The translations under genes and the position numbers were made by a program. The notes under the pieces are model-generated. The model was not told the origin of the DNA. It made no database searches and saw only the letters and a list, made by a program, of their open reading frames with translations. DNA of 64,000 nucleotides from Termitomyces sp. T153 (lineage: Eukaryota; Basidiomycota; Agaricomycetes; Agaricales; Lyophyllaceae), in the NCBI GenBank assembly GCA_018296165.2, contig JACKQL020000005.1:1178001-1242000 (forward strand). The letters are read 5' to 3'. This document shows, one piece after another, positions 1-64,000 of this stretch. How positions within the stretch are numbered: the first letter of the stretch is position 1; every line of letters begins with the position of its first letter.

Positions 1-600
1 TCAGCATGGCATGTAGATGTTTGGGGGGAATTACCACTTGATGGTTGAATGCATTCTGCTCAGCCTCAAATGACTTTTCTGGATATATGTTGGACCTCCA
101 AGTGAGGGCATCAGGTTTTGTGCTGAGTTGTCTGAGTCAATAGTGGATGGTGAAGTCATACTCTGAGAGGGTTTTGGACTATCGAGCTTGATGGCAGCTG
201 AGTTGCTTTATGGTTGTGAAGTATTGCAGATTGTTGTGATTGGAGTAGACTTGAATGCAGTGTGGGAATCCCTTGAGGTAGGCCCGCTACTGATGGAAGG
301 CTTCAACAATTGCAAGGAGTTCCTTATTATAGATATTATAGTTGAGCCCTGCAGGAATCATTGAACAGGTGTAGAAGGCAATGGGGCACAGGTCCTTGCC
401 TCCAGAGTCTGACTAGGAGAGTATTCTGGTGATGGCATAGTCAGAGGTGTTGCATTTGAGCATGATTGGTAGGGAGGGGTTGAAATGGCAGAGAACCAGG
501 GTGGAGGTGAAGGCCTTCTTGAGGAGGAGGAATATGCTTTGGCACTTGCTGTCCCAATCCCAAGGGGTGTTCTTCTGCATGAGTCAGTTGAGAGGTTTGG
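1..600 (-). pseudogene. RNase H domain relic of element G pol
   Basis: The minus strand reads through recognisable Ty3/gypsy RNase H blocks: NYNIYNKELLAIVEAF, then VYSNHNNLQYFTT, then KPDALT close to the left edge. This domain removes RNA from the RNA:DNA hybrid during reverse transcription. Several stops interrupt it, for example TAG where the family has Trp before RAYL. In the VYSDHNNL block the catalytic Asp is Asn (AAT at 239-241); the parent codon after CC would have been GAT, so the change is a CpG G-to-A transition. The domain continues to the window edge. Confidence 0.8.
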
Positions 601-1549
601 TGATTCTGGAGTAGTTGTCAATGAACTAGTGATAAAAGTTAGCAAACCCCAGAAATGACTGTACCTCCTTGACATTTTGCAGTAGGGGCCAGTTGAGTAT
701 AGCATCGACCTTAGTGGGGTCCATGCACATGCTGTTAGGAGTGATGATGACTCCAAGATATTCAACCTCCATTGTGTGGAAGGAGCATTTTTTGGGTTTG
801 GCATAGAGGTAGTACTCCTGAAGTTGTTCTAGGACATGGTGGACATGCTCTAGATGCTCCTCTGGCAAATTTGAATAGATCAATATGTTGTCCAGGTACA
901 CAATAATGAAAACATTGTTCATGTCATGGAAGATATTGTTCATGAAGTACTGAAAGGTGGCAGGGGAGTTAGTCATTTCAAAGGGCATTACAACGTACTC
1001 AAAGAGGCCATAGTGAGTGCAAAAGGCAGTCTTCCATTCATGTCCTGGAGCAATCTGGACATTGTTGTAGCCAGAATGGAGATCTATCTTTGTGTAGATC
1101 TTAGCACTGTGGAGGCAGTCAATGAGATCCTCAATCAGGAGGAGAGGATACCAGTTCTTTCTAGTGACTTTGTTGAGTCTCTAATAATCTATACAGAGTC
1201 AGAGTGATCTGTCCTTCTTCTTGGCAAACAGGACTGGAGTGCCAGTGGCAGAGATCAATGGGCATATGAAGCCCTTGCCAAGCATGTCATCAAGGTATTT
1301 CTTCAGGGCCTGGAGCTCGATCTTGGACTTGTTGTAGATCTTGCCAAACAGGAGCAAGGCACCTTCTTTGAGGTTGATCTTGTGGTCATAAGAGTGGTGT
1401 GGAGGAAGTTCTTTGGTGCTCCCTTTAGAGAACATGTCAGCAAATTCATGATACTCTGGGGGAACTACTTTGTATAGGATCTGTTCCTCCATTTGGCACT
1501 CTGGCAGGGTAGTTCCTGTGCAGAGGTGTTTCTCTAGTAGGGCTGGCAT
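600..1549 (-). pseudogene. Reverse transcriptase relic of element G pol
   Basis: Two open stretches carry the reverse transcriptase. Bases 1199-1549 contain the entry region (YHEFADMFSKG, LPPHHSYDHKINL, PVLFAKKKDRSL), and 626-988 contain the palm (PFEMTNSPATFQYFMNNIF, the catalytic box and the SFLGFANFYH end). This is the Ty3/gypsy RT that copies element RNA into cDNA. The catalytic YLDD box reads YLDN, with AAC at 887-889; GACGAC to GACAAC is a CpG transition. The frame is broken between the two stretches. The RT type matches the self-priming group of fungal gypsy elements. Confidence 0.88.
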
Positions 1550-1639
1550 GATTTGTAACTGAAAGGCAGGGGTGCCATCTTATAGAATGCATGTGAAGGG
1601 GATGGTGCCAATGATTTTAATGTCAAGGTTTCTGGAGTC

Positions 1640-2005
1640 AATGAGAGTGGGTGATGGGGTGGCAGCAGCTGAATCTGAGTTGTTCAGAGGGGTTGAGCAT
1701 CACTGGTTGGAGTACTGTGGGCCCTTATATTGATTCTGGAGTATGTTGGGGAGCAGCTGTCATGATTTAATTGAGGTTGACCAAGGTGGGAGTCTAAGAT
1801 AGACTGGAGGCAGAGGGGAATGGTAGCTGCTAGGCTTGCTTCAGGGCCAGGAAATTGTATGGTAAGGTTCTTCCAGTTGATGTCAGGGTTGACATCTTGC
1901 AGCTATGGGAGTCCAAGCATGATCAGAGTCAATGGGGGGAGTTGGGTGACGAGAAGCCAGGCCTGAAACTGCAGGTCATTGTTGAGGGTAAGGGTGTTGT
2001 CATGG
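1640..2005 (-). pseudogene. C-terminal protease part of element G, left of the insertion
   Basis: The minus strand from 2005 leftward encodes QFQAWLLVTQLP and then a LGLP motif followed by LQDVNPDINWKNLT, the usual end of a retropepsin and start of the linker in this gypsy group. A TAG stands where the family has Trp after LGLP. The other half of the protease lies on the right of element N (12955-13200). The two halves join in frame when element N and one copy of the duplicated CCAT (sense) are removed. Confidence 0.72.
2002..2005. repeat. Target-site duplication, left copy (ATGG)
   Basis: ATGG directly precedes the TGATG start of the 5' LTR of element N and is repeated at 12955-12958 directly after the CATCA end of the 3' LTR. 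Four bases suit Ty3/gypsy integration. Keeping one copy restores the reading frame of the interrupted protease. Confidence 0.8.
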
Positions 2006-2963
2006 TGATGAGCCCCAGCTATCACTGAGCACCATGTTTTTGGCATTTTGGACTTAGCGGCAGCTGACTACCTTGAATCTGACACAAGTCACAATACTCA
2101 GCACACGAGACTTAGCCCAAGGATTGGACCGAAGCATGAGACTTTAGCAACTGCGAGACTTATCGATCACAAGAAACATCACGTGGAGTCTGGAACTTGG
2201 GCCTAAATCATCAAGGCCTAGACCCTCCCTAGTAACGATTATTGGTGACCCTAGCAACTCTAGCGACAAAACGGCATTCTCTTATTATATATGGACAAAT
2301 TATCAGATGTGTACCTTTTTACTATCATTTCTTTTGCCAAGCTTACCAACATACTTGAATGGCATCTACGCTTCAGGTATTGACATCGGACTCATTACTT
2401 TTTGGTTTCATTTGCAATTAGGTGCCGCCAAGACTTCACCTATGATTTTTCACTTAGTTACAGACTGACACCTCATATGCTCCCTAAACACAGTGACAGA
2501 TGCCATTGCTAGTGGTGCCTATTTGTTTACTTTCCCATACTATACTTTGAAACATATAAATACTGACTGTACATAGACATAGAAAGAAGAACAATTGGAG
2601 CACTGCTATCTTTGAGCTTACCAGCAAGAGATTTCACTTTGCCTCTTTTGCTCTTTTTATCACCTTCAACCCAGGCTTAGCAATAAGCCTCCTCGACTTC
2701 GACCTTGACTTAGTGTGGTGCCAACTGTGGGTGCCTATTTTAGTTAATCCGATTTAACAATGCTAGCAACTATGGCTAGCGACCCGTTTACTGACTTCTA
2801 TCGACTTCACTCCATGACATAACTTCCGCTCTAGTTCTCTGGGACGGTTACTGACTCGCCCTCAACTATTAACTTCCTACTGCCAGCTACTCTATCTAGT
2901 GACTAGCATTAGGTCCTCTTTTTAGGTTTCCTGCATGGCACCAGGCAGCATAGGAGCACATCA
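2006..2963 (+). repeat. 5' LTR of element N
   Basis: The 958-bp repeat matches 11997-12954 along its whole length. It starts TGATGAGCCCC and ends GCACATCA, giving 5-bp inverted ends. A TATA box (CATATAAATACTG) lies near 2556-2568, so transcription should begin about 30 bases further on. A PBS-like string TGGTGCCAACTGTGGGTGCC lies inside the LTR near 2710 and is also present in the 3' copy, so it cannot be the real internal boundary. Confidence 0.93.
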
Positions 2964-4563
2964 TTTTGGAGCCCACTGCAAGGGAACTTTGAAGTTAACC
3001 ATTCCACCAGAAACCAGAGCTCAAGCAAAACATCGCTTGGAAAACCTTGTTGAATCACCTCCACCTTCATTTTTGACCCCTCAGCACTCTTTGCCAGCAA
3101 CCTGTCTTCAACCTCTTGCCAATGAACTCAAAACCACTAAAAACCTTCATGACATTAGTGAAATCCTTGCCAATTTTCCAGGCACCTTTATCAAAAGTTT
3201 CCTTGACGCACCACTCTCACCTTTGACTTTGACCAACTCTATCTTTTTCCCAGAAGCCCAATCTATCCCTTCATCACCAACTAACCCCCTTCCTTTGCTA
3301 AACCCAACAATCGCTAATATGAACAATGACCCCACTGCTCAGCGTGCTAGAATGCTGCCACACAATGACACAACTGTGCCTAAATGGGATGAGAGTCACC
3401 CTAGGGAACTCCCCCAATACTTCAAGGAACTAGAATACCTCTTTGCTGACTGCAGCATCACTGATGACACCCAGAAGAAGGAATATGCATTGCAATACGT
3501 CTCTTATGACACAGCAGAAACCTGGCTTGGCTTACCTGAATTTGGCGACAATATCAGCAACAACACTCCCTGACCATATACTTATGAGGAATGGAAATTG
3601 GCAGTGCTTAGGTTGTACCCTGGTGCTGATGCTAGCACTCGTTATAACCTCGGCAACTTGGAACGACTGGTCAACCAGACTTTTAACAGTGGCTTAGCGA
3701 CTTTGGGAAGGTTCTCCAATTACTACAGGGATTTCCAACATATCGCCAGATGGTTACTTGCTAATGATAAACTCTATTGAAACGAGGAACGTCACTTGTT
3801 CCAACAAGGTATTCCTACGTCACTATGGTCCAAAATCATTTGTCACCTCGAAATCACTCTTCCCAACCACTATCTGGAGGACCCTTACGATGTTGACCAA
3901 GTTTTCGAGGGTGCCAAATGGGTTTTAAAGGGGATGGACACCTCTACAACTAAGACCAGCAATGGCACCAGTGGTATTCCTTCATCATCACCAATCGCTA
4001 ATGCACCAGCTGCCCCTTCACCTATGCCTAAGCAAGAAACTTTGGAATTAACAACTACCACAGCAATAGTCAGTGCCTTGAAATGTTTGGAAGCTCTTTT
4101 GACCAATGGTAACACCCAACCTTGTCAACAGTTTGCTAATAGCACTTGCCACTTTCGTGGCAAAATTGGTCACACCATGGTCCATGGCATGTGTATGAAA
4201 CTGGAGCAAATGATTCAACAGGGTAAGGTCCGTCAGAATGCTGAGGAAAAGATCATTTTACCATCAGGCACAATGATCCCTAATTATTTCGGCAAGCAAC
4301 TATATATGGAATGCATCGAGGAATGGCATAGGCTTAACCCTGGACAAATTGTTACTGGCAGACTCTCTTCCAACACTAACCCAGATCCCGAGCAAGCAGC
4401 TATGCAGCAGTCACTAATTCACAAAGTAATGCAACAGGACATTGCTATGGGCCAAGCACTAAGCAAGGAAGAATGGATCAAGGCTTTGGAACATGAACTC
4501 TTTGCACTCAGGCAACCTGATGAAAAGTTTGATGGCGTACAAGTCCTCCATGCAGCTTATTGA
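2964..4563 (+). pseudogene. gag-like region of element N
   Basis: One reading frame (frame 1) runs from about 2935 to 4563 and continues into the protease. It is interrupted only by TGA codons at 3571-3573, 3778-3780 and 4561-4563. The central part (EEWKLAVLRLYPG, YYRDFQHIARWL, LFQQGIP) resembles the capsid region of a widespread agaricomycete gypsy family, which forms the virus-like particle. No CCHC zinc knuckle is evident. TGA is the expected outcome of CpG decay at CGA arginine codons, and two stops fall where an arginine would be plausible. Confidence 0.72.
2967..2984 (+). other. Candidate primer-binding site of element N
   Basis: Three bases after the 5' LTR end the sequence reads TGGAGCCCACTGCAAGGG. 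The TGG start suits pairing with the CCA end of a tRNA. I could not match it to a named tRNA. No complement to it is visible near the expected transcript start, so unlike element G this element shows no self-priming match. Confidence 0.45.
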
Positions 4564-5700
4564 CCAGCAAACAATACCCCAAAGGCAACACCCCCGACTA
4601 GCAACACTTCAGCAACTTCATCCTCTTCTGATTCAACTTCAGCTCCTGCCACTAAGCCCGCAGACAAAGGCAAAGCATCTGAACATACTGTCATTAATGA
4701 ACAACTGCCCATTGCTAAGGAACCCATTGCTCAGCCTCCCATTCATCCGTTTTCTGGCATCCCTGGTTGCTATGTACTCCCTGCTAACAGGAATTTCACT
4801 GCTCCCAACTGAACTAACAATGGCACATATCAAACTATGCCACCCATTTATGACATTGAGCAGTCCAAGGCAGTTTTTGAATGGGTTTTAAGCACCAAGG
4901 TTACAGTATTGGTTGGCAAACTTTGCTCAGTATCACAGGACATCCAGAATCAGTTTAGAACAGTGGTTACGCCCAAACAACTAGTAGGCACTAGCGCTAA
5001 TACGGTACAGGATCCAAGCAACATTTTTGAAGATATATTGCTGACTTTTGCTATTGAAGAACCCCAGTTTTCACTAGGATCTAATGTCAATACTGTTAAC
5101 GGACTTACCTTGGATAGGGCACCTTTTGCATCTGTTGACCCCATCAAAGCCTACATCAATTTGCTACCCCATGGAGAAGAGCCCATGGTGCTCACTGTTG
5201 CTAAGGATTCTCAGTCACTGCGTACCATCATAATGCTGATTGACAATAAAGAGGAAGTAGAATGCATTCACGACAGTGGCTCACAGATTATTTTGATGTC
5301 AGTGGAAATTGCCAGTGACCTGGGACTATCCTATGATCCCAACATAGTTTTAAACATGCAGAGCGCTAACAGCACCATGGACCAATTGCTAGGACTTGCT
5401 CAAAACGTACCATGTACTATTGGTGACATTATGGTTTATCTCCAAATCCACATTTTACGGTCTCCTGCCTACAACATTCTACTTGGACACCCCTTTGATG
5501 TATTAACTCAAAGTATGATCAACATGCTTAGCGACGTCAAAACTACTATAACAATTATGGACCCCAATACTGGCCAACGGTGCACTATTCCTACATTTCC
5601 TTGTGGCAAATCCAAAAGGAACCACTGCCAGAATGTTTGCTTCGAAACAGAAGCACCCCGTTGCTTTCATCACCAAAGGCATGGGTGAAGAAGATAGCGA
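4564..5700 (+). pseudogene. Linker and retropepsin-like protease of element N
   Basis: Frame 1 continues from gag with one more TGA at 4810-4812, a Ser/Thr/Pro-rich linker, then an aspartic protease. The active site reads HDSGSQIILMS near 5270-5300, and the family's flap and closing block (PAYNILLGHPFDVL) lies near 5464-5502. The protease would cut the gag-pol polyprotein. The frame ends with TGA at 5686-5688, and the pol frame continues in frame 2 from about 5603, so a frameshift or loss of a base lies in this area. Confidence 0.75.
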
Positions 5701-6930
5701 CATAGCAATTGTTATCAGCTATGACCATTCAACTGGTCTAGCGATTTGTATAGCTTCTTGTGATTTGGCCAACGACATTTTACTTACTAATTCTGACATA
5801 CAGACTAATCCTGTGCTAGCATACCTTTATGCTATGGCTAGCGACATATCTGATTTGTCCCTTCCACCTCATTCTTATCTAGTTTCTGCTGATACATCTA
5901 ATCCCTTGATTCTTGGACAGACTTTACCACTTGATACACACGTTACAGGCACTACCCCCACCTATGTTAACATTCCATTCCCCACTCAATTTGTTGCTAA
6001 CAAACCCCCTAAGCAAAGAGGAGTTCAAGTAAAGAAGAAGTACAAACCTGTTGCCATGAAAACCAAACCAGTTGCCAGCCACGTTAGCGAGGATTTCCAA
6101 ATCAAGCACCAGATTATTGGCAATCTGCTAGCAACAATCCCTCAGCTCAATCCAAATCCCCCACCTTTCATCCCAACAAAGCAATTCACTAGTGAATGAC
6201 AAGCAAAACTTGTTAAGGACCATGACACAGGATTCCTCACTACTGACAAAATCAATGTACTAGTCAACATGGTCACCAAGCAGGAAAAAGCTTTTGCTTG
6301 GGAAGATTCTGAACGAGGAAGTTTGCGCCCCGACTTTTTCCCACCAGTATGCATACCAACAATTCTGCGTGTACTGTGGGTCCAGCATAATTGCCCCATA
6401 CCCCCAGGACTAGAAAAGGAAGTATGCGAGATTATTCATGACAAGATTAGCGTTGGTGTTTATGAACCTTCGAACTTTGCTTACTGCTTGCAATGGTTTT
6501 GTGTTCTCAAGAAGAATGGTAAGCTCAGAATTGTGCAGTCTTGAGCTGCTAAACCATGTCACCATTCACCATTCTGGAGTACCACCCTTTCCAGACCATG
6601 TTGCAGAATCTTTTGCTGGATGCATCTGTAGTGCCACTCTCAACCTCTATGTTGGCTACAACGAGCAACTTATTGACCCTGCTTCATGTGACTTAATGAC
6701 ATTCCAGACTCTGTTTGGCGCTCTTCATTTAGTAACCTTGCCAATGGGATGGACCAACTCTGTGCCTATTTTTCACAATGATATTACTTTCATTTTGCAG
6801 CCAGAGATCTCCCATAACATGCTCAGCTTTATTGACGACATTGGTGTTAAAGGACCCAAGGACTGGAAATTGTTAATGGTAAACCTGCAAAGCATCCTGC
6901 TAATCCAAACATTCACCTAGCACTATGGGA
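5603..6930 (+). pseudogene. Reverse transcriptase of element N (frameshifted)
   Basis: Frame 2 (to 6544, with a TGA at 6197-6199) carries the RT entry region ending FVLKKNGKLRIVQS. Frame 3 (6438-6920) carries the palm: LPMGWTNSVPIFHNDITFIL and then the catalytic FIDD box with two GAC codons at 6834-6839, both intact. The domain copies element RNA into DNA. A frameshift near 6540 separates the two halves. The MGWTNSVPIFH signature is typical of a gypsy group abundant in agaricomycetes. The CpG in GACGAC survives here, unlike in elements G and F. Confidence 0.85.
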
Positions 6931-6964
6931 GTTCTTTCAGCTTCTCAACAGGGTTCTCTAGAGA

Positions 6965-7792
6965 ATGAAATATTGTGGTAGCACTTTTTCTAGTCACAAA
7001 CTGGTTCTTTGTGCCCTGACTTTCAAAATTCTAGGTCATGTTTGCACTCCTAGCAGACAAATCCCTGACAAAAGTCACTTAGCCCTAATTGAGCAGTGGA
7101 GCCATTGCAAGTTGCTATCAAAAGTCCGAGCCTTTTTGGGCACAGTTGGGGTACTTAGGATTTTTGTCAAGAACTTTGCCCATCGAGCCAACAACCTAAC
7201 AAAACTTGCTCACATTGGCGTCCCTTTTGAGTTTGGCCCTGACCAGATAAATGCTCAATGTGACCTCATGAAAGCCTTACAAGACACTAAGCCCCTAGTT
7301 CCTATTGACTATGAGTTGCCTGACCCTGTCATCCTAGCAGTGGACACCTTGTACATAGCGGTTGGATATTACCTTTGCCAGTGCACTAGCAACAATTGCA
7401 AGGAACACCGCTACAACCGCTTTGGATCGATTATGCTAAACAACAGAGAAGCCAGATTCAGTCAGCCCAAGTTGGAACTCTATGGCCTTTATCGAGCACT
7501 ACAAGCTTTACAGATGTACCTCATTGGTGTTAGGAACCTTATCATCAAAGTTGACGCTCGCTACATTAAGGGTATGCTTCAGAACCCTGATATCCAGCCT
7601 TCTGCTAGCATGAACTGCTGGATTATGGCGATTTTGATGTTTCACTTCAAGCTGGTCCACATCAAAGGAACTTTCCATAGCCCCGATGGTCTTTTGCAAT
7701 GCCTGCCACAGCCTGGCAACCCCCCAGCGGATGATAGCAACAGCTCTGTTTATGAGGATTGGATCGATTGCTTACATGGGTTCATTCACTAA
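6965..7792 (+). pseudogene. Connection and RNase H region of element N
   Basis: A 275-codon open stretch holds the RT connection region (RAFLGTVGVLRIFVKNFAHR), an RNase H-like fold (VILAVDTLYIAVGYYLCQ, QPKLELYGLYRAL) and the closing block KVDARYIKGMLQNPDIQP followed by the HIKGTFHSPDGL linker. It removes the RNA strand during cDNA synthesis. Usual VPG and ADGLSR residues in the last block are changed, and the frame is cut off from the RT, so it belongs to a decayed pol. Confidence 0.78.
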
Positions 7793-8169
7793 GTTCAGCT
7801 ACCACTGCCACTACTTTGCCAAGTTTCCACAGCTTCCCATCATCTACCTCCTTTGGCTGAGTATGCTTATTCGCATCCTTTAGCAACTTTTGCCAGTGAT
7901 GCCGGCACTGCCCCCCAGTTAGTGACTAGCAACAATATTCAGCCTCTCTGAGATGATGGCACCACTACATATAGCGATGTACCTTGCAGCGCCAAAGCTA
8001 TTGCCAGCAACGCTTGCATACTTCTAGTTGAAAAATGGCTTCACAATCTCAACAGACCCAAGGGCCTTAGCAACAAAGACTATGCCACTTTTGTTTGCTA
8101 TGCCTCTATGTTCTTTGCTACCAGAGGCAAACTTTGGTGAAGAAGTCAAGATGGCGCTCATAAGCTGTT

Positions 8170-8902
8170 CATGCCTATCACTAGCTGCTTACGGGTCTTG
8201 AAAGCTATGCATGATGACTTGGGTCATAGAGGAATTTTTGCTACTTGCTTAGCCCTTTGAGAACGATTTTGGTAGCTTCAAGTTAGCGCTGATATAGTAT
8301 GGTACCTTCAGACTTGCCACCTCTGCCAAATACACCAGATGACCAAAGTTCTCATCCTGCCAACTGTCACTACACCAGCGCCCTTGTTCAGCAAGATATA
8401 CATGGACACTATGTTCATGCCTCCCTCTAATAAGTTCAAATATATCATTCAAGGACATTGTTTGCTAACTCATTACCCCGAGTCTCACATGCTCGCAAGA
8501 GAGAACACCAAAGCTATCACTAGGTGGCTATACAAGGATGTCATCTGTCATTGGGGAGCACTTAGTAAAATCGTTACTGACAATGGACCTCCCATCCTAA
8601 AGGCAGCTACCTACTTGGCAAAGAAGTATAACTTGCACCACATCCAGATCTCTGGTTACAATAAGCGTGCTAATGGAATAGTAGAGTGGCCCCATTTCGA
8701 TGTTTGCCAAGCCCTCTTCAAAGCAGTTGATGGTGATCAGTCCAGGTGGAGTACTGCTACTTACTCTGTATTTTGGTCAGAACAGGTTACTGTTCACAAG
8801 CAAATGGGTTGCTCCCCTTACTTTGCAACAACCGGTATCCACCCTCTCTTGCCAGCTGACATAGTAGAAGCAGCATATTTGCAACCACTGCCAAACTCGT
8901 AG
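8170..8902 (+). pseudogene. Integrase of element N
   Basis: An HHCC zinc-binding region (HDDLGHRG, then CHLCQ) lies near 8205-8335, with two stops between its halves. The catalytic core is open from 8339 to 8902: first Asp in YMDTMFMPP, second in VTDNGPP, and Glu in ANGIVEW, giving the DDE set needed to join cDNA to the target. The core ends near LPADIVEAAYL, as in the family. The core itself looks intact; the region around it is not. Confidence 0.85.
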
Positions 8903-9384
8903 CCCACCGAGCAATTGATCTTCAATGTCACCAAGAGGATCTCGACTGCCTTCACAGTCACGTTCTTAGTGCTTGTCGCCTAGCAGCCATTTGCTTCAAA
9001 ACAGAACATGCCGCTACAATCTGCAATTACAACTTCAAAGCAGGCAACCTTGTACTGATGAGGAATACTAGAATTGAGGTAACACATAACAAGAAGATGA
9101 AGCCTCGTTATCTAGGCCCCTTAGTGGTAATCTCTCACAACCATGGAGGCGCTTACATTATTTGTGAACTAGATGGCACCATACTGCATTGTCCCATTGC
9201 TGCCTTTCGTTTAGTTCCCTATTTCACTAGAGAACACATAACAGTACCTAGCAATGCTTTTGACATTGACACCTCTCGACTCAGAGAACTGGAGCAAACT
9301 GAACTTGTCGATGACAACAATACTGGCGACGTCACCAGTGAAGAAGAAAACTACCTTTCACTAAGCCTTAGTGACTTATCTTGA
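8903..9384 (+). pseudogene. C-terminal integrase tail of element N
   Basis: Past a TAG (8900-8902) the tail resumes in frame 1 at 9058-9384 with RNTRIEVTHNKKMKPRYLGP, GGAYIICELDGTI and AAFRLVPYF. This is the small SH3-like beta domain found after the integrase core in this group, not a chromodomain. An acidic Ser-rich end follows. Bases 8903-9057 keep matching text only in broken frames. Confidence 0.7.
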
Positions 9385-9791
9385 CTCTGCTTCATTGCTT
9401 ATTGTGCCAACCCCTATTATCCATTAAATCCTTTTGTTTTTGCTACTCTTTCACTGTTGTTACTTCGGTTAAGAAGCCTTTCACAGACACATTATTTTAC
9501 ATTCTTTTCTTGCTTTGATGCTGTGCTTGGCCCTGCTGTTGCCAGCGCTCAGCACGCCTCTAGAGGTATTTTGCCATGATGATCTACTGAGCGTTTGCCT
9601 TCATGCATCACTAGCGTTAGGTGACAGTCGCCAGTGTGTAATACCCCATTGATCTTGTTTTTGTTTTGTTTGGTTTCTCTCAGACTCTGAATCGTCGCCA
9701 AGTATTAAACATTTTGGGGCCTCTTAAGGGGGCTAGTCTGTGTCCGTACCATGAAAACTAAAAGAAAATCATATACAGGAGGCGACTGGTG
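9385..9791. other. Non-coding spacer of element N
   Basis: About 400 bases between the end of pol and the end of the antisense gene. It is T-rich near 9420-9500 and contains no open frame of note. It probably holds the convergent 3' ends of pol and of the antisense gene. Confidence 0.45.
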
Positions 9792-11825
9792 CTAAGAGTT
9801 GAGGTCAGCGTCATCGTCAGGCACCTCCATGGAATCCTCCGCCTCCTCCCAGTCTCCTTCCCCAATGTTGTTCTCCTCCTGCCAGGCCAGGAAGGCCTGA
9901 CAGTCTTGCCAATATCCCACCAGAGTTGCCAACATTCGCTTGGTGACAGCATAATGGGCCTGCACTGCTAACAACTCCTCCCTGGCAGCCTCCAGCTTCC
10001 TCTGGAACCACCATTCCACTTCAGCTACCCTCTTATCAAAATCCGCTAGCGACACTGCTGACATTAGCAGTGTTGGCCAACCCAGATCCTTGCCCAACCA
10101 CTCCAGCTTGTCGTCGCCAACCTGGTGCAATGGAGTGTCACTCCAGGTCCCCTAGCAAAGCAGTTAGTGATCAAGAAGATAGCAAAAGGAAAGAACTTAC
10201 CCATTGTCAGACTTCAACCTCCTTGGCCCTTTCCTCCTCCTTGTCCTCCTTGATGGTGGCGGGGGCAGCCTCAAACTCTTCCTTGCCCTTGACCTCCATG
10301 TTGCTTGCCTCCTGCTCCATCTCAGCAGCCGTTGCTAAGGGAGTCATCTCCCTCATCTCCACGTCCCCCTCTCCCTCCTCGCTAGCAACCGGTCGAGGTT
10401 GCTTAGCACTAGCGACTGACACAGGACTTGCTGCTTGTTTTCGTGCCAGAGGCACTTCGTTGTTGTTGTCATTGTCGCCACTGTCATTGCCACTGTCCTC
10501 ATTGCTCTTCACCCACTCCTTACTCTTTGCCTTAGCACCCCCACTACTCCCACTCGTCACCTCCTCCTGCAATGTTGGCAAGCTCAAGCTAGAAGGCTTG
10601 AGCTTGATGGACTCCCCTCTTCTTGCTAACTCCCGCTGTTGCTCTATGAAAGCCCTTGCGTTCCTTACCGATGCCACCTTCATTGCTATCTTCTTAGCAA
10701 ACTTGCCACCAGTACTCCTTGACGACCATCTGCTGTGCAAGCAGCTTTTCCTTGTGCTGTTGCAACAATAACAGGGCTGGACCCCCATGGGGTACCAGCA
10801 GCCCTCTGGGTCATTATCGGCCTAGCAGTTGTCACACTAGAGGAAGTTGTTAGTGACAAAGAAAGAAACAATTGCTAAGTGCTTACTGCTCCTTGCGTGC
10901 GCTTAGACTCTTGATGCTTCTCTAGCAACACCATTACCTTTCCTTTTGCCTTCTCCAACTTCACCCCAGCTCCCAGGCCAGTGTCCACCACTGTCAAGGG
11001 TTTTTGCCAATGCAGAAGGGTTGCCAAGCACTTATCAGTAAATGTTTCTTCAATTTGTTCCTGCAAAAACAGTTAGCGACCATTGCCAAGAGTTAGCAAA
11101 AAAAAAAAGAAGAAGACTCACCTCAATATCCTCGTCATCCTTGTCTTGTGCCTTTGCTTTCCCCTTCCCTTTGCTCCTCAGAGTTGTTGCCAATCATGGC
11201 AACATCGCCAACCCCCTAGCGACACCGCCAGCTGCTGCCTTGGGAGTTGAGGGGCCTGCCTCTTGAATGTCCCCATGATTTGCCACCTCCTTGCCCCCGC
11301 AACCCTCACTCCATCCCTCCCCCCTCGCCACCGCTAATGCACCTACCGGGTGCTGGAAGAAGAACTGGTCATTTGGTGACAAGTCTTCAAAAAGCTGACA
11401 TACTTTAGTGGTGTTGCTAGTGCTAGTGACTGCCAGGGCACTTACCATCATTCCTGCTGTAAGGTTGTTCATTAGGAACTCCAAAGAGCGATTGACTGGC
11501 ACCTAGCAATCATGTTAGAAATGTCACTAAGAGAAGAAAAGAAGAGACTTATGAAGTGGATATCAAATGGGTGAACCCATTCCTCCCCCTTGTACTGCTT
11601 GTATAGTTGGCAACACTCCCTCTTGACAGTTGCCAACTCTGGCCACTCAATCCCACTCCCCGCAGTCTTGAACCACTGCAGCCACATCTGAAAGATAGTG
11701 GTAACCACCAAGCAAGGATCCTTCGCCAAGGAAGCATGAGCCACAGTGAGCAATCAGTCAACACATTCCAGGAAGGCACAGGCCATCATAGTCTTTTCGA
11801 ACTGAGAGGCAAGATTGGACATAGC
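9792..11825 (-). pseudogene. Spliced antisense gene (aORF) inside element N
   Basis: The minus strand carries a gene-like reading interrupted by canonical introns: 11061-11121 (GTGAGT..TTTGCAG), 10152-10200 (GTAAGT..TGCTAG) and one starting at 10886 (GTAAGC). The N-terminal part is globular (FQMWLQWFKTAGSGIEWPEL, then HPFDIHFISLFFSSLSD). The middle holds a Cys motif PCYCCNSTRKSC (CX2CX6C, like half of a Zn2Cys6 site). Next come a charged acidic region and a coiled coil near QRKLEAAREELLAVQAHY. A TGA after AFLECVD near 11754 breaks it. Similar antisense proteins are, from memory, common in agaricomycete genomes. Its function is unknown; a DNA-binding or regulatory role is only a guess. Confidence 0.6.
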
Positions 11826-11987
11826 AATAAGATTGAAATTGTAGTGGAGAGTAAATGAGAAGAAAGTGGGGATGATGAAGTTTAAGCAATACTGCCAGCC
11901 ATTTTTATTTGAATCCCTCTGGCACACAGACCAAGTGATCAAGCATGTGATTTTGGGGTTGACTGAGGACAGTCAATATTTCAGTAT

Positions 11988-11996
11988 GGGGGAGGA
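11988..11996 (+). other. Polypurine tract of element N
   Basis: GGGGGAGGA lies directly before the TGATG start of the 3' LTR. This is the usual place and composition for the primer of plus-strand cDNA synthesis. Confidence 0.8.
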
Positions 11997-12954
11997 TGAT
12001 GAGCCCCATTTATTGCTGAGCACCATGTTTTTGGCATTTTGGACTTAGCGGCAGCTGACTACCTTGAATCTGACACAAGTCACAACACTCAGCACACAAG
12101 ACTTAGCCTGAGGATTGGACTGAAGCACAAGACTTTAGTGACTGCGAGACTTATCGATCATGAGAAACATCACATGGAGTCTAGAACTTGGGCCTAAATC
12201 ATCAAGGCCTAGACCCTCTCTAGTGACGATTATTGGTGACCCTAGCAACTCTAGCAACGAAACGGCATTCTCTTACTATATATGGACAAATTATCAGATG
12301 CATACCTTTTTACTATCATTTCTTTTGCTGAGCTTACCAACATACTTAAATGGCATCTACGCTTCAGGTATTGACATCGGACTCATTACTTTTTGGTTTC
12401 ATTTGCAATTAGGTGCCGCCAAGACTTCACCTATGATTTTTCACTTAGTTACAGACTGACACCTCATATGCTCCCTAAACACAGTGACAGACGCCATTGC
12501 TAGTGGTGCCTATTTGTTTACTTTCCCATACTATACTTTGAAACATATAAATACTGACTGTACATAGACATAGAAAGAAGAACAATTGAAGCACTGCTAT
12601 CTTTGAGCTTACCAGCAAGAGATTTCACTTTGCCTCTTTTGCTCTTTTTATCACCTTCAACCCAGGCTTAGCAATAAGCCTCCTCGACTTTGACCTTGAC
12701 TTAGTGTGGTGCCAACTGCAGGTGCCTATTTTAGTTAATCCAATTTAATGATGCTAGCAACTATGGCTAGCGACCCATTTACTGACTTCTATTGACTTCA
12801 CTCCATGATGTAACTTCCACTCTAGTTCTCTGGGATGGTTACTGACTCGCCCTCAACTATTAACTTCCTACTGCCAGCTACCCTATCTAGTGACTAGCAT
12901 TAGGTCCTCTTTTTAGGTTTCCTGCATGGCACTAGGCGGCATAGGAGCACATCA
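11997..12954 (+). repeat. 3' LTR of element N
   Basis: This 958-bp copy matches 2006-2963. By eye about 33 positions differ, one of them a transversion, and most are pairs of CG, TG and CA at the same place. TAGCAAC in one copy facing TAGTGAC in the other, both explained by an ancestral TAGCGAC, is a clear example. Confidence 0.93.
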
Positions 12955-13200
12955 ATGGTATTGAGTGATTCCTATTGTAGCAGGGCTTCCATCAAAGAGT
13001 TGGAGCTTGAGAGGTTTGTTAAGGCTGTTGTGTCAGAGATCAAGTTGACTGCTGATGAAGGTGCCAGAGGCACCACTGTCAACAAGGGTGGGGAGGACCT
13101 TGGGCAAGCTGTTGAGTTGGACATTGATGATGAACAACTGCACGGACCTTGAGTGGAGCTGTGAGGGAGTCTCAGGTCAGTCAATCATGGTCTTGGGGTT
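12955..13200 (-). pseudogene. N-terminal protease part of element G, right of the insertion
   Basis: The minus strand reads LPTLVDSGASGTFISS with the retropepsin DSG triad at about 13069-13086, then a stop, then LFDGSPATIGITQYHDN up to the insertion point. This reading joins that at 2005 in frame. The protease would release mature gag and pol products. The stop after the active site shows decay. The first four bases (12955-12958, ATGG) are the right copy of the target duplication. Confidence 0.78.
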
Positions 13201-16160
13201 TTCAGAGGGGGGTGAGACATCAAAGAGCACTAGTCCAGACAGTTGGATTGTCCTGGTCAAGGTGGAGGGTGAGGCTGGGCCAGTCAATGTGGGGATTGGT
13301 GGAGTGGAGCCATGAGAAGCCTAAGATGATGGAGATAGAGGAGTGTAGTTTTGTGATGAGTAGTTGGAGTTCTTGCTGTTATTCATTGGCGAATGTCATG
13401 GTCATCTCCAGGTGGTGTGTGATATCTCCAGCAGGGGTGGAGTTGCTATCAAAGAGCTTGAGGATGATCAGAGTGGGGAGGCAGAGGTGTTGGGAAGTGA
13501 GCACCACCAGGAATTTGTCAATGAAGTTACTGTAGTGCCACTGTTGACTAGTGTGGGGACAGAGTTGTCAGAGAAGGAGAGGGTGGTGCAAAGGAGGAGA
13601 GTGGTGGAGGAGTGGGAGGGGAGGTATGCTGGGAGGTTGTCTGGGGCAAGTACCATTGCATGGAGAAGTGTGGCTGGGGTGGAGAAGACTTGGAGTCTGG
13701 TCTGCAGTCTAATGCATCTTCAAGACCTAAACTGCTGACTCATTTTCTATAAACTGGTAATTGCAGTCTTCTCCATTAATTGTCCACATGGTGTATCCCA
13801 TCACCTGTCATTTAGGACAACTGCAGATAATGTGTCCCTGCTCACCACATAGGATGCATGTGCCATCCTTCTGTCATATCTCCTGAGCCTCTTCTGGTAT
13901 GTTAATCCACAGCCTATCCCAGATCTTATTTGTGCATAGGGCTTCTTAGTTGTCAGCAGAGTCTGGAACATTGTTGAGGTTGTTGGAGTTGGTGTCCAGG
14001 GGTTCTGGAGCCTCATGGAGGTTGGCGGCATTGAGTTGGGCAGGTGGGCATTGTCTCAGGGGTTGAATGGTGCTGGAAGGTCCTTGGCCTGGAGAGAAAC
14101 GGGGTGCAGGGTTGGCAGGGTTGATAGGGATTGATGGTCAATTGCTGTTGGTTGTCCCAACCTGCCAGTTGGTGTTGCTGGAGGTGTTCCACAAGGTCTA
14201 GGGTGCCATGTTCTTGCTCTGGTCTTCCTAATAATGTTGGTTGACCTGGGTAACAAGTGCTTTGTACCCATTGTAGGTGGTTTGCTTGGGTGCAAGATGG
14301 AGGATGTCCTTGATCTGTTGAGGCAGGGCACAATGGAGAGCAAAGTGGAGGGCATTATAATTCCACCCAGTTTTGTAGGCTTTCTATTCAAATTGTACAA
14401 TGAAGGTTGTGAAACATTTGTTGTTGCACATTTAGAGGTTGAAGAGGTTCTCCTCCACCTCCACTACAGTATCAAAGACACCAAACTTACTAGAGAATAT
14501 CTGGGTGAAAGCAAGCCAGTTGGAGAGTACAGAGTTGTTCAGATCAAATCAGAGTAGCACTGTATAATGGTTGAAGGTGATACCCTGCAAATATGATGTA
14601 GCAAAGGCTACTTATGAGCTCTCAAGCTGGAAAGTGATGGGCTTAGCTTGGAACATAGTTAGATACTGGGTCAGGAAGATGCACCACCTCTGGGGGTTGT
14701 GGCTAATGAAAGGTTTGGGCTTTTGAATGTTGAGTTTCCCTTCTTGAGCCAGTGCATTGCAAGTGTTGTCCTGAGTGTTTTGAGTTTGGGGTGGGGGTCC
14801 AATGTTGTAGTAGTAATGATAATTATTTCTGTTTCTGTGCTGGGGGGGAAGTTATCTATGGCTAAGCCTCATCCCCCAGATGGTCCACTGTTGGGAGGTC
14901 TGCCACTGGCAGGCTGGCCCATGTTGCCCAGGGGAGCTCCTGGGGCCCATTGAGGGGGAGGGGATCTTCTGGGAGTGGGGGGTCCAAAGTAATTAGTGTC
15001 AGCAGGGAAATTGGGCATTGGAGCAGGTGGGGGATGAGGGGGGTTAGTGGGAAAAGGGGGTCAGGGTGCCCTGAGGCCTGTGGGCTGTCTTGGAGGGGCT
15101 GGGATGTTCTAGTAGGGTGGAGAAATGTTGGTATGGGAGGTGCAGAGATCAAAGTGGGGAGGTCTGTCTTGTGGAGGGCCATTGCACAGAGTGGGCTCAT
15201 CAGGGGGGTTACTAGGCTCATCAATATAGGAAAGAGTCTGGTTGTTGTTGACAATGTGCAGGGGCAGCTGTTGTGAGCAGGGTTTGGAGATGGCAGGCTG
15301 ATCCCATGTATGGAAGGCACTGGGGACAAAATTGGCCTGGAGATGAGTTCTTCCTACTGGTGGGCAATGAGAGGAGGGGCTTTGCTTTGCATCCCAACAG
15401 GTTCCTTGCATTGTACATGGAAGGAGCAGGAGGGGTCCAGAGGATCTTTAAATGGGCAGGGGTTTGGACTAGTATGGATTTCTTTGATCAGTGTGTGGAG
15501 CTCATTCCATAAATTAACATTGATTCCCAGAGTGCCTTGCATAGTTTTAGGGAGATTCTCTTGCAGGTAGTGTTTGTGAAAATCAAGGAGCTGATCCACC
15601 CAAACTTCTGGCATTGTGGGGGTGTTGGATAGCCTAAGTTGACAAGGAGAGTGTGAGCATGCCTTGCAAACTCCATGGGGGAGAGGCAGAGGAAGCAGAG
15701 AACTTTGTCATGCTGTTGGACATAGGCTTTGACCCTTGCTGTCTGGAGGAAGGGGAAACTTGAGCAGGAAATGGCAGACAAGGAGGAGAATAATTATCTG
15801 GGTGCCCTGGAGGGGCTGGAGCTGCAGTGGGGGTTGGGTACACATAGTAGTAGGCAGGGGGGAGGTAGGCAGGGTTGGGGGGTGCTGCAGAGTATCTTTC
15901 AGAGTACATGTGGGGGTTGTTGTCATTGATGGGGAATGCTGGAGGGCAGTGCCAGCCTGGAGGTATCCCCTGGCTAATAGAGGGGGTGTAGAATGCCTGG
16001 TTGGGGTCAGGGATCCAATGACAGGGAACATACTGATTCACAGGGGGGCCTGGGTAGAATGGGGCATATGGGTTTTCAGGGACTAGCCAACTGTAAACAT
16101 CAGTTAGGTAGTCAGCAGAGTTGTACATGGGGTTATATGCAAACATCAAGAACAGGGTAA
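13201..16160 (-). pseudogene. gag of element G
   Basis: The minus strand from about 16160 encodes a Pro/Tyr-rich N-terminal region (AYNPMYNSADYLTDVYSW, repeated PP and YP pairs). A helical part follows (WVDQLLDFHKHYLQENL), then further frames broken by stops, and a CCHC zinc knuckle CILCGEQGHIICSC at 13817-13858 (CX2CX4HX4C). Gag packages the element RNA; the knuckle binds it. Several plus-strand open frames here are shadows of the same repetitive, stop-poor composition. Bases 13201-13800 hold the gag to protease linker and read only in fragments. Confidence 0.72.
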
Positions 16161-16165
16161 GGGGG

Positions 16166-16178
16166 AGTCTTGATATTA
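16166..16178 (-). other. Self-priming type primer-binding site of element G
   Basis: The 13 bases touching the inner end of the LTR read AGTCTTGATATTA on the plus strand (TAATATCAAGACT in the RNA). They are the exact reverse complement of the predicted transcript start at 16728-16740. In Tf1-type elements the 5' end of the mRNA folds back on the PBS and primes reverse transcription; position and length fit that model. Confidence 0.75.
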
Positions 16179-17226
16179 TGTCAGGTTCCACTGACTATGA
16201 GGGCTCAGCTATACTGGGCAAGTCCTTATTAGGTGGATGCAATGTCCTGCACTTATAACCTAGCACTCTAGGGTTTGCATGGAGGGTAGGGACTTGCAAG
16301 GGGAAGCTAAGGGGAGTGATCTGAGCAAGTCCAGAGTGGTCTGGGGAAGTCTAAGACCAAGTATATTAGACTTTGGCTTGGGCAGGCATCAGGTACAAGT
16401 TTGTAGGTGCACAAATAGATTGTGGGGTACATGGAGGCTTTGCAAGTGATGGGGGGTGGAGCTGGATTTGGACAGGGAGTTGATCAAGACTTGATGGGTT
16501 GTGGAGTTGAGCATGGAGCAAGGTCCAAAGTTGTTGTAAGAATGTTTGGGGGTCATAGCATGGGTGCAGAGTTCATACTGATGTCAGAAGTTGAAGGAAC
16601 TTAGAGAAACAAAGGAAATAGAGACAATTGAGATGAGAAGAGATGAGACTGAGAAAAGAGATAGATTTGAGGCTAGAAATAGAGACAGAAATGGAAAGAA
16701 ACACAAGACACAAGTAACCAGTTAATGTAATATCAAGACTGGAGTATGAGGTGTTACTTTACAGATTATATACTGACTATGGGAGAGCTCCAGAGGCAGT
16801 GGGTGTGGTGGCAGGGCTCAATGGAGCTGTGCAGAGTTGACAGGTGTTGGTTGTGATTGAGGGGCAGGCTGCAGCAACATTCTGATGGGGTCAGTTGGGG
16901 ATGTGGGTTGCTCTGGTGTTGTCATGATGCTCTGGAGGGAGTTGGGTGAGTCAGAGTGGTGAGCCAGAGATGCATGATGGGGTTAGGAATGGTGGGGGAG
17001 GGTTCCAGGGGCTCAGGGAGTCAAGGGAAGCATCAACAGCTGTGGAGAAGGTCATCAGAGTTAGCCAGAGGGCCATCAGGGTTTGCCAGAGAAGCACTGG
17101 AGTTGCCCAGGGTAGCTGCAGAGGGTGTTTGACAGTTGGGGGTTTTGACAAGGCATTGGGGGAGGGACTCTGGGGAAGTGAGTGGGCTGGAAACAATGTT
17201 GAAGGTTTAGGGAGTGAGTCATGACA
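16179..17226 (-). repeat. 5' LTR of element G (LTR A)
   Basis: The 1048-bp repeat has TGTCA..TGACA ends. In the sense (minus) direction a TATA box (TATATAA, 16766-16772) is followed 32 bases later by AGTCTTGATATTAC (16740-16727), the probable transcript start. Other copies of the family lie at 18245-19297, 23947-25044 and 41741-42869. The outer flank GTGAC (17227-17231) should recur at the left end of the element, outside this window. Confidence 0.85.
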
Positions 17227-18046
17227 GTGACAACATGGCCTCCTCTCTAAAAAGGGATATATTGAAAGCCATGTGATTTCTTACTTATCATTTTTCTTCT
17301 TGGGCTCACAAACATACTTGAACAGTGTCTACACTTCAGGTTTTGATGTTGGAAATGCTCTTTTCTTGTGATTGACAATTTTTACACATTATATTGGCAT
17401 TGCATATGTATACTTGGTTACCAGACTGACATCCAGTATATAACACTTTAGTAGACACCACTACTGGTGGCAACTAATATTGCCTTTCTTATACTATACC
17501 TATGAACAGTATAAATACTGCCTGTACAAAGAGACCAAAGAACAGAGACCAGCATACCATTCCCCCTTCATTAGCTCTAAGCTTACTAGCTTCAGATCTC
17601 TTTTTACCTAGTCTCATCTTTGTCAATGGCTTAGCAATAAGCCTTAGTGACTTTGTTCTCAACTTAGTGAAGGTACCAAGTGTGGGTACTCTATAGTGAC
17701 TTTCTGTTTAGCAGCATTAGTGATTATAGCTAGCAACTAGTTTTTGTTTGTCCCCCTCAGTCTTCATTATCATCCCTTACCCCTTCCCCCTTATCCTTAC
17801 CACTTTGCCATTAATCCCTTTATCATACTTAGCAACTTTCACCACCTTCATAGTGACTTTTCTGTTATAATTAGCAATCTCAACCTAGCAATCCTTCATC
17901 ACTTGCATTTCTTCTAGCTCTTGCTTTCTGGAACAGTTACTGACTTGCCCCACCATTTCTTATTGCCAGCTACCCTATCTTGTTGCCAGTGTTTAGGTGT
18001 TCTTTTGTTTCCCTGCATGGCAACTAGGCAGCATAGAAGCACATCA
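17227..18046 (+). repeat. Truncated older LTR related to element N (LTR E)
   Basis: The stretch shares ordered blocks with the element N LTR: CATACTTGAA..TCTAC.CTTCAGG, TATAAATACTG.CTGTACA, TTAGCAATAAGCCT, GCTAGCAACTA, GTTACTGACT and the end GCATAGAAGCACATCA. It is more diverged than the N LTR pair. Its left part is missing where element G begins, so element G probably inserted into it. No gene is present. Confidence 0.68.
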
Positions 18047-18244
18047 TAGGGTGTACCTCAAATGTGCAGTATTGGGATTGTATTCTTACTTGCACCTCTT
18101 TTCTATTTCCTTATATGTCTTACAATGATTAATATTTACAAATTTTCTTCCCTATTTTGTATTGCCACACCTCAGTGGCTACTATTCTGTGGTTGCTCTG
18201 AGGTGTGTATAGTCTATTATTTCAATCCCTACTTACATGCTAGT
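18047..18244. other. Short spacer with a 10-bp inverted repeat
   Basis: No gene. CACACCTCAG (18166-18175) and CTGAGGTGTG (18198-18207) are perfect inverted repeats with a 22-base loop. The last five bases (CTAGT, 18240-18244) are the left target duplication of the solo LTR that follows. Confidence 0.5.
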
Positions 18245-19297
18245 TGTCAGGTTCTGCTGATGATGGGGGCTCAGCTACACTAGCAAATCCTTACTAGGCA
18301 GACACAATGTCCTGCGCTTATAACCTAGCATCCTGGGGGTGGCGCAGAGTGGAGGGACTTGTGAGGGGAAGCTAAGGGAAGTGGTCCAAGTAAGTCCAAA
18401 GTGGTCTGGGGAAGTCTAAGACCAAATATATTGACATTGGGCTTGAGCAATTGCCAGGAACAAGTTTGTAAGCACATAAATGGATTGCGGGGTGGACAGA
18501 GGCTTTACTAGGGTCAGGGGTGGAGCTAGAGTTTGATGGGGGGTCAAGTAAGACTTGATGGACTCGGGGCTGAGCAAGGAGCAAGGTCCAGAGTTGTTGT
18601 AAGAATGTTTGGGGTTTGTAGTGCATGCATGGAGTTTGTAATGATGTTGGAGATGGAAGGAACTTAGAGAAACAAAGGAAATATATACAGTCGAGATGAG
18701 ATGGAGACAAGGCAAGACAAGACAGAGAAAAGAGATAGATTTGAGACTAAAAATAGAAACCAAGACAGAATGGAACATAAGACATAGGAAACCAGTAAAT
18801 GAAATATCAAGACTAAATTTCTAGGAGTTACTCTACAACTTATATACTGACTACTGGGTACCTCTGGAGGGCAGTGGATATGGTGGCAGGAGTCAATAGA
18901 GTTGTGCAGAGTCAATGGGTGTTGGGTACAATCCAGGGTAGGCCACAGCAATATTCTGATGGGATCAGCTGGGGGCGCGGGCCACTCTGGAGTTGTTGTG
19001 ATGTTCCAGAGCAGGTCAGGTGAACTAGAGTAGGGGGTTGGAGGTGTATGACATGGTCAGAAATGGTGGGAGAAGTCTCAGGAGTTCAGGGGGGTCAAGG
19101 GGAAGCATCAATGGCTGCGGAGGAGGCGTCAGAGTTGAACAGGGCCATCAGAGTTGAACAGGGCCATTGGGGTTTGCCAGGGAAGCATAGGAGTTACTTG
19201 GAGTGGGCGCAGAGGGTGGGCAAGGATTGGGGGATTTTAGCAGGGCATTGGGAAGGACTGGGAATGATGTCGGGGTTCTAGGGAGTGGGTTGTGACA
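18245..19297 (-). repeat. Solo LTR of the element G family (LTR B)
   Basis: A 1053-bp LTR with TGTCA..TGACA ends and a perfect 5-bp target duplication CTAGT at 18240-18244 and 19298-19302. The sense strand is minus: a TATATAA box is followed by AGTCTTGATATTTC (18814-18801). There is no element body on either side, so recombination between two LTRs removed it. Confidence 0.87.
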
Positions 19298-19343
19298 CTA
19301 GTTATACTCTACCTAGATTTTATCTTACTGATCTTATTAACAG

Positions 19344-19520
19344 GTAGAGGATGATGAACAGGAAATTGAACAGATATTGAGAGAGAGGAAGACAAGAGGG
19401 GGAGCAAAGGAGTTTTTGGTGAGGTAAAAGGATTATGATGAGAATGAGAATGACTAATTGAAAGAATATGACATGCCACACACATTAGAAGCAATTCAGG
19501 AGTTTCATAATAATGAATGA
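19344..19520 (+). pseudogene. Chromodomain relic
   Basis: The plus strand reads VEDDEQEIEQILRERKTRGG, then KEFLVR, a stop where chromodomains have Trp, KDYDENEND, a second stop, and EYDMPHTLEAIQEFHNN. This matches the length and pattern of a chromodomain of the kind fused to chromovirus integrases, where it steers integration to modified histones. Both Trp codons have become stops (TAA). No integrase core is recognisable just upstream, where the solo LTR lies. Confidence 0.65.
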
Positions 19521-20329
19521 GTGGATAGCAAATGGCAAAATGACAGGAAGCAAGATTCATGATCATGCCAAGATAGGTGCCCAAGGTGGAAGCTTTTTTC
19601 CCCTATTCTATATCTTACAAGTAGAGCAAGTGTCATAATATACATATATAATCTCTTTCATACTACAGTAGTTGGTCTCTTACAACCTTACAATAGAGTT
19701 CCTTGGTTCATTCCATTTCTATCTAGGTATTTTATTTCAGTGTATTTCTACATACTTACTACAATACATTTCTGTCTAGACCTTTTAATCATGTCACTGA
19801 ACAAGAGCTTTATAATGACTGCATTTGTGCATGAGCCCTATCTTTTCATAAATGCCCCTCTCTTTTTTCTTATGGAATTCCAAGCCTCTACACTATAATT
19901 TCTGCAATGGATTATGCCAACTCTGTTCACAACAAATTCACTCAACAATAAGGCTCTTATGTCTGTTATGCATGCAACTTTATCATTTAGCAAGAAAATA
20001 CTGAATAATCATTGTGATTATGATCTAATAGATGGACCAGAAGTATAGCAAATTTCTATGGGTAAGTTTCTTGTTCATCTTTCCTTTAGAATTTTGTTTA
20101 AGCTGAATTTTCAGTTCTACACCCATCATGCAAATTAGACTATTTTGCAACAATGAAGTGGGAGGTTGAGTGGATCCATACAGCAAGGGAAATTGTTGAG
20201 GTGGAGTATAGGTGCACATACAAAGGGAGGTACTGTATGAAATTGACTGAGGATAACCAGGTACATCATGATGTCTCTTCTTTTTCTTAGCTTATGAAAC
20301 ACATCAAAGAGAAACATTTTTGATGCATT
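19521..20329. other. Repeat-derived sequence without a recognised gene
   Basis: An AT-rich, CpG-poor stretch with only short, broken frames. It may hold the decayed N-terminal part of the hAT transposase that follows, but I could not identify any motif. Confidence 0.35.
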
Positions 20330-20740
20330 GTTTGTCTTAAGATCAAGTCCTCAAGGTGTTGCAGATGAACTTAGTGCTTATCTTGCAATGCCTATAGAAA
20401 GGTTGTGGATGTATCAAAGTGGTGGAGTTTGAAGAGGGAGAATTTGACTCAAGAATTGAGCTGCTCTAGACTATCTTTCAATTCCTAGTGCTTCAGAATG
20501 GATTAATTCTTGACATGCTAAATGAATGGATTAATTCTTGACATGCTAAATCATTATTTTGTAGCTACATCTACTGATGTTGAGCATATCTTTAGTCATG
20601 GAGACATACTTTTGTCATATACTCATAATCACCTCTCTGTCAATACTACCTGTACCCTTATGTGTAAAGGGACTAGTCTTTGGCATCCTGTCCATTCAAG
20701 TGCAGCTCAGTGGGGAAGTAACCCCATTCTTTAGGGGGAG
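20330..20740 (+). pseudogene. hAT transposase relic (C-terminal dimerisation region)
   Basis: The plus strand encodes DELSAYLAMPIE, then in shifting frames a KWWS-like segment and ALDYLSIPSAS, then ATSTDVEHIFSHGDILLSYT. This is the hAT family C-terminal dimerisation block (usual form: PATSVDVERVFSxGRxLLSxxRNRLS). hAT transposases cut and paste DNA elements. The relic is broken by stops and by a 28-bp tandem duplication at 20496-20551. No terminal inverted repeats were found. Confidence 0.72.
20496..20551. repeat. 28-bp perfect tandem duplication
   Basis: The 28-base unit beginning GAATGGATTAATTC occurs twice in a row, 20496-20523 and 20524-20551, with no mismatch. It lies inside the hAT transposase relic and breaks its frame. 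Perfect identity in an otherwise decayed region suggests a recent event. Confidence 0.9.
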
Positions 20741-20899
20741 CACACTCAAACTGTCCCACCTCTATCTAGCAGGGATTGGCACCTCTATCTAGCTGACTTT
20801 CAGACCATCTGGCCCCTTCTTACTCCCTCACCATCTTGGCTCTCACACCCAATGGGTATATTGTACTTGGCACATGATATATTATTGTTGATCATTGAT

Positions 20900-21218
20900 C
20901 CTTCTACTATTATATCTGATCAGTCAATAGTTTGTAGTCATCAGCCTCTGGTTTAGTCATAGGTACTTAATCATTTAGCAGTCCTATAGTATATAGGCAG
21001 ACTTGAGGATAGGATATCCCCAGTCCAAACAATAGCATTGCTTCAGGTTTATTCATTAGCATGACTGTAAGATCCCCCAACATTGTCTTTGCTTAGCTCA
21101 CTACACTTGCCCTCTGCCCAATTCTTAGCTGCCTCTATGCCCACTTGACTCTTGCTCAGTACCTGTAATGGCCTGCTCTAGCCAGGTTTACTTACAGAGT
21201 GGATTGCCCCCCATTACA
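20900..21218 (+). repeat. LTR fragment of a TGTAAG-type element (LTR J)
   Basis: The stretch shares CAATAGTTTGTAGTCATCAG, a GTATATAGG box, GATATCCCCAGTCC and ACAATAGCATTGCTTC with 39940-40135, and its later part matches the sense of the solo LTR at 40279-40747 (CTCTTAGCTGCCT, TTGACTCTTGCTCA). It ends CCCCCCATTACA. The start is unclear. Confidence 0.55.
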
Positions 21219-22835
21219 TTATGTGTCTTGATGCCTTGAGTACACTTGGGCTTATTCATCATTGAGATATTAATGCTGTTGCAATGTTACCTGATGTTTT
21301 ATCCAATATTGAAGCTATTGAGATGATAACTAGTGTCATTAGCTTAGTTAAATATACAGATTTACTTGTATAATTAGTCAAAACATCATTTACTGAAGCT
21401 GAACCCCTGATCCATACCCCAACTTGCCCACCCAACAAGACACCCAACTAGAAGATATGAGTTGTTAGAAATCATATCTAACTACCTACTAGTGCTGTAC
21501 AGATAGTCACTACTAGTAAGATACAGGTAATGTACAGGTCACAGACTTTGAAGATCTAAAATTGAGTTCAATGCTTATGTATTCTCCTCCCTCCTTAATT
21601 TTTTTTTATGAGCCTCTGAGGAACCAAAGGCTAGAATGGGCCTAGATGACTTAACAAAAATTATAAGCAGAGGTATAAAACAACTATAATATCAATGATC
21701 ACATTTATTATGAAGTTAACTGTAACCAATACAGGCCTTGTTTTCTCATGCTCAAAGGCTCCTGGAAAGTCAGTGTGATATGCAGTATTTGGGTCTGTCT
21801 TGCACAAGATATTGCATGAAATCTGGCAACATTGCGTTAAATATGTTAAATATGGTTTAAGGAATCACTGTGCACCTGTTACAAGCAAGTATTTTGCAAA
21901 GTATGTTGTGGCAGAACAAATGCAGGATATAAGTGGCAGGAATGTGAATTTGATTTCTGTGAATAATGATGAGTGTACATTGATGAGCAAAATATGAGTA
22001 TCAAGAAAGAGAAGAGTTTTGATCACTGCAAGCAATGATGGGTGCAATTTTTAATGGCATATACAAGTATTGATGCATGCTGGACTGGTATAGGTGAGCC
22101 CAATATAGCATATATCAATGTTTGCAAAATATCTTTTGAACTATCCTTTGAGTAAGGGGTGTTCAGACTGAGAATGATATATGCAAAGGGTAAACCTCTT
22201 ATTGGAAGGCTTATTTGCAAAAATTTGACAGTATGGCCTGCCTGTTGTCCATCCCATCAACTAATTATCTTTGACCAGGCTCATAACCAATTGTTTTGTA
22301 GCAGACTCATTGTTTTCCTCCCATCTTCCATCTGCTACATATATTTGGAAAAAACTTTTGATAGGTGGATTTTCCTGAGACATCCATCTAAATGTACTGG
22401 TCTTGCTCACCCAGCACATCATTCCCAGTACAAACTTGAATGCTATGTTGAAGTGCCAGCAGTGCAAGCAACTCAAGAGACCTCATGCCTGCTGCTCCTT
22501 TTGCTTTTTGTTGATGTGAGGAGGCTTAACAATGGGTTTTGTGATGGAAAGGACAAGAGCTGTCCAGAACAGTAAAGGATTACTTGTACTGGTGAATGAA
22601 CAATGGGTCCAATTCTAGTTTTAACAGCTGACAATGATGATAATGAAGTTTTTGGGGATACTACAATGTAAAATGATATAGTTCTTGTTCCCATAAAGCA
22701 TGGTGATGATGTTCATTGCTGCCTAGCTGCTATGCAGAGGACACAACAACCAGCAGTTTTGCCAGTAGAGAATGAACAGACTATAAGAAAATGAGAGTTG
22801 CAAGTTAAGCTAGGTTCTAGAAAGCCCACTAGATA
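21219..22835. other. CpG-poor repeat-derived stretch, no gene recognised
   Basis: About 1.6 kb with short frames in all directions (the longest about 138 codons on the plus strand near 22159-22575). None shows a domain I recognise. Composition matches the neighbouring repeats rather than the host genes. Confidence 0.4.
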
Positions 22836-23530
22836 CAAGAGGCACTAAGTCACTAGCACATGGTCAGTGGAGAATTTGGTAGCAAAAGGGGGAGAGGAAC
22901 TCTGTGGGTAAACTCAACTAGAGTAGAAATAAGGTCATTAGAGAGAGGTCACTAGCAAAACTGGATAAGCAAGGTGCTAAGGATAGCAAAAGGGGCATTA
23001 GCAAAAGGGAACAATAAGAAAACAAGACTAAACATAAGTGCTAGCACTAAGCATGGACTTGACAAAATAGTACCCTAAGATGTCACTGGAAAAACAAAAT
23101 GACAAGGATGCCAACTTGACAGAGAGAGTGCTAGAGCAATAGAAGAAGCTTTAGAGTCACAAGGCTTAGATCCAAAGTCTGGGGCTAATAACAAGGTATG
23201 ATTCTTTGATGTGATATAGAAAACATGACAGTATTTATAGTAAGTAAAAATAATGAAACCTAAAGGAGTTGATGATAGTGAACTGGTCACTAGTGACATA
23301 GGCAAGTCAGGAGGAATGGCTTGTGAAAGTCAATAACCCAAACTGTAGCTAAATTTGACACTTGGAATGATAGCTAATATGCCAGTCACTAGGATGTTGC
23401 ATAGTGAGGAAATATCACTAAATCAAAGAATGAGGAAACTGTGCCAATAATACCAAGAAAGGAATTATTATTAGTGACCTTGTTGGGAGGTTGCTAGAGG
23501 CTGCTAGGATTTGTAAAGGGAAAGTCATTT
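22836..23530 (-). repeat. Probable LTR-derived fragment
   Basis: Read on the minus strand it contains TATAAATACTGTC, several TAGTGAC and TAGCAC strings, and ACCCACAGAGTTCCTCTCCCCC, which resembles the closing part of the TGTAAG-type LTR. Limits and target duplication could not be found. The rest of 23531-23946 shows nothing recognisable. Confidence 0.35.
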
Positions 23531-23946
23531 GATGGGCTGGGAGTCTAGACCATATGTGACAAAGTCACATGGCCATTGCATCACATAGAAATTGGAAATT
23601 CTGGAAGTTTTTAAAACATATGAAAAGACAGAAATTGGTACTCAGTGAGAATAGAGTCTTATCAATTGCAAGGTGGGTTTTCTTGTCAATATTGTACAAC
23701 ATATTATTCATGTCCTAACAATCATCTTGTATGATGGCAATGCTATAATTGTGATATGGGAGGCTATTTTTATATTCTCCACCATACAATTCATGTCAGT
23801 TTTTTTGGTGGCATGACTAGGGTCAATGTTCTCAAGGATTATGAATGTGATGTATCATTGCAAAGGATGGTATAGTTCTCATGACTATGAATGAAGAAAT
23901 GACATAAAGGAGCAGGACTTACTGTAATCCACCCTTTCCATGCCAT

Positions 23947-25044
23947 TGTTATGATCTACTCCCAGACCTCTGGACCTCTTCCCAAGCCACCCTGCTACTC
24001 CAGACTCCCCACCAACACCCTCTTGACTCACCCTGACCTTTGTTCACCCATGATGCCTGCCCCAGCTAACTCTGACACTTCCTCAGTAAACTCTGATGGC
24101 CCCCTGGCAAACACTGACATGTTCCCTGCAGGCCCTGTCACTTCCCTTTCTCTTCCAAGCCCCTAGGCCCCTCCAACACTGTTTCTGATCCTGGTGTATG
24201 TTACTGACTTGTTACCACAACTTGTCTGACCAGTCCAGAACATCCTAAAAACTCTGGGGCAGTCCACATTCCCATCAGTTCCCATCAGAATATTGCTGCA
24301 GCCTGCCATCTGATCAGAACTGACACCTGTTGACCCTGCACAGCTCTAACAAGCCCCACCATCAGACCTGCAGTCCCTGGAGGAGTTCTTGTAGTTAGTA
24401 TATATAAATTGTAGAATAATATCTGCTATGGCAGTCTTAATATTACCTGTGGTTACTTGTTTCTCATTACATTCTGTATTTGTTATGTTTTCCAGTCTTT
24501 TCTACTTCTATCTCTCAACTTGTACTTCTCTCAATCTATTTCATTCTTGTCTTTGTCTTCTCTTGACTCTATCTCACCTTGTCTGCATCTATTTCCTTTC
24601 ACATGTGCCTAAGTTCCTTTCAACTTTAACTCCATTCCAAATCTCTGTTCATATCTTTATTCATGCCTTTACAACTCTAAAACATTTCCTATCTAACTCT
24701 GGACCTGCTCTGCAATCAACCCTGGAACACATCAACATTATTGATTTCCCATCAACCCCCTGGTCCCACTTTGTTGTTTGCATGGCCTCCACTTGCCCCA
24801 CATATTCAATACTTGCCTCCAGACTTGTGCATGATGCAACCCCAAGCCCAACCCTTGTTGTACCTAGTCTTGGACTTCCCCAGACCACCCCAGACTTGTT
24901 TGGACCACTCCCCCTAGCTTATCCTCACAAGTATCCAATGTCTGGACCTCCCAGGAATGCCAGGTTCTAAGTGCAGGACATCACATCTGCCTAGTAAGGA
25001 CTTGCCCAGTTAAGCTGAGCCTCTGTGGTCAGTGGAACCTGACA
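23947..25044 (+). repeat. Solo LTR of the element G family (LTR C)
   Basis: A 1098-bp LTR starting TGTTATGATC and ending CCTGACA, with a perfect 5-bp target duplication GCCAT at 23942-23946 and 25045-25049. The sense strand is plus: TATATATAAA near 24398 is followed by AGTCTTAATATTAC at 24433-24446. No element body is attached. A 180-codon open frame across it (24428-24970) is a by-product of stop-poor LTR sequence. Confidence 0.87.
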
Positions 25045-25429
25045 GCCATTGGATATTGATCATAGTGCTAACAGACATCCTGAAACTACTAATACAAATT
25101 ACAATGAAATAATCAGTATTGATGTGCAAATGGAAATGGCCAGAAATACATTTCCATCACTGGATCTGCTTGCAGATCCACCAACACATTCAATGTGAAC
25201 ACAGTTCTTCCAGTGAATCCATCACTGCTGGCAGTGGATCTGCTATGCAATCTATTATTGCAGATGGACTGTTGCAGATGGACACTGTTGCAGATGGACT
25301 GGACACTGGACTTTCAGTTTTCATTGATAGATCTAGTGTATAATCCATATAATCCATCAGATTATATGATGGTATAGTTGACTCAAGTAGACAAAGGACA
25401 GAAACAGGACCATGTTATATCCAGGAACA

Positions 25430-25430
25430 A

Positions 25431-25467
<37 letters not shown>

Positions 25468-25550
25468 ACAGAGAGGAGAAAACAGGGGGAAGCAAGTAAG
25501 TCCTTCTACCCTCATATATCATATACAAAGAGTCAGCAGATATATGTGAG
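25430..25550 (-). repeat. Left LTR part of element F, with a (GA)n microsatellite
   Basis: AACAGAGAGGAGAAAACAGG, AAGCAAGTAAGTCCTTCTACC, CTCATATAT and GAGTCAGCAGATATATG are shared in order with 31145-31250. A (GA)n run of about 14 units (25434-25461) occupies the same place as the (GA)n run in the right copy, so the microsatellite was part of the LTR. Outer limits are not clear. Bases 25050-25430 show only a short CTGTTGCAGATGGAC-type repeat near 25258-25300. Confidence 0.62.
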
Positions 25551-25829
25551 AAATAAGGTTCTGTCAAAAATAACAACATCAGTAAGTAGTAATCCATGGG
25601 ATTACACCCCTTCCCAGACAAAATTTTTTTGCTGTATAAGAAAGGAAAAATTGTCAGTAAGTAGCAAGGAAACAAACTGCTCACATGGGTGTGTCAAAAA
25701 CCCAGTGGGAAAAGCCACTGGTGGCAGGAACATGAAGAAAAAGCACCAAACAATCATTTTCCTCCATCCCTGCCAGTCATACATCAAGTGCTTTATTGCT
25801 TTATTAGTTTCTACCTCCTTACCTGGAAG

Positions 25830-25976
25830 CCATTCATCATGTTCAGGCCTAAATCCAACATCCCTAACAAGATATTGATAACCACATCTCCACTTCTGAC
25901 AATCAACAATCCTATCCACAAGGAACTCATTATGACCAGTGTCAGGAGTGAAGACAGGAGATGGCTCAACTGTCAC
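25830..25976 (-). pseudogene. Chromodomain of element F
   Basis: The minus strand reads NEFLVDRIVDCQKWRCGYQY and then LVRDVGFRPEHDEWLPGKEV. This is the chromodomain pattern of chromovirus integrase tails (LVRWKGFGPEHDEWLPGxEL). Such domains bind modified histone H3 and bias integration to heterochromatin. One aromatic cage residue (W of LVRW) is Asp here, so binding is doubtful. The open frame runs on as non-homologous sequence to 25602. Confidence 0.8.
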
Positions 25977-26251
25977 ACAGTCAGGAAATCATTCTCCATG
26001 AAATGTAGTAGCTTTGAAGCATGATACTGCACAAATTTCTCATCACAATCTGGGCAGAAGACTGTCACATTCAAAGATGCTAGATGCATGGCTGTGATAT
26101 GGAATAGGCCATCATATTGAGGCAGAAATTTTGCCACTCATTTTCTCTTGTTACATTTCAAATGACAGCAACTGTCTCTTGTTGACACCAGTACACAATT
26201 GCCCATGCAGAAAGAGAAATTGTCTTCTTGCAGCCTATTGGCTTGCACAGC

Positions 26252-26630
26252 CTATTGGATCCTAGCCTGTACCAGGTTGCCTTGTGTGGTCAATGTTTCT
26301 AGGCAGTGCCAATCCAGCACTTCCCATGTGCCCAATTCATTGGCAGCAACATCTGTCCCCATGGGCAGTAAGGGGGGTACAATTCTTAGTGAGCAACCCA
26401 TCTGCAATTGGAAGGGCAAGTAACCTGTCAATTTGTTGGCAGTATTCATAATTTTGAAATGTATACAAGGCAAGGGCCAACACTAGCCCTGCTGGTTACA
26501 ATCCACATGAAATTGCAGTGCCTGGTTAATTGTCTTATTCAACCTCTTCCTTACACCATCCATCTGAGGATGATATGCCATAGACATTTTCACATAGATG
26601 TCCATCAATTTCATTAAATGTTGCTAGAAT
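26252..26630 (-). pseudogene. C-terminal integrase of element F, left of the insertion
   Basis: The minus strand reads a KFWQHLM-like segment (with stop), MAYHPQMDGVRKRLNKTINQ, then HFKIMNTANKLTGYLPFQLQ. AYHPQxDG..ER.N is the hallmark around the catalytic Glu of gypsy integrases; here the Glu position reads Lys (VRKRLN for the usual SERTN), so the catalytic Glu is lost. The first part of the core lies at 27071-27876. Confidence 0.8.
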
Positions 26631-27073
26631 TTTGGGACAACATCCTGTCTTCATGTATGACAGTACCCAGGCTATTTTCAATGCATCAGAGTCAAAGGCA
26701 TCCCTACTGAGGTGGGTGTAGGTGAGGCAGGACTGAAGGAATTGTTCCCTGCCAGAGTGGGTGCCATCATATGCATCTGGTAGCATGGGGCATGGGATCT
26801 GCAGCTGTAGGGTTGTAGGGTCACTGGAGCTGCAGAAAGAGGTGCAGACATGGTCAGGGCTGGTTCTGCAGCTAGGGGAGGTGCAGGGGTAGGAGTTAGG
26901 CATTTGAGCAGTGCTTGGAGTGATTAGGAGATGAGATCTGTAGTTTGATGGAGGGTGGCTTCAACTCACATCCTTACAGTGTAGGAAATCTGCTTGGTGA
27001 GAAGGATGCAATCTGTGCAAGCAACACAAGTAGTGCAGGGATAGTACTAGCAGTGTTGTTGGCAGGTATTTTT
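26630..27073 (-). mobile_element. Foreign gag fragment inserted in element F integrase
   Basis: About 430 bp separate the two halves of the integrase core, and TTTTGGGACAA is present at both ends (26630-26640 and 27070-27080). The insert, in the same strand, encodes gag of another gypsy family: PDAYDGTHSGREQFLQSCLT, then DALKIAWVLSYMKTG right at its end. No poly(A) or LTR is visible, so it is a partial retro-copy or a repair-templated insertion. Confidence 0.68.
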
Positions 27074-27876
27074 GGGACAAACAGCTTATCATAGTCACAA
27101 ACAATATTTAACAGCAGACCATTTTCACAGTACTAGTGCTCAAAAAACAGCTCTGCCAGTTCTATTGCAGTTAAGCTTGTGTGAGTTGGAATGATATGGA
27201 CATCAGAGTGCAGCCAATCTGTCATGGAAAGGATACAGTTGAACTCCTTATCCTTGGGTAATGGCCCAATTCAATCCATTGCAACTGAGTTGCACCAACC
27301 ATCTGGAATTGGTAAGGGATGCAGTGGTCTCATGGGCCACACAGTTGAAGAGTTGAACTGCTGACAATCAAGCTGGATATATCCCATTTCCAGATCCTGC
27401 TGCATCTTTGGACAGTAATAACATTCCTGCAGGGCTTTGTATGCTTTATGAAAACCAAAATGTCCTAGGGCATCATGTGCCAAATAGAAAATACATTTCT
27501 GCACTGAACCATGTTGAGGTATTATCAATAGTGACCCCAGAAACCAAAGACCTTCTTGACATGTCAGGGATGGCATACCACATGCTGCTGCTAACAAATC
27601 TGTACACCAAGGGTCTGACTTGTAACTAGCCTTGATCTCATCAGAAATGTCCTTCTCAATATCCATGAGAATCTGAGTGGGTGTCATGATTGATGCAACT
27701 CTATTTGGCTCAAAGTGTGCAAGAGAAAATGTGGCTGAAAAGGGTGACTGATGACCCACCAGCAAGATAGCTCCAATGCAAGCTGAAATAATGCCATCAT
27801 CATGCATAGCTGCTATGAGATCTGGTGCTGCACCAACTGCTGTGGCAAAATTTGGCAGATCATAGGGCAAGCACAA
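27071..27876 (-). pseudogene. RNase H to integrase linker, HHCC domain and first part of the core, element F
   Basis: The open stretch 27271-27876 holds the pre-integrase linker (SDPWCTDLL, GLWFLGSLLIIPQ), the zinc region HDALGHFGFHKAYKALQECYY, and CQQFNSSTVWPMRPLHPLPIP at the core entry. Leftward, SMTDWLHSDVHIIPTHTSLT and LFFEH with a TAG follow up to the insertion. The first catalytic Asp lies in the MD at the open frame's end. The usual paired Cys of the zinc site are partly lost (QLDCQQ). Confidence 0.8.
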
Positions 27877-27899
27877 CAGTACATCAACAACTGTATATC

Positions 27900-29190
27900 C
27901 TGGCCCTTAACATATACCATTCAACAGTCATATTGTAAGAGGAACTCCATCCATTGTGCTTGCTAATGTGACAGATCACATTGTTTTCCAAAATTCAGAA
28001 GTGTCTTGTGGTCAATGAACACAACAAACATTGTACCATACAGATCTGCCCACCACTTATGCAGCCCCCACACAATGGCAGCAATTCCTTCTCATGCACT
28101 GAGTAGTTCAGCTCCACACCTTTGAAGGTTTCACTCTTGAATGCCACAGGTCACACAGTTTCCATGTCTCCTCAAACAACAGGACCACACCCAACTGGAA
28201 ATCACCTGCATCTATCATTACATAGATAGCTTTTGAAGAATCTGAGTGATTGATTGTTGTTATGCACTCTCAGCTAATGACAATCTCTTTTATTGCATCA
28301 AAGGTGTGTTGGTGTCTAGCTGACCACTTTGGAAACTTCAGATTACAATTATGAGTAGTCAACTTGTGCAGGACACCAGTGTATTTGGCCAGACATGGCA
28401 AAAAAATTGCAATGTACCTTACTAGTCCCAGGAAAGCATGAACATCCCTAGCAGCCAAAGGTACTGGCCAGTCCAGAACCTGCTCAACCTTTGTGTTATC
28501 CATCTCAATGCCCTTTGCCAAGATATGATGACCAAAAAATCAATGACTAACTGACACAAATGGCACTTCTTTAAATTTACAAACAAGGGTGCATCCTACA
28601 GCACTTGCAAGACCTTTCAAATGTTTGCATGATGTTCCCTACAGTGTCTGACCAGATAACAATATTGTCCAGATACATGTAACAAAATTGTCCAATGTAG
28701 TGCCATAAAGCAGATGTGAAGCACCACTGATGGATTGCTGGTGCATTTCTGAGATTTATAGGCATCACCAACTATTCATATAACCCAAAAAGTGTAGTGA
28801 CCACTGCCAGTGGAATATGATCTGGGTGCATTGATATCTGAAAAAACACATTTGTCAAGTCAATGACTGCAAAAATCTTTCCCTTAGTGCAATCATGCAG
28901 AATGTCCTCCATACAAGGCAATGGGCAGTTGTCTGGAATTGTGTTTGCATTCAACTCATGGAAATCATTTACTCACCATGGTGGTGCCATTGGATCTGCT
29001 TTGGGAATTATAAATGCTGGCAATGCAAATGGAAACAATGAAGGGCAGATGTGTCCTGCAGCCAAATGTTCCTCAATTAGCACTTTCCAAGCATCTTTGT
29101 ATTTTTGTGGGCATTGATATGAACAGGTCTTTTTAGTCTGATTTGCATCTCTAAGACAAATCTCTGCAAGAACATCCAGAGGCAGATCTC
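27900..29190 (-). pseudogene. Reverse transcriptase and RNase H of element F
   Basis: RT blocks on the minus strand: DNCPLPCMEDILHD, GKIFAVIDLTNVFFQISMHP, VMPINLRNAPAIHQW, YMYLDNIVIWSD and DWPVPLAARDVHAFLGLVRY. The catalytic second Asp is Asn (AAT at 28664-28666, expected GAT after GAC). RNase H keeps FVVFIDHKTLLNF near 28000-28040 with its Asp. Frames are broken between blocks. Elements F and G have thus lost the same RT residue. Confidence 0.85.
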
Positions 29191-29407
29191 ATGCATGTGC
29201 AATCAGCTCAAAAACATCTCTGAACTCCAACTTAGCCATTATATCATATGAGGCATATGACCCTTGCAATGCAAGTTCCTCAATCCATTCATGGACAGCA
29301 GGAATAGGATTAACCTCTGCAACAGGCTCAAACAGTTCCAACCATTCCACCATCTCCAAACAATGGGCACAGATAGAAGTCAACTCCTTAATCATTTCTT
29401 TCTGATT

Positions 29408-31070
29408 TCAGAGGGTTTGCTGGAACTTCTTATGCATTGGCACAAACTTGCATACTGGGGATGGCATGATTGGGGCTGGGTGCAGTAAATTGTAGCCATT
29501 TTGTTTGTCAACCTTAGTACCAGCTTCTACATCTGTAACAATAAAATTTGACTTTTGGAATGGGAGATCAAGAATCATAGGGGCACACAATCCTGGAGCA
29601 ATTATGGTTTGTAAGGTACAAGAAGTCCAAGACTGATCTAACAATGTAACAGAAACCTTGCAAAATTCAGAGTGTCATACTTTGTTTTGTACCCTCTTTT
29701 TGGGCCACATCAATCATCAATGGCTTATGCAACAAGCAGCAACAGATACTCAGATGCTTGACTGAACCTGCATCAATCAGAACAAGATGTGAGCCCAAGT
29801 TAATCAACATAGAAATAGTGATAGGAAATTCCACATTCAGTCCATCAATACATGTGTTCCACATAAAATGTGACACAGTCAGGGAGGCAGTGCTTACCAA
29901 GTCTTCCAACCCAGACAGTGAACCATTATCAGCATACACCTCTCTTTTCAGAGAATCAGAAAAAACAGCAACAACAGTCTCAATAGATGTGGGCAAGTTG
30001 ATTGTCCACATGGAAGTGGATGCAACAGAAGTGACAACAGCAATGGGAACAGTGGTCTTCAGAGCTAAAGGTTTTGCCATGTGGGCATGCACTGCCTTAT
30101 GTGCATCAACAACAGATTGAGTGATTGGTTGATATGTTGTTACATCAGGGAACCCATTCTTGCAATCATTGGATACATGTCCAGAAGATGGAATCCAACA
30201 CTTAGAATATCCCTTGTTCATGGACAGAAGCTTCTTCTCCTCTAGCATCAGGCTAGGGAGGCAGAGAACAGATCCTGCTGCCATATTCACAGTTGGGACA
30301 GAGGTAGCTCAAGGCAGTACATTATATTTTGATGTTGTGAGCAGAGGTCTCTTAGTGGCTTGCACCACTTCATTCACAATCTCTTGCTGTCTCTTCTCAG
30401 CAAAGTGATGGCCATTATCAATAACATGAATTGCCTCTAACCATTTCTAGAAATCTTTCAGAAAGTTGACATTCTTGTCCTTGTACAATTGGTGTAACAT
30501 GGGATCCATCCTAGCTTTCAGCAGCATACACATTGTCTCCAAGTCTACATGATCTGTCCCAAAGAGCAACAAATTATCCTTTTGCAGTTTGTTGGCAAAA
30601 TTCCAAAATGTTGTCTTTGTCAGATTGAATAGGGCAGCAAAGATACAAACATTGAGATCCTCCTCCCAGCCTGGGGTCATATATCTATCCTTCAACTCAA
30701 CCAAAAACTTCTCAAAGGACAAACCAAGCACACACTGACATTTGGCACTGATCCAATCACAATTCAGGGGTCTATCAATGCTGTATATACACATCAAACT
30801 CAGTCCTTTTCTGCTGCCTCTTTTGTTTGGAAGAAATCCATTGAGTAATCCACAAAGTTCCAAAAAAATCTCAGGTGTGAGGTCTCCTTCAGGTACCACA
30901 GGTGGTTTGTCAGACCCTTTTTCTTCACAAATAGATAACAGCAGAGCTTCCATTTGGTGCAGTGTTGGGGTACAAGACAATTTATAATCAGAAGAGTCAG
31001 AAGAAGAATCTGACGAGGATGGGCATGGAGAGCCAATAGTTGAAGGAGGGATTAAGGACAGTGGAGACAA
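29408..31070 (-). pseudogene. gag and protease of element F
   Basis: Gag is open from about 31070 to 30447 (LTPEIFLELCGLLNGFL, then SFEKFLVELKDRYMTPGWEE and ALFNLTKTTFWNFANKLQKDN). The next open frame (30290-29667) starts with a damaged zinc knuckle (CWIPSSGHVSNDC) and ends in the protease: LINLGSHLVLI stands for the usual LIDxGSH, with Asp to Asn at the active site. IIAPGLCAPMILDLPF (about 29600) is the protease end. No ATG is visible at the gag start. Confidence 0.78.
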
Positions 31071-31107
31071 CTAGTTGAAGGAGGGATTAAGGACAGTGGA
31101 GACAACT
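31038..31107. repeat. 35-bp perfect tandem duplication at the gag start of element F
   Basis: The 35-base unit starting AGTTGAAGGAGGGATTAAGG is present twice without mismatch, 31038-31072 and 31073-31107. It spans the presumed gag start and may have moved the original start codon. Confidence 0.9.
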
Positions 31108-31144
31108 GTGGTAGGCATTTAGCCCTGCTCTACATAGTCAAGGA

Positions 31145-31147
31145 GCT

Positions 31148-31179
<32 letters not shown>

Positions 31180-31250
31180 ACAGAGGGGAGAAAATGGAGG
31201 GAAACAAGTAAGTCCTTCTACCCTCATATATGAAGAGTCAGCAGATATAT
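31145..31250 (-). repeat. Right LTR part of element F
   Basis: Matches 25430-25550 in order, including a (GA)n run (31148-31173), the AAGTAAGTCCTTCTACCC block and GAGTCAGCAGATATATG. The true LTR length could not be set. Bases 31251-31980 contain no gene I can recognise; CpG becomes frequent again from about 31985. Confidence 0.6.
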
Positions 31251-32017
31251 GCCTACCTTACATGCTGAAATTTTGGCTAGACTTCAGATACTAGAAGAGG
31301 AGCAACAGGAACTAGAGGATGATGACACTCGAGGGTAGAGAAGTGCCTCTGGAAGGAGTGCCAATTGAAAATATTCCATCTTATGGGACCCCAACAGATG
31401 GCTTCCATTGCCTCATTCCCAAGGGGTCAGTTTAGAAATCTGCTGATACCATTTACAATGATACAATGTTGGAGGGTGGTCAAGTTCATCTGCTGATAGT
31501 GTTTGCAATGACACAATGTAATATTTCTGCAGAGCTGTTATGGACATAAAGCTGTTGACTTTCCACTACAATGCAGAGGACTCTGCTTGGCACATACCAT
31601 ACAAAACAAGTGCCACTCCAACATATGACATGTGCACTTATAGTACCCTACCCTGATTTTGCCAAGACGTTAGACCAGATGGCAAGTCATTGAACAGTCA
31701 CCAGCACTCTGCTGCATTGCTTTATTATTTTTCTCAGATCTCCAGCAAGGGAATGCTAAAGGGACATGCGGTGAATCAATTGCACATAACATTGACAGTG
31801 GACTGCTTGGAGATACTCTCAAGGTGCTTGCTCGGTGCCATAAAAATGAGGTATATTAGTTGAACAAATCTTGGTTTATATATTTCGACAAGAATCTTTT
31901 AATAGCAAAATTTAAGAAACTGAAGTGGTCCCTACCAGGCTTTAGAAGTTCGACAGCATATCCTTGATTTGAAATCTGAATACACCTAGCACCTAACATC
32001 TCACGACTGTCTCAAAA

Positions 32018-35000
32018 TCACCAAGCTATCCTCGCTAGAAGACCCCTAGGATATACCCTGACCAACAACTTCCTTATCTCATCCAAAAACAAAATACCCA
32101 ACGCCAATGGCAACGGGATAAGCCAAAATTCCACGGGAACCGACGCCGTTAGGAACAAATTCTGTATGCCGTGAACTTCAGTGACGAAAATCGCAATGAG
32201 GAATGCGACGATAACGCCGACAAAAATCCACGGGTTCCTCCTCTCCTTACGGATAGGATCGGCTTGGAGGATAGAGAGACGTTTGTTACGGACAGAGAGA
32301 AGGTTACCCCATTGTAGAATGACGACGGTAACGAAGTAGACGCTCTGGCCTACAAAGTTGAAGTGGTTTAGCTCGTCCTGCGTGTATCCGTGGAAGCCCT
32401 CAGAGTATTTTTCAAATGCCAGGAACAGATCACCTGGAGGGATGCGGGCGGCCCTCCACATGTAGAAGAAGAACATGACGTGAGCGATGACAGTCTCTAT
32501 CATACCAATGAAGAAGTAAGCCTGAGTGTAGATCTTGAAGTTGATAAGATGATCCTTTCTGTGGTTGCGTGGAGGGAGTGTGAGGAGGTCGAATTCTTCT
32601 TTTTCCATGATGAGGGAGAGACAGGGTGAAAGGTCAGTGAAGCAACAGATGATGATCATGAGGAAGGAAGAAAGGGGAAGGGGGACACCGAGGTAGGCGT
32701 TTATGACGACAGGCCAGGCTTCAGACCAGCTACCTGCGGGTAAAAGATACGCAATGACCTTCTGCAAGTTCTGGAACACCAAGCGCCCGAGACGAATACC
32801 ACCAACGATAGAGTCAAAGTTACCCATGAGGACAAGATCAGCAGCTTCCATTGCAACGTCGCTTCCAGTAACGACAGCGACACCAACGTCGGCGGCTTTG
32901 AGGGCCGGGGCATCGTTGACTCCGTCTCCAGTAACCGCAACGACATTATCCCGCTTCTGGAAGGAGTTGACGATGCTCAGCTTCTGTTCTGGAGTCGTCC
33001 TCGCGAACACAATCTCCTCATACCGTGTAACAACGTCCCAATGATTCTCCTGTAACAAAACCAAGTCCTTCCCTTCCAACACAAGACTCTTCTGGATCCG
33101 ATTGGCAGGGTCTCGACAGCTAGGCAAAGGTCCATTTGGCATCTCGTTCATCTGCTTAACCACATCCGCAAAGGAATCCGGCTCAGCATGAGTGGTGATG
33201 ATCCCGATTTGTCGTCCGATAGCGGCAGCTGTCAGCCCGAAATCGCCAGTAACCATGAAGAACCTGACACCAGCCCTTCTGCAGTCCTTTACGGCAACGG
33301 CAGACTCGAGGCGAGGGGGGTCCATGAGCCCAAGAATACCCACTATAGTCAATTCCTCAAGGCCGTTCTTCGTGACCTCGATGCCAAAGTCGTTCGTCCC
33401 GACAGAGTGATAAGGAATGTACTCTCGCATGCAGAGGATAATGACGCGCTGTCCCCCTCTCGCCCACTCCTCCTGAGTTGCAAGAAGCCTAGCTCGAGCC
33501 GCCGAGTCAAAAGGCTGTATGTCGTTCGTGAGAGCAGACAAATAGGATGTACAGTTGGGGATGAGGACGTCCGGAGCACCTTTAACAAAGATGAGGCTTG
33601 CCGATTTCTTTTCGGCGTCTTGGACAGATAAGGAATCGTACATGGTGAGCATCCATTTGTTGCGCGAGTTGAACGGGACTCTGTAGATTTCGGATTCGGA
33701 AGCGCGGATTGCGGATGCGTCACCGAAGGACTCAACGAAGCGAAGGATAGCGCCGTCTGTGGCGTCACCATTGATCTCTCGGCTCTCGAGCGGTAAATCA
33801 ACGGTGGCAGAATCGAATGTTGCGCCGTTGCAAAGTACTGCAGCTTTATGAAACTGCTGGAATGCAGCGCGCGCTCTTGCCGACACGCCCGTGAGGCTCT
33901 CCCGGAACCCTTGAGCCGTGTAAGTCTCGTCGACGAACCCAACGGACATGACGGACATCTTGTTCTGTGTCAGAGTGCCAGTTTTGTCAGAGCATATGAC
34001 GGTGACGCAACCTAGAGTCTCGACAGTAGAAAGTGACTTCGGGAGAACCGAAATTTCTTTCATCCGACGGGCGATGAGAGATAGGGTGAGAGTGACAGCA
34101 ACAGGCATCCCTTCAGGGATGAAAGCGACGATACACCCCATAACGTCGTTGAGCATGGCTACGACAGTCAGGAATGGCTTGTGATCGCGATGAAGCCATG
34201 CGAGCCAAATGATGACGATGCTCAACCCGAGGAGGATAGTCAAGAGAATAATGATCCGGACGAAACGCCAGATTTCTTGCTGAATGAGTGTTGGCTTGAC
34301 TTTAGTTTTGTTCGTAAGCCTGGAGATGCGACCCATGACCGTACGTCCACCCGTCAATACCACAACTCCTTTTGCGTGCCCATTCGTAACATGCGTTCCC
34401 ATCAAGGCAATGTTGGGGGCCTCGAGGAAAGTCTCACCTAAGGAATCGACATGACCTCCGACTTCTTCTGATTCGCCCGTGAGTACAGCACGATCGAAGC
34501 GCAGGTCGTCAGATGTTTCGATCAGTCGTATATCAGCTGGAACCTTGTTGCCTACGGACAATATGACCACATCGCCAACAGCCAGGTCTGCGGCAGGTAT
34601 TCTGCTAGTCTTGCCCTCACGGATGGCGACACATTCAGATGGAATGAGGTCGAGAATGGAATTCATGATGCGGCCGGTGGACCAGTCTTGGAATGCGGAA
34701 AACGAAGCCTGCGACAGAATGACGCCGATAATGACGATGGCAAGAGCAAGGTTAGTGGGCGAAGGAGGATTACTAAGGGGTTGCCAGCAGATGAAGAAGA
34801 CGATGACAGCAACCCAGAGAATGGAGCAAAACCCACCGAATAGATAGGTGATGAGCTTCCAAATGTACTTGGGCTTCGCCTTAGCGATCGTGTTCTTTCC
34901 GTCTCGCTGAATATTGCGAGCCGCGACGATATTTTCGATACCACGGTCCGCAGTAGTACCGAACATTGCACACAGCTTTTCAACAGAGACATTGTGATAA

Positions 35001-35233
35001 GTCAACTGTTCGAAGAAATTGACCACATCATCTTGAGGCCTTCCTAGGTGCTGAGAGTCCGCAACCTGGATGGAGAGTGTGCGGAAACCAATTGGAAGAG
35101 AAAGGTTTGGGTTGGCAGGAGAGGACGAATCATGGAATGCGAGTCCTGGAGCTCCAGATATGGGACGAAGCTCTTCACGGATGTCTCCCTTTGTATGAAC
35201 TTTTTCATCCCCAGACTCGATGTCAACACTCAT
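32018..35233 (-). CDS. Na+/K+-ATPase-like P-type cation ATPase, copy 1
   Basis: An intact 1071-codon frame without introns, starting at an ATG. It encodes a P-type ATPase that moves cations across a membrane by an Asp-phosphate intermediate. Visible parts: an N-terminal cation-ATPase segment, M1/M2 near residues 125-180, the actuator loop LTGES (251-255), M4 with FIPEGMPVAVTLTL (about 371-384), the phosphorylation site CSDKTGTLT with Asp416, KGAPD (551-555), VTGD (661-664), TGDGVNDAPA (768-777) and six C-terminal membrane segments. M4 and the nucleotide domain resemble animal Na,K-ATPase alpha (type IIC) more than fungal ENA sodium pumps. A relation to the fungal ACU alkali-cation uptake ATPases is possible. 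Its sister copy is at 46344-49568, transcribed the opposite way. Confidence 0.93.
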   Translation of the reverse strand: MSVDIESGDEKVHTKGDIREELRPISGAPGLAFHDSSSPANPNLSLPIGFRTLSIQVADSQHLGRPQDDVVNFFEQLTYHNVSVEKLCAMFGTTADRGIENIVAARNIQRDGKNTIAKAKPKYIWKLITYLFGGFCSILWVAVIVFFICWQPLSNPPSPTNLALAIVIIGVILSQASFSAFQDWSTGRIMNSILDLIPSECVAIREGKTSRIPAADLAVGDVVILSVGNKVPADIRLIETSDDLRFDRAVLTGESEEVGGHVDSLGETFLEAPNIALMGTHVTNGHAKGVVVLTGGRTVMGRISRLTNKTKVKPTLIQQEIWRFVRIIILLTILLGLSIVIIWLAWLHRDHKPFLTVVAMLNDVMGCIVAFIPEGMPVAVTLTLSLIARRMKEISVLPKSLSTVETLGCVTVICSDKTGTLTQNKMSVMSVGFVDETYTAQGFRESLTGVSARARAAFQQFHKAAVLCNGATFDSATVDLPLESREINGDATDGAILRFVESFGDASAIRASESEIYRVPFNSRNKWMLTMYDSLSVQDAEKKSASLIFVKGAPDVLIPNCTSYLSALTNDIQPFDSAARARLLATQEEWARGGQRVIILCMREYIPYHSVGTNDFGIEVTKNGLEELTIVGILGLMDPPRLESAVAVKDCRRAGVRFFMVTGDFGLTAAAIGRQIGIITTHAEPDSFADVVKQMNEMPNGPLPSCRDPANRIQKSLVLEGKDLVLLQENHWDVVTRYEEIVFARTTPEQKLSIVNSFQKRDNVVAVTGDGVNDAPALKAADVGVAVVTGSDVAMEAADLVLMGNFDSIVGGIRLGRLVFQNLQKVIAYLLPAGSWSEAWPVVINAYLGVPLPLSSFLMIIICCFTDLSPCLSLIMEKEEFDLLTLPPRNHRKDHLINFKIYTQAYFFIGMIETVIAHVMFFFYMWRAARIPPGDLFLAFEKYSEGFHGYTQDELNHFNFVGQSVYFVTVVILQWGNLLSVRNKRLSILQADPIRKERRNPWIFVGVIVAFLIAIFVTEVHGIQNLFLTASVPVEFWLIPLPLALGILFLDEIRKLLVRVYPRGLLARIAW

Positions 35234-36100
35234 TATAAAATGCTGACGAAGAGGGTTAGTTGAATGTCAATACCACAGGAATCGTCTCACGGTAAAACAC
35301 TGGTCGTACTAGAAGAAACTGACTCGGAGAAGCCAGTGAGACGTCTGCAACAATGTAGAAATCGTTTGCGCTCACCAAAGCGTCCCCCTGGGGGAGAGAA
35401 TGAGGCATTCACACGTCGCACGATTTAAAAGGAACCTTCGAGTTACAATCAGCTGGATAAGGGACAAACATTTCTCGCTGAAGGCGGATCCTTTGTCATA
35501 GTAGTACAGCGCCGGCAAAATTCCCTCTTATCATGAACAGTATTGAGATCGGCTATTCCCGCTCAAGTCGAGGGAAGTCTTCACTGGAGATCTAGCCGCA
35601 AAAGACGAAAGAGTATGTGGAAGTCCCACAACTGACACATCACGTGTACCGATACGGACTTTTCAATCAAAGTTAAGTTGTCAATCACAAAGTTAAGTTT
35701 TTCAATCAAAGTCAAGTACGAAGAGTTGAACAAACAGGAACAAATGTTGACCTTTGATGAGCGATAGCGAGCATTGTAGGTATAGTAAGCTTTTAGTTGC
35801 TTACAAGTCTTAATCAGAATACACTTTTATTCTAAACATATTTTAATGTAATGATATAGACAACATGATTATTATGATAAAATTTGAACAGAGAACTATA
35901 AGTTGTGTCAGGGCAAATATGGGGATATAGAAGACTACTGGTTCTGGAGGCCGAAAGCGCGTCATCAAGTCAAGGCGGCATTCAGGCGGCAGAGAATTGA
36001 TAGATCCACTGCCAACTACAGGCGACCGCGCGTCGTGAGGGCTGGCGCGTTGGTGCTGCATCTCCGAGCCTCTTCTAGTATACGAAGGGACGTCCTCGCG
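35234..36100. promoter_or_regulatory. Upstream region of ATPase copy 1 with a triple direct repeat
   Basis: No gene. At 35662-35718 three imperfect units follow each other (TTCAATCAAAGTTAAGTTG, TCAATCACAAAGTTAAGTTT, TCAATCAAAGTCAAGT), about 430 bp upstream of the ATG. A CACGTG box is at 35643. The 35 bases before the ATG share ACATTCA.CT.ACCC with the leader of copy 2, the only upstream similarity seen. Confidence 0.45.
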
Positions 36101-38000
36101 CGAAATACATCATTTCCGGTCCACCAGATGTGCTAAGGAGCGTGATCGAGATTGATTCTTATACTAGTATTTATTTCACTGGACTGGAAGCATTATTGAT
36201 ATCTCTCGTATCTATAATCATGCAGAGCGCGCGAATGCCTTTGTCTTCAACCCACGCTAGTCAAACCCTGGTAAGGCGGGGGCAATGCGCCACTGGCAGG
36301 ACCCGGGTAAACTCATGCGGCATTCCGTACACAGCTTCTGCTCTCACTGTCTAAAAACCGACAGGGGTAGTTGCTCTGCCAGTAGTATGTAGTCGTAGTA
36401 GTATCGGAGGTACGTAGATATCCAGGCCTTGGACGGCCTGTACGGTCGTCCAAGGCCGAGTGCATGTATATCTTTGTTAAGCACGTCTGTATGCGACTCC
36501 CGATGTCGTATATTTTTAACCCTCTTATCATCGAAGTCAAGCAATACCGGGCATTAGGTTTCGGAGGAGACTTAATCGAACTTTGCCGGTTAACGTGTGA
36601 ATGAATGATTGCAACCACTGATGTATCCAAGGATGAACTTATACAACGAGTTCAGGTACCTCGGGTGTCATATACAGCGCTCGGTAGAAGCGAGAATGCT
36701 GAGAGAAATATCTGGAGCTTGGATATGTGAAACTAGCTCGTATATATGTGTCAAAGATCCACCTCAGCATCACACGGCTAGCGTAGATCAGGATTTTTCA
36801 CGCTCCGCAACTGAGTGAACAGGACGAGATACTGTCACGGGTCGGGAAGTGAAATTTTCAGCCATTTGTTTTCTCTAGCTCTATCCCTTGGGTGTAAAGT
36901 CTCCAGACTGTCAGGCCATCTTTTCGTATTTATTCTAGTACATAGCATTTTTTATAGAGAGATTTGTAACATGTGAGGGATGTCGGCCCACAACCGAGCG
37001 AGAGATACTAAAAAACCAAGAAGTGAAATCGCTGTCAAGCCCGGATCACAGGTCAAGTTTTGGAAGCTGACTTGCCGAATCATTCACCTTGTTGCTCGTC
37101 GTTTCTGCTCGGGTAATCACTGGTCTCAATTCATTTCGGTAATGGTGCGTACATCTAAGTTAATGAAACAGTGCTTTACTGAGGAGAGTTAATATAATCC
37201 AAGCTATGTGAGGAAATGAAGCCATGGCTCGAGTACTGGCATGGATTAAGGATTGGCAGGAAGCTGAACAGGATAAGGGTGACGTAGGTGTCGTTGGAGA
37301 CTCTAGCTGTGGCGGCGCCGCATCCACGATGCTCGCTTGTTCTCGGATAACCGACCTTATTTCCTTTCTTGGGTTCATTCCGTTACGTCTGGCATATTAC
37401 GATTACTCGATCGCTACTATACAGTTTCTCTCCAGCCACCCTTTCGATCGCAACTATAAAATACCTTCTTTATATGCAAATCCTCAGTTCTTTCTTGTGA
37501 ACTTAGATTACGTAAAATGACTTCGTCGAGATTACTGTATTCTTACATGACCTCATATATACATTCTCATTTAGTTCTCCAGGTCAACAGAGTTCTTTTT
37601 TATGCATTCTCATTTAGTTCTACATTAGGGAAGATGTGCGTGTGAGAAATTACAGTGAATAGCGGCATGAACCATGTTCTGAGCGATGTTGAAAAACAGT
37701 TGCGGTGATTTGTAGGTATTCTGAGGATGCCGGCTCAGCTGTAGGCGGAGCTTCAGCAGCCCCTAGATTATCATGCTCTCTGATGTCGGACAGAAAGATA
37801 TCCACTTCCTTGAGCTTTCCACTTCATTCTATGCCTCATAAAGATAGACTTAAGACACTACATATGCATCAAAGGATTTGGTATAGCCAGATTTTCCATA
37901 CTTTCCACTGATTCATTTCTCCGAGTTTGCATGGGTCACAAAACTTCCTCATATTTCATGCTTTTGCATTTACAGCTTGACGGTTTCAATTTTCTATAGT
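36101..38000. other. Intergenic, CpG-containing, no gene recognised
   Basis: Only short frames. One strong hairpin at 36425-36457 is listed separately. Composition is host-like up to about 37960, where CpG becomes rare again. Confidence 0.45.
36425..36457. repeat. Perfect 11-bp hairpin
   Basis: GGCCTTGGACG (36425-36435) and CGTCCAAGGCC (36447-36457) are exact inverted repeats around an 11-base loop; with one G-T mismatch the stem extends three pairs inward to a TGTAC loop. It could be a transcription-factor palindrome, an RNA hairpin or the tip of a fold-back element. Confidence 0.7.
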
Positions 38001-39935
38001 CTTGTGTCTTCTTCATATATACCATGTCCATCCACAATCTATTTTTGGGAGCTGGAAAGAGAGCAGAGTTGTAGAAAGCTGATTTCACATAGCAGACCCA
38101 TCTCACATTGTGACATATGACAGTCAAGCCAAGCTAGGAACAGCAATTTTTGCAACAGATCACATTGAGCATATGTGAAATCTTTCCTGCCTATTGATTT
38201 TGAACAACAACAAGGACATCCTTGGTGCATGCATGTATCTGAGAGCAGTTTGTTAGCACTTCTCAACAAATGTCATACGTGTCTGTCCTACCCAAAATTG
38301 TCTCCTGCTCTAATCCTTCATCATATATCAAGGCTTGATCTTGGAATGGAAAGCCATTTCTGGGACTCATGACTCTTAATCATATGCAATATCAATGCCA
38401 TTGTAGGAGTGCCAAGTGAGTACTGGTGTTGAATGTGAAATGTCTCAATACACACTTGGAGACCCATCATTTTGTCTGAATCACACAAATATCTTGAATC
38501 TGTCATAAAAATTAGGACATACCAGTACATACCTGGATGAGTTGTGCAATGTGCATTTTTTTTCAGCAACCTGAGATTGGAATATGGTGTGATTCATTTA
38601 GTCATCACAAGATTGTAACAAATTTCGGGACCTCATAAATCTAGTCCAATCGAGAAATTTGTCTTGAAACACTCATTCTCAGTATAAAGCAATTGTCAAG
38701 AGCAATTTTCAATAGCTTCAAAACTAATTTTTTTGAACATCCAATTTGGCCACCTGCCATATATGGCTAAATAAGCATCAAAACATTACTGACACCTAAA
38801 AAAGAAACAATATCCACCATCTCAAGCTTCAATAGCATCCATAGATATGACAATGAGACTTGTACTTTGTAGAACTAAAGGATCTGACTTTGAACTGTTT
38901 GTAGTGGCATTAGTTCTGCAGTGTAGTCTGTTGACTTATAAACATATCAAAAACTACAGCTCCTATCAAGCTAAAATCACAAAAATTCTGAGCCTGGTTA
39001 CTGCACCTAACAATAGAAATGAATAAATCCATAGTTTTCTCCCTCAAAGGAACTCTAATAAGACAGTCAATTTTCATGCTCCAAGTCATGCTCCTGTAAT
39101 TTGTCATCATATTACCTTCACTGCCATCAATACTGCCATCAATATCCCAGATTATTCTCATCACTTGCAACAACCATCACATACTTTCTCATGCCCACCA
39201 TTACCATTAATAACTTAAATCATCCTGCCCATTGTCCACCATATCCATCAAACACCCTCTCTAGTGCCACCATCAATCTGTCAGTTAAATCACACCCATT
39301 GTCTCCACCATTCATAAACCATCCATCATTACTCAGCTATTCCTTGCTATTGCCATCAAACCCCACCTATTGTCTCCATCATTCATCAATCATCTGCCAT
39401 TGCTCAGCTATTCTTGCTCAACCTTCCACATGTCCATCAAACACTTTCCCACACCTGTCACTACCATCAAACTCATTGATATGCTTTTTTGCTGTCAAAG
39501 AGATACTGGATGAACCATGGTTGGATGTGGAGATGCCAAACATGACTTACTATCAAGGGATCTCTATTAATCAACATTTTGTCCCATTAAACACCTTCCC
39601 ATGCTTACTATTGTCATTAGATTTGTCAATACTCCTTACCATGCCCATCATTGCTCCACCCTCTGCACACTGCTTTTCCACACAGGCACCTGTCATTGCC
39701 CCTGTTCATTGAGTCTACTTTCTCTAACAGCTTCCTCACACTTCTCTGCTAGTGTCATTACTCAGGACCCTACTCTTGTACTGTTTGTTCTTTTATTTCT
39801 ATCTCTACTCTATGAAATGCAAAGTATGTGTGTCTCATGCAGAATGACATTTTTTGATCTTAACATGCCAAGGAAGGCTGGCAATGGAAAGCACCACTAT
39901 GATGAGCTTGATGGACTTTGAAAGAGATATAGACA
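38001..39935. other. Repeat relics including a CCATCA-rich low-complexity stretch
   Basis: CpG-poor sequence. From about 39110 to 39480 the plus strand is rich in CCATCA, CCACCA and CCATTG units, which keeps a 203-codon frame open (39101-39712) with no plausible protein. Minus-strand frames at 38039-38569 show Cys-rich pieces (CMHQGCPCCCSK) that might come from a transposase, but I cannot assign a family. Confidence 0.4.
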
Positions 39936-40278
39936 TGCTCACCTGATTAGTCAATAGTTTGTAGTCATCAGCCTCCACTTTGTCATATAGGCTATAGTCA
40001 GTTGCCTCTGTTTTAGTCATAGGTACTTAGTCATCTAGTAGCCTTGTAGTATATAGGTGGACCTGGGGATAGAATATCCCCAGTCCAGACAATAGCATTG
40101 CTTCCAGGTTTATTCACTAGCATAACTGTAAGCTCAGCCAGTGCAGCCCCTTGCCTTCTGCCTTGCCCTCTGCCTTTGCCTCTCAAGGGTTGCCTGCTCC
40201 TTGCCTGCCACACCTCTGGCTAGCCTGCTCATTGCTTGCCTCTTGACTGGATGGTCAGGATGTGAGTGTTGGGCTTGG
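39936..40278 (+). repeat. TGTAAG-type LTR (LTR I), interrupted
   Basis: Related to 20900-21218 (shared TAGTCAATAGTTTGTAGTCA, GTAGTATATAGG, GAATATCCCCAGTCC). It is cut by the solo LTR at 40279-40747; its end appears to resume at 40753 and stop at TTTCCTTACA (about 40776). Its start is unclear. Confidence 0.55.
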
Positions 40279-40747
40279 TGTAAGGGGACAAATACTCTGT
40301 GGGTGAACCCAGCAAGAGTAGGCAGACACAAGTGATGAGCAAGAGTCAAAGGGGCACAAAGGCAGCTAAGAGTTAAGCAAGGGGTGAGCACAGTTGGCCA
40401 AGCATAAGTAGCAATGCTGGGGTTCTTACAGTCAGTTCAATGTGTAGACCAGGGAAACACTGCTATTGTTTGGTCAGAGGATATTCTATCCTGCTGACCA
40501 GCTTATATACTACATCCATTCTATATGTAATAAGCAGCCTGGATATGCTAAGCAGTAATGACTAACAATGTGTCAAAAGGGGAAATAGGGTCCAATGACT
40601 ATGAAGAGCTGACTAATACTATCTAGAGGGTGCAGGGGCTCAGCAGCTAGTTGGTCAGTAATGCTAAAGATGATGCTGTTCCTATGACTAGGGCCTGATA
40701 GAGTCAGAGTTACCTATCAGTATTACTAACAGGGTTGTTCCCTTACA
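40279..40747 (-). repeat. Solo LTR inserted in LTR I (LTR H, 469 bp)
   Basis: On the plus strand it starts TGTAAGGGGACAAA and ends GTTGTTCCCTTACA, giving inverted ends. A perfect 5-bp target duplication CTTGG flanks it (40274-40278 and 40748-40752). The sense strand is minus, with a GTAGTATATAAGC box near 40510. No element body is attached. Confidence 0.82.
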
Positions 40748-40776
40748 CTTGGCTTGGACTATCCATGGCCAACATT

Positions 40777-41278
40777 TCCTTACACAGCTTGGCACAACCA
40801 AAATTGCAAAACTAAGAAAGCATGCACAGTGGCTGGGAAACCAAGTGTTGCTTTATTCTTTCTGAAAGTGGTTTCATCTTCCAAGGTAGAGATAATCAGC
40901 TGTCCAAGGGTCTGACCACAAAAGTTACTCAGTGTTAAAAGGCAGCAACAACAAGCATACATCAGGAAATTGTTAAGGCTCATCAAAAATCAGAACAAGA
41001 CTCAGATACTGATATTGAGGCAAGAGATATGATTCTATCAGCATGCTGAGACTAACTAATACTATGAAATGTAGCAGATTCTGAGTGGGCCATCTGATAA
41101 AAGTGATCAAGAAACTCAAATAACAAATGCACAAATGGAAGTGGATATTGATACACATCTAATGGATGAAGTCACTCAAACAATAGGCTTCAGAAGCAAG
41201 AAATTGCTGACAAAGGGGTCCACCAGTCACTCTAAGTCAATGTTGATGATAATCCTATAAATCAACTGCCACTAGTTG
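40777..41278. other. Repeat-derived spacer, no gene recognised
   Basis: A CpG-poor stretch of 500 bases with short frames only. It may be the upstream, decayed part of the coding relic that begins at 41279. Confidence 0.35.
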
Positions 41279-41740
41279 TGTGTGAGTATGAGTTTCACAG
41301 GATTGATGCCACAACAGGTTTGATCACTATGATAGCTTCAAAAGAACTCAGCATGCAATTCAATGAAGCTGACAGGCCAAATGTAATAGCACCCAGGCCT
41401 TTGGAGAAGGGTAACATGAACATTTTGAATGAAGTCAATTCAGATGCAGGTACTAGTTCTGATGAAAGCAGTGTAATTCATCACAAACTCAACCACCTTA
41501 TCAATTCTAAGGAAAAAGGACTCAAAAACAAGAGTCTTGTTTCTGATCACACTACTGCCAATATACTCATTGAGCTTGAAACTCTTCAACAGTATAATGG
41601 CCTTCATTTCAAGCTCTCAATTGATGTCAAGAGTCTTAGAGAACATCTCTGTTCAGCTCCCCAAAGTGTATAGAGATGCTATGGCTGTACAATGTGGTTG
41701 TAGACTTCATTTTGCATGAACACTTTGTGATATGGCAAAC
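41279..41740 (+). pseudogene. Decayed coding relic of unknown family, cut by LTR D
   Basis: A 131-codon open stretch (41278-41673) is hydrophilic and codon-like, for example VIHHKLNHLINSKEKGLKNK, ELETLQQYNGLHFKLSIDVK and SLREHLCSAPQSV. In the next frame a segment such as YRDAMAVQCGCRLHF follows. The solo LTR at 41741 interrupts it and similar composition resumes at 42875. I do not recognise the family; a transposon-encoded protein is the likeliest source given the setting. Confidence 0.4.
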
Positions 41741-42869
41741 TGTCATGACCCACTCCCAGAACCCTAGACCTCATTCCCAGCCACCTCACTTCCCCAGAGT
41801 TCCCCCTCAAATCCCCCTTCAACTCCTCCAACCTTTGTTCACCCATGGCACTCACTCTGGGTAACTCCAACACTTCTCCAGCAAACCCTGACAGCCCCCT
41901 GGCAAACTCTGATGCCTTCCCCACAGCCTTTGACACTTCCCCTGCCTCTCCTGACTGTTCCTAGCACTGGCATACATCACCAGTTTGTCATCCTGACTTA
42001 CCCAACCAGCTCTGGAGCATCACAACAACTCCAGGACAGCCCACATCTCCAACAGATCCCATCATGATCCCATCAGTATATCACCGCAGCCTGCCCCTTG
42101 ATCACAACCAACACCCATCTGCTGTGCATGACTCCGATGAGCCCCACCACTAGACCCACTATCCCTGGAGCTGTCCCAGTAGTCAGTATATAAGTCATAG
42201 AGTAGCATCCTGAACTCTAGTCTTGATATTGCTTAACATTACCTATGTTCTGATTGTCTGTCTCTTGTGTTTTGTGTTTCTTGTTATGTTTTCCATTATC
42301 TCAGTCTCCTGGTCTTGTTTTGTCTCTATCTCCATTATTGTCCTGTTATAATTTCATATCTCTGCTTGAATCTATTTTTGTTCTCATCTCAATCTTGCCT
42401 CAACTCCATCTCATCTTGTTTGACTCTGTTCCCTTTATTGTGTTCAAGCCCTTTAAACCTTAACACTATTACAAACTCTGCACTTACAATCACAAACCCC
42501 AAATATTCATAAACCAACTTTGGACCTCACTATTTGCTCAGCCCTGAAACCCATCAACATCAATTGATCTCCCATCAAACTCCAGCCCCACTTCCATCAC
42601 TTGCATAGCCTCCATTTGCCTCATATCACCAATACTTGCTCCAGACGTGTACCTGGAACTTCCCCCAGCCCAACCCTTCCTCATATCTTGTCTTAAAACC
42701 TCCCCAGACCACTTTGGACTTGCTCAGACCACTCCCCCTTGACTTACCCTCACAAGTATCTGAAGTCCAGACCTCTCCAAAGTGCTAGGTTATCAGTGCA
42801 GGACATTGTGTCTGCCTAGTAAGGATTTGCCCAGTGTAGCTGAGCCCCTGTGGTCAGTGGAACCTGACA
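41741..42869 (+). repeat. Solo LTR of the element G family (LTR D, 1129 bp)
   Basis: Starts TGTCATGACCCACTCCC, ends GGAACCTGACA, with a perfect 5-bp target duplication CAAAC (41736-41740 and 42870-42874). The sense strand is plus: TATATAAG near 42187 is followed by AGTCTTGATATTGC at 42219-42232. No body is attached. Confidence 0.87.
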
Positions 42870-43990
42870 CAAACCATCTGCTTCAGACTAAGGAGCTTCC
42901 CCAAAAAGAGCAGAGAATAAGAGCTCATTATAATTCATTACTCAACTGACCAGAAGTATTGTCTGCATTCCAAAATGGGGTCCAAACTGTCTTAATGCAT
43001 ATGTCAATGGATTTTGATTACCTGAGCTAAAGACTGAAAAGACAATCAGCAAATCAACTGCAGCTCAATAGTTAAAGAAACTTGGTTTATCTCTATCTCA
43101 TGTTCAATAAGGTGTGTAATTAAATGGTCATGAGTTTAACAATGTATCAGTCCTCCTTGCAAAAGTGCTAGTCTGACCACCATGAAATGGTCTGATGGGA
43201 GTGGCTGCTGGCAGCCTTTCTGGCATAACCACAGACTCATTACCCATAACATGCTGAGGGATTGCACAGGTTGTAAGGCACAATAAGAGTATTAATTGGA
43301 GCAAGCTCAAGGGGTTTCAGGTTGCATGAAACCTACCTAAGATCAGAAGCAGCACAAGCTCCCACCAAATTATCCAGAGCTATCTCAATGAACAGAATTG
43401 AACCATAGGCTCTGATACCATCTGAAGCTCTTTTGGGGAGGGACAAATGCAAAATATATGGAACAACTGGATGATCAGATGGGATAGCTTCTGCAAGGAG
43501 ATGAACTGGTTGATGAACTGGTTGAGGAGTGGAGTTGCAGGGACTAAACTGACTTGCAAACAAAACCAAAGGATGAAAACAAGACCAAAAGAGTGTGAAC
43601 AACAGCATTGATGAAAGTCTGGCCCAAACAGATCAATGGGCTGGAAAACATGACTTTCCAACTGAATCAACCTTGAACATTTTTTAGATACTGTCAGTGA
43701 TCCAGATATGAAATGACATTAGTAAAGGCCACATACTTGTTGCAATTCTCCTCCAATTCTTTTGTAGATTATTTTTAGCAATCCCAGACATATCATACAT
43801 AGATCACTTAACTCAAATCCTATGTATATGAAGCCAAAAAAAAGTAGCAAAAATCAAAATTGTGAGAATGGTTGAATTTTGCTATTTCATCTACTTTTAT
43901 CTGTGTATTGTCAGCATGTTATAGGTTTCATTTTTCTCAAAGTTATCATGTAAGTGAAAGTACATAGTCTCTATTGATCTGGCTTAATTT
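42870..43990. other. Repeat relic after LTR D, no gene recognised
   Basis: CpG-poor sequence with frames below 100 codons in both directions. The first part probably continues the relic at 41279-41740. CpG returns sharply at about 44000. Confidence 0.4.
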
Positions 43991-46343
43991 TAACACCTAT
44001 AATGCGTAAGGGAGAAAGCAAGCTTCGAATGACAGAGGGACGAACTGGCGTGACAAATATCTAAACTCAGCTCGGCATCCTACCCTGGACTCTTCGCAGA
44101 CCGTGACGCGGAGTCCTAAAGCTTGGCAGGGTCACATACCCGTCACGTTTCATTTCACGTTCAAAACGACCCTTCCATTGGGATGTCTCTGGTATCCTTC
44201 CTCGAATGTGAAAAAAATACGAAACTTACACACTCATACTTTGTATACTGGAGATGTCAGTTTATTATTTTTAAGGAATCCGTAAGATATTGATGGAAAC
44301 CGAAGTCATCCATAATCTCGTTTCATATCCTGGGTCACCGACAGTAGAGCTGACAAGAAGCGGGAATGAACACCTCGCGTCACGCGTCACATCTTGCGAA
44401 ACACCACCTGGTCGTAATGCCACAGTATTCATCACAACATGGATGGAACATATGGTCCGCAGCATACCTTCATTGTGATGTATAATGACGGGTGAAAAGA
44501 TACGTCATGTGGCACAAGTCGCGGGTTGTTAGGCATTCTATCATGAACCTGTCATGTCGCACACCCCTATTACCCCTGGTCATATCACCTCTATGTCGAG
44601 CGAGCTGAATGGTGTGCGATGGATCCCTTACGATTTGCAAGATCACTGTGTCGTCGGCCGGCTGATCCACAGTTGTATACGGCCGCAAACTTCGAACTCC
44701 AAACTTTGCTTGCACTAACGCCTATCCTCCGAGCTTTCCTTGTACTAACACCTATCCTTGAACAGTTTCGTGCAAGTTTCATGTGCTCAAATAAGCTCTC
44801 AAATGCACCGATAGAAAACTGATTATATCTCACATAACTCAAAGACGCTTTGATTCCTCAATTATCCTCTAAACTTGTGTGATATATCAACTTCAGTACG
44901 GAAATAGCCGTAAACAGACGTTACTTAACGCCCCAACTACTGCAGTTCCCCTACTTCTTTAGTACGCTCACGATTTATATGTAACCTTAAGTCCACGATG
45001 GTATGTCGTATCCAGATGGTGTACATTGCCACTACCATCAATAGGACAAAGAACAACAGAACACCAGTAAGTAGACAGAGGAGGGCGAGTCTGACAGATA
45101 CCCGGGTCCTAGGAGTCCAAGGGTGTCACCGCTTACTCGCCTGTGCGCTGCGCGTGGTCACGCTAGAGATTTTCAGCAATGCTTCCAGAGTGCAATAGAG
45201 TCAATCTCGATATCGCCGTCTTACAGTTCGCCATGACTTTGGGCCTATTCCGTTTGAGCGCCCAGGGTTACTATGGACTCAGCCTCAGCGGTACCCGCAG
45301 TAAACTTTGAACCATGGAGTATCTCCTTCGTGGTCTGCGTTTCTTATTCGTCCTGTGATCGAGTGTCTCCTTGACGCCACTCAAGAACATCGGGTAAGTA
45401 GGACGGTCTGGAACTCAACTACATAAACAGTAGGATGCGGCAAAGATGCCTCCGCATGTCAAATGTCTCCGATAAAATTTTCGGCAAGACACGATTCGTC
45501 CGATAGTCTGCCTCTATCTAGGGCTTCTATATAGCACGATGATCAACATATCAACAGACAGCAATTCAGATAAATGGAGCCGGTATGTTCTCACACTGTC
45601 CTGTATCGGAGGAAGTGCCGCCACCGCCTTGGGCATGTCACATCGCCCGCCGTACATAACGACTACTCACCTTTTCACACCTTCCGAAAGCATGCACTTG
45701 TGTCAGATCTTTCTGAACTGTAAACGGACAGTTGGATGGAGAACTGGAAAGTAGTATGTGATGCTAGTTCCCTCAAGCAGAGTGAAGAAGAGTGGGGACG
45801 ATTGGGCAATGGGATCAAAGAAAGTATCGTGAATTATATTGATTACAAATCAATGACGAGAAATTCGCAAGTCCGCGCATGGGCAGCCGTCAAATGTCGA
45901 CCATACTGAATTCACCATATGCTCCTCCGTCACTCGACCATTGCCAAGGTTTTCCTCAAGTTTTCAGGGAGTCGGCCGGGTGGTCATTGTTCGCCAGTTT
46001 TCTGATGCCGGGCCAAGTGCTTGATTTCACCATTGAATCCTCCTCAGGCAAAATTCCCGCTAGAATGATTGTATGGATCCGCCTCTAGTTTTTCCCCATC
46101 GGCCAGGTGGAGCGGTATCTTTAAAAGGTGTAACTAGCGCGGGTGAGGTGCTCCATCTTTTCCCCCAGTGGGAATTTAGTGAGTTCAAAATACTCTTTGA
46201 CTGATTCAGAGTGTCTCATCCGTTCTGTCAGGTTATTGTTATCCGTCTTTTTTGTAGAGACTTTGATTGTCTCGTTAATTTGATGTGAGATATTTTTGTG
46301 TGTCCTCAACATTCAGCTGACCCGTCATTTATCGGCGCCGTAG
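43991..46343. other. Intergenic, host-like composition, upstream of ATPase copy 2
   Basis: No gene recognised in 2.35 kb. CpG is common. The last 40 bases before the ATG resemble the leader of copy 1. No convincing tRNA fold was seen by eye, but I could not scan properly. Confidence 0.4.
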
Positions 46344-49300
46344 ATGCCTGCCGATAAAGCATCCCTTGAGTTGGGGGATGAAAAGAGGGCGCATTTCGCA
46401 GATGTTCGCGAAGAGCTTCGTCCCGTGTCTGGAGCTCCCGGACTCGCATACCATGATTCGTCCTCTCCTGCCAACCCAAACCTCTCTCTTCCAATCGGTT
46501 TCCGCACACTCTCTATCCAGGTTACAGAATCTCAGCACCCAGGAAGGCCTCGAGACGATGTCGTCAACTTCTTTGAGCAGCTCACTTATCATAATGTCTC
46601 TGTTGAGAAGCTCTGTGGTATGTTCGCCACTACTGCGGACCATGGTCTGGACAACGTCGTAGCGAGTCGCAATATCCAGCGAGACGGGAAGAACACGATC
46701 GCTAAGGCGAAGCCCAAGTACATTTGGAAAATCCTTGGTTATCTCTTCGGCGGGTTCTGCTCCATTCTCTGGGTCGGTGTCGTTATATTCTTCATCTGTT
46801 GGCGCCCCCTCAGCGACCCTCCTTCTCCTACCAACCTCGCCCTTGCCATCGTCATTATTCTTGTTATCCTGTCGCAGGCTTCGTTCTCCGCCTTCCAAGA
46901 TTGGTCTACCGGCCGCATCATGAATTCCATTCTTGACCTCATCCCATCCGAATGTGTCGTCATCCGTGAGGGTAAGACCAGCAGAATACCTGCTGCAGAT
47001 CTGGCTGTCGGTGATGTGGTTATGTTGTCTGTTGGCAACAAGGTTCCAGCCGATATACGATTGATCGATACATCTGGCGACGTACGCTTCGATCGTGCTG
47101 TCCTCACGGGCGAATCAGAGGAAATTGAAGGCAATATCGACTCCCAAGGCGAGACCTTCCTCGAAGCACCTAACATCGCCCTCATGGGGACTCATGTTAC
47201 GAATGGGCACGCGAAGGGTGTGGTCGTATTGACGGGTGGACGCACAGTCATGGGCCGTATCTCGAAGCTCACCAATAAAACTCAAATGAAGCCGACACTT
47301 ATCCAGCAGGAGATCACGCGTTTTGTTCGGATTATCATCCTCTTGACCATCGTGCTTGGGCTGAGTATTGTCATCATTTGGCTTGCATGGCTTCATCGCG
47401 ATCATAAGCCGTTCATGAATCTCGTAGCCATGCTTAACGATGTCATGGGCTGTGTCGTCGCTTTCATCCCTGAGGGGATGCCTATTGCCGTCACCCTTAC
47501 CCTATCTCTCATCGCTCGTCGTATGAAAGCGATACAGGTCCTCCCTAAATCACTCTCCACTGTCGAGACTCTAGGCTGCGTCACTGTCATATGCTCCGAC
47601 AAGACTGGTACTCTCACGCAGAACAAGATGTCCGTAATGTCTGCTGGGTTCGTCGACAAGACATTCACAGCTCAGGAGTTCCAGGAGGACTTTACGAATC
47701 TGTCGGCTGGGGAGCCCACTGCTCTCCAGCAGCTACACCGGGCTGCAGTACTTTGCAATGGCGCAACATTTGATTCGGCTACCGCCGATTTGCCCCTCGA
47801 GAATCGAGAGATTAATGGCGACGCGACAGATGGCGCTATCCTCCGTTTCATCGAGTCCTTCGGTAACGCGTCTGCCATTCGCGCCTCCAGTAACGAAATT
47901 TTCCAGGTCCCCTTCAACTCGCGCAATAAATGGATGATGACCATGCACGATAAATCTTCTTCCCCAAGTTCCGAGAAAAAATCAACAGGTCTTATCTTCG
48001 TCAAAGGTGCACCAGACGTACTCATCCCCAGCTGTACCTCCTACTTCTCTGCCCTCACGAACGACATCCAGCCCTTCGACTCGACTGCTCGAGCTAAACT
48101 CGTCGCGACTCAGGAGAAATGGTCTCGTGCCGGTCAACGTGTCATCCTCCTCTGCATGCGAGAGTACATTCCCTACTACGCTGTCGGTACGAATGACTTT
48201 AGCACCGAGATCACGAAAAAAGGACTTGAGGAATTGACTGTAGTTGGCATTCTTGGGCTCATGGACCCCCCTCGCCCTGAGTCCGCCGGTACCGTCCAGG
48301 AATGCAGAAGGGCTGGTGTTAGGTTCTTCATGGTTACTGGCGACTTTGGGTTGACAGCTGCCGCTATCGCACGGCAAATTGGGATTATCACTACTCATGC
48401 CGAGCCTGACTCCTTGTCCGACGTTGTCAAGCAGATGAACGAGATGCCAAGTGGACCTTTGCCTAGCTGTCGAGACCCTGCCAATCGGATCCAGAAGAGT
48501 CTTGTGTTAGAAGGGAAGGATTTGGTTTTGTTACAGGAGAATCATTGGGACGTTGTTACACGGTATGAGGAGATTGTGTTCGCGAGGACGACTCCAGAAC
48601 AGAAGCTGAACATCGTCAACTCCTTCCAGAAGCGGGATAATGTCGTCGCGGTTACCGGAGACGGAGTCAACGATGCCCCGGCCCTCAAAGCCGCCGATGT
48701 TGGCGTCGCTGTCGTCACTGGAAGCGATGTTGCAATGGAAGCTGCTGATCTTGTCCTCATGGGTAACTTTGACTCTATCGTTGGTGGTATTCGTCTTGGA
48801 CGCTTGGTGTTCCAAAATCTGCAGAAGGTCATTGCGTATCTTTTACCCGCAGGTAGCTGGTCTGAAGCCTGGCCTGTCATTATAAACGCCTATCTCGGTG
48901 TTCCCCTTCCCCTTTCTTCTTTCCTGATGGTCATCATTTGCTGCTTTACCGACCTTTCACCCTGCCTCTCCCTCATTATGGAGAAAGAAGAGTTTGATCT
49001 CCTCACGCTCCCTCCACGCAACCACAAAAAGGATCATCTCATTAATTTCAAGATCTACACTCAGGCTTACTTCTTCATCGGTATGATGGAGACTATCACT
49101 GCTCACGCCATGTTCTTCTTCTATATGTGGAAATATGCTCGCATTCCCGCACGCGATTTGTTCCTGGCATTCGAAAAATACTCTGATGGGTTCCACGGAT
49201 ACACGCAGGATGAGCTAAACCACTTCAATGCGGTAGGCCAGGGCGTGTACTTTGTCACTGTCGTCATTCTACAATGGGGTAACCTTCTCTCTGTCCGTAA

Positions 49301-49568
49301 CAAGCGCCTCTCTATCCTCCAAGCCGATCCTATCCGTAAACAAAGGAGGAATCCATGGCTTTTGGTTGGCGCCATCATCGCGTTCGTCATTGCAATTTTC
49401 GTCACCGAAGTTCCCGGTATACAGAGGTTGTTCGGGACGGCACCGGTACCTGTGGAGTTTTGGCTTATTCCGTTGCCGCTTGCGTTGGGTATCTTGTGCA
49501 TGGACGAGATAAGGAAGTTGTTAGTGAGGATGTTCCCTAAGAGTCTTTTAGCGAAAATGGCTTGGTGA
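46344..49568 (+). CDS. Na+/K+-ATPase-like P-type cation ATPase, copy 2
   Basis: An intact, intronless frame of 1074 codons, three residues longer than copy 1 at the N-terminus and otherwise colinear. It has all working motifs: LTGES, FIPEGMPIAVTLTL in M4, CSDKTGTLT (Asp419), KGAPD, VTGD and TGDGVNDAPA. By eye the proteins are close to nine-tenths identical, most DNA changes being at third positions, so both copies look maintained by selection. The most different parts are the first 20 residues and the nucleotide-domain stretch around residues 440-545. Ten membrane segments are expected, in the plasma membrane or an inner membrane. It is transcribed away from copy 1; about 11 kb of repeats separate them. 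Confidence 0.93.
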   Translation: MPADKASLELGDEKRAHFADVREELRPVSGAPGLAYHDSSSPANPNLSLPIGFRTLSIQVTESQHPGRPRDDVVNFFEQLTYHNVSVEKLCGMFATTADHGLDNVVASRNIQRDGKNTIAKAKPKYIWKILGYLFGGFCSILWVGVVIFFICWRPLSDPPSPTNLALAIVIILVILSQASFSAFQDWSTGRIMNSILDLIPSECVVIREGKTSRIPAADLAVGDVVMLSVGNKVPADIRLIDTSGDVRFDRAVLTGESEEIEGNIDSQGETFLEAPNIALMGTHVTNGHAKGVVVLTGGRTVMGRISKLTNKTQMKPTLIQQEITRFVRIIILLTIVLGLSIVIIWLAWLHRDHKPFMNLVAMLNDVMGCVVAFIPEGMPIAVTLTLSLIARRMKAIQVLPKSLSTVETLGCVTVICSDKTGTLTQNKMSVMSAGFVDKTFTAQEFQEDFTNLSAGEPTALQQLHRAAVLCNGATFDSATADLPLENREINGDATDGAILRFIESFGNASAIRASSNEIFQVPFNSRNKWMMTMHDKSSSPSSEKKSTGLIFVKGAPDVLIPSCTSYFSALTNDIQPFDSTARAKLVATQEKWSRAGQRVILLCMREYIPYYAVGTNDFSTEITKKGLEELTVVGILGLMDPPRPESAGTVQECRRAGVRFFMVTGDFGLTAAAIARQIGIITTHAEPDSLSDVVKQMNEMPSGPLPSCRDPANRIQKSLVLEGKDLVLLQENHWDVVTRYEEIVFARTTPEQKLNIVNSFQKRDNVVAVTGDGVNDAPALKAADVGVAVVTGSDVAMEAADLVLMGNFDSIVGGIRLGRLVFQNLQKVIAYLLPAGSWSEAWPVIINAYLGVPLPLSSFLMVIICCFTDLSPCLSLIMEKEEFDLLTLPPRNHKKDHLINFKIYTQAYFFIGMMETITAHAMFFFYMWKYARIPARDLFLAFEKYSDGFHGYTQDELNHFNAVGQGVYFVTVVILQWGNLLSVRNKRLSILQADPIRKQRRNPWLLVGAIIAFVIAIFVTEVPGIQRLFGTAPVPVEFWLIPLPLALGILCMDEIRKLLVRMFPKSLLAKMAW

Positions 49569-49818
49569 TTGAGATACTTAGTGAGTTCTTACGTTTTACT
49601 TCTTCGAGCTTTGATCTAATTCGAGTATTTTCCCAGATACACTAGCATTTATATTCTATCCTTTTATCACGCAGCACACGTACTTAGATTCATTACCTGG
49701 ATATTCACATAATAGTGTTCATTCGTACCTCAGCATTAATGGATAATTTCCATTCTGTCTGCGATGCGAGAGAGAACTCCAATCTAAGTCAACCAACGGT
49801 AACAGTAAACGCAGATTC

Positions 49819-51900
49819 TCAGACTATCCTTCTACTTCTCCTCTCCATGAGTGCATGTTGGTTAGACTCATCGTCTTCTGTAGACTCTCCACCTTGAGCA
49901 TGCGTCGCGCTCGTCGCATAATAATACGAATACACCGAGCATCCAGACGAAGATGAACGCGCAACGAGCGTAGCTGGTCGCTTGGGGAAAGAACTCCGAG
50001 GTACGATCCTTTCCCCTCTCTCGAAAACGGTAACCATTGAAGAGTCCATTTTGATCGTGCTATGTCGCGAAAGCGCCGGGAGACGCGGGATAGAAGAAAC
50101 AGCCGATGCCATCGAATAAGCACTGCTTGAGCTTGCAGTGGAAAGTGTGCTTCGTATGCTTGGCTGCCGAAGGCTTCTTCCTTGGCACAACCCCGTGTCG
50201 CATTCATTAGGTGTGAACATCGCAGATTGTGGTGGCTGTGCGACGCGGGAAGAGATGGCGTCGCGCGTCGACAGTGTGTGCCTTATGCGCGTGGCACTGT
50301 CTGCTTGAGAATCGGATCCATGGTCATAGCCATCTGCCTCAACGTCGTGGAAAACGACACGTCCTGTGCCGTCCCCGCGCTCTTCGAGAGTCCAGGGTTG
50401 GCTTGCGCTGCTATTGGCCCGCGAGAAAAAAGAGAACACAGATTGTCGACCAGAACTTTGAGTAGGTCGGAGCGAGAGGCCATCGAATTTCTTATCCTGC
50501 CTATTGATCATAAACGCTGCGCCAGACGGTAGACTTGCTGCTACTGTATTGAACGCATTGGTAACATTTGACTTGATAGACGCAGTCCAACTACTAGAGT
50601 CATCTGTGATCGTTTCATCGTTCCAATCTTGCGTTCGACGAGGTAAAGGAAAGGTATACCAGGCTTCTTCCGTACTTCTAGTTCTGGGCGGTATATTCGA
50701 CCGTGGTGTACCTTCATTATATGATTCTGAGGACCGAGGTCGAGGTCCGGAGTTGATCCATCCTGTATGTCCGATGTTCATGTTTACAGGCGAAGTACAG
50801 CTCGAGGACGGTGAAATGTCTCCTGGTGTCCGGTTCGCAATATGTAATGGTCCAAGCGAGGAAAGGCTGCTATATCCATCCAAAGTCCCGTCCGAAGCCA
50901 TGTTGGTGTCTCCCACAGCATGTCCGTGATAATATGGAGCCGGATATGCGGCATTGTGAGCGCGAACAGGATATGCATGGTGCTCAGCGTGTAGCACAGG
51001 GTCGGGGACTAGGCTAGAGTGCAACGAGCTACGCAAGTGACTGTTGGAACGCTTGGGTTCTCCGACATCACGGTCGCCACAAGGTTCCCATGGGATGACG
51101 TCTTGACTGCTTATATCCTTGGAGGCCGACCTGTTAATCGGCTGCCCAATGAAAGTTGCATCGCGAGCCCTCTCGAGTGGACATCGTGCTTCCAGATGAT
51201 TTGCCCATGGAACTAAGGGGTTTTCGCGCCTACGTCGTGCATGCATCCAGAGACGGACTGCCCATGCAATCACGGCCGCAATAAGACCTATGGCTAAGAT
51301 GGTTCCGACTATGACCGCGATATAGAATGGCGCGTGATGGCCTTCCTCAGCCACTGCAGAGTCGTTGGTGACAGATTGTGAAGGAGACGCAGAAGGTACG
51401 TCAATGGTGGCTTGAGTTACTGTTGTCGCCGTGGGCATTCCAGATGCTGGTGCCATCTCGGCAGAGGTGGAGGCGAAGGGCGTCGATGTCGCGGCTGCCA
51501 ACGTGACAATTGAAGTAACTGGGAGCATTGTAGTCGGAAAAACAGGAAATGAATCAGATATGACAGAGACCGTAGGAACAGAAGAAGCGACAGTAGTTGG
51601 TGCCGGTGAACTCAGCAACACAGAAGCCAGAGAGGCAGTCGGCAGAGAGAACAGAATCGTAAGAGGGGGCTGACTTGAAGGAGACGACCCTGCTACAATT
51701 GGCGAGTCGTCGAACTGTGGCGCTGTCTGCTGGCTGGGTACGGCGGCACCCGTTTGAATAAGCGCGGCTGTTGAGATAGGAACGGTTGTGGATGTGGATG
51801 TGAATGGATTTTCTGCCGTTGGAAAGCGATACATAGGTCCATTCCCCTGAGCCACTAACGTTGAGCTTGCGCCTTGATCCTGTGCCAAGCTAAAACTCAT
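49819..51900 (-). CDS. Ser/Thr-rich single-pass membrane protein
   Basis: A 693-residue protein, counted from the ATG at 51900; the open frame extends upstream only with a TTG start. The first about 185 residues are Ser/Thr/Pro/Ala-rich and likely O-glycosylated. A single membrane helix follows at about residues 191-218 (YIAVIVGTILAIGLIAAVIA), then a basic stop-transfer run HARRRR. The 450-residue cytoplasmic tail is rich in Ser, Arg and Pro. This layout is shared by fungal Mid2/Wsc-like wall sensors and many uncharacterised agaricomycete proteins. No signal peptide is visible, so a short upstream exon may be missing. Function is a guess from architecture. It converges with ATPase copy 2, with about 250 bp between the stop codons. 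Confidence 0.72.
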   Translation of the reverse strand: MSFSLAQDQGASSTLVAQGNGPMYRFPTAENPFTSTSTTVPISTAALIQTGAAVPSQQTAPQFDDSPIVAGSSPSSQPPLTILFSLPTASLASVLLSSPAPTTVASSVPTVSVISDSFPVFPTTMLPVTSIVTLAAATSTPFASTSAEMAPASGMPTATTVTQATIDVPSASPSQSVTNDSAVAEEGHHAPFYIAVIVGTILAIGLIAAVIAWAVRLWMHARRRRENPLVPWANHLEARCPLERARDATFIGQPINRSASKDISSQDVIPWEPCGDRDVGEPKRSNSHLRSSLHSSLVPDPVLHAEHHAYPVRAHNAAYPAPYYHGHAVGDTNMASDGTLDGYSSLSSLGPLHIANRTPGDISPSSSCTSPVNMNIGHTGWINSGPRPRSSESYNEGTPRSNIPPRTRSTEEAWYTFPLPRRTQDWNDETITDDSSSWTASIKSNVTNAFNTVAASLPSGAAFMINRQDKKFDGLSLRPTQSSGRQSVFSFFSRANSSASQPWTLEERGDGTGRVVFHDVEADGYDHGSDSQADSATRIRHTLSTRDAISSRVAQPPQSAMFTPNECDTGLCQGRSLRQPSIRSTLSTASSSSAYSMASAVSSIPRLPALSRHSTIKMDSSMVTVFERGERIVPRSSFPKRPATLVARSSSSGCSVYSYYYATSATHAQGGESTEDDESNQHALMERRSRRIV

Positions 51901-51969
51901 GGCAGGATTGTAAATTTTAGAAGTAAGCTTCCAGAGCAAAGGAAAAAAAAACTCGACCAGCGAGGACAA

Positions 51970-53237
51970 AGAAATGAAGGAAAGGAAAGCCTGAAGAGCC
52001 CCTAATCTTTCCTGTCGAAGAGAAGATCTAATTACTTCCCTTTTTGGTCTATGTCAGCCACTCGTAACTAAAGGCTAGGATTGGACGATCGAGAAAGCAA
52101 CAAGGCTATGAATATGATATGTAGTGCAACTGAATGAAACGTTACTGAGGCCGTTATTCGACATTGTTCAACCATGCCTCTTGGGGACAACTGCCATGGG
52201 CCATCAAAGATACCGTATTAGTAGTCGTCGCATCTAAGAAGTCTTCCCGTGTGAGATTCCTGTCCGGGTAAGCCAACTTGTAACAGGACCACTTGAATAT
52301 TAGCCAGGGGTAAGAATTACAGAAATACTGCAAAATTGTTGAAAATGACCTGGAAGGATCTTAAAGTTGTCAAAGCTATGTTATGTGGACAATCTCAATC
52401 AGGAGTACATATTTTGAAACAGGTTATGCCGGCATGATGTTAGCGGGAAATATTCTCGTGACCCTTGAGAAAGTGTAGCAAGCCTAACCTAGTACACAAT
52501 CTATCGGTATCATGTCGTGCGGGATGAAGTTGGTCGTGGTTGCACAAGAAACTTGTTTCCGGTGATCAATAAACAGAACATAGGCCGGGCCGGAGAACTC
52601 CGCTATGGATTCACCAATGGGCTCCGAAGCCGACGAAACTCTTTGTCGTGATGACTTCGTCATGATTCGATACTCCAGGTTATTTTTGCCCTATCACGAA
52701 TCAGTTCACGTACAGCCCTTTTTGTTTCGTTCGAGTCATCGGCGTTCAAACAGGACCGTGGGCACGCTTTCATTCCAAACTCCCCTCATTCGAGTTCGAT
52801 AAGAGTGTGTTGAAATATCCACCCTTAACGATGACTTAAGGAGTCGCTCACTGAGCGAAGGCTCAAGAAGACTTAGGCTCAAATCAGTCGCCGATGTTTG
52901 AACAGCTCTGGTCTACCTGTCAGATGTTTCAGTAATCCAATCATCATCTGGGCTTCCCGATCTAGCCGGGGGTAACAGCGACTGTCTGCCAGGCTCTGGT
53001 GGGTTTTCAGTGGCAGTACCTGGATGGTACCTTGCGGTGTAAGGATATCTGCGTTTAACACCACAGCCTAGCGCCGAGACTTCAAGTTGTCAATCAACTC
53101 GATTTCCTCTTGGGACAGATGGTAACGAGTGCGCGTCCTGGGTTTCAAAATTTGCTTTCGAGTCAGAGTATCACTATAAGAGAGAGTCTCTATCTTTGAT
53201 CTAGTACTTAGTTAATTCCCTTCCTTCGGTTCCCATA
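51970..53237. other. Intergenic region between divergent genes
   Basis: About 1.3 kb separates the membrane protein gene (minus) and the adenylation enzyme (plus). Only short frames occur, for example 52605-52802 (65 codons, no recognisable feature). It should hold both promoters; a CT-rich stretch lies near 53185-53230, just before the plus-strand ATG. Confidence 0.45.
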
Positions 53238-55107
53238 ATGCTCAAGACCCATCTCACTGTCCTGGAGGCAAGCGCGTCTCGCTACTCCTCTCTGCCAATC
53301 TTCAAGGTTCCTCAGCTTGATCCATCGTCTGGACACATAGACGGATGGGCATCTATCTCGTATCAGGAGTTTTTAAGGGACGTTGAGAACTATGCTCGAC
53401 ACTGGAGACGCGTCTTGACGCGCGACAGTATACCTCCCAAGTCAGTAATCGGAATATGGTATGTCGCCCAGGTCAATACCCCTGAGTTCGTTATCTGACT
53501 CTGCTCATTGTAGGGTTGGAGGCTTCACCTATATTGATGCTCTCCACATATACGGTATCTCAAGAGCCGGCTATATCCCGCAGCTCTTTAGCTTGAGGCT
53601 CCCTAGCCCAGTCGTCGTTTACGAGCTACTTCGCAAGGCGGACGCCAAAGCCCTCGTGCATGATCATACCTACACGTCTATCCTTAATGATTGCTTCCTC
53701 CCCACCCACCCGTCCCTAGCTCTGACACCTTTGGAAACGGATGATGAGCCACTGCCTCCAGTCTCGGTCCCTTTACCGGAAGAAATCGCCTTCATTTTCC
53801 ACACCAGCGGTTCTACATCAGGAAGCCCCAAGCTTGTCCCCTGTATGTTCTCTTGGCTGGATTCCGCTATATCCAAATCAAGCCAGATTTCCGTTCCACG
53901 GACACAAGAACGTCAGGATGTCACTATCTGGATGTACGTCTGTTTTTCGTTCCCTAAAATCTCAAAATACTCACGATTTTCACAGGGGGAGCATGTGCCA
54001 TATCGGTCAAACATTCAGTAAGCTTTTTTAGGCACTTGTCTTCTCACGTACTCACAAAGCCGGCGTTCTAGTGCTCTTGGGAAGTCTTCAGCATGGGTCT
54101 TGTGTCATCCAGCCGACTGCCATCCCTTATCCGTCCACAGAACTGGTCGACATGATTCACCGTGCAGGACTTAACCGTTTGAATCAGTTCGCCGCTTTCC
54201 TTTCTAGTCACCTGAAAGCCGCTCGGCTGGACCCGAAGTTGTTGAATCTGCTCCAAGGTCTTGATGATATCCTCTACACCGGTCTACCATTGCCGCGGGA
54301 GGACGAGGAGTGGGCTTACAAAAATGGACTCAAACTTCGTGTACGCTTTCCATCACGGACAATTTCCGAATACTGAATCAACTCTTCATTAGAACCTGTT
54401 CGGAAGTACGGAATGTGGTGCCATGCTCCTCTCCGTGGGTTCTCACGAACGCAATCCTAGCTTATTGCATTCGCTAGACGGATTCAGTTACCGTTTCGTA
54501 TCAACGGGGCCAGATCCCGCCATCGGTCACCAGTCGACTGCGCGCTTGATGGAACTGATCATTCCTGCCGAATCGCCAGATTGTCCTCATCCATCGCTGA
54601 GACATGAAGATGGTGACTTCCATACTGGGGATCTGTTTCAAGAGGCCTCCCCTGGCCTGTTCGTCTTTCGTGGTAGAGACGACGATTGGATCAAGTCGGA
54701 AAATAGCTTGCGCTGCGATACAAAGTACGTTCCAAAGATTGCATCATCCTCGAAAGATTTTTGAACGTCAACTTGTCTCTAGGGCCATCGAGGACAATGC
54801 AATGGCCATGTGTGGAAATCTCATCTCCAACTGTGTCGTCGTGGGCACGGGTCGTCCATCACCTGTTATGTTCGTTGAACCCGTTTCAGACATGGATCCC
54901 GAAAGGATCAAGAAGGAGATTATTCGTAAAACGAGGCACTTTCATTCGAGACGCTATCTTCACGAACGTATCACCCTGACTGATATGATTATCGTTGTTC
55001 CACCTCGATCTCTACCCAGGACCGCGACCAAAGGAAACATTCGACGCAAGGCCGTTGAAGAGACCTACAAATCCCAAATTGACCAAATTTTCCAGCGTTT
55101 GCGCTGA
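53238..55107 (+). CDS. Stand-alone AMP-forming adenylation enzyme (ANL superfamily)
   Basis: Six exons: 53238-53458, 53514-53933, 53986-54017, 54060 (or 54072)-54340, 54393-54724 and 54783-55107, giving about 536 residues. All introns are 42-58 bp with GT..AG. Motifs: FHTSGSTSGSPKLVP (ATP loop), LFGSTECGAM, DGDFHTGDLF, FRGRDDDWIK and a C-terminal TKGNIRRKA with the adenylation lysine. Such enzymes activate a carboxylic acid with ATP as acyl-AMP. No carrier or reductase domain follows in the remaining bases, so this is a free ligase (acyl-CoA synthetase or NRPS-like A domain relative). The substrate cannot be told. The acceptor of intron 3 is ambiguous; both choices keep the frame. Confidence 0.85.
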
Positions 55108-55923
55108 ATTCCAAGCTTCATATTATTCTTATAATCCCTCCAGTTGATAATCTCATACTTTATAATACTATTATCCTTAATATATTTATTAGGTTTGTTA
55201 ATTCTCCTTCGGGCTTCGAGACTGATTGTTATGGCTAATTTCAGTAGATGTACTTACTGGCTGTATAATCATCCCTGTCGTGTGTCTATCTCCCGTGCCT
55301 GTGTCCTTTGTCGCTATATTTCATATAATTTGTACACCAACTACAATCATCGCAACCTTCACAAAACCTGACTACATACATGGGTCCAAATGAATATTTA
55401 GTGTTGGAGAGCACTCACACTCAGCCCAGGCACAGGTCACGATGCCATACTTTGGATTTCGGTTGTTTTGATCGATACAAATGACATTGTGGATGATTCC
55501 CGGCCTGTTGTGGGTCAAAGTTGCCCCTAGTTATCCCTACGGCGAGTGACAATGTAGGTGATGTGGCGCCTGTCAAGTAGAGATATTTCCGTCTTATTCA
55601 GTTTGGTCTATCCCTCTCGTCATCTGTCATTTACAATCTCCGCGCACATTCAAGTCAATCAGTGTCTTGCCGTACTTTTGAAACCGGGGTGTGAGGCAAT
55701 GCCTCTTGGTCGAATAAACCCATACCAAAGCATTGTACGGCGGGTTACAGCCGCCATACTCCCACAAATATTTGTATTTGGACGATGCTTCTACCCCAAG
55801 CTCGGGGCCGTCAATGGATCAACTTTCCCAAAGAAGAATAAGGTCGATTGGTAATCAAAGTGGACTGTGCACAAAACGGAGAGGGATGCAAAAATAGGCT
55901 GTGAGTTTTGTATAGAGATGCTC
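55108..55923. other. Convergent 3' intergenic region
   Basis: About 800 bp between the ends of the adenylation gene and TDP1. AT-rich near 55140-55200 (ATAATCTCATACTTTATAAT), suited to 3' end formation. The short frames (55144-55371, 55558-55854) have no recognisable feature. Confidence 0.4.
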
Positions 55924-58494
55924 CTATTCATTCCGGTGATAAATTGATTCCTCCTGAATCTACAAGTACTGGTCAGCTCATCTGTAATCATCATCATGTG
56001 GTGACATCTCACCCAAGGTACATCTCCTGCTGTATACTTGGTTACTGGCCGTTGGAAGCATGCGACAGAATCTGCGTGTTCCAGACTGTTCAAGGGGAAA
56101 ACGATACCTAATTCATAGTTGGATATCTGGGGAAAGAGTGAGGCATGGTTCAGATCGCAATCACTTCAAAAAGAGCAAGCTCGTACTCACGTTCAAAACT
56201 GGATTAAATCCTGAGCCTGATAAAGTACCCCAAGCCGACGACGTGAAATTGTGTGATCCGACATATGCCCAGCCTACGGCAGGTTCGATTACCTCGACAT
56301 CGGAATCATCCTCCGTGTCAGAATCGGGTGTCTTCTGTCCTTTCAATGCTTGTCTGAATGTTGCGATAATCATCTGTAAGCCAAATAGGTTAAGGCTCAT
56401 AAGCTGAAGGAACAACTTTGAAACCTTGGAGTGCATCAGAACCGGGCCGCCTTTGCTCCTCGAATCGTGGAAGTGATCCCTCGGAAACTTCGTCGCAGCC
56501 CACTGTCGCCGTCTGCAAAATAAGGTTCCACCTCCCTGAATTAGTGTCTTGTAAGGTTATGGCAAACTCTTAGGTATGGATACCGAGGACTTGACCTGTT
56601 CACCAAGCGTGGTTTTCTGGACTGTCGTCTTTGTTGGATATATGATACTAATTGGAGGATAGGGAAGCTTCTCCCGTCTCCTCCTAGGTTCATCTAGCCA
56701 GTCCTCGGCTGACTCGCCGCGTGCCGACCAGTGAAACTCGTTGAACCACTGTGTCGTGTAGACACCGATACTCGATCCCTTTTTCACCACGTGTGAGCAG
56801 ATAGTTGATCTTCACACGACATAGACAGACCTGACATTCAAGGGCGATGTCTTTGGAACTCCTACCTTTTCCGGTCCGCAGCCCCATCTTCCGAACTGCT
56901 TGCATGAGTCTCGGATGACCGGTCCTATGATATGACATGTAAACTTTCATTTCATCGGACATTCTAGGACACAGACTTGACCACAGCAGGCCATCCTTCA
57001 TGTTTTCCAGAGATGGACGGAACCAGGTAAACTTTAACTTTTGACCAGTCCCATCGCATTCCAAGTTCTTCGATGGATTTGATCGGTAGGTTTGGGTGCT
57101 AAGATAGTCTGAGTAGCATACTAAGGTGGCTCAAAAGACTAACGTTGTCCTTGGTCATTGTTCTAAGCGCCGGCTGCACATGAAGTGAATGAAGAACCCC
57201 TTGTAGGACAGTCGGAAAGTCTTGAAGAGCCTTTGAGTCATTTTGTAGTGGCTCGTTGCGTTGCGGTATGTCTTGCAACCAAATCGTCTGTTGTGAATTG
57301 AGTTCAGCTCTGCAAAAATCAAGGAAAATGTGAACGACATTCTCTATGTCACGATAGTCATATGCAATAAGATTCGCAGTGGACACCACAACACGCAGAC
57401 GTCCTGTCTTGTAGAACAACTGACGAAGAAGTCAGTCTTATACTTCATACGGAGGTCACAAAAGTCGCTCACAAGCATGAACTAGAGGGTTTCAATGAGC
57501 TCATCCAGTCAATGTGCTCAAAAAGAATCTGACCTTCATATGCATGCATCCTCGTCCTCCACGAAGAAATGGGGTCGTCCTTATCCAATTGGGAAAAACA
57601 TACTTCAGGCTGGTTTCACCTGAAGGATCGGGCTGAGCAACCACAATGACAGGAACAGAACTGTCGAAGAACTCGTATATCCATGGGAGATCCAGAGAAT
57701 ACGAAGAAATGATAGCGAGAGCCAATTCAGACTTCTATCAAGATCCGTTGGTCATGAAAGCAACTCAATGATGACACGGATATCTACACACATTTCCCAA
57801 AATCTCAGTAAGCCTGAATGTTTTTTTCCCGTCCTTCCGCGGTTCACCATGCTGAGTAGCGGTTTGTCGAAGTTCACCGTTCCAAAACAGTGGGTTGATC
57901 GTGGAAACATTGGCTGGCGCATGTCGCAGGGCTGCAGCATCTCGTTGGCTAGACGAAGATGGCGAGTTATTACCGGGGCGTACTCCGTATGAACAAAAAA
58001 TCTGTTGCCTCTTCACAGGTGGCTCTCGTAATTCTTCATCCTCCTCATCGTCGTCATCATCATCCTCGTTGCAAGTAGTTGTACTAATAATGTCAGGTCT
58101 CAAACGCTTCTGACGTGCCAGTCGCTCCTTCTCCATTTGTGCTCGTTCTGATAGAAAGCTTGACAGTCCTGTTTCGGATCTGGTGGTTAGAGGTTGCGTA
58201 GATGGCTCTGGATAAGTTTGAGTATTAGTCGCACTCGGTTGGCTTCGACTTGCTGATCTTGCGTCGGCAGCTTGATTTGGAGATTGGTCTTGCGAAGCGG
58301 CCAGAGCTTGTCGAAGTTCAGCTTGAAACCTATCTTCTTCATCTTCGGAAATATCTTCTATCTCAATAACCTCACGATTCCGGTGGGCCTCCTCGAGACT
58401 AAGCGCAATTGCCCTAGCAACCAAACATTGAGCTACAATATCAGTACAAAATTAATTCAGACCTCGCGAGATCATCATCTTCACCAAAATTCAT
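55924..58494 (-). CDS. TDP1: Tyrosyl-DNA phosphodiesterase 1 with N-terminal UIM-like motif
   Basis: Twelve exons could be placed (right to left): 58463-58494, 57792-58413, 57534-57734, 57336-57419, 57144-57287, 56977-57098, 56831-56924, 56596-56778, 56425-56535, 56191-56373, 56013-56126 and 55924-55959. They sum to 1926 nt, 641 residues, fully in frame. TDP1 removes topoisomerase I peptides stuck to DNA 3' ends, in the nucleus. Both catalytic HKN sets are intact: His283, Lys285, Asn301 and His529, Lys531, Asn573 (CMHMK, STANL, MHSK, SHNFTSSAWG). The start joins a 32-nt exon to give EDDDLARAIALSLEEA, which fits a ubiquitin-interacting motif; an acidic, low-complexity linker follows. The C-terminus ends IQEESIYHRNE after the conserved DVPW. 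Confidence 0.93.
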
Positions 58495-58692
58495 TCGTTA
58501 CCTTGGTATCTCCGTTTCGTTAGGTGGTAGCGAGAGGCCAACAAGAAGTTATTCATTGTGGCATGAGTCACGGCACGTGGTATCATCACGCGCGATTATT
58601 AGCGCGACCGTGACTCGTCAAACTCCAATAAGTAATCGGTCAACATATTTCAAATTCTACGTGAAAATTCTTGTTGTATAGACAGATGTGCT

Positions 58693-60243
58693 TTACTGAA
58701 GCATACACTTATTCAAGACAGCAACAGTGTATTCACTCATCAGTTGATGCGTTGTCAAAGATGGGTGTCCAGCTGATGAATGGAGGTAGTAATCAGTTGA
58801 GGAATGCCAATACAGTATGACTGACTTACGTATCCAAAAGACGCTGTGGTCAGGATCAGAGCATCCTCCAACTGTGGTCGATGCGCTGACAAGACAAGTA
58901 GGATTACCAAGATAGCCGAAAGATGCTGGTTTGCCTGCGATCGCTGAAAAAAGACTGAGGATGATATCAATCAAATCATATGAAGCAGACATCACATGAG
59001 CCATACTTTTGGAGATTTACGTAGGCAAAAACAGTACCATTCACTTGATGAGATTCACGCAAATATCCGAAAACCATATCCTGCAGGATGTCTGTGTTTG
59101 GATGCGACTGATACATCTAATAGTGAGCTCGTCTCAGTTTATCCGTTGTCACAAATTGTGGTGCTTGAACGACTTGCCCCGTGTATGAGGATGTTCTTTG
59201 CGCCACTGGCTTGCAGCTCCCCCAATTTGGTAACCTAGAGCCGAGTTAGTTGTAATAATCAAGTCTTTGTGAAAGAAGGAAGAAGTACGTAAGTTTCGTA
59301 GGCTAACGTCCAATTTCCTCCGGCTGTGCGGATTGAAAGATTGAAATCTGTTCGCCTTTCCAATCCTTGACGAGAGACTCACCGATTGAGAATTGGCCTT
59401 GGTCACTTGATGATAAGTCCTGATGATTGTATTAATAACATCTGAACACAATGCCTACTTTATGCCAAACGCCACTGTGTATAGGGTCTGACTTGGCACA
59501 AGAGAATCGAGAAATTTTCCTTGAAGCTGAAACAAGCGCGTTTGTGCGACGAAGTCTGAACGTTGTACCGCCTTTTGACGGAAAATCAGTAAACATGTCC
59601 ACGGCGCCTAGAGAAAATTAAGTGCCGTATTGTTATCCGGGGTCGTAGTGTTCCAAGCAAAGTTATCAATGACAGCACCGCCCCATGCGTACTAGTAAAT
59701 CAGTTGAGAATGTTTACAATAATCGGGATTCAAAAGTACCTACATCCAAAAGTTTTGCGCTTAAGGAGTTAGCCAAATTCTCCACCCACATGAATCCATT
59801 AGAGGCTCGCCGATTCGATGTCAGCCGCGAGCCGGCAGAGGGTAAAGGCGGCCACAACATAGGAGGGAGAGGGACTGTTCCATTGGCTAAGGGCTGCTAA
59901 GTTACAGCCATTTCCCTATGCCGCAACAGCAACTCACCTCCGTTAGAAGTCCAAGAATCGCCGAATGCCACTATGGTCCTTTATTGCTCTATCAGCATAA
60001 AGATTACCTGGAGACACGCATCATGCATCATGACGCGTACCTAGTTGCACCAAGGTTTATTCCAGTGTTGATCTCCACAGCATTAGTAGAATTTAGCGGG
60101 CCGCATGCCGGCTCGACTGCCAAAGTAAGAGGGGAAGATGCATTTGCGAGGACCGCAAAGTCTTGCGCAAGAGTAGCCTTGATAAACAAGAACAACACGC
60201 TGGCGAGCAATGATAAAGATAACATTCCGTTTCGTCGATGCAT
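58693..60243 (-). CDS. Secreted SGNH/GDSL hydrolase
   Basis: A multi-exon minus-strand gene. Exon 1 starts MHRRNGMLSLSLLASVLFLF, a signal peptide with likely cleavage after TLA. Block I (FGDSWTSNG, nucleophile Ser) lies at about 59950-59970. Then come WVENLANSL and YAWGGAVIDN (block II, about 59675-59690), VAFGIN and DQGQFSIG across an intron (block III, about 59390-59465), NWTLAYETY, and LGELQASGAKNILI. The last open part has CSDPDHSVFW and GHPSLTTH with the block V His (about 58760). This family includes secreted carbohydrate acetylesterases (CE16-like) and lipases; substrate unknown. Exon limits around 58990-59200 are uncertain: no clean joint was found there. Confidence 0.82.
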
Positions 60244-60603
60244 TGAACAAAGTTAGTCAGCTTATGTGGCATCGGGGATGCATGGAAGTCTCGTGGTACA
60301 CCTTCTCAGAATCATTTCGTTATTAGACCTGCTGACTGTTTTAATGATCTTCGAGCAGTATGCTAGAAGAAAAGAACGACCGAAGATGCTCCTTAACGGC
60401 GGCCCGGGACGACGAGACCGAAGATTCCAACAGCAGAAGAAGCTTTAGGGTTTCGCAAATAGAAGACGAATGATGCAAAACTATCTGTAGTTGTAGGGAT
60501 TCTTGTCAAGGTGGATTATCCACCATTCAGTACATTATTCACTTGGCTGTATGGAAGAGTCCAAGGTTGGGTATGCGATCGGTAAAATACTGTGAGAAGT
60601 ATT
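60244..60603. other. Intergenic region upstream of the SGNH hydrolase gene
   Basis: No gene seen. It separates the start of the SGNH hydrolase from the end of the next minus-strand gene and should contain the hydrolase promoter. Confidence 0.4.
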
Positions 60604-61433
60604 TCACTTCATTGTCATCTCTGTCAAAATATCGTCAACACGTGGGCCCTCAGCATGTCCTATATACAAATTTGGCAAAGTGGTGATTGAGTCCAACTTG
60701 TTGGGTAATGGAGCTGCTGCGCAATCATTCAAAGCATCACCGATTGGCAGCTGACTGGCTTGGAGATGAAGCACATATAAAATACAGGTCGGGACTCAAT
60801 TCCACATCGGCGCCAGAAGAGTCATTTTGAACAAATAGAACACATGATGCTTCATATAGTCTTCTCGGAAGGCTACGGGGAGGTTTATCCGTCAGAAGAA
60901 CATGGACAGTGACCGTCATGTACATACTGCTCATGATATTTGTGAAGCCGTAGCGATCGTGTAAGGACATGCCCTGTGACTTCGCGAATCTCCCGGTTAT
61001 GCTCGTTCTGTAACGGTTCGATCCAGACGTGCCTGCTGCCCAATCTAATGAGATAGTCCACGAGAAAGTCGATAGTTGAAGTGTCTAGGCAGTCCGAGCA
61101 GCTGATTACCTCACTGTTCCTATAAACTACGCCTGCCTCGCGCAGATGCGTCAGATGTTCGAAAAGGATGGATTGCACCGAAGGCAACACCTCTCCGAGT
61201 TGCGCCCCCGTGCAATGCTTATATTCTGTAAGCAGGGCAGCGATCTGAAAGTGCACAAGGTCGGCCAGAGCACTCAAAATGCATAAAACACACAAGTTCA
61301 TCATTCCGTACAAATTCCGCATTTCCTCGAACGTATCACAGACGTCACACAAGACAGTGTTAAAGACAATATGAGTATTGTTTAGGTATCTGCGGATATC
61401 GAATATCTGACTTTGGGGTCTTACAAGTTTCAT
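60604..61433 (-). CDS. Unrecognised host gene, spliced
   Basis: The ATG at 61433 opens a 150-residue stretch (MKLVRPQSQIFDIRRYLNNT). It contains paired Cys (LCDVCDTF) and a helical part that could be a winged-helix-like fold (ALLTEYKHCTGAQLGEVLPS, ILFEHLTHLREAGVVYRN). A likely intron (GTATGT..CCGTAG, about 60875-60932) joins HKYHE to LPRRLYEASCVLFVQNDSSG. A last exon would end in GHAEGPRVDDILTEMTMK with TGA at 60604-60606. The middle joint near 60740 is uncertain. I cannot name the family; it lies between two clear host genes and has host codon use. Confidence 0.5.
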
Positions 61434-62171
61434 GAAACTCCATCATCCTTGAAGGATTCGAATTACAACGAGGAGTTGGTCCGGCCGCGGGCTCCGACCA
61501 AACTTGGTCGGGTCCGTGCATCCGGCGGTCATCTGACCGTGGGTCATTCAAAAAATATAAAAGCGCAAAACCAGCTTCTTGTTTTTCTTTGATTCTTCCA
61601 CAATCAAAAACGCCAATGACGATATCCAAGGTGCAGAGAGATGAGTGCGACCCCCTTACGGCTGGGACGCGCTTTGACATCGCCCGTTCGGCACCCATAC
61701 CTTGTTACAACAAAGGGACGGGCCAGTGTTTTCTGATGGCGTCAACAATCTGGTTGTGCGATGTATTCTACATACAAATATACGTTTCTTGTCGAAGTTT
61801 TCTTCTTCTGCTTCAATTCCTTGTACTTCCGCCGTTTGACTCATACTTAACCAAGTACTCTTTTCATAGACAACATCCGTCTTCCTAACAAATTTCCTTG
61901 ATTTTGTATGGATCAGTGTTTATGAGAGAGGTGGTGTGAGACATGTTTGTTTATCTTTTGACATTGTTCAAGCTCTTGGCCCTGCGCATGCATCAGGAAA
62001 GTTGTTCGGGGCATAGCTTTGAGTTGGGAGAATGTCACATAAATGTTGGTTTGGATATTTGCACCTCCTGGATGCATACTCACTTTCACTTATCTACGAT
62101 GCCTTGTTGGCTATGACATGATATTCACGACAAATATTCCAGTCTAATTGGAATACACTCAAGAATGATGA
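61434..62171. promoter_or_regulatory. Intergenic region with an 8-bp palindrome and TATA-like site
   Basis: CCGACCAA (61494-61501) and TTGGTCGG (61504-61511) form a perfect inverted repeat with a 2-base centre, about 65 bp before the ATG of the unrecognised gene; this suits a dimeric activator site. A plus-strand AATATAAAAG (61553) precedes an ATG at 61616 with a 90-codon frame of no recognisable kind. Confidence 0.4.
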
Positions 62172-64000
62172 TTACATGGAAACGGAAGCGTAACCAAATC
62201 CTGAAGACTCTAAACCTCTTGCCACGAGAGTAAACTGATTTGCCGCTTCCCGCGTTCGCTTGAGTGAGCGCGAACTTGGAGGAACTCATGAGCCATGGTC
62301 ACGGAGTAAGAGAAAAGTGAAATACTTTATAATAGCAGTGGCAAAAGTTTCTTTAACTTCCCTTGTTGCTCTCGATACAACAAAATCATCCTAAGAGTCG
62401 ATAGATATGAAAACCTGGTGGCGAATGACGGGATCATCAAGACATACCGCTAACAATATCTCACGTATCCAGCTGGCAGCGACAGCACCGCCAGCACCTC
62501 CACCTCCACCAAGACCACCGCCAGCACGACTTAGCAGCGTGCCAAGAATCTCTATAAGATTGGGCACAACACTTCGCAGAAAACGTTAATTACATGTGAT
62601 GTGCAACAGACAGGAAACGCACACCTCCGGGGTGCGACGCTCGCGAAGCCCTCCAAGACGGCCTTCATGATTCGCCGCCCATAGAGATGGATCAGGTGTT
62701 CTTTGTCCACAGCAAGAGCAGTGTCAACAGAGCTCCGCTGTATGAGATTGCACTATCAAAGGACATGTCGGCCAAGAATTGCTTCCCCGGAAGTAATGCC
62801 AATCTTACTATAAAATTGGATGCTTGTACCAAAGAATAACGTTCTTGAAGCGATAATGCAGTGATAGTACAATTCATTAGCGCATCGAGCGCTCCGGGGG
62901 GTAAAATATAGAAAGAACGCGTAAAATCTTGGGCAACCTTCAAAAGGACGCGATCACTACAAGGTAAATGACAGGAAGCTCATGTAAAAAGCACCTACCC
63001 GATCCATGCAAACAAAAAATTCCTGAACGATATCCGGATTCTACAGAAAGATCCGGTCAGTATCAGCGAACAACGAGTGGGATACGACAACTGACCGCTT
63101 CCATCGCACCAGGCGGTGACATTGCGTTCAACGAGCATTCCAGCAGCATAGGAAGCGCAACCCCAACAAGCGCCACCGCCTCAGGCGCTGGTCCAGTTTT
63201 TACATTCAGTGCCTCGTCAACAAGTACCAGAGGAGGCGGGGGATTAAGTTGAGAAATTAGCGAAACAGAAAGGGATAACCACGATGCAGTGAGCTGACGC
63301 CGAGCAGCATGACATACAAGTCCCAGAAGAGGACCGGGGGCGAGACTTATGAGCGTCGTGTCTCCCGGAAGACAGGTTATGCATTTGAAGAGGTCACTCA
63401 AAGCCTAATTAGATGGGGATGTAGGGAATCTTGCGGCGATCAAGAAAGGGTACGTACGTTGCTGATACCCGCATCTGTAGACCAGATGTTGACGACCGCC
63501 TCTAACGTATCCGATATAGTCTTGCGTAGACTGAGAACTCTCGGGTCTTCCCTTACACGTTCCATCGCTTCCAGCGAAGCTTGTGACTCCGAATCACGTT
63601 CCCCGAGGATCACTAGACCATCCGTTGATCGTGTCAATCCCTTTGCTACACCTGACAGCGTCTCGACTTCATTAATTATGATCATACGGGCTTCGTCTGG
63701 GAGCTGAACAAAGGTCAGTGAAGAGTCAGAAAAGTTATTTTGATTGTGCGACTGCAAAACTTCGGCCAGCTTCCGAACTATTGGATCGACGATAGCCTGC
63801 GACGTTGTTCAATATGGTCAAGGTATGAATCTGCAAATAACATACTGTTATTGGTTCGATCTGCTCGTGCGCAGGTAATGCCTGGATCACACTAGCAATT
63901 GACTGAACAACCTTGCTCTTCTCTGATTCCTAAACAGATGGTTAGACTTCCTGTCATCAGAGGACGTGGAAACCCTGCATACAGGTATGCTACCGAGTGC
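62172..64000 (-). CDS. Importin-13/transportin-3-like karyopherin, C-terminal part (runs off the window)
   Basis: Minus-strand exons give a karyopherin beta C-terminus. 63440-63780 reads SSLTFVQLPDEARMIIINEV and ISDTLEAVVNIWSTDAGIS. 63063-63400 reads DLFKCITCLPGDTTLISLAP and GPLLGLVCHAARRQL. 62692-62943 reads LMNCTITALSLQERYSLVQA. 62430-62590 reads RSVVPNLIEILGTLLSR, a Gly-rich insert and ASWIREILLA, then an intron (GTATGT). The last exon has SRSLKRTREAANQFTLVARG and ends GYASVSM with TAA at 62172-62174. Such HEAT-repeat receptors carry cargo through nuclear pores under Ran control. The N-terminal Ran-binding half lies beyond 64000. A run of six or more Gly codons makes an unusual loop between helices. 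Confidence 0.83.

Follow-up and report, generated by a model that had tools for sequence, protein, structure and literature searches.

Priming of reverse transcription by the RNA of the element itself (self-priming) was first demonstrated for the retrotransposon Tf1 and was later implicated in other hosts (PMC4600332). In Tf1, 11 nt are paired and the RNA is cut between nucleotides 11 and 12 (PMC7175516), self-priming is said to be common among the Tf1/sushi chromoviruses (PMC10085805), and most plant elements of the Tcn1 clade, a clade with representatives in Cryptococcus, mosses, and club-mosses, are predicted to be self-priming (PMC6317226). A literature search, with most subscription journals outside its scope, returned no paper on self-priming in Termitomyces.

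In this study, we analyzed a stretch of 64,000 nt from Termitomyces sp. T153 (the window; G000:C5:1178001-1242000) and searched the whole 72.4-Mb assembly of 307 contigs. Judging from its sequence, one retrotransposon of this window, element G, is very probably a member of a large Ty3/gypsy chromovirus family in which the RNA of the element itself serves as the primer for reverse transcription. This Ty3/gypsy element lies on the minus strand and carries GTCAC on both outer flanks, representing a 5-bp target duplication. Since a nested element splits it, its frames for reverse transcriptase (RT) and integrase are found beyond the latter. The features of element G and its relatives in the window are as follows.

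16179..17226, minus strand: 5' LTR of element G, 1,048 bp, ends TGTCA...TGACA
G000:C5:1172248-1173291, left of the window: 3' LTR of element G, 97.5% identity to the 5' LTR
17227-17231: target duplication GTCAC of element G, reading GTGAC on the plus strand
16766..16772, minus strand: TATATAA box of element G, first base 32 bases upstream of the predicted +1
16729..16740, minus strand: predicted self-primer AGTCTTGATATT, initial 12 nt of the transcript, predicted +1 at 16740
16728, minus strand: transcript nucleotide 13 of element G, variable in the family, mostly A or G
16166..16178, minus strand: primer-binding site (PBS) TAATATCAAGACT of element G, of which 16166-16177 pair with the 12-nt primer
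626..1180, minus strand: RT fragment of element G (Pfam RVT_1), beyond the nested element
2006..12954, plus strand: nested LTR element inside element G, LTRs at 2006-2963 and 11997-12954
18245..19297, minus strand: solo LTR of the element G family, target duplication ACTAG (LTR sense), start motif at 18803-18814
23947..25044, plus strand: solo LTR of the element G family, target duplication GCCAT, start motif at 24433-24444 with one change
41741..42869, plus strand: solo LTR of the element G family, target duplication CAAAC, start motif at 42219-42230

The target duplications of all three solo LTRs comprise five bases and are perfect. In element G, the T at 16178 separates the LTR from the paired part of the PBS. 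Since neither of its LTRs contains a single CpG, this copy has to be regarded as decayed. The LTRs of the nested element have diverged further (95.4% identity, 44 differences) than those of its host element G (97.5%, 22 differences, all of them transitions), an order opposite to that of nesting, which unequal CpG loss may explain. The older sequence at 17227-18244, which adjoins element G and surrounds it, harbors three pieces resembling the LTR of the nested element (66-76% identity, best E value 3e-21); together with the nesting, this older match leads to the conclusion that both families invaded each other, in both orders. Elsewhere, the window revealed two genes for P-type cation ATPases, each a single open frame, at 32018-35266 (minus strand) and 46344-49568 (plus strand). 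Counted between stops, they comprise 1,082 and 1,074 aa, respectively; they lie in inverted orientation 11 kb apart and are mutually 85% identical over 3.2 kb, and one of them showed 91% identity to a P-type ATPase of Termitomyces sp. Mi166.

With respect to coding capacity, RT and integrase were detected in element G itself, the best matches of its RT fragment among solved structures being Ty3 chains. A family copy on contig C2 revealed RVT_1, RNase H, and integrase domains in that order, and family copies additionally carried an SH3 domain like that of Tf2-1 and, at the C-terminus of the integrase, a chromodomain (PF00385, E values of 1.8e-18 and 9.4e-18 in the copies on C2 and C26, respectively), which in the C2 copy follows a stop and is read in a frame of its own. 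In one young copy of the family, the stretch spanning RT and integrase showed 89% identity to a Termitomyces sp. T112 protein, with 86% of its length aligned. The C2 copy also contains an antisense open frame of 421 aa, stop to stop (L101:2877-4142), situated between chromodomain and 3' LTR; its cysteine-rich start bears a weak resemblance to a fungal Zn(2)-Cys(6) cluster (E value 0.02, below the curated cut-off).

The initial annotation had described the bases adjoining the LTR as a 13-base inverted copy of the presumed transcript start. This pair proved to be real, as AGTCTTGATATTA at 16166-16178 on the plus strand is the exact inverse of 16728-16740, and the claimed spacing also holds, with the TATATAA box at 16766-16772 beginning 32 bases before the predicted first transcript base. 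While all 13 bases match exactly in element G, the part kept throughout the family comprises 12 bases, not 13. Searching the window for AGTCTTRATATTA with up to one mismatch resulted in five occurrences compared to 0.26 expected and a maximum of two in 100 shuffles. From 12297-16178, a region whose 12-mer set takes in part of the LTR of the nested element, two of 3,870 12-mers were perfectly complementary to a site in the 5' LTR, and the 13-base match alone accounts for both; the 12-mer was absent from all of 20,000 LTRs resampled with a Markov model. A TATA-filtered scan of the window for other elements of the self-primed type revealed two further pairs (37593/38797 and 36719/35161). The start motif is also present in the other three LTRs, as had been reported, namely as AGTCTTGATATT at 18803-18814 (minus strand) and 42219-42230 and as AGTCTTAATATT at 24433-24444. 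Its survival despite CpG decay had been put forward as well; the motif is indeed kept, but the argument is a weak one, since the motif does not contain any CpG.

According to the self-priming reading, transcription would begin at 16740, and the first 12 nt of the transcript would fold back over about 560 nt to pair with the PBS, which directly follows the 5' LTR. On the model of Tf1, we infer that the RNase H of the element would then cut after about nucleotide 12 and that RT would extend the freed RNA across U5.

Searching the assembly for TATATAA-N23-27-AGTCTTGATATT resulted in 2,713 hits and none for the reversed control pattern, and the LTR/PBS junction GACATAATATCAAGACTC was found 1,111 times with up to two mismatches, compared to seven times for its control. 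On contig C1, at least 28 of 33 exact junctions had a listed TATA box with the 12-mer no more than 1.6 kb upstream, and the spacing from start to PBS ranged from 559 to 739 nt in 25 of these 28 pairs and from 415 to 902 nt in 27 of them. Reading the remaining five junctions directly revealed the exact 12-mer in four, 564-664 nt upstream. Altogether, the start complements the PBS well beyond element G, as the initial annotation had asked of other family members, in 32/33 exact junctions of this contig, the exception being L114, which had no 12-mer in the stretch fetched. The invariant PBS of these copies, including its initial T, proves nothing, since they were chosen for an exact PBS.

Two further samples were drawn on other grounds. 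Among LTRs found by similarity (33 of 40 matches read), the 12-mer was exact in 26 and mutated in seven; it was exact in all 12 LTRs with an adjacent PBS versus 14 of the 21 without one (p 0.027), a difference for which age may account. The PBS of these 12 copies was exact in 11 and carried one change in L007. Six stretches were picked by RT alone from 150 RT matches listed, and four of them possessed a family 5' LTR, each with the 13-base pair; since three of them share 98-99% identity, two subfamilies are represented, and three of the four have normal CpG content. The other two, L067 and L070, showed no DNA match to the element G family and no TATA-linked pair in the flank read. A search of viral contigs for the exact PBS junction found none. 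At least 22 start-to-PBS copies of a young subfamily (e.g., C2:370739-371399) were at least 98% identical among the 40 candidates scored, and the observed/expected ratio of CpG was 0.95-1.04 in three close young copies versus 0.04 in element G. Young copies beside CpG-depleted relatives are the result of recent transposition next to CpG decay. To our knowledge, earlier cases of self-priming rest mostly on few copies each. With its roughly one thousand PBS junctions and its LTRs in the thousands, both old and young, the single genome analyzed here represents a natural mutagenesis of the leader.

These numbers also bear on the length of the putative primer. Nucleotide 13 of the transcript is G in 1,681 of the 2,713 LTRs. 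If this base belonged to a primer that is copied into the PBS, a PBS starting with C would be expected to occur often. An exact junction with this matching C occurred once, compared to at least 100 with T among the junctions listed; in the 12 copies found by similarity, nucleotide 13 was G in seven and A in five, and the PBS began with T in all 12. Since G is frequent at nucleotide 13 and the matching C was met once, the counts suggest a primer of at most, and most simply of exactly, 12 nt, which is a checkable prediction.

The uncoupling of base 13 also speaks to a first alternative, according to which the pairing, be it in cis or between two RNAs, is real but regulates another process (dimerisation of the RNA, its packaging, or its translation), with some other primer in use. 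Sequence cannot separate priming from other purposes of pairing, and the fold described below is predicted pairing only. Nevertheless, we consider this alternative unlikely, as the paired region directly adjoins the end of the LTR, the place required of a primer, the first base of the duplex is the predicted +1, and base 13 shows no coupling to the PBS, as expected for a cut primer. Folding of R-U5-PBS paired the start with the PBS at a probability of at least 0.96 at positions 2-10 in eight of nine copies, an outcome largely guaranteed by the 12 complementary bases; the ninth copy (L103) formed the same helix displaced by 2, its flank being 2 nt shorter. A candidate second duplex was identified beside this helix, its arms in element G being as follows.

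16157..16162, minus strand: CCTTAC, directly 3' of the PBS, one arm of the candidate second duplex
16224..16229, minus strand: ATAAGG in U5, the other arm, GTAAGG in most of 31 copies

Counting G-U as a pair, the arms CCTTAC and GTAAGG, the latter some 50 nt upstream of the LTR end, can form six pairs in 29/31 copies, compared to at most 6/31 in the other non-overlapping 7-base windows from -400 to -9. Element G and L023 reach five pairs. No covariation between the two arms was seen in these 31 copies, and a third leader duplex had no consistent position among the copies compared.

A second alternative holds that a tRNA, or a half-cut tRNA as in some copia elements, serves the PBS and that the match to the LTR is secondary. 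This was addressed with 63 tRNAs predicted by ARAGORN in 60 fetched stretches, a partial set of 28 anticodon kinds including one odd one, and the incompleteness of this set of candidates leaves the alternative some room. In this tRNA check, which the initial annotation had proposed, the best match to the complement of the element G PBS was 9/13 among these 63, and no internal tRNA stretch in the same partial set was complementary to the PBS as half-tRNA priming would have it. In contrast, the PBS of the nested element (TGGAGCCCACTGCA, 3 nt past its LTR) matched the 3' end of tRNA-Lys(ttt) at 12/14, so the method is able to detect a genuine PBS of the tRNA type, and a single window holds elements of the tRNA type and the self type side by side. 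The element G PBS furthermore lacks the initial TGG that complements a CCA end. The sole closer match, a 12/13 copy of the PBS at L072:1-15 (G000:C5:1517858-1517872), lies outside the tRNA, in the region flanking the 3' end of a tRNA gene with an intron, and in the wrong orientation; no LTR similarity was found around it in comparison with the window and seven loci, and the match is probably due to chance. As tRNA priming would also leave unexplained why the complement of the PBS is the predicted transcript start in 32/33 copies, we regard it as very improbable.

The self-priming reading was further examined across diverged copies. Of 20 leaders fetched, 19 were compared, L114 being dropped because its stretch had no 12-mer; 15 of the 20 had been picked with the 12-mer already listed and five without, a bias that the count of 32/33 avoids. 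Identity of R-U5 among the compared copies went down to 54% (6 x 8 comparisons). Out of 8,996 distinct 12-mers, 11 were common to all 19 copies; ten of these overlap the LTR end and PBS, which served as the selection criterion, and the eleventh is AGTCTTGATATT, a result whose weight is limited by the common ancestry of all copies. The 12-mers shifted from it by one base reached 0.89 and 0.79, and the best one elsewhere in R-U5 reached 0.68. Among 38 closely related LTRs, the start motif revealed a mean conservation of 0.978 and ranked 5th of 680 windows, 2nd of 113 among windows without CpG columns, and 17th of 554 with CpG columns masked; compared to this close set, the comparison across distant subfamilies is the stronger evidence. 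Concerning compensating changes between start and PBS, which the initial annotation had suggested as a check, the one position examined (G7A/C7T) showed nothing beyond chance: G7A was present in the start of 96 LTRs and C7T in the PBS of 19 junctions, with one linked pair, 1,060 bp apart, and about 0.7 expected. In the compared copies, the leader drifts while the 12 bases and their complement stay. Chance, or a functionless inherited inverted repeat, is hardly credible even if all copies are related and a frozen accident could be inherited, given that a single 12-mer besides the LTR end and PBS is present in 19/19 copies with R-U5 at about 55% elsewhere and that it is kept in CpG-rich and decayed copies alike. 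The proposed reading of Tf1-like self-priming gains support here, the sole 12-mer kept across subfamilies being the predicted start and exactly complementing the bases after the LTR.

Since precedents for self-priming exist in Tf1/sushi elements and Tcn1, element G is counted as a known type. By its features and domains, it is placed as a probable addition to the known self-primers of the Tf1/sushi type, and its family is probably a clear and abundant new example of such priming. We also lean slightly towards a fuller picture of this self-primed lineage, in which a 12-nt primer is cut one base later than in Tf1, some 2,700 LTRs have been left behind in one fungal genome, the leader is about 55% identical around a fixed primer/PBS pair, and one base independent of the primer lies between LTR and paired PBS.

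Among the known systems, Tf1 and Tf2 of Schizosaccharomyces pombe resemble the family described here in being chromodomain Ty3/gypsy elements whose first mRNA bases complement the PBS beside the 5' LTR (PMC7175516, PMC10085805), and the Tf2-1-like SH3 domain is a further trait shared with them. The candidate second duplex is similar to the duplexes beside the PBS in the Tf1 'pretzel' (PMC10085805). For Tj1 of S. japonicus and for Tosmo/Tcry, a PBS complementing the 5' mRNA end was inferred from sequence and a 'pretzel' leader is possible (PMC4600332, PMC10085805); these elements reside in ascomycetes, unlike element G, for which the second duplex is a candidate only. Among basidiomycetes, a self-primer has been proposed for Tcn1 of Cryptococcus, as here (PMC7175516), and the MarY1 and Laccy clades also consist of basidiomycete chromoviruses (PMC2864245). 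In contrast to the family described here, neither tRNA priming nor self-priming was found for SM-Tcn1 of a club-moss (PMC2864245). Differences from Tf1 and Tf2 include the spacing from start to PBS, which amounts to 415-902 nt in 27/28 pairs in the element G family. Finally, while 11 nt are paired in Tf1 (PMC7175516), 12 nt are kept in the element G family and nucleotide 13 is uncoupled from the PBS.
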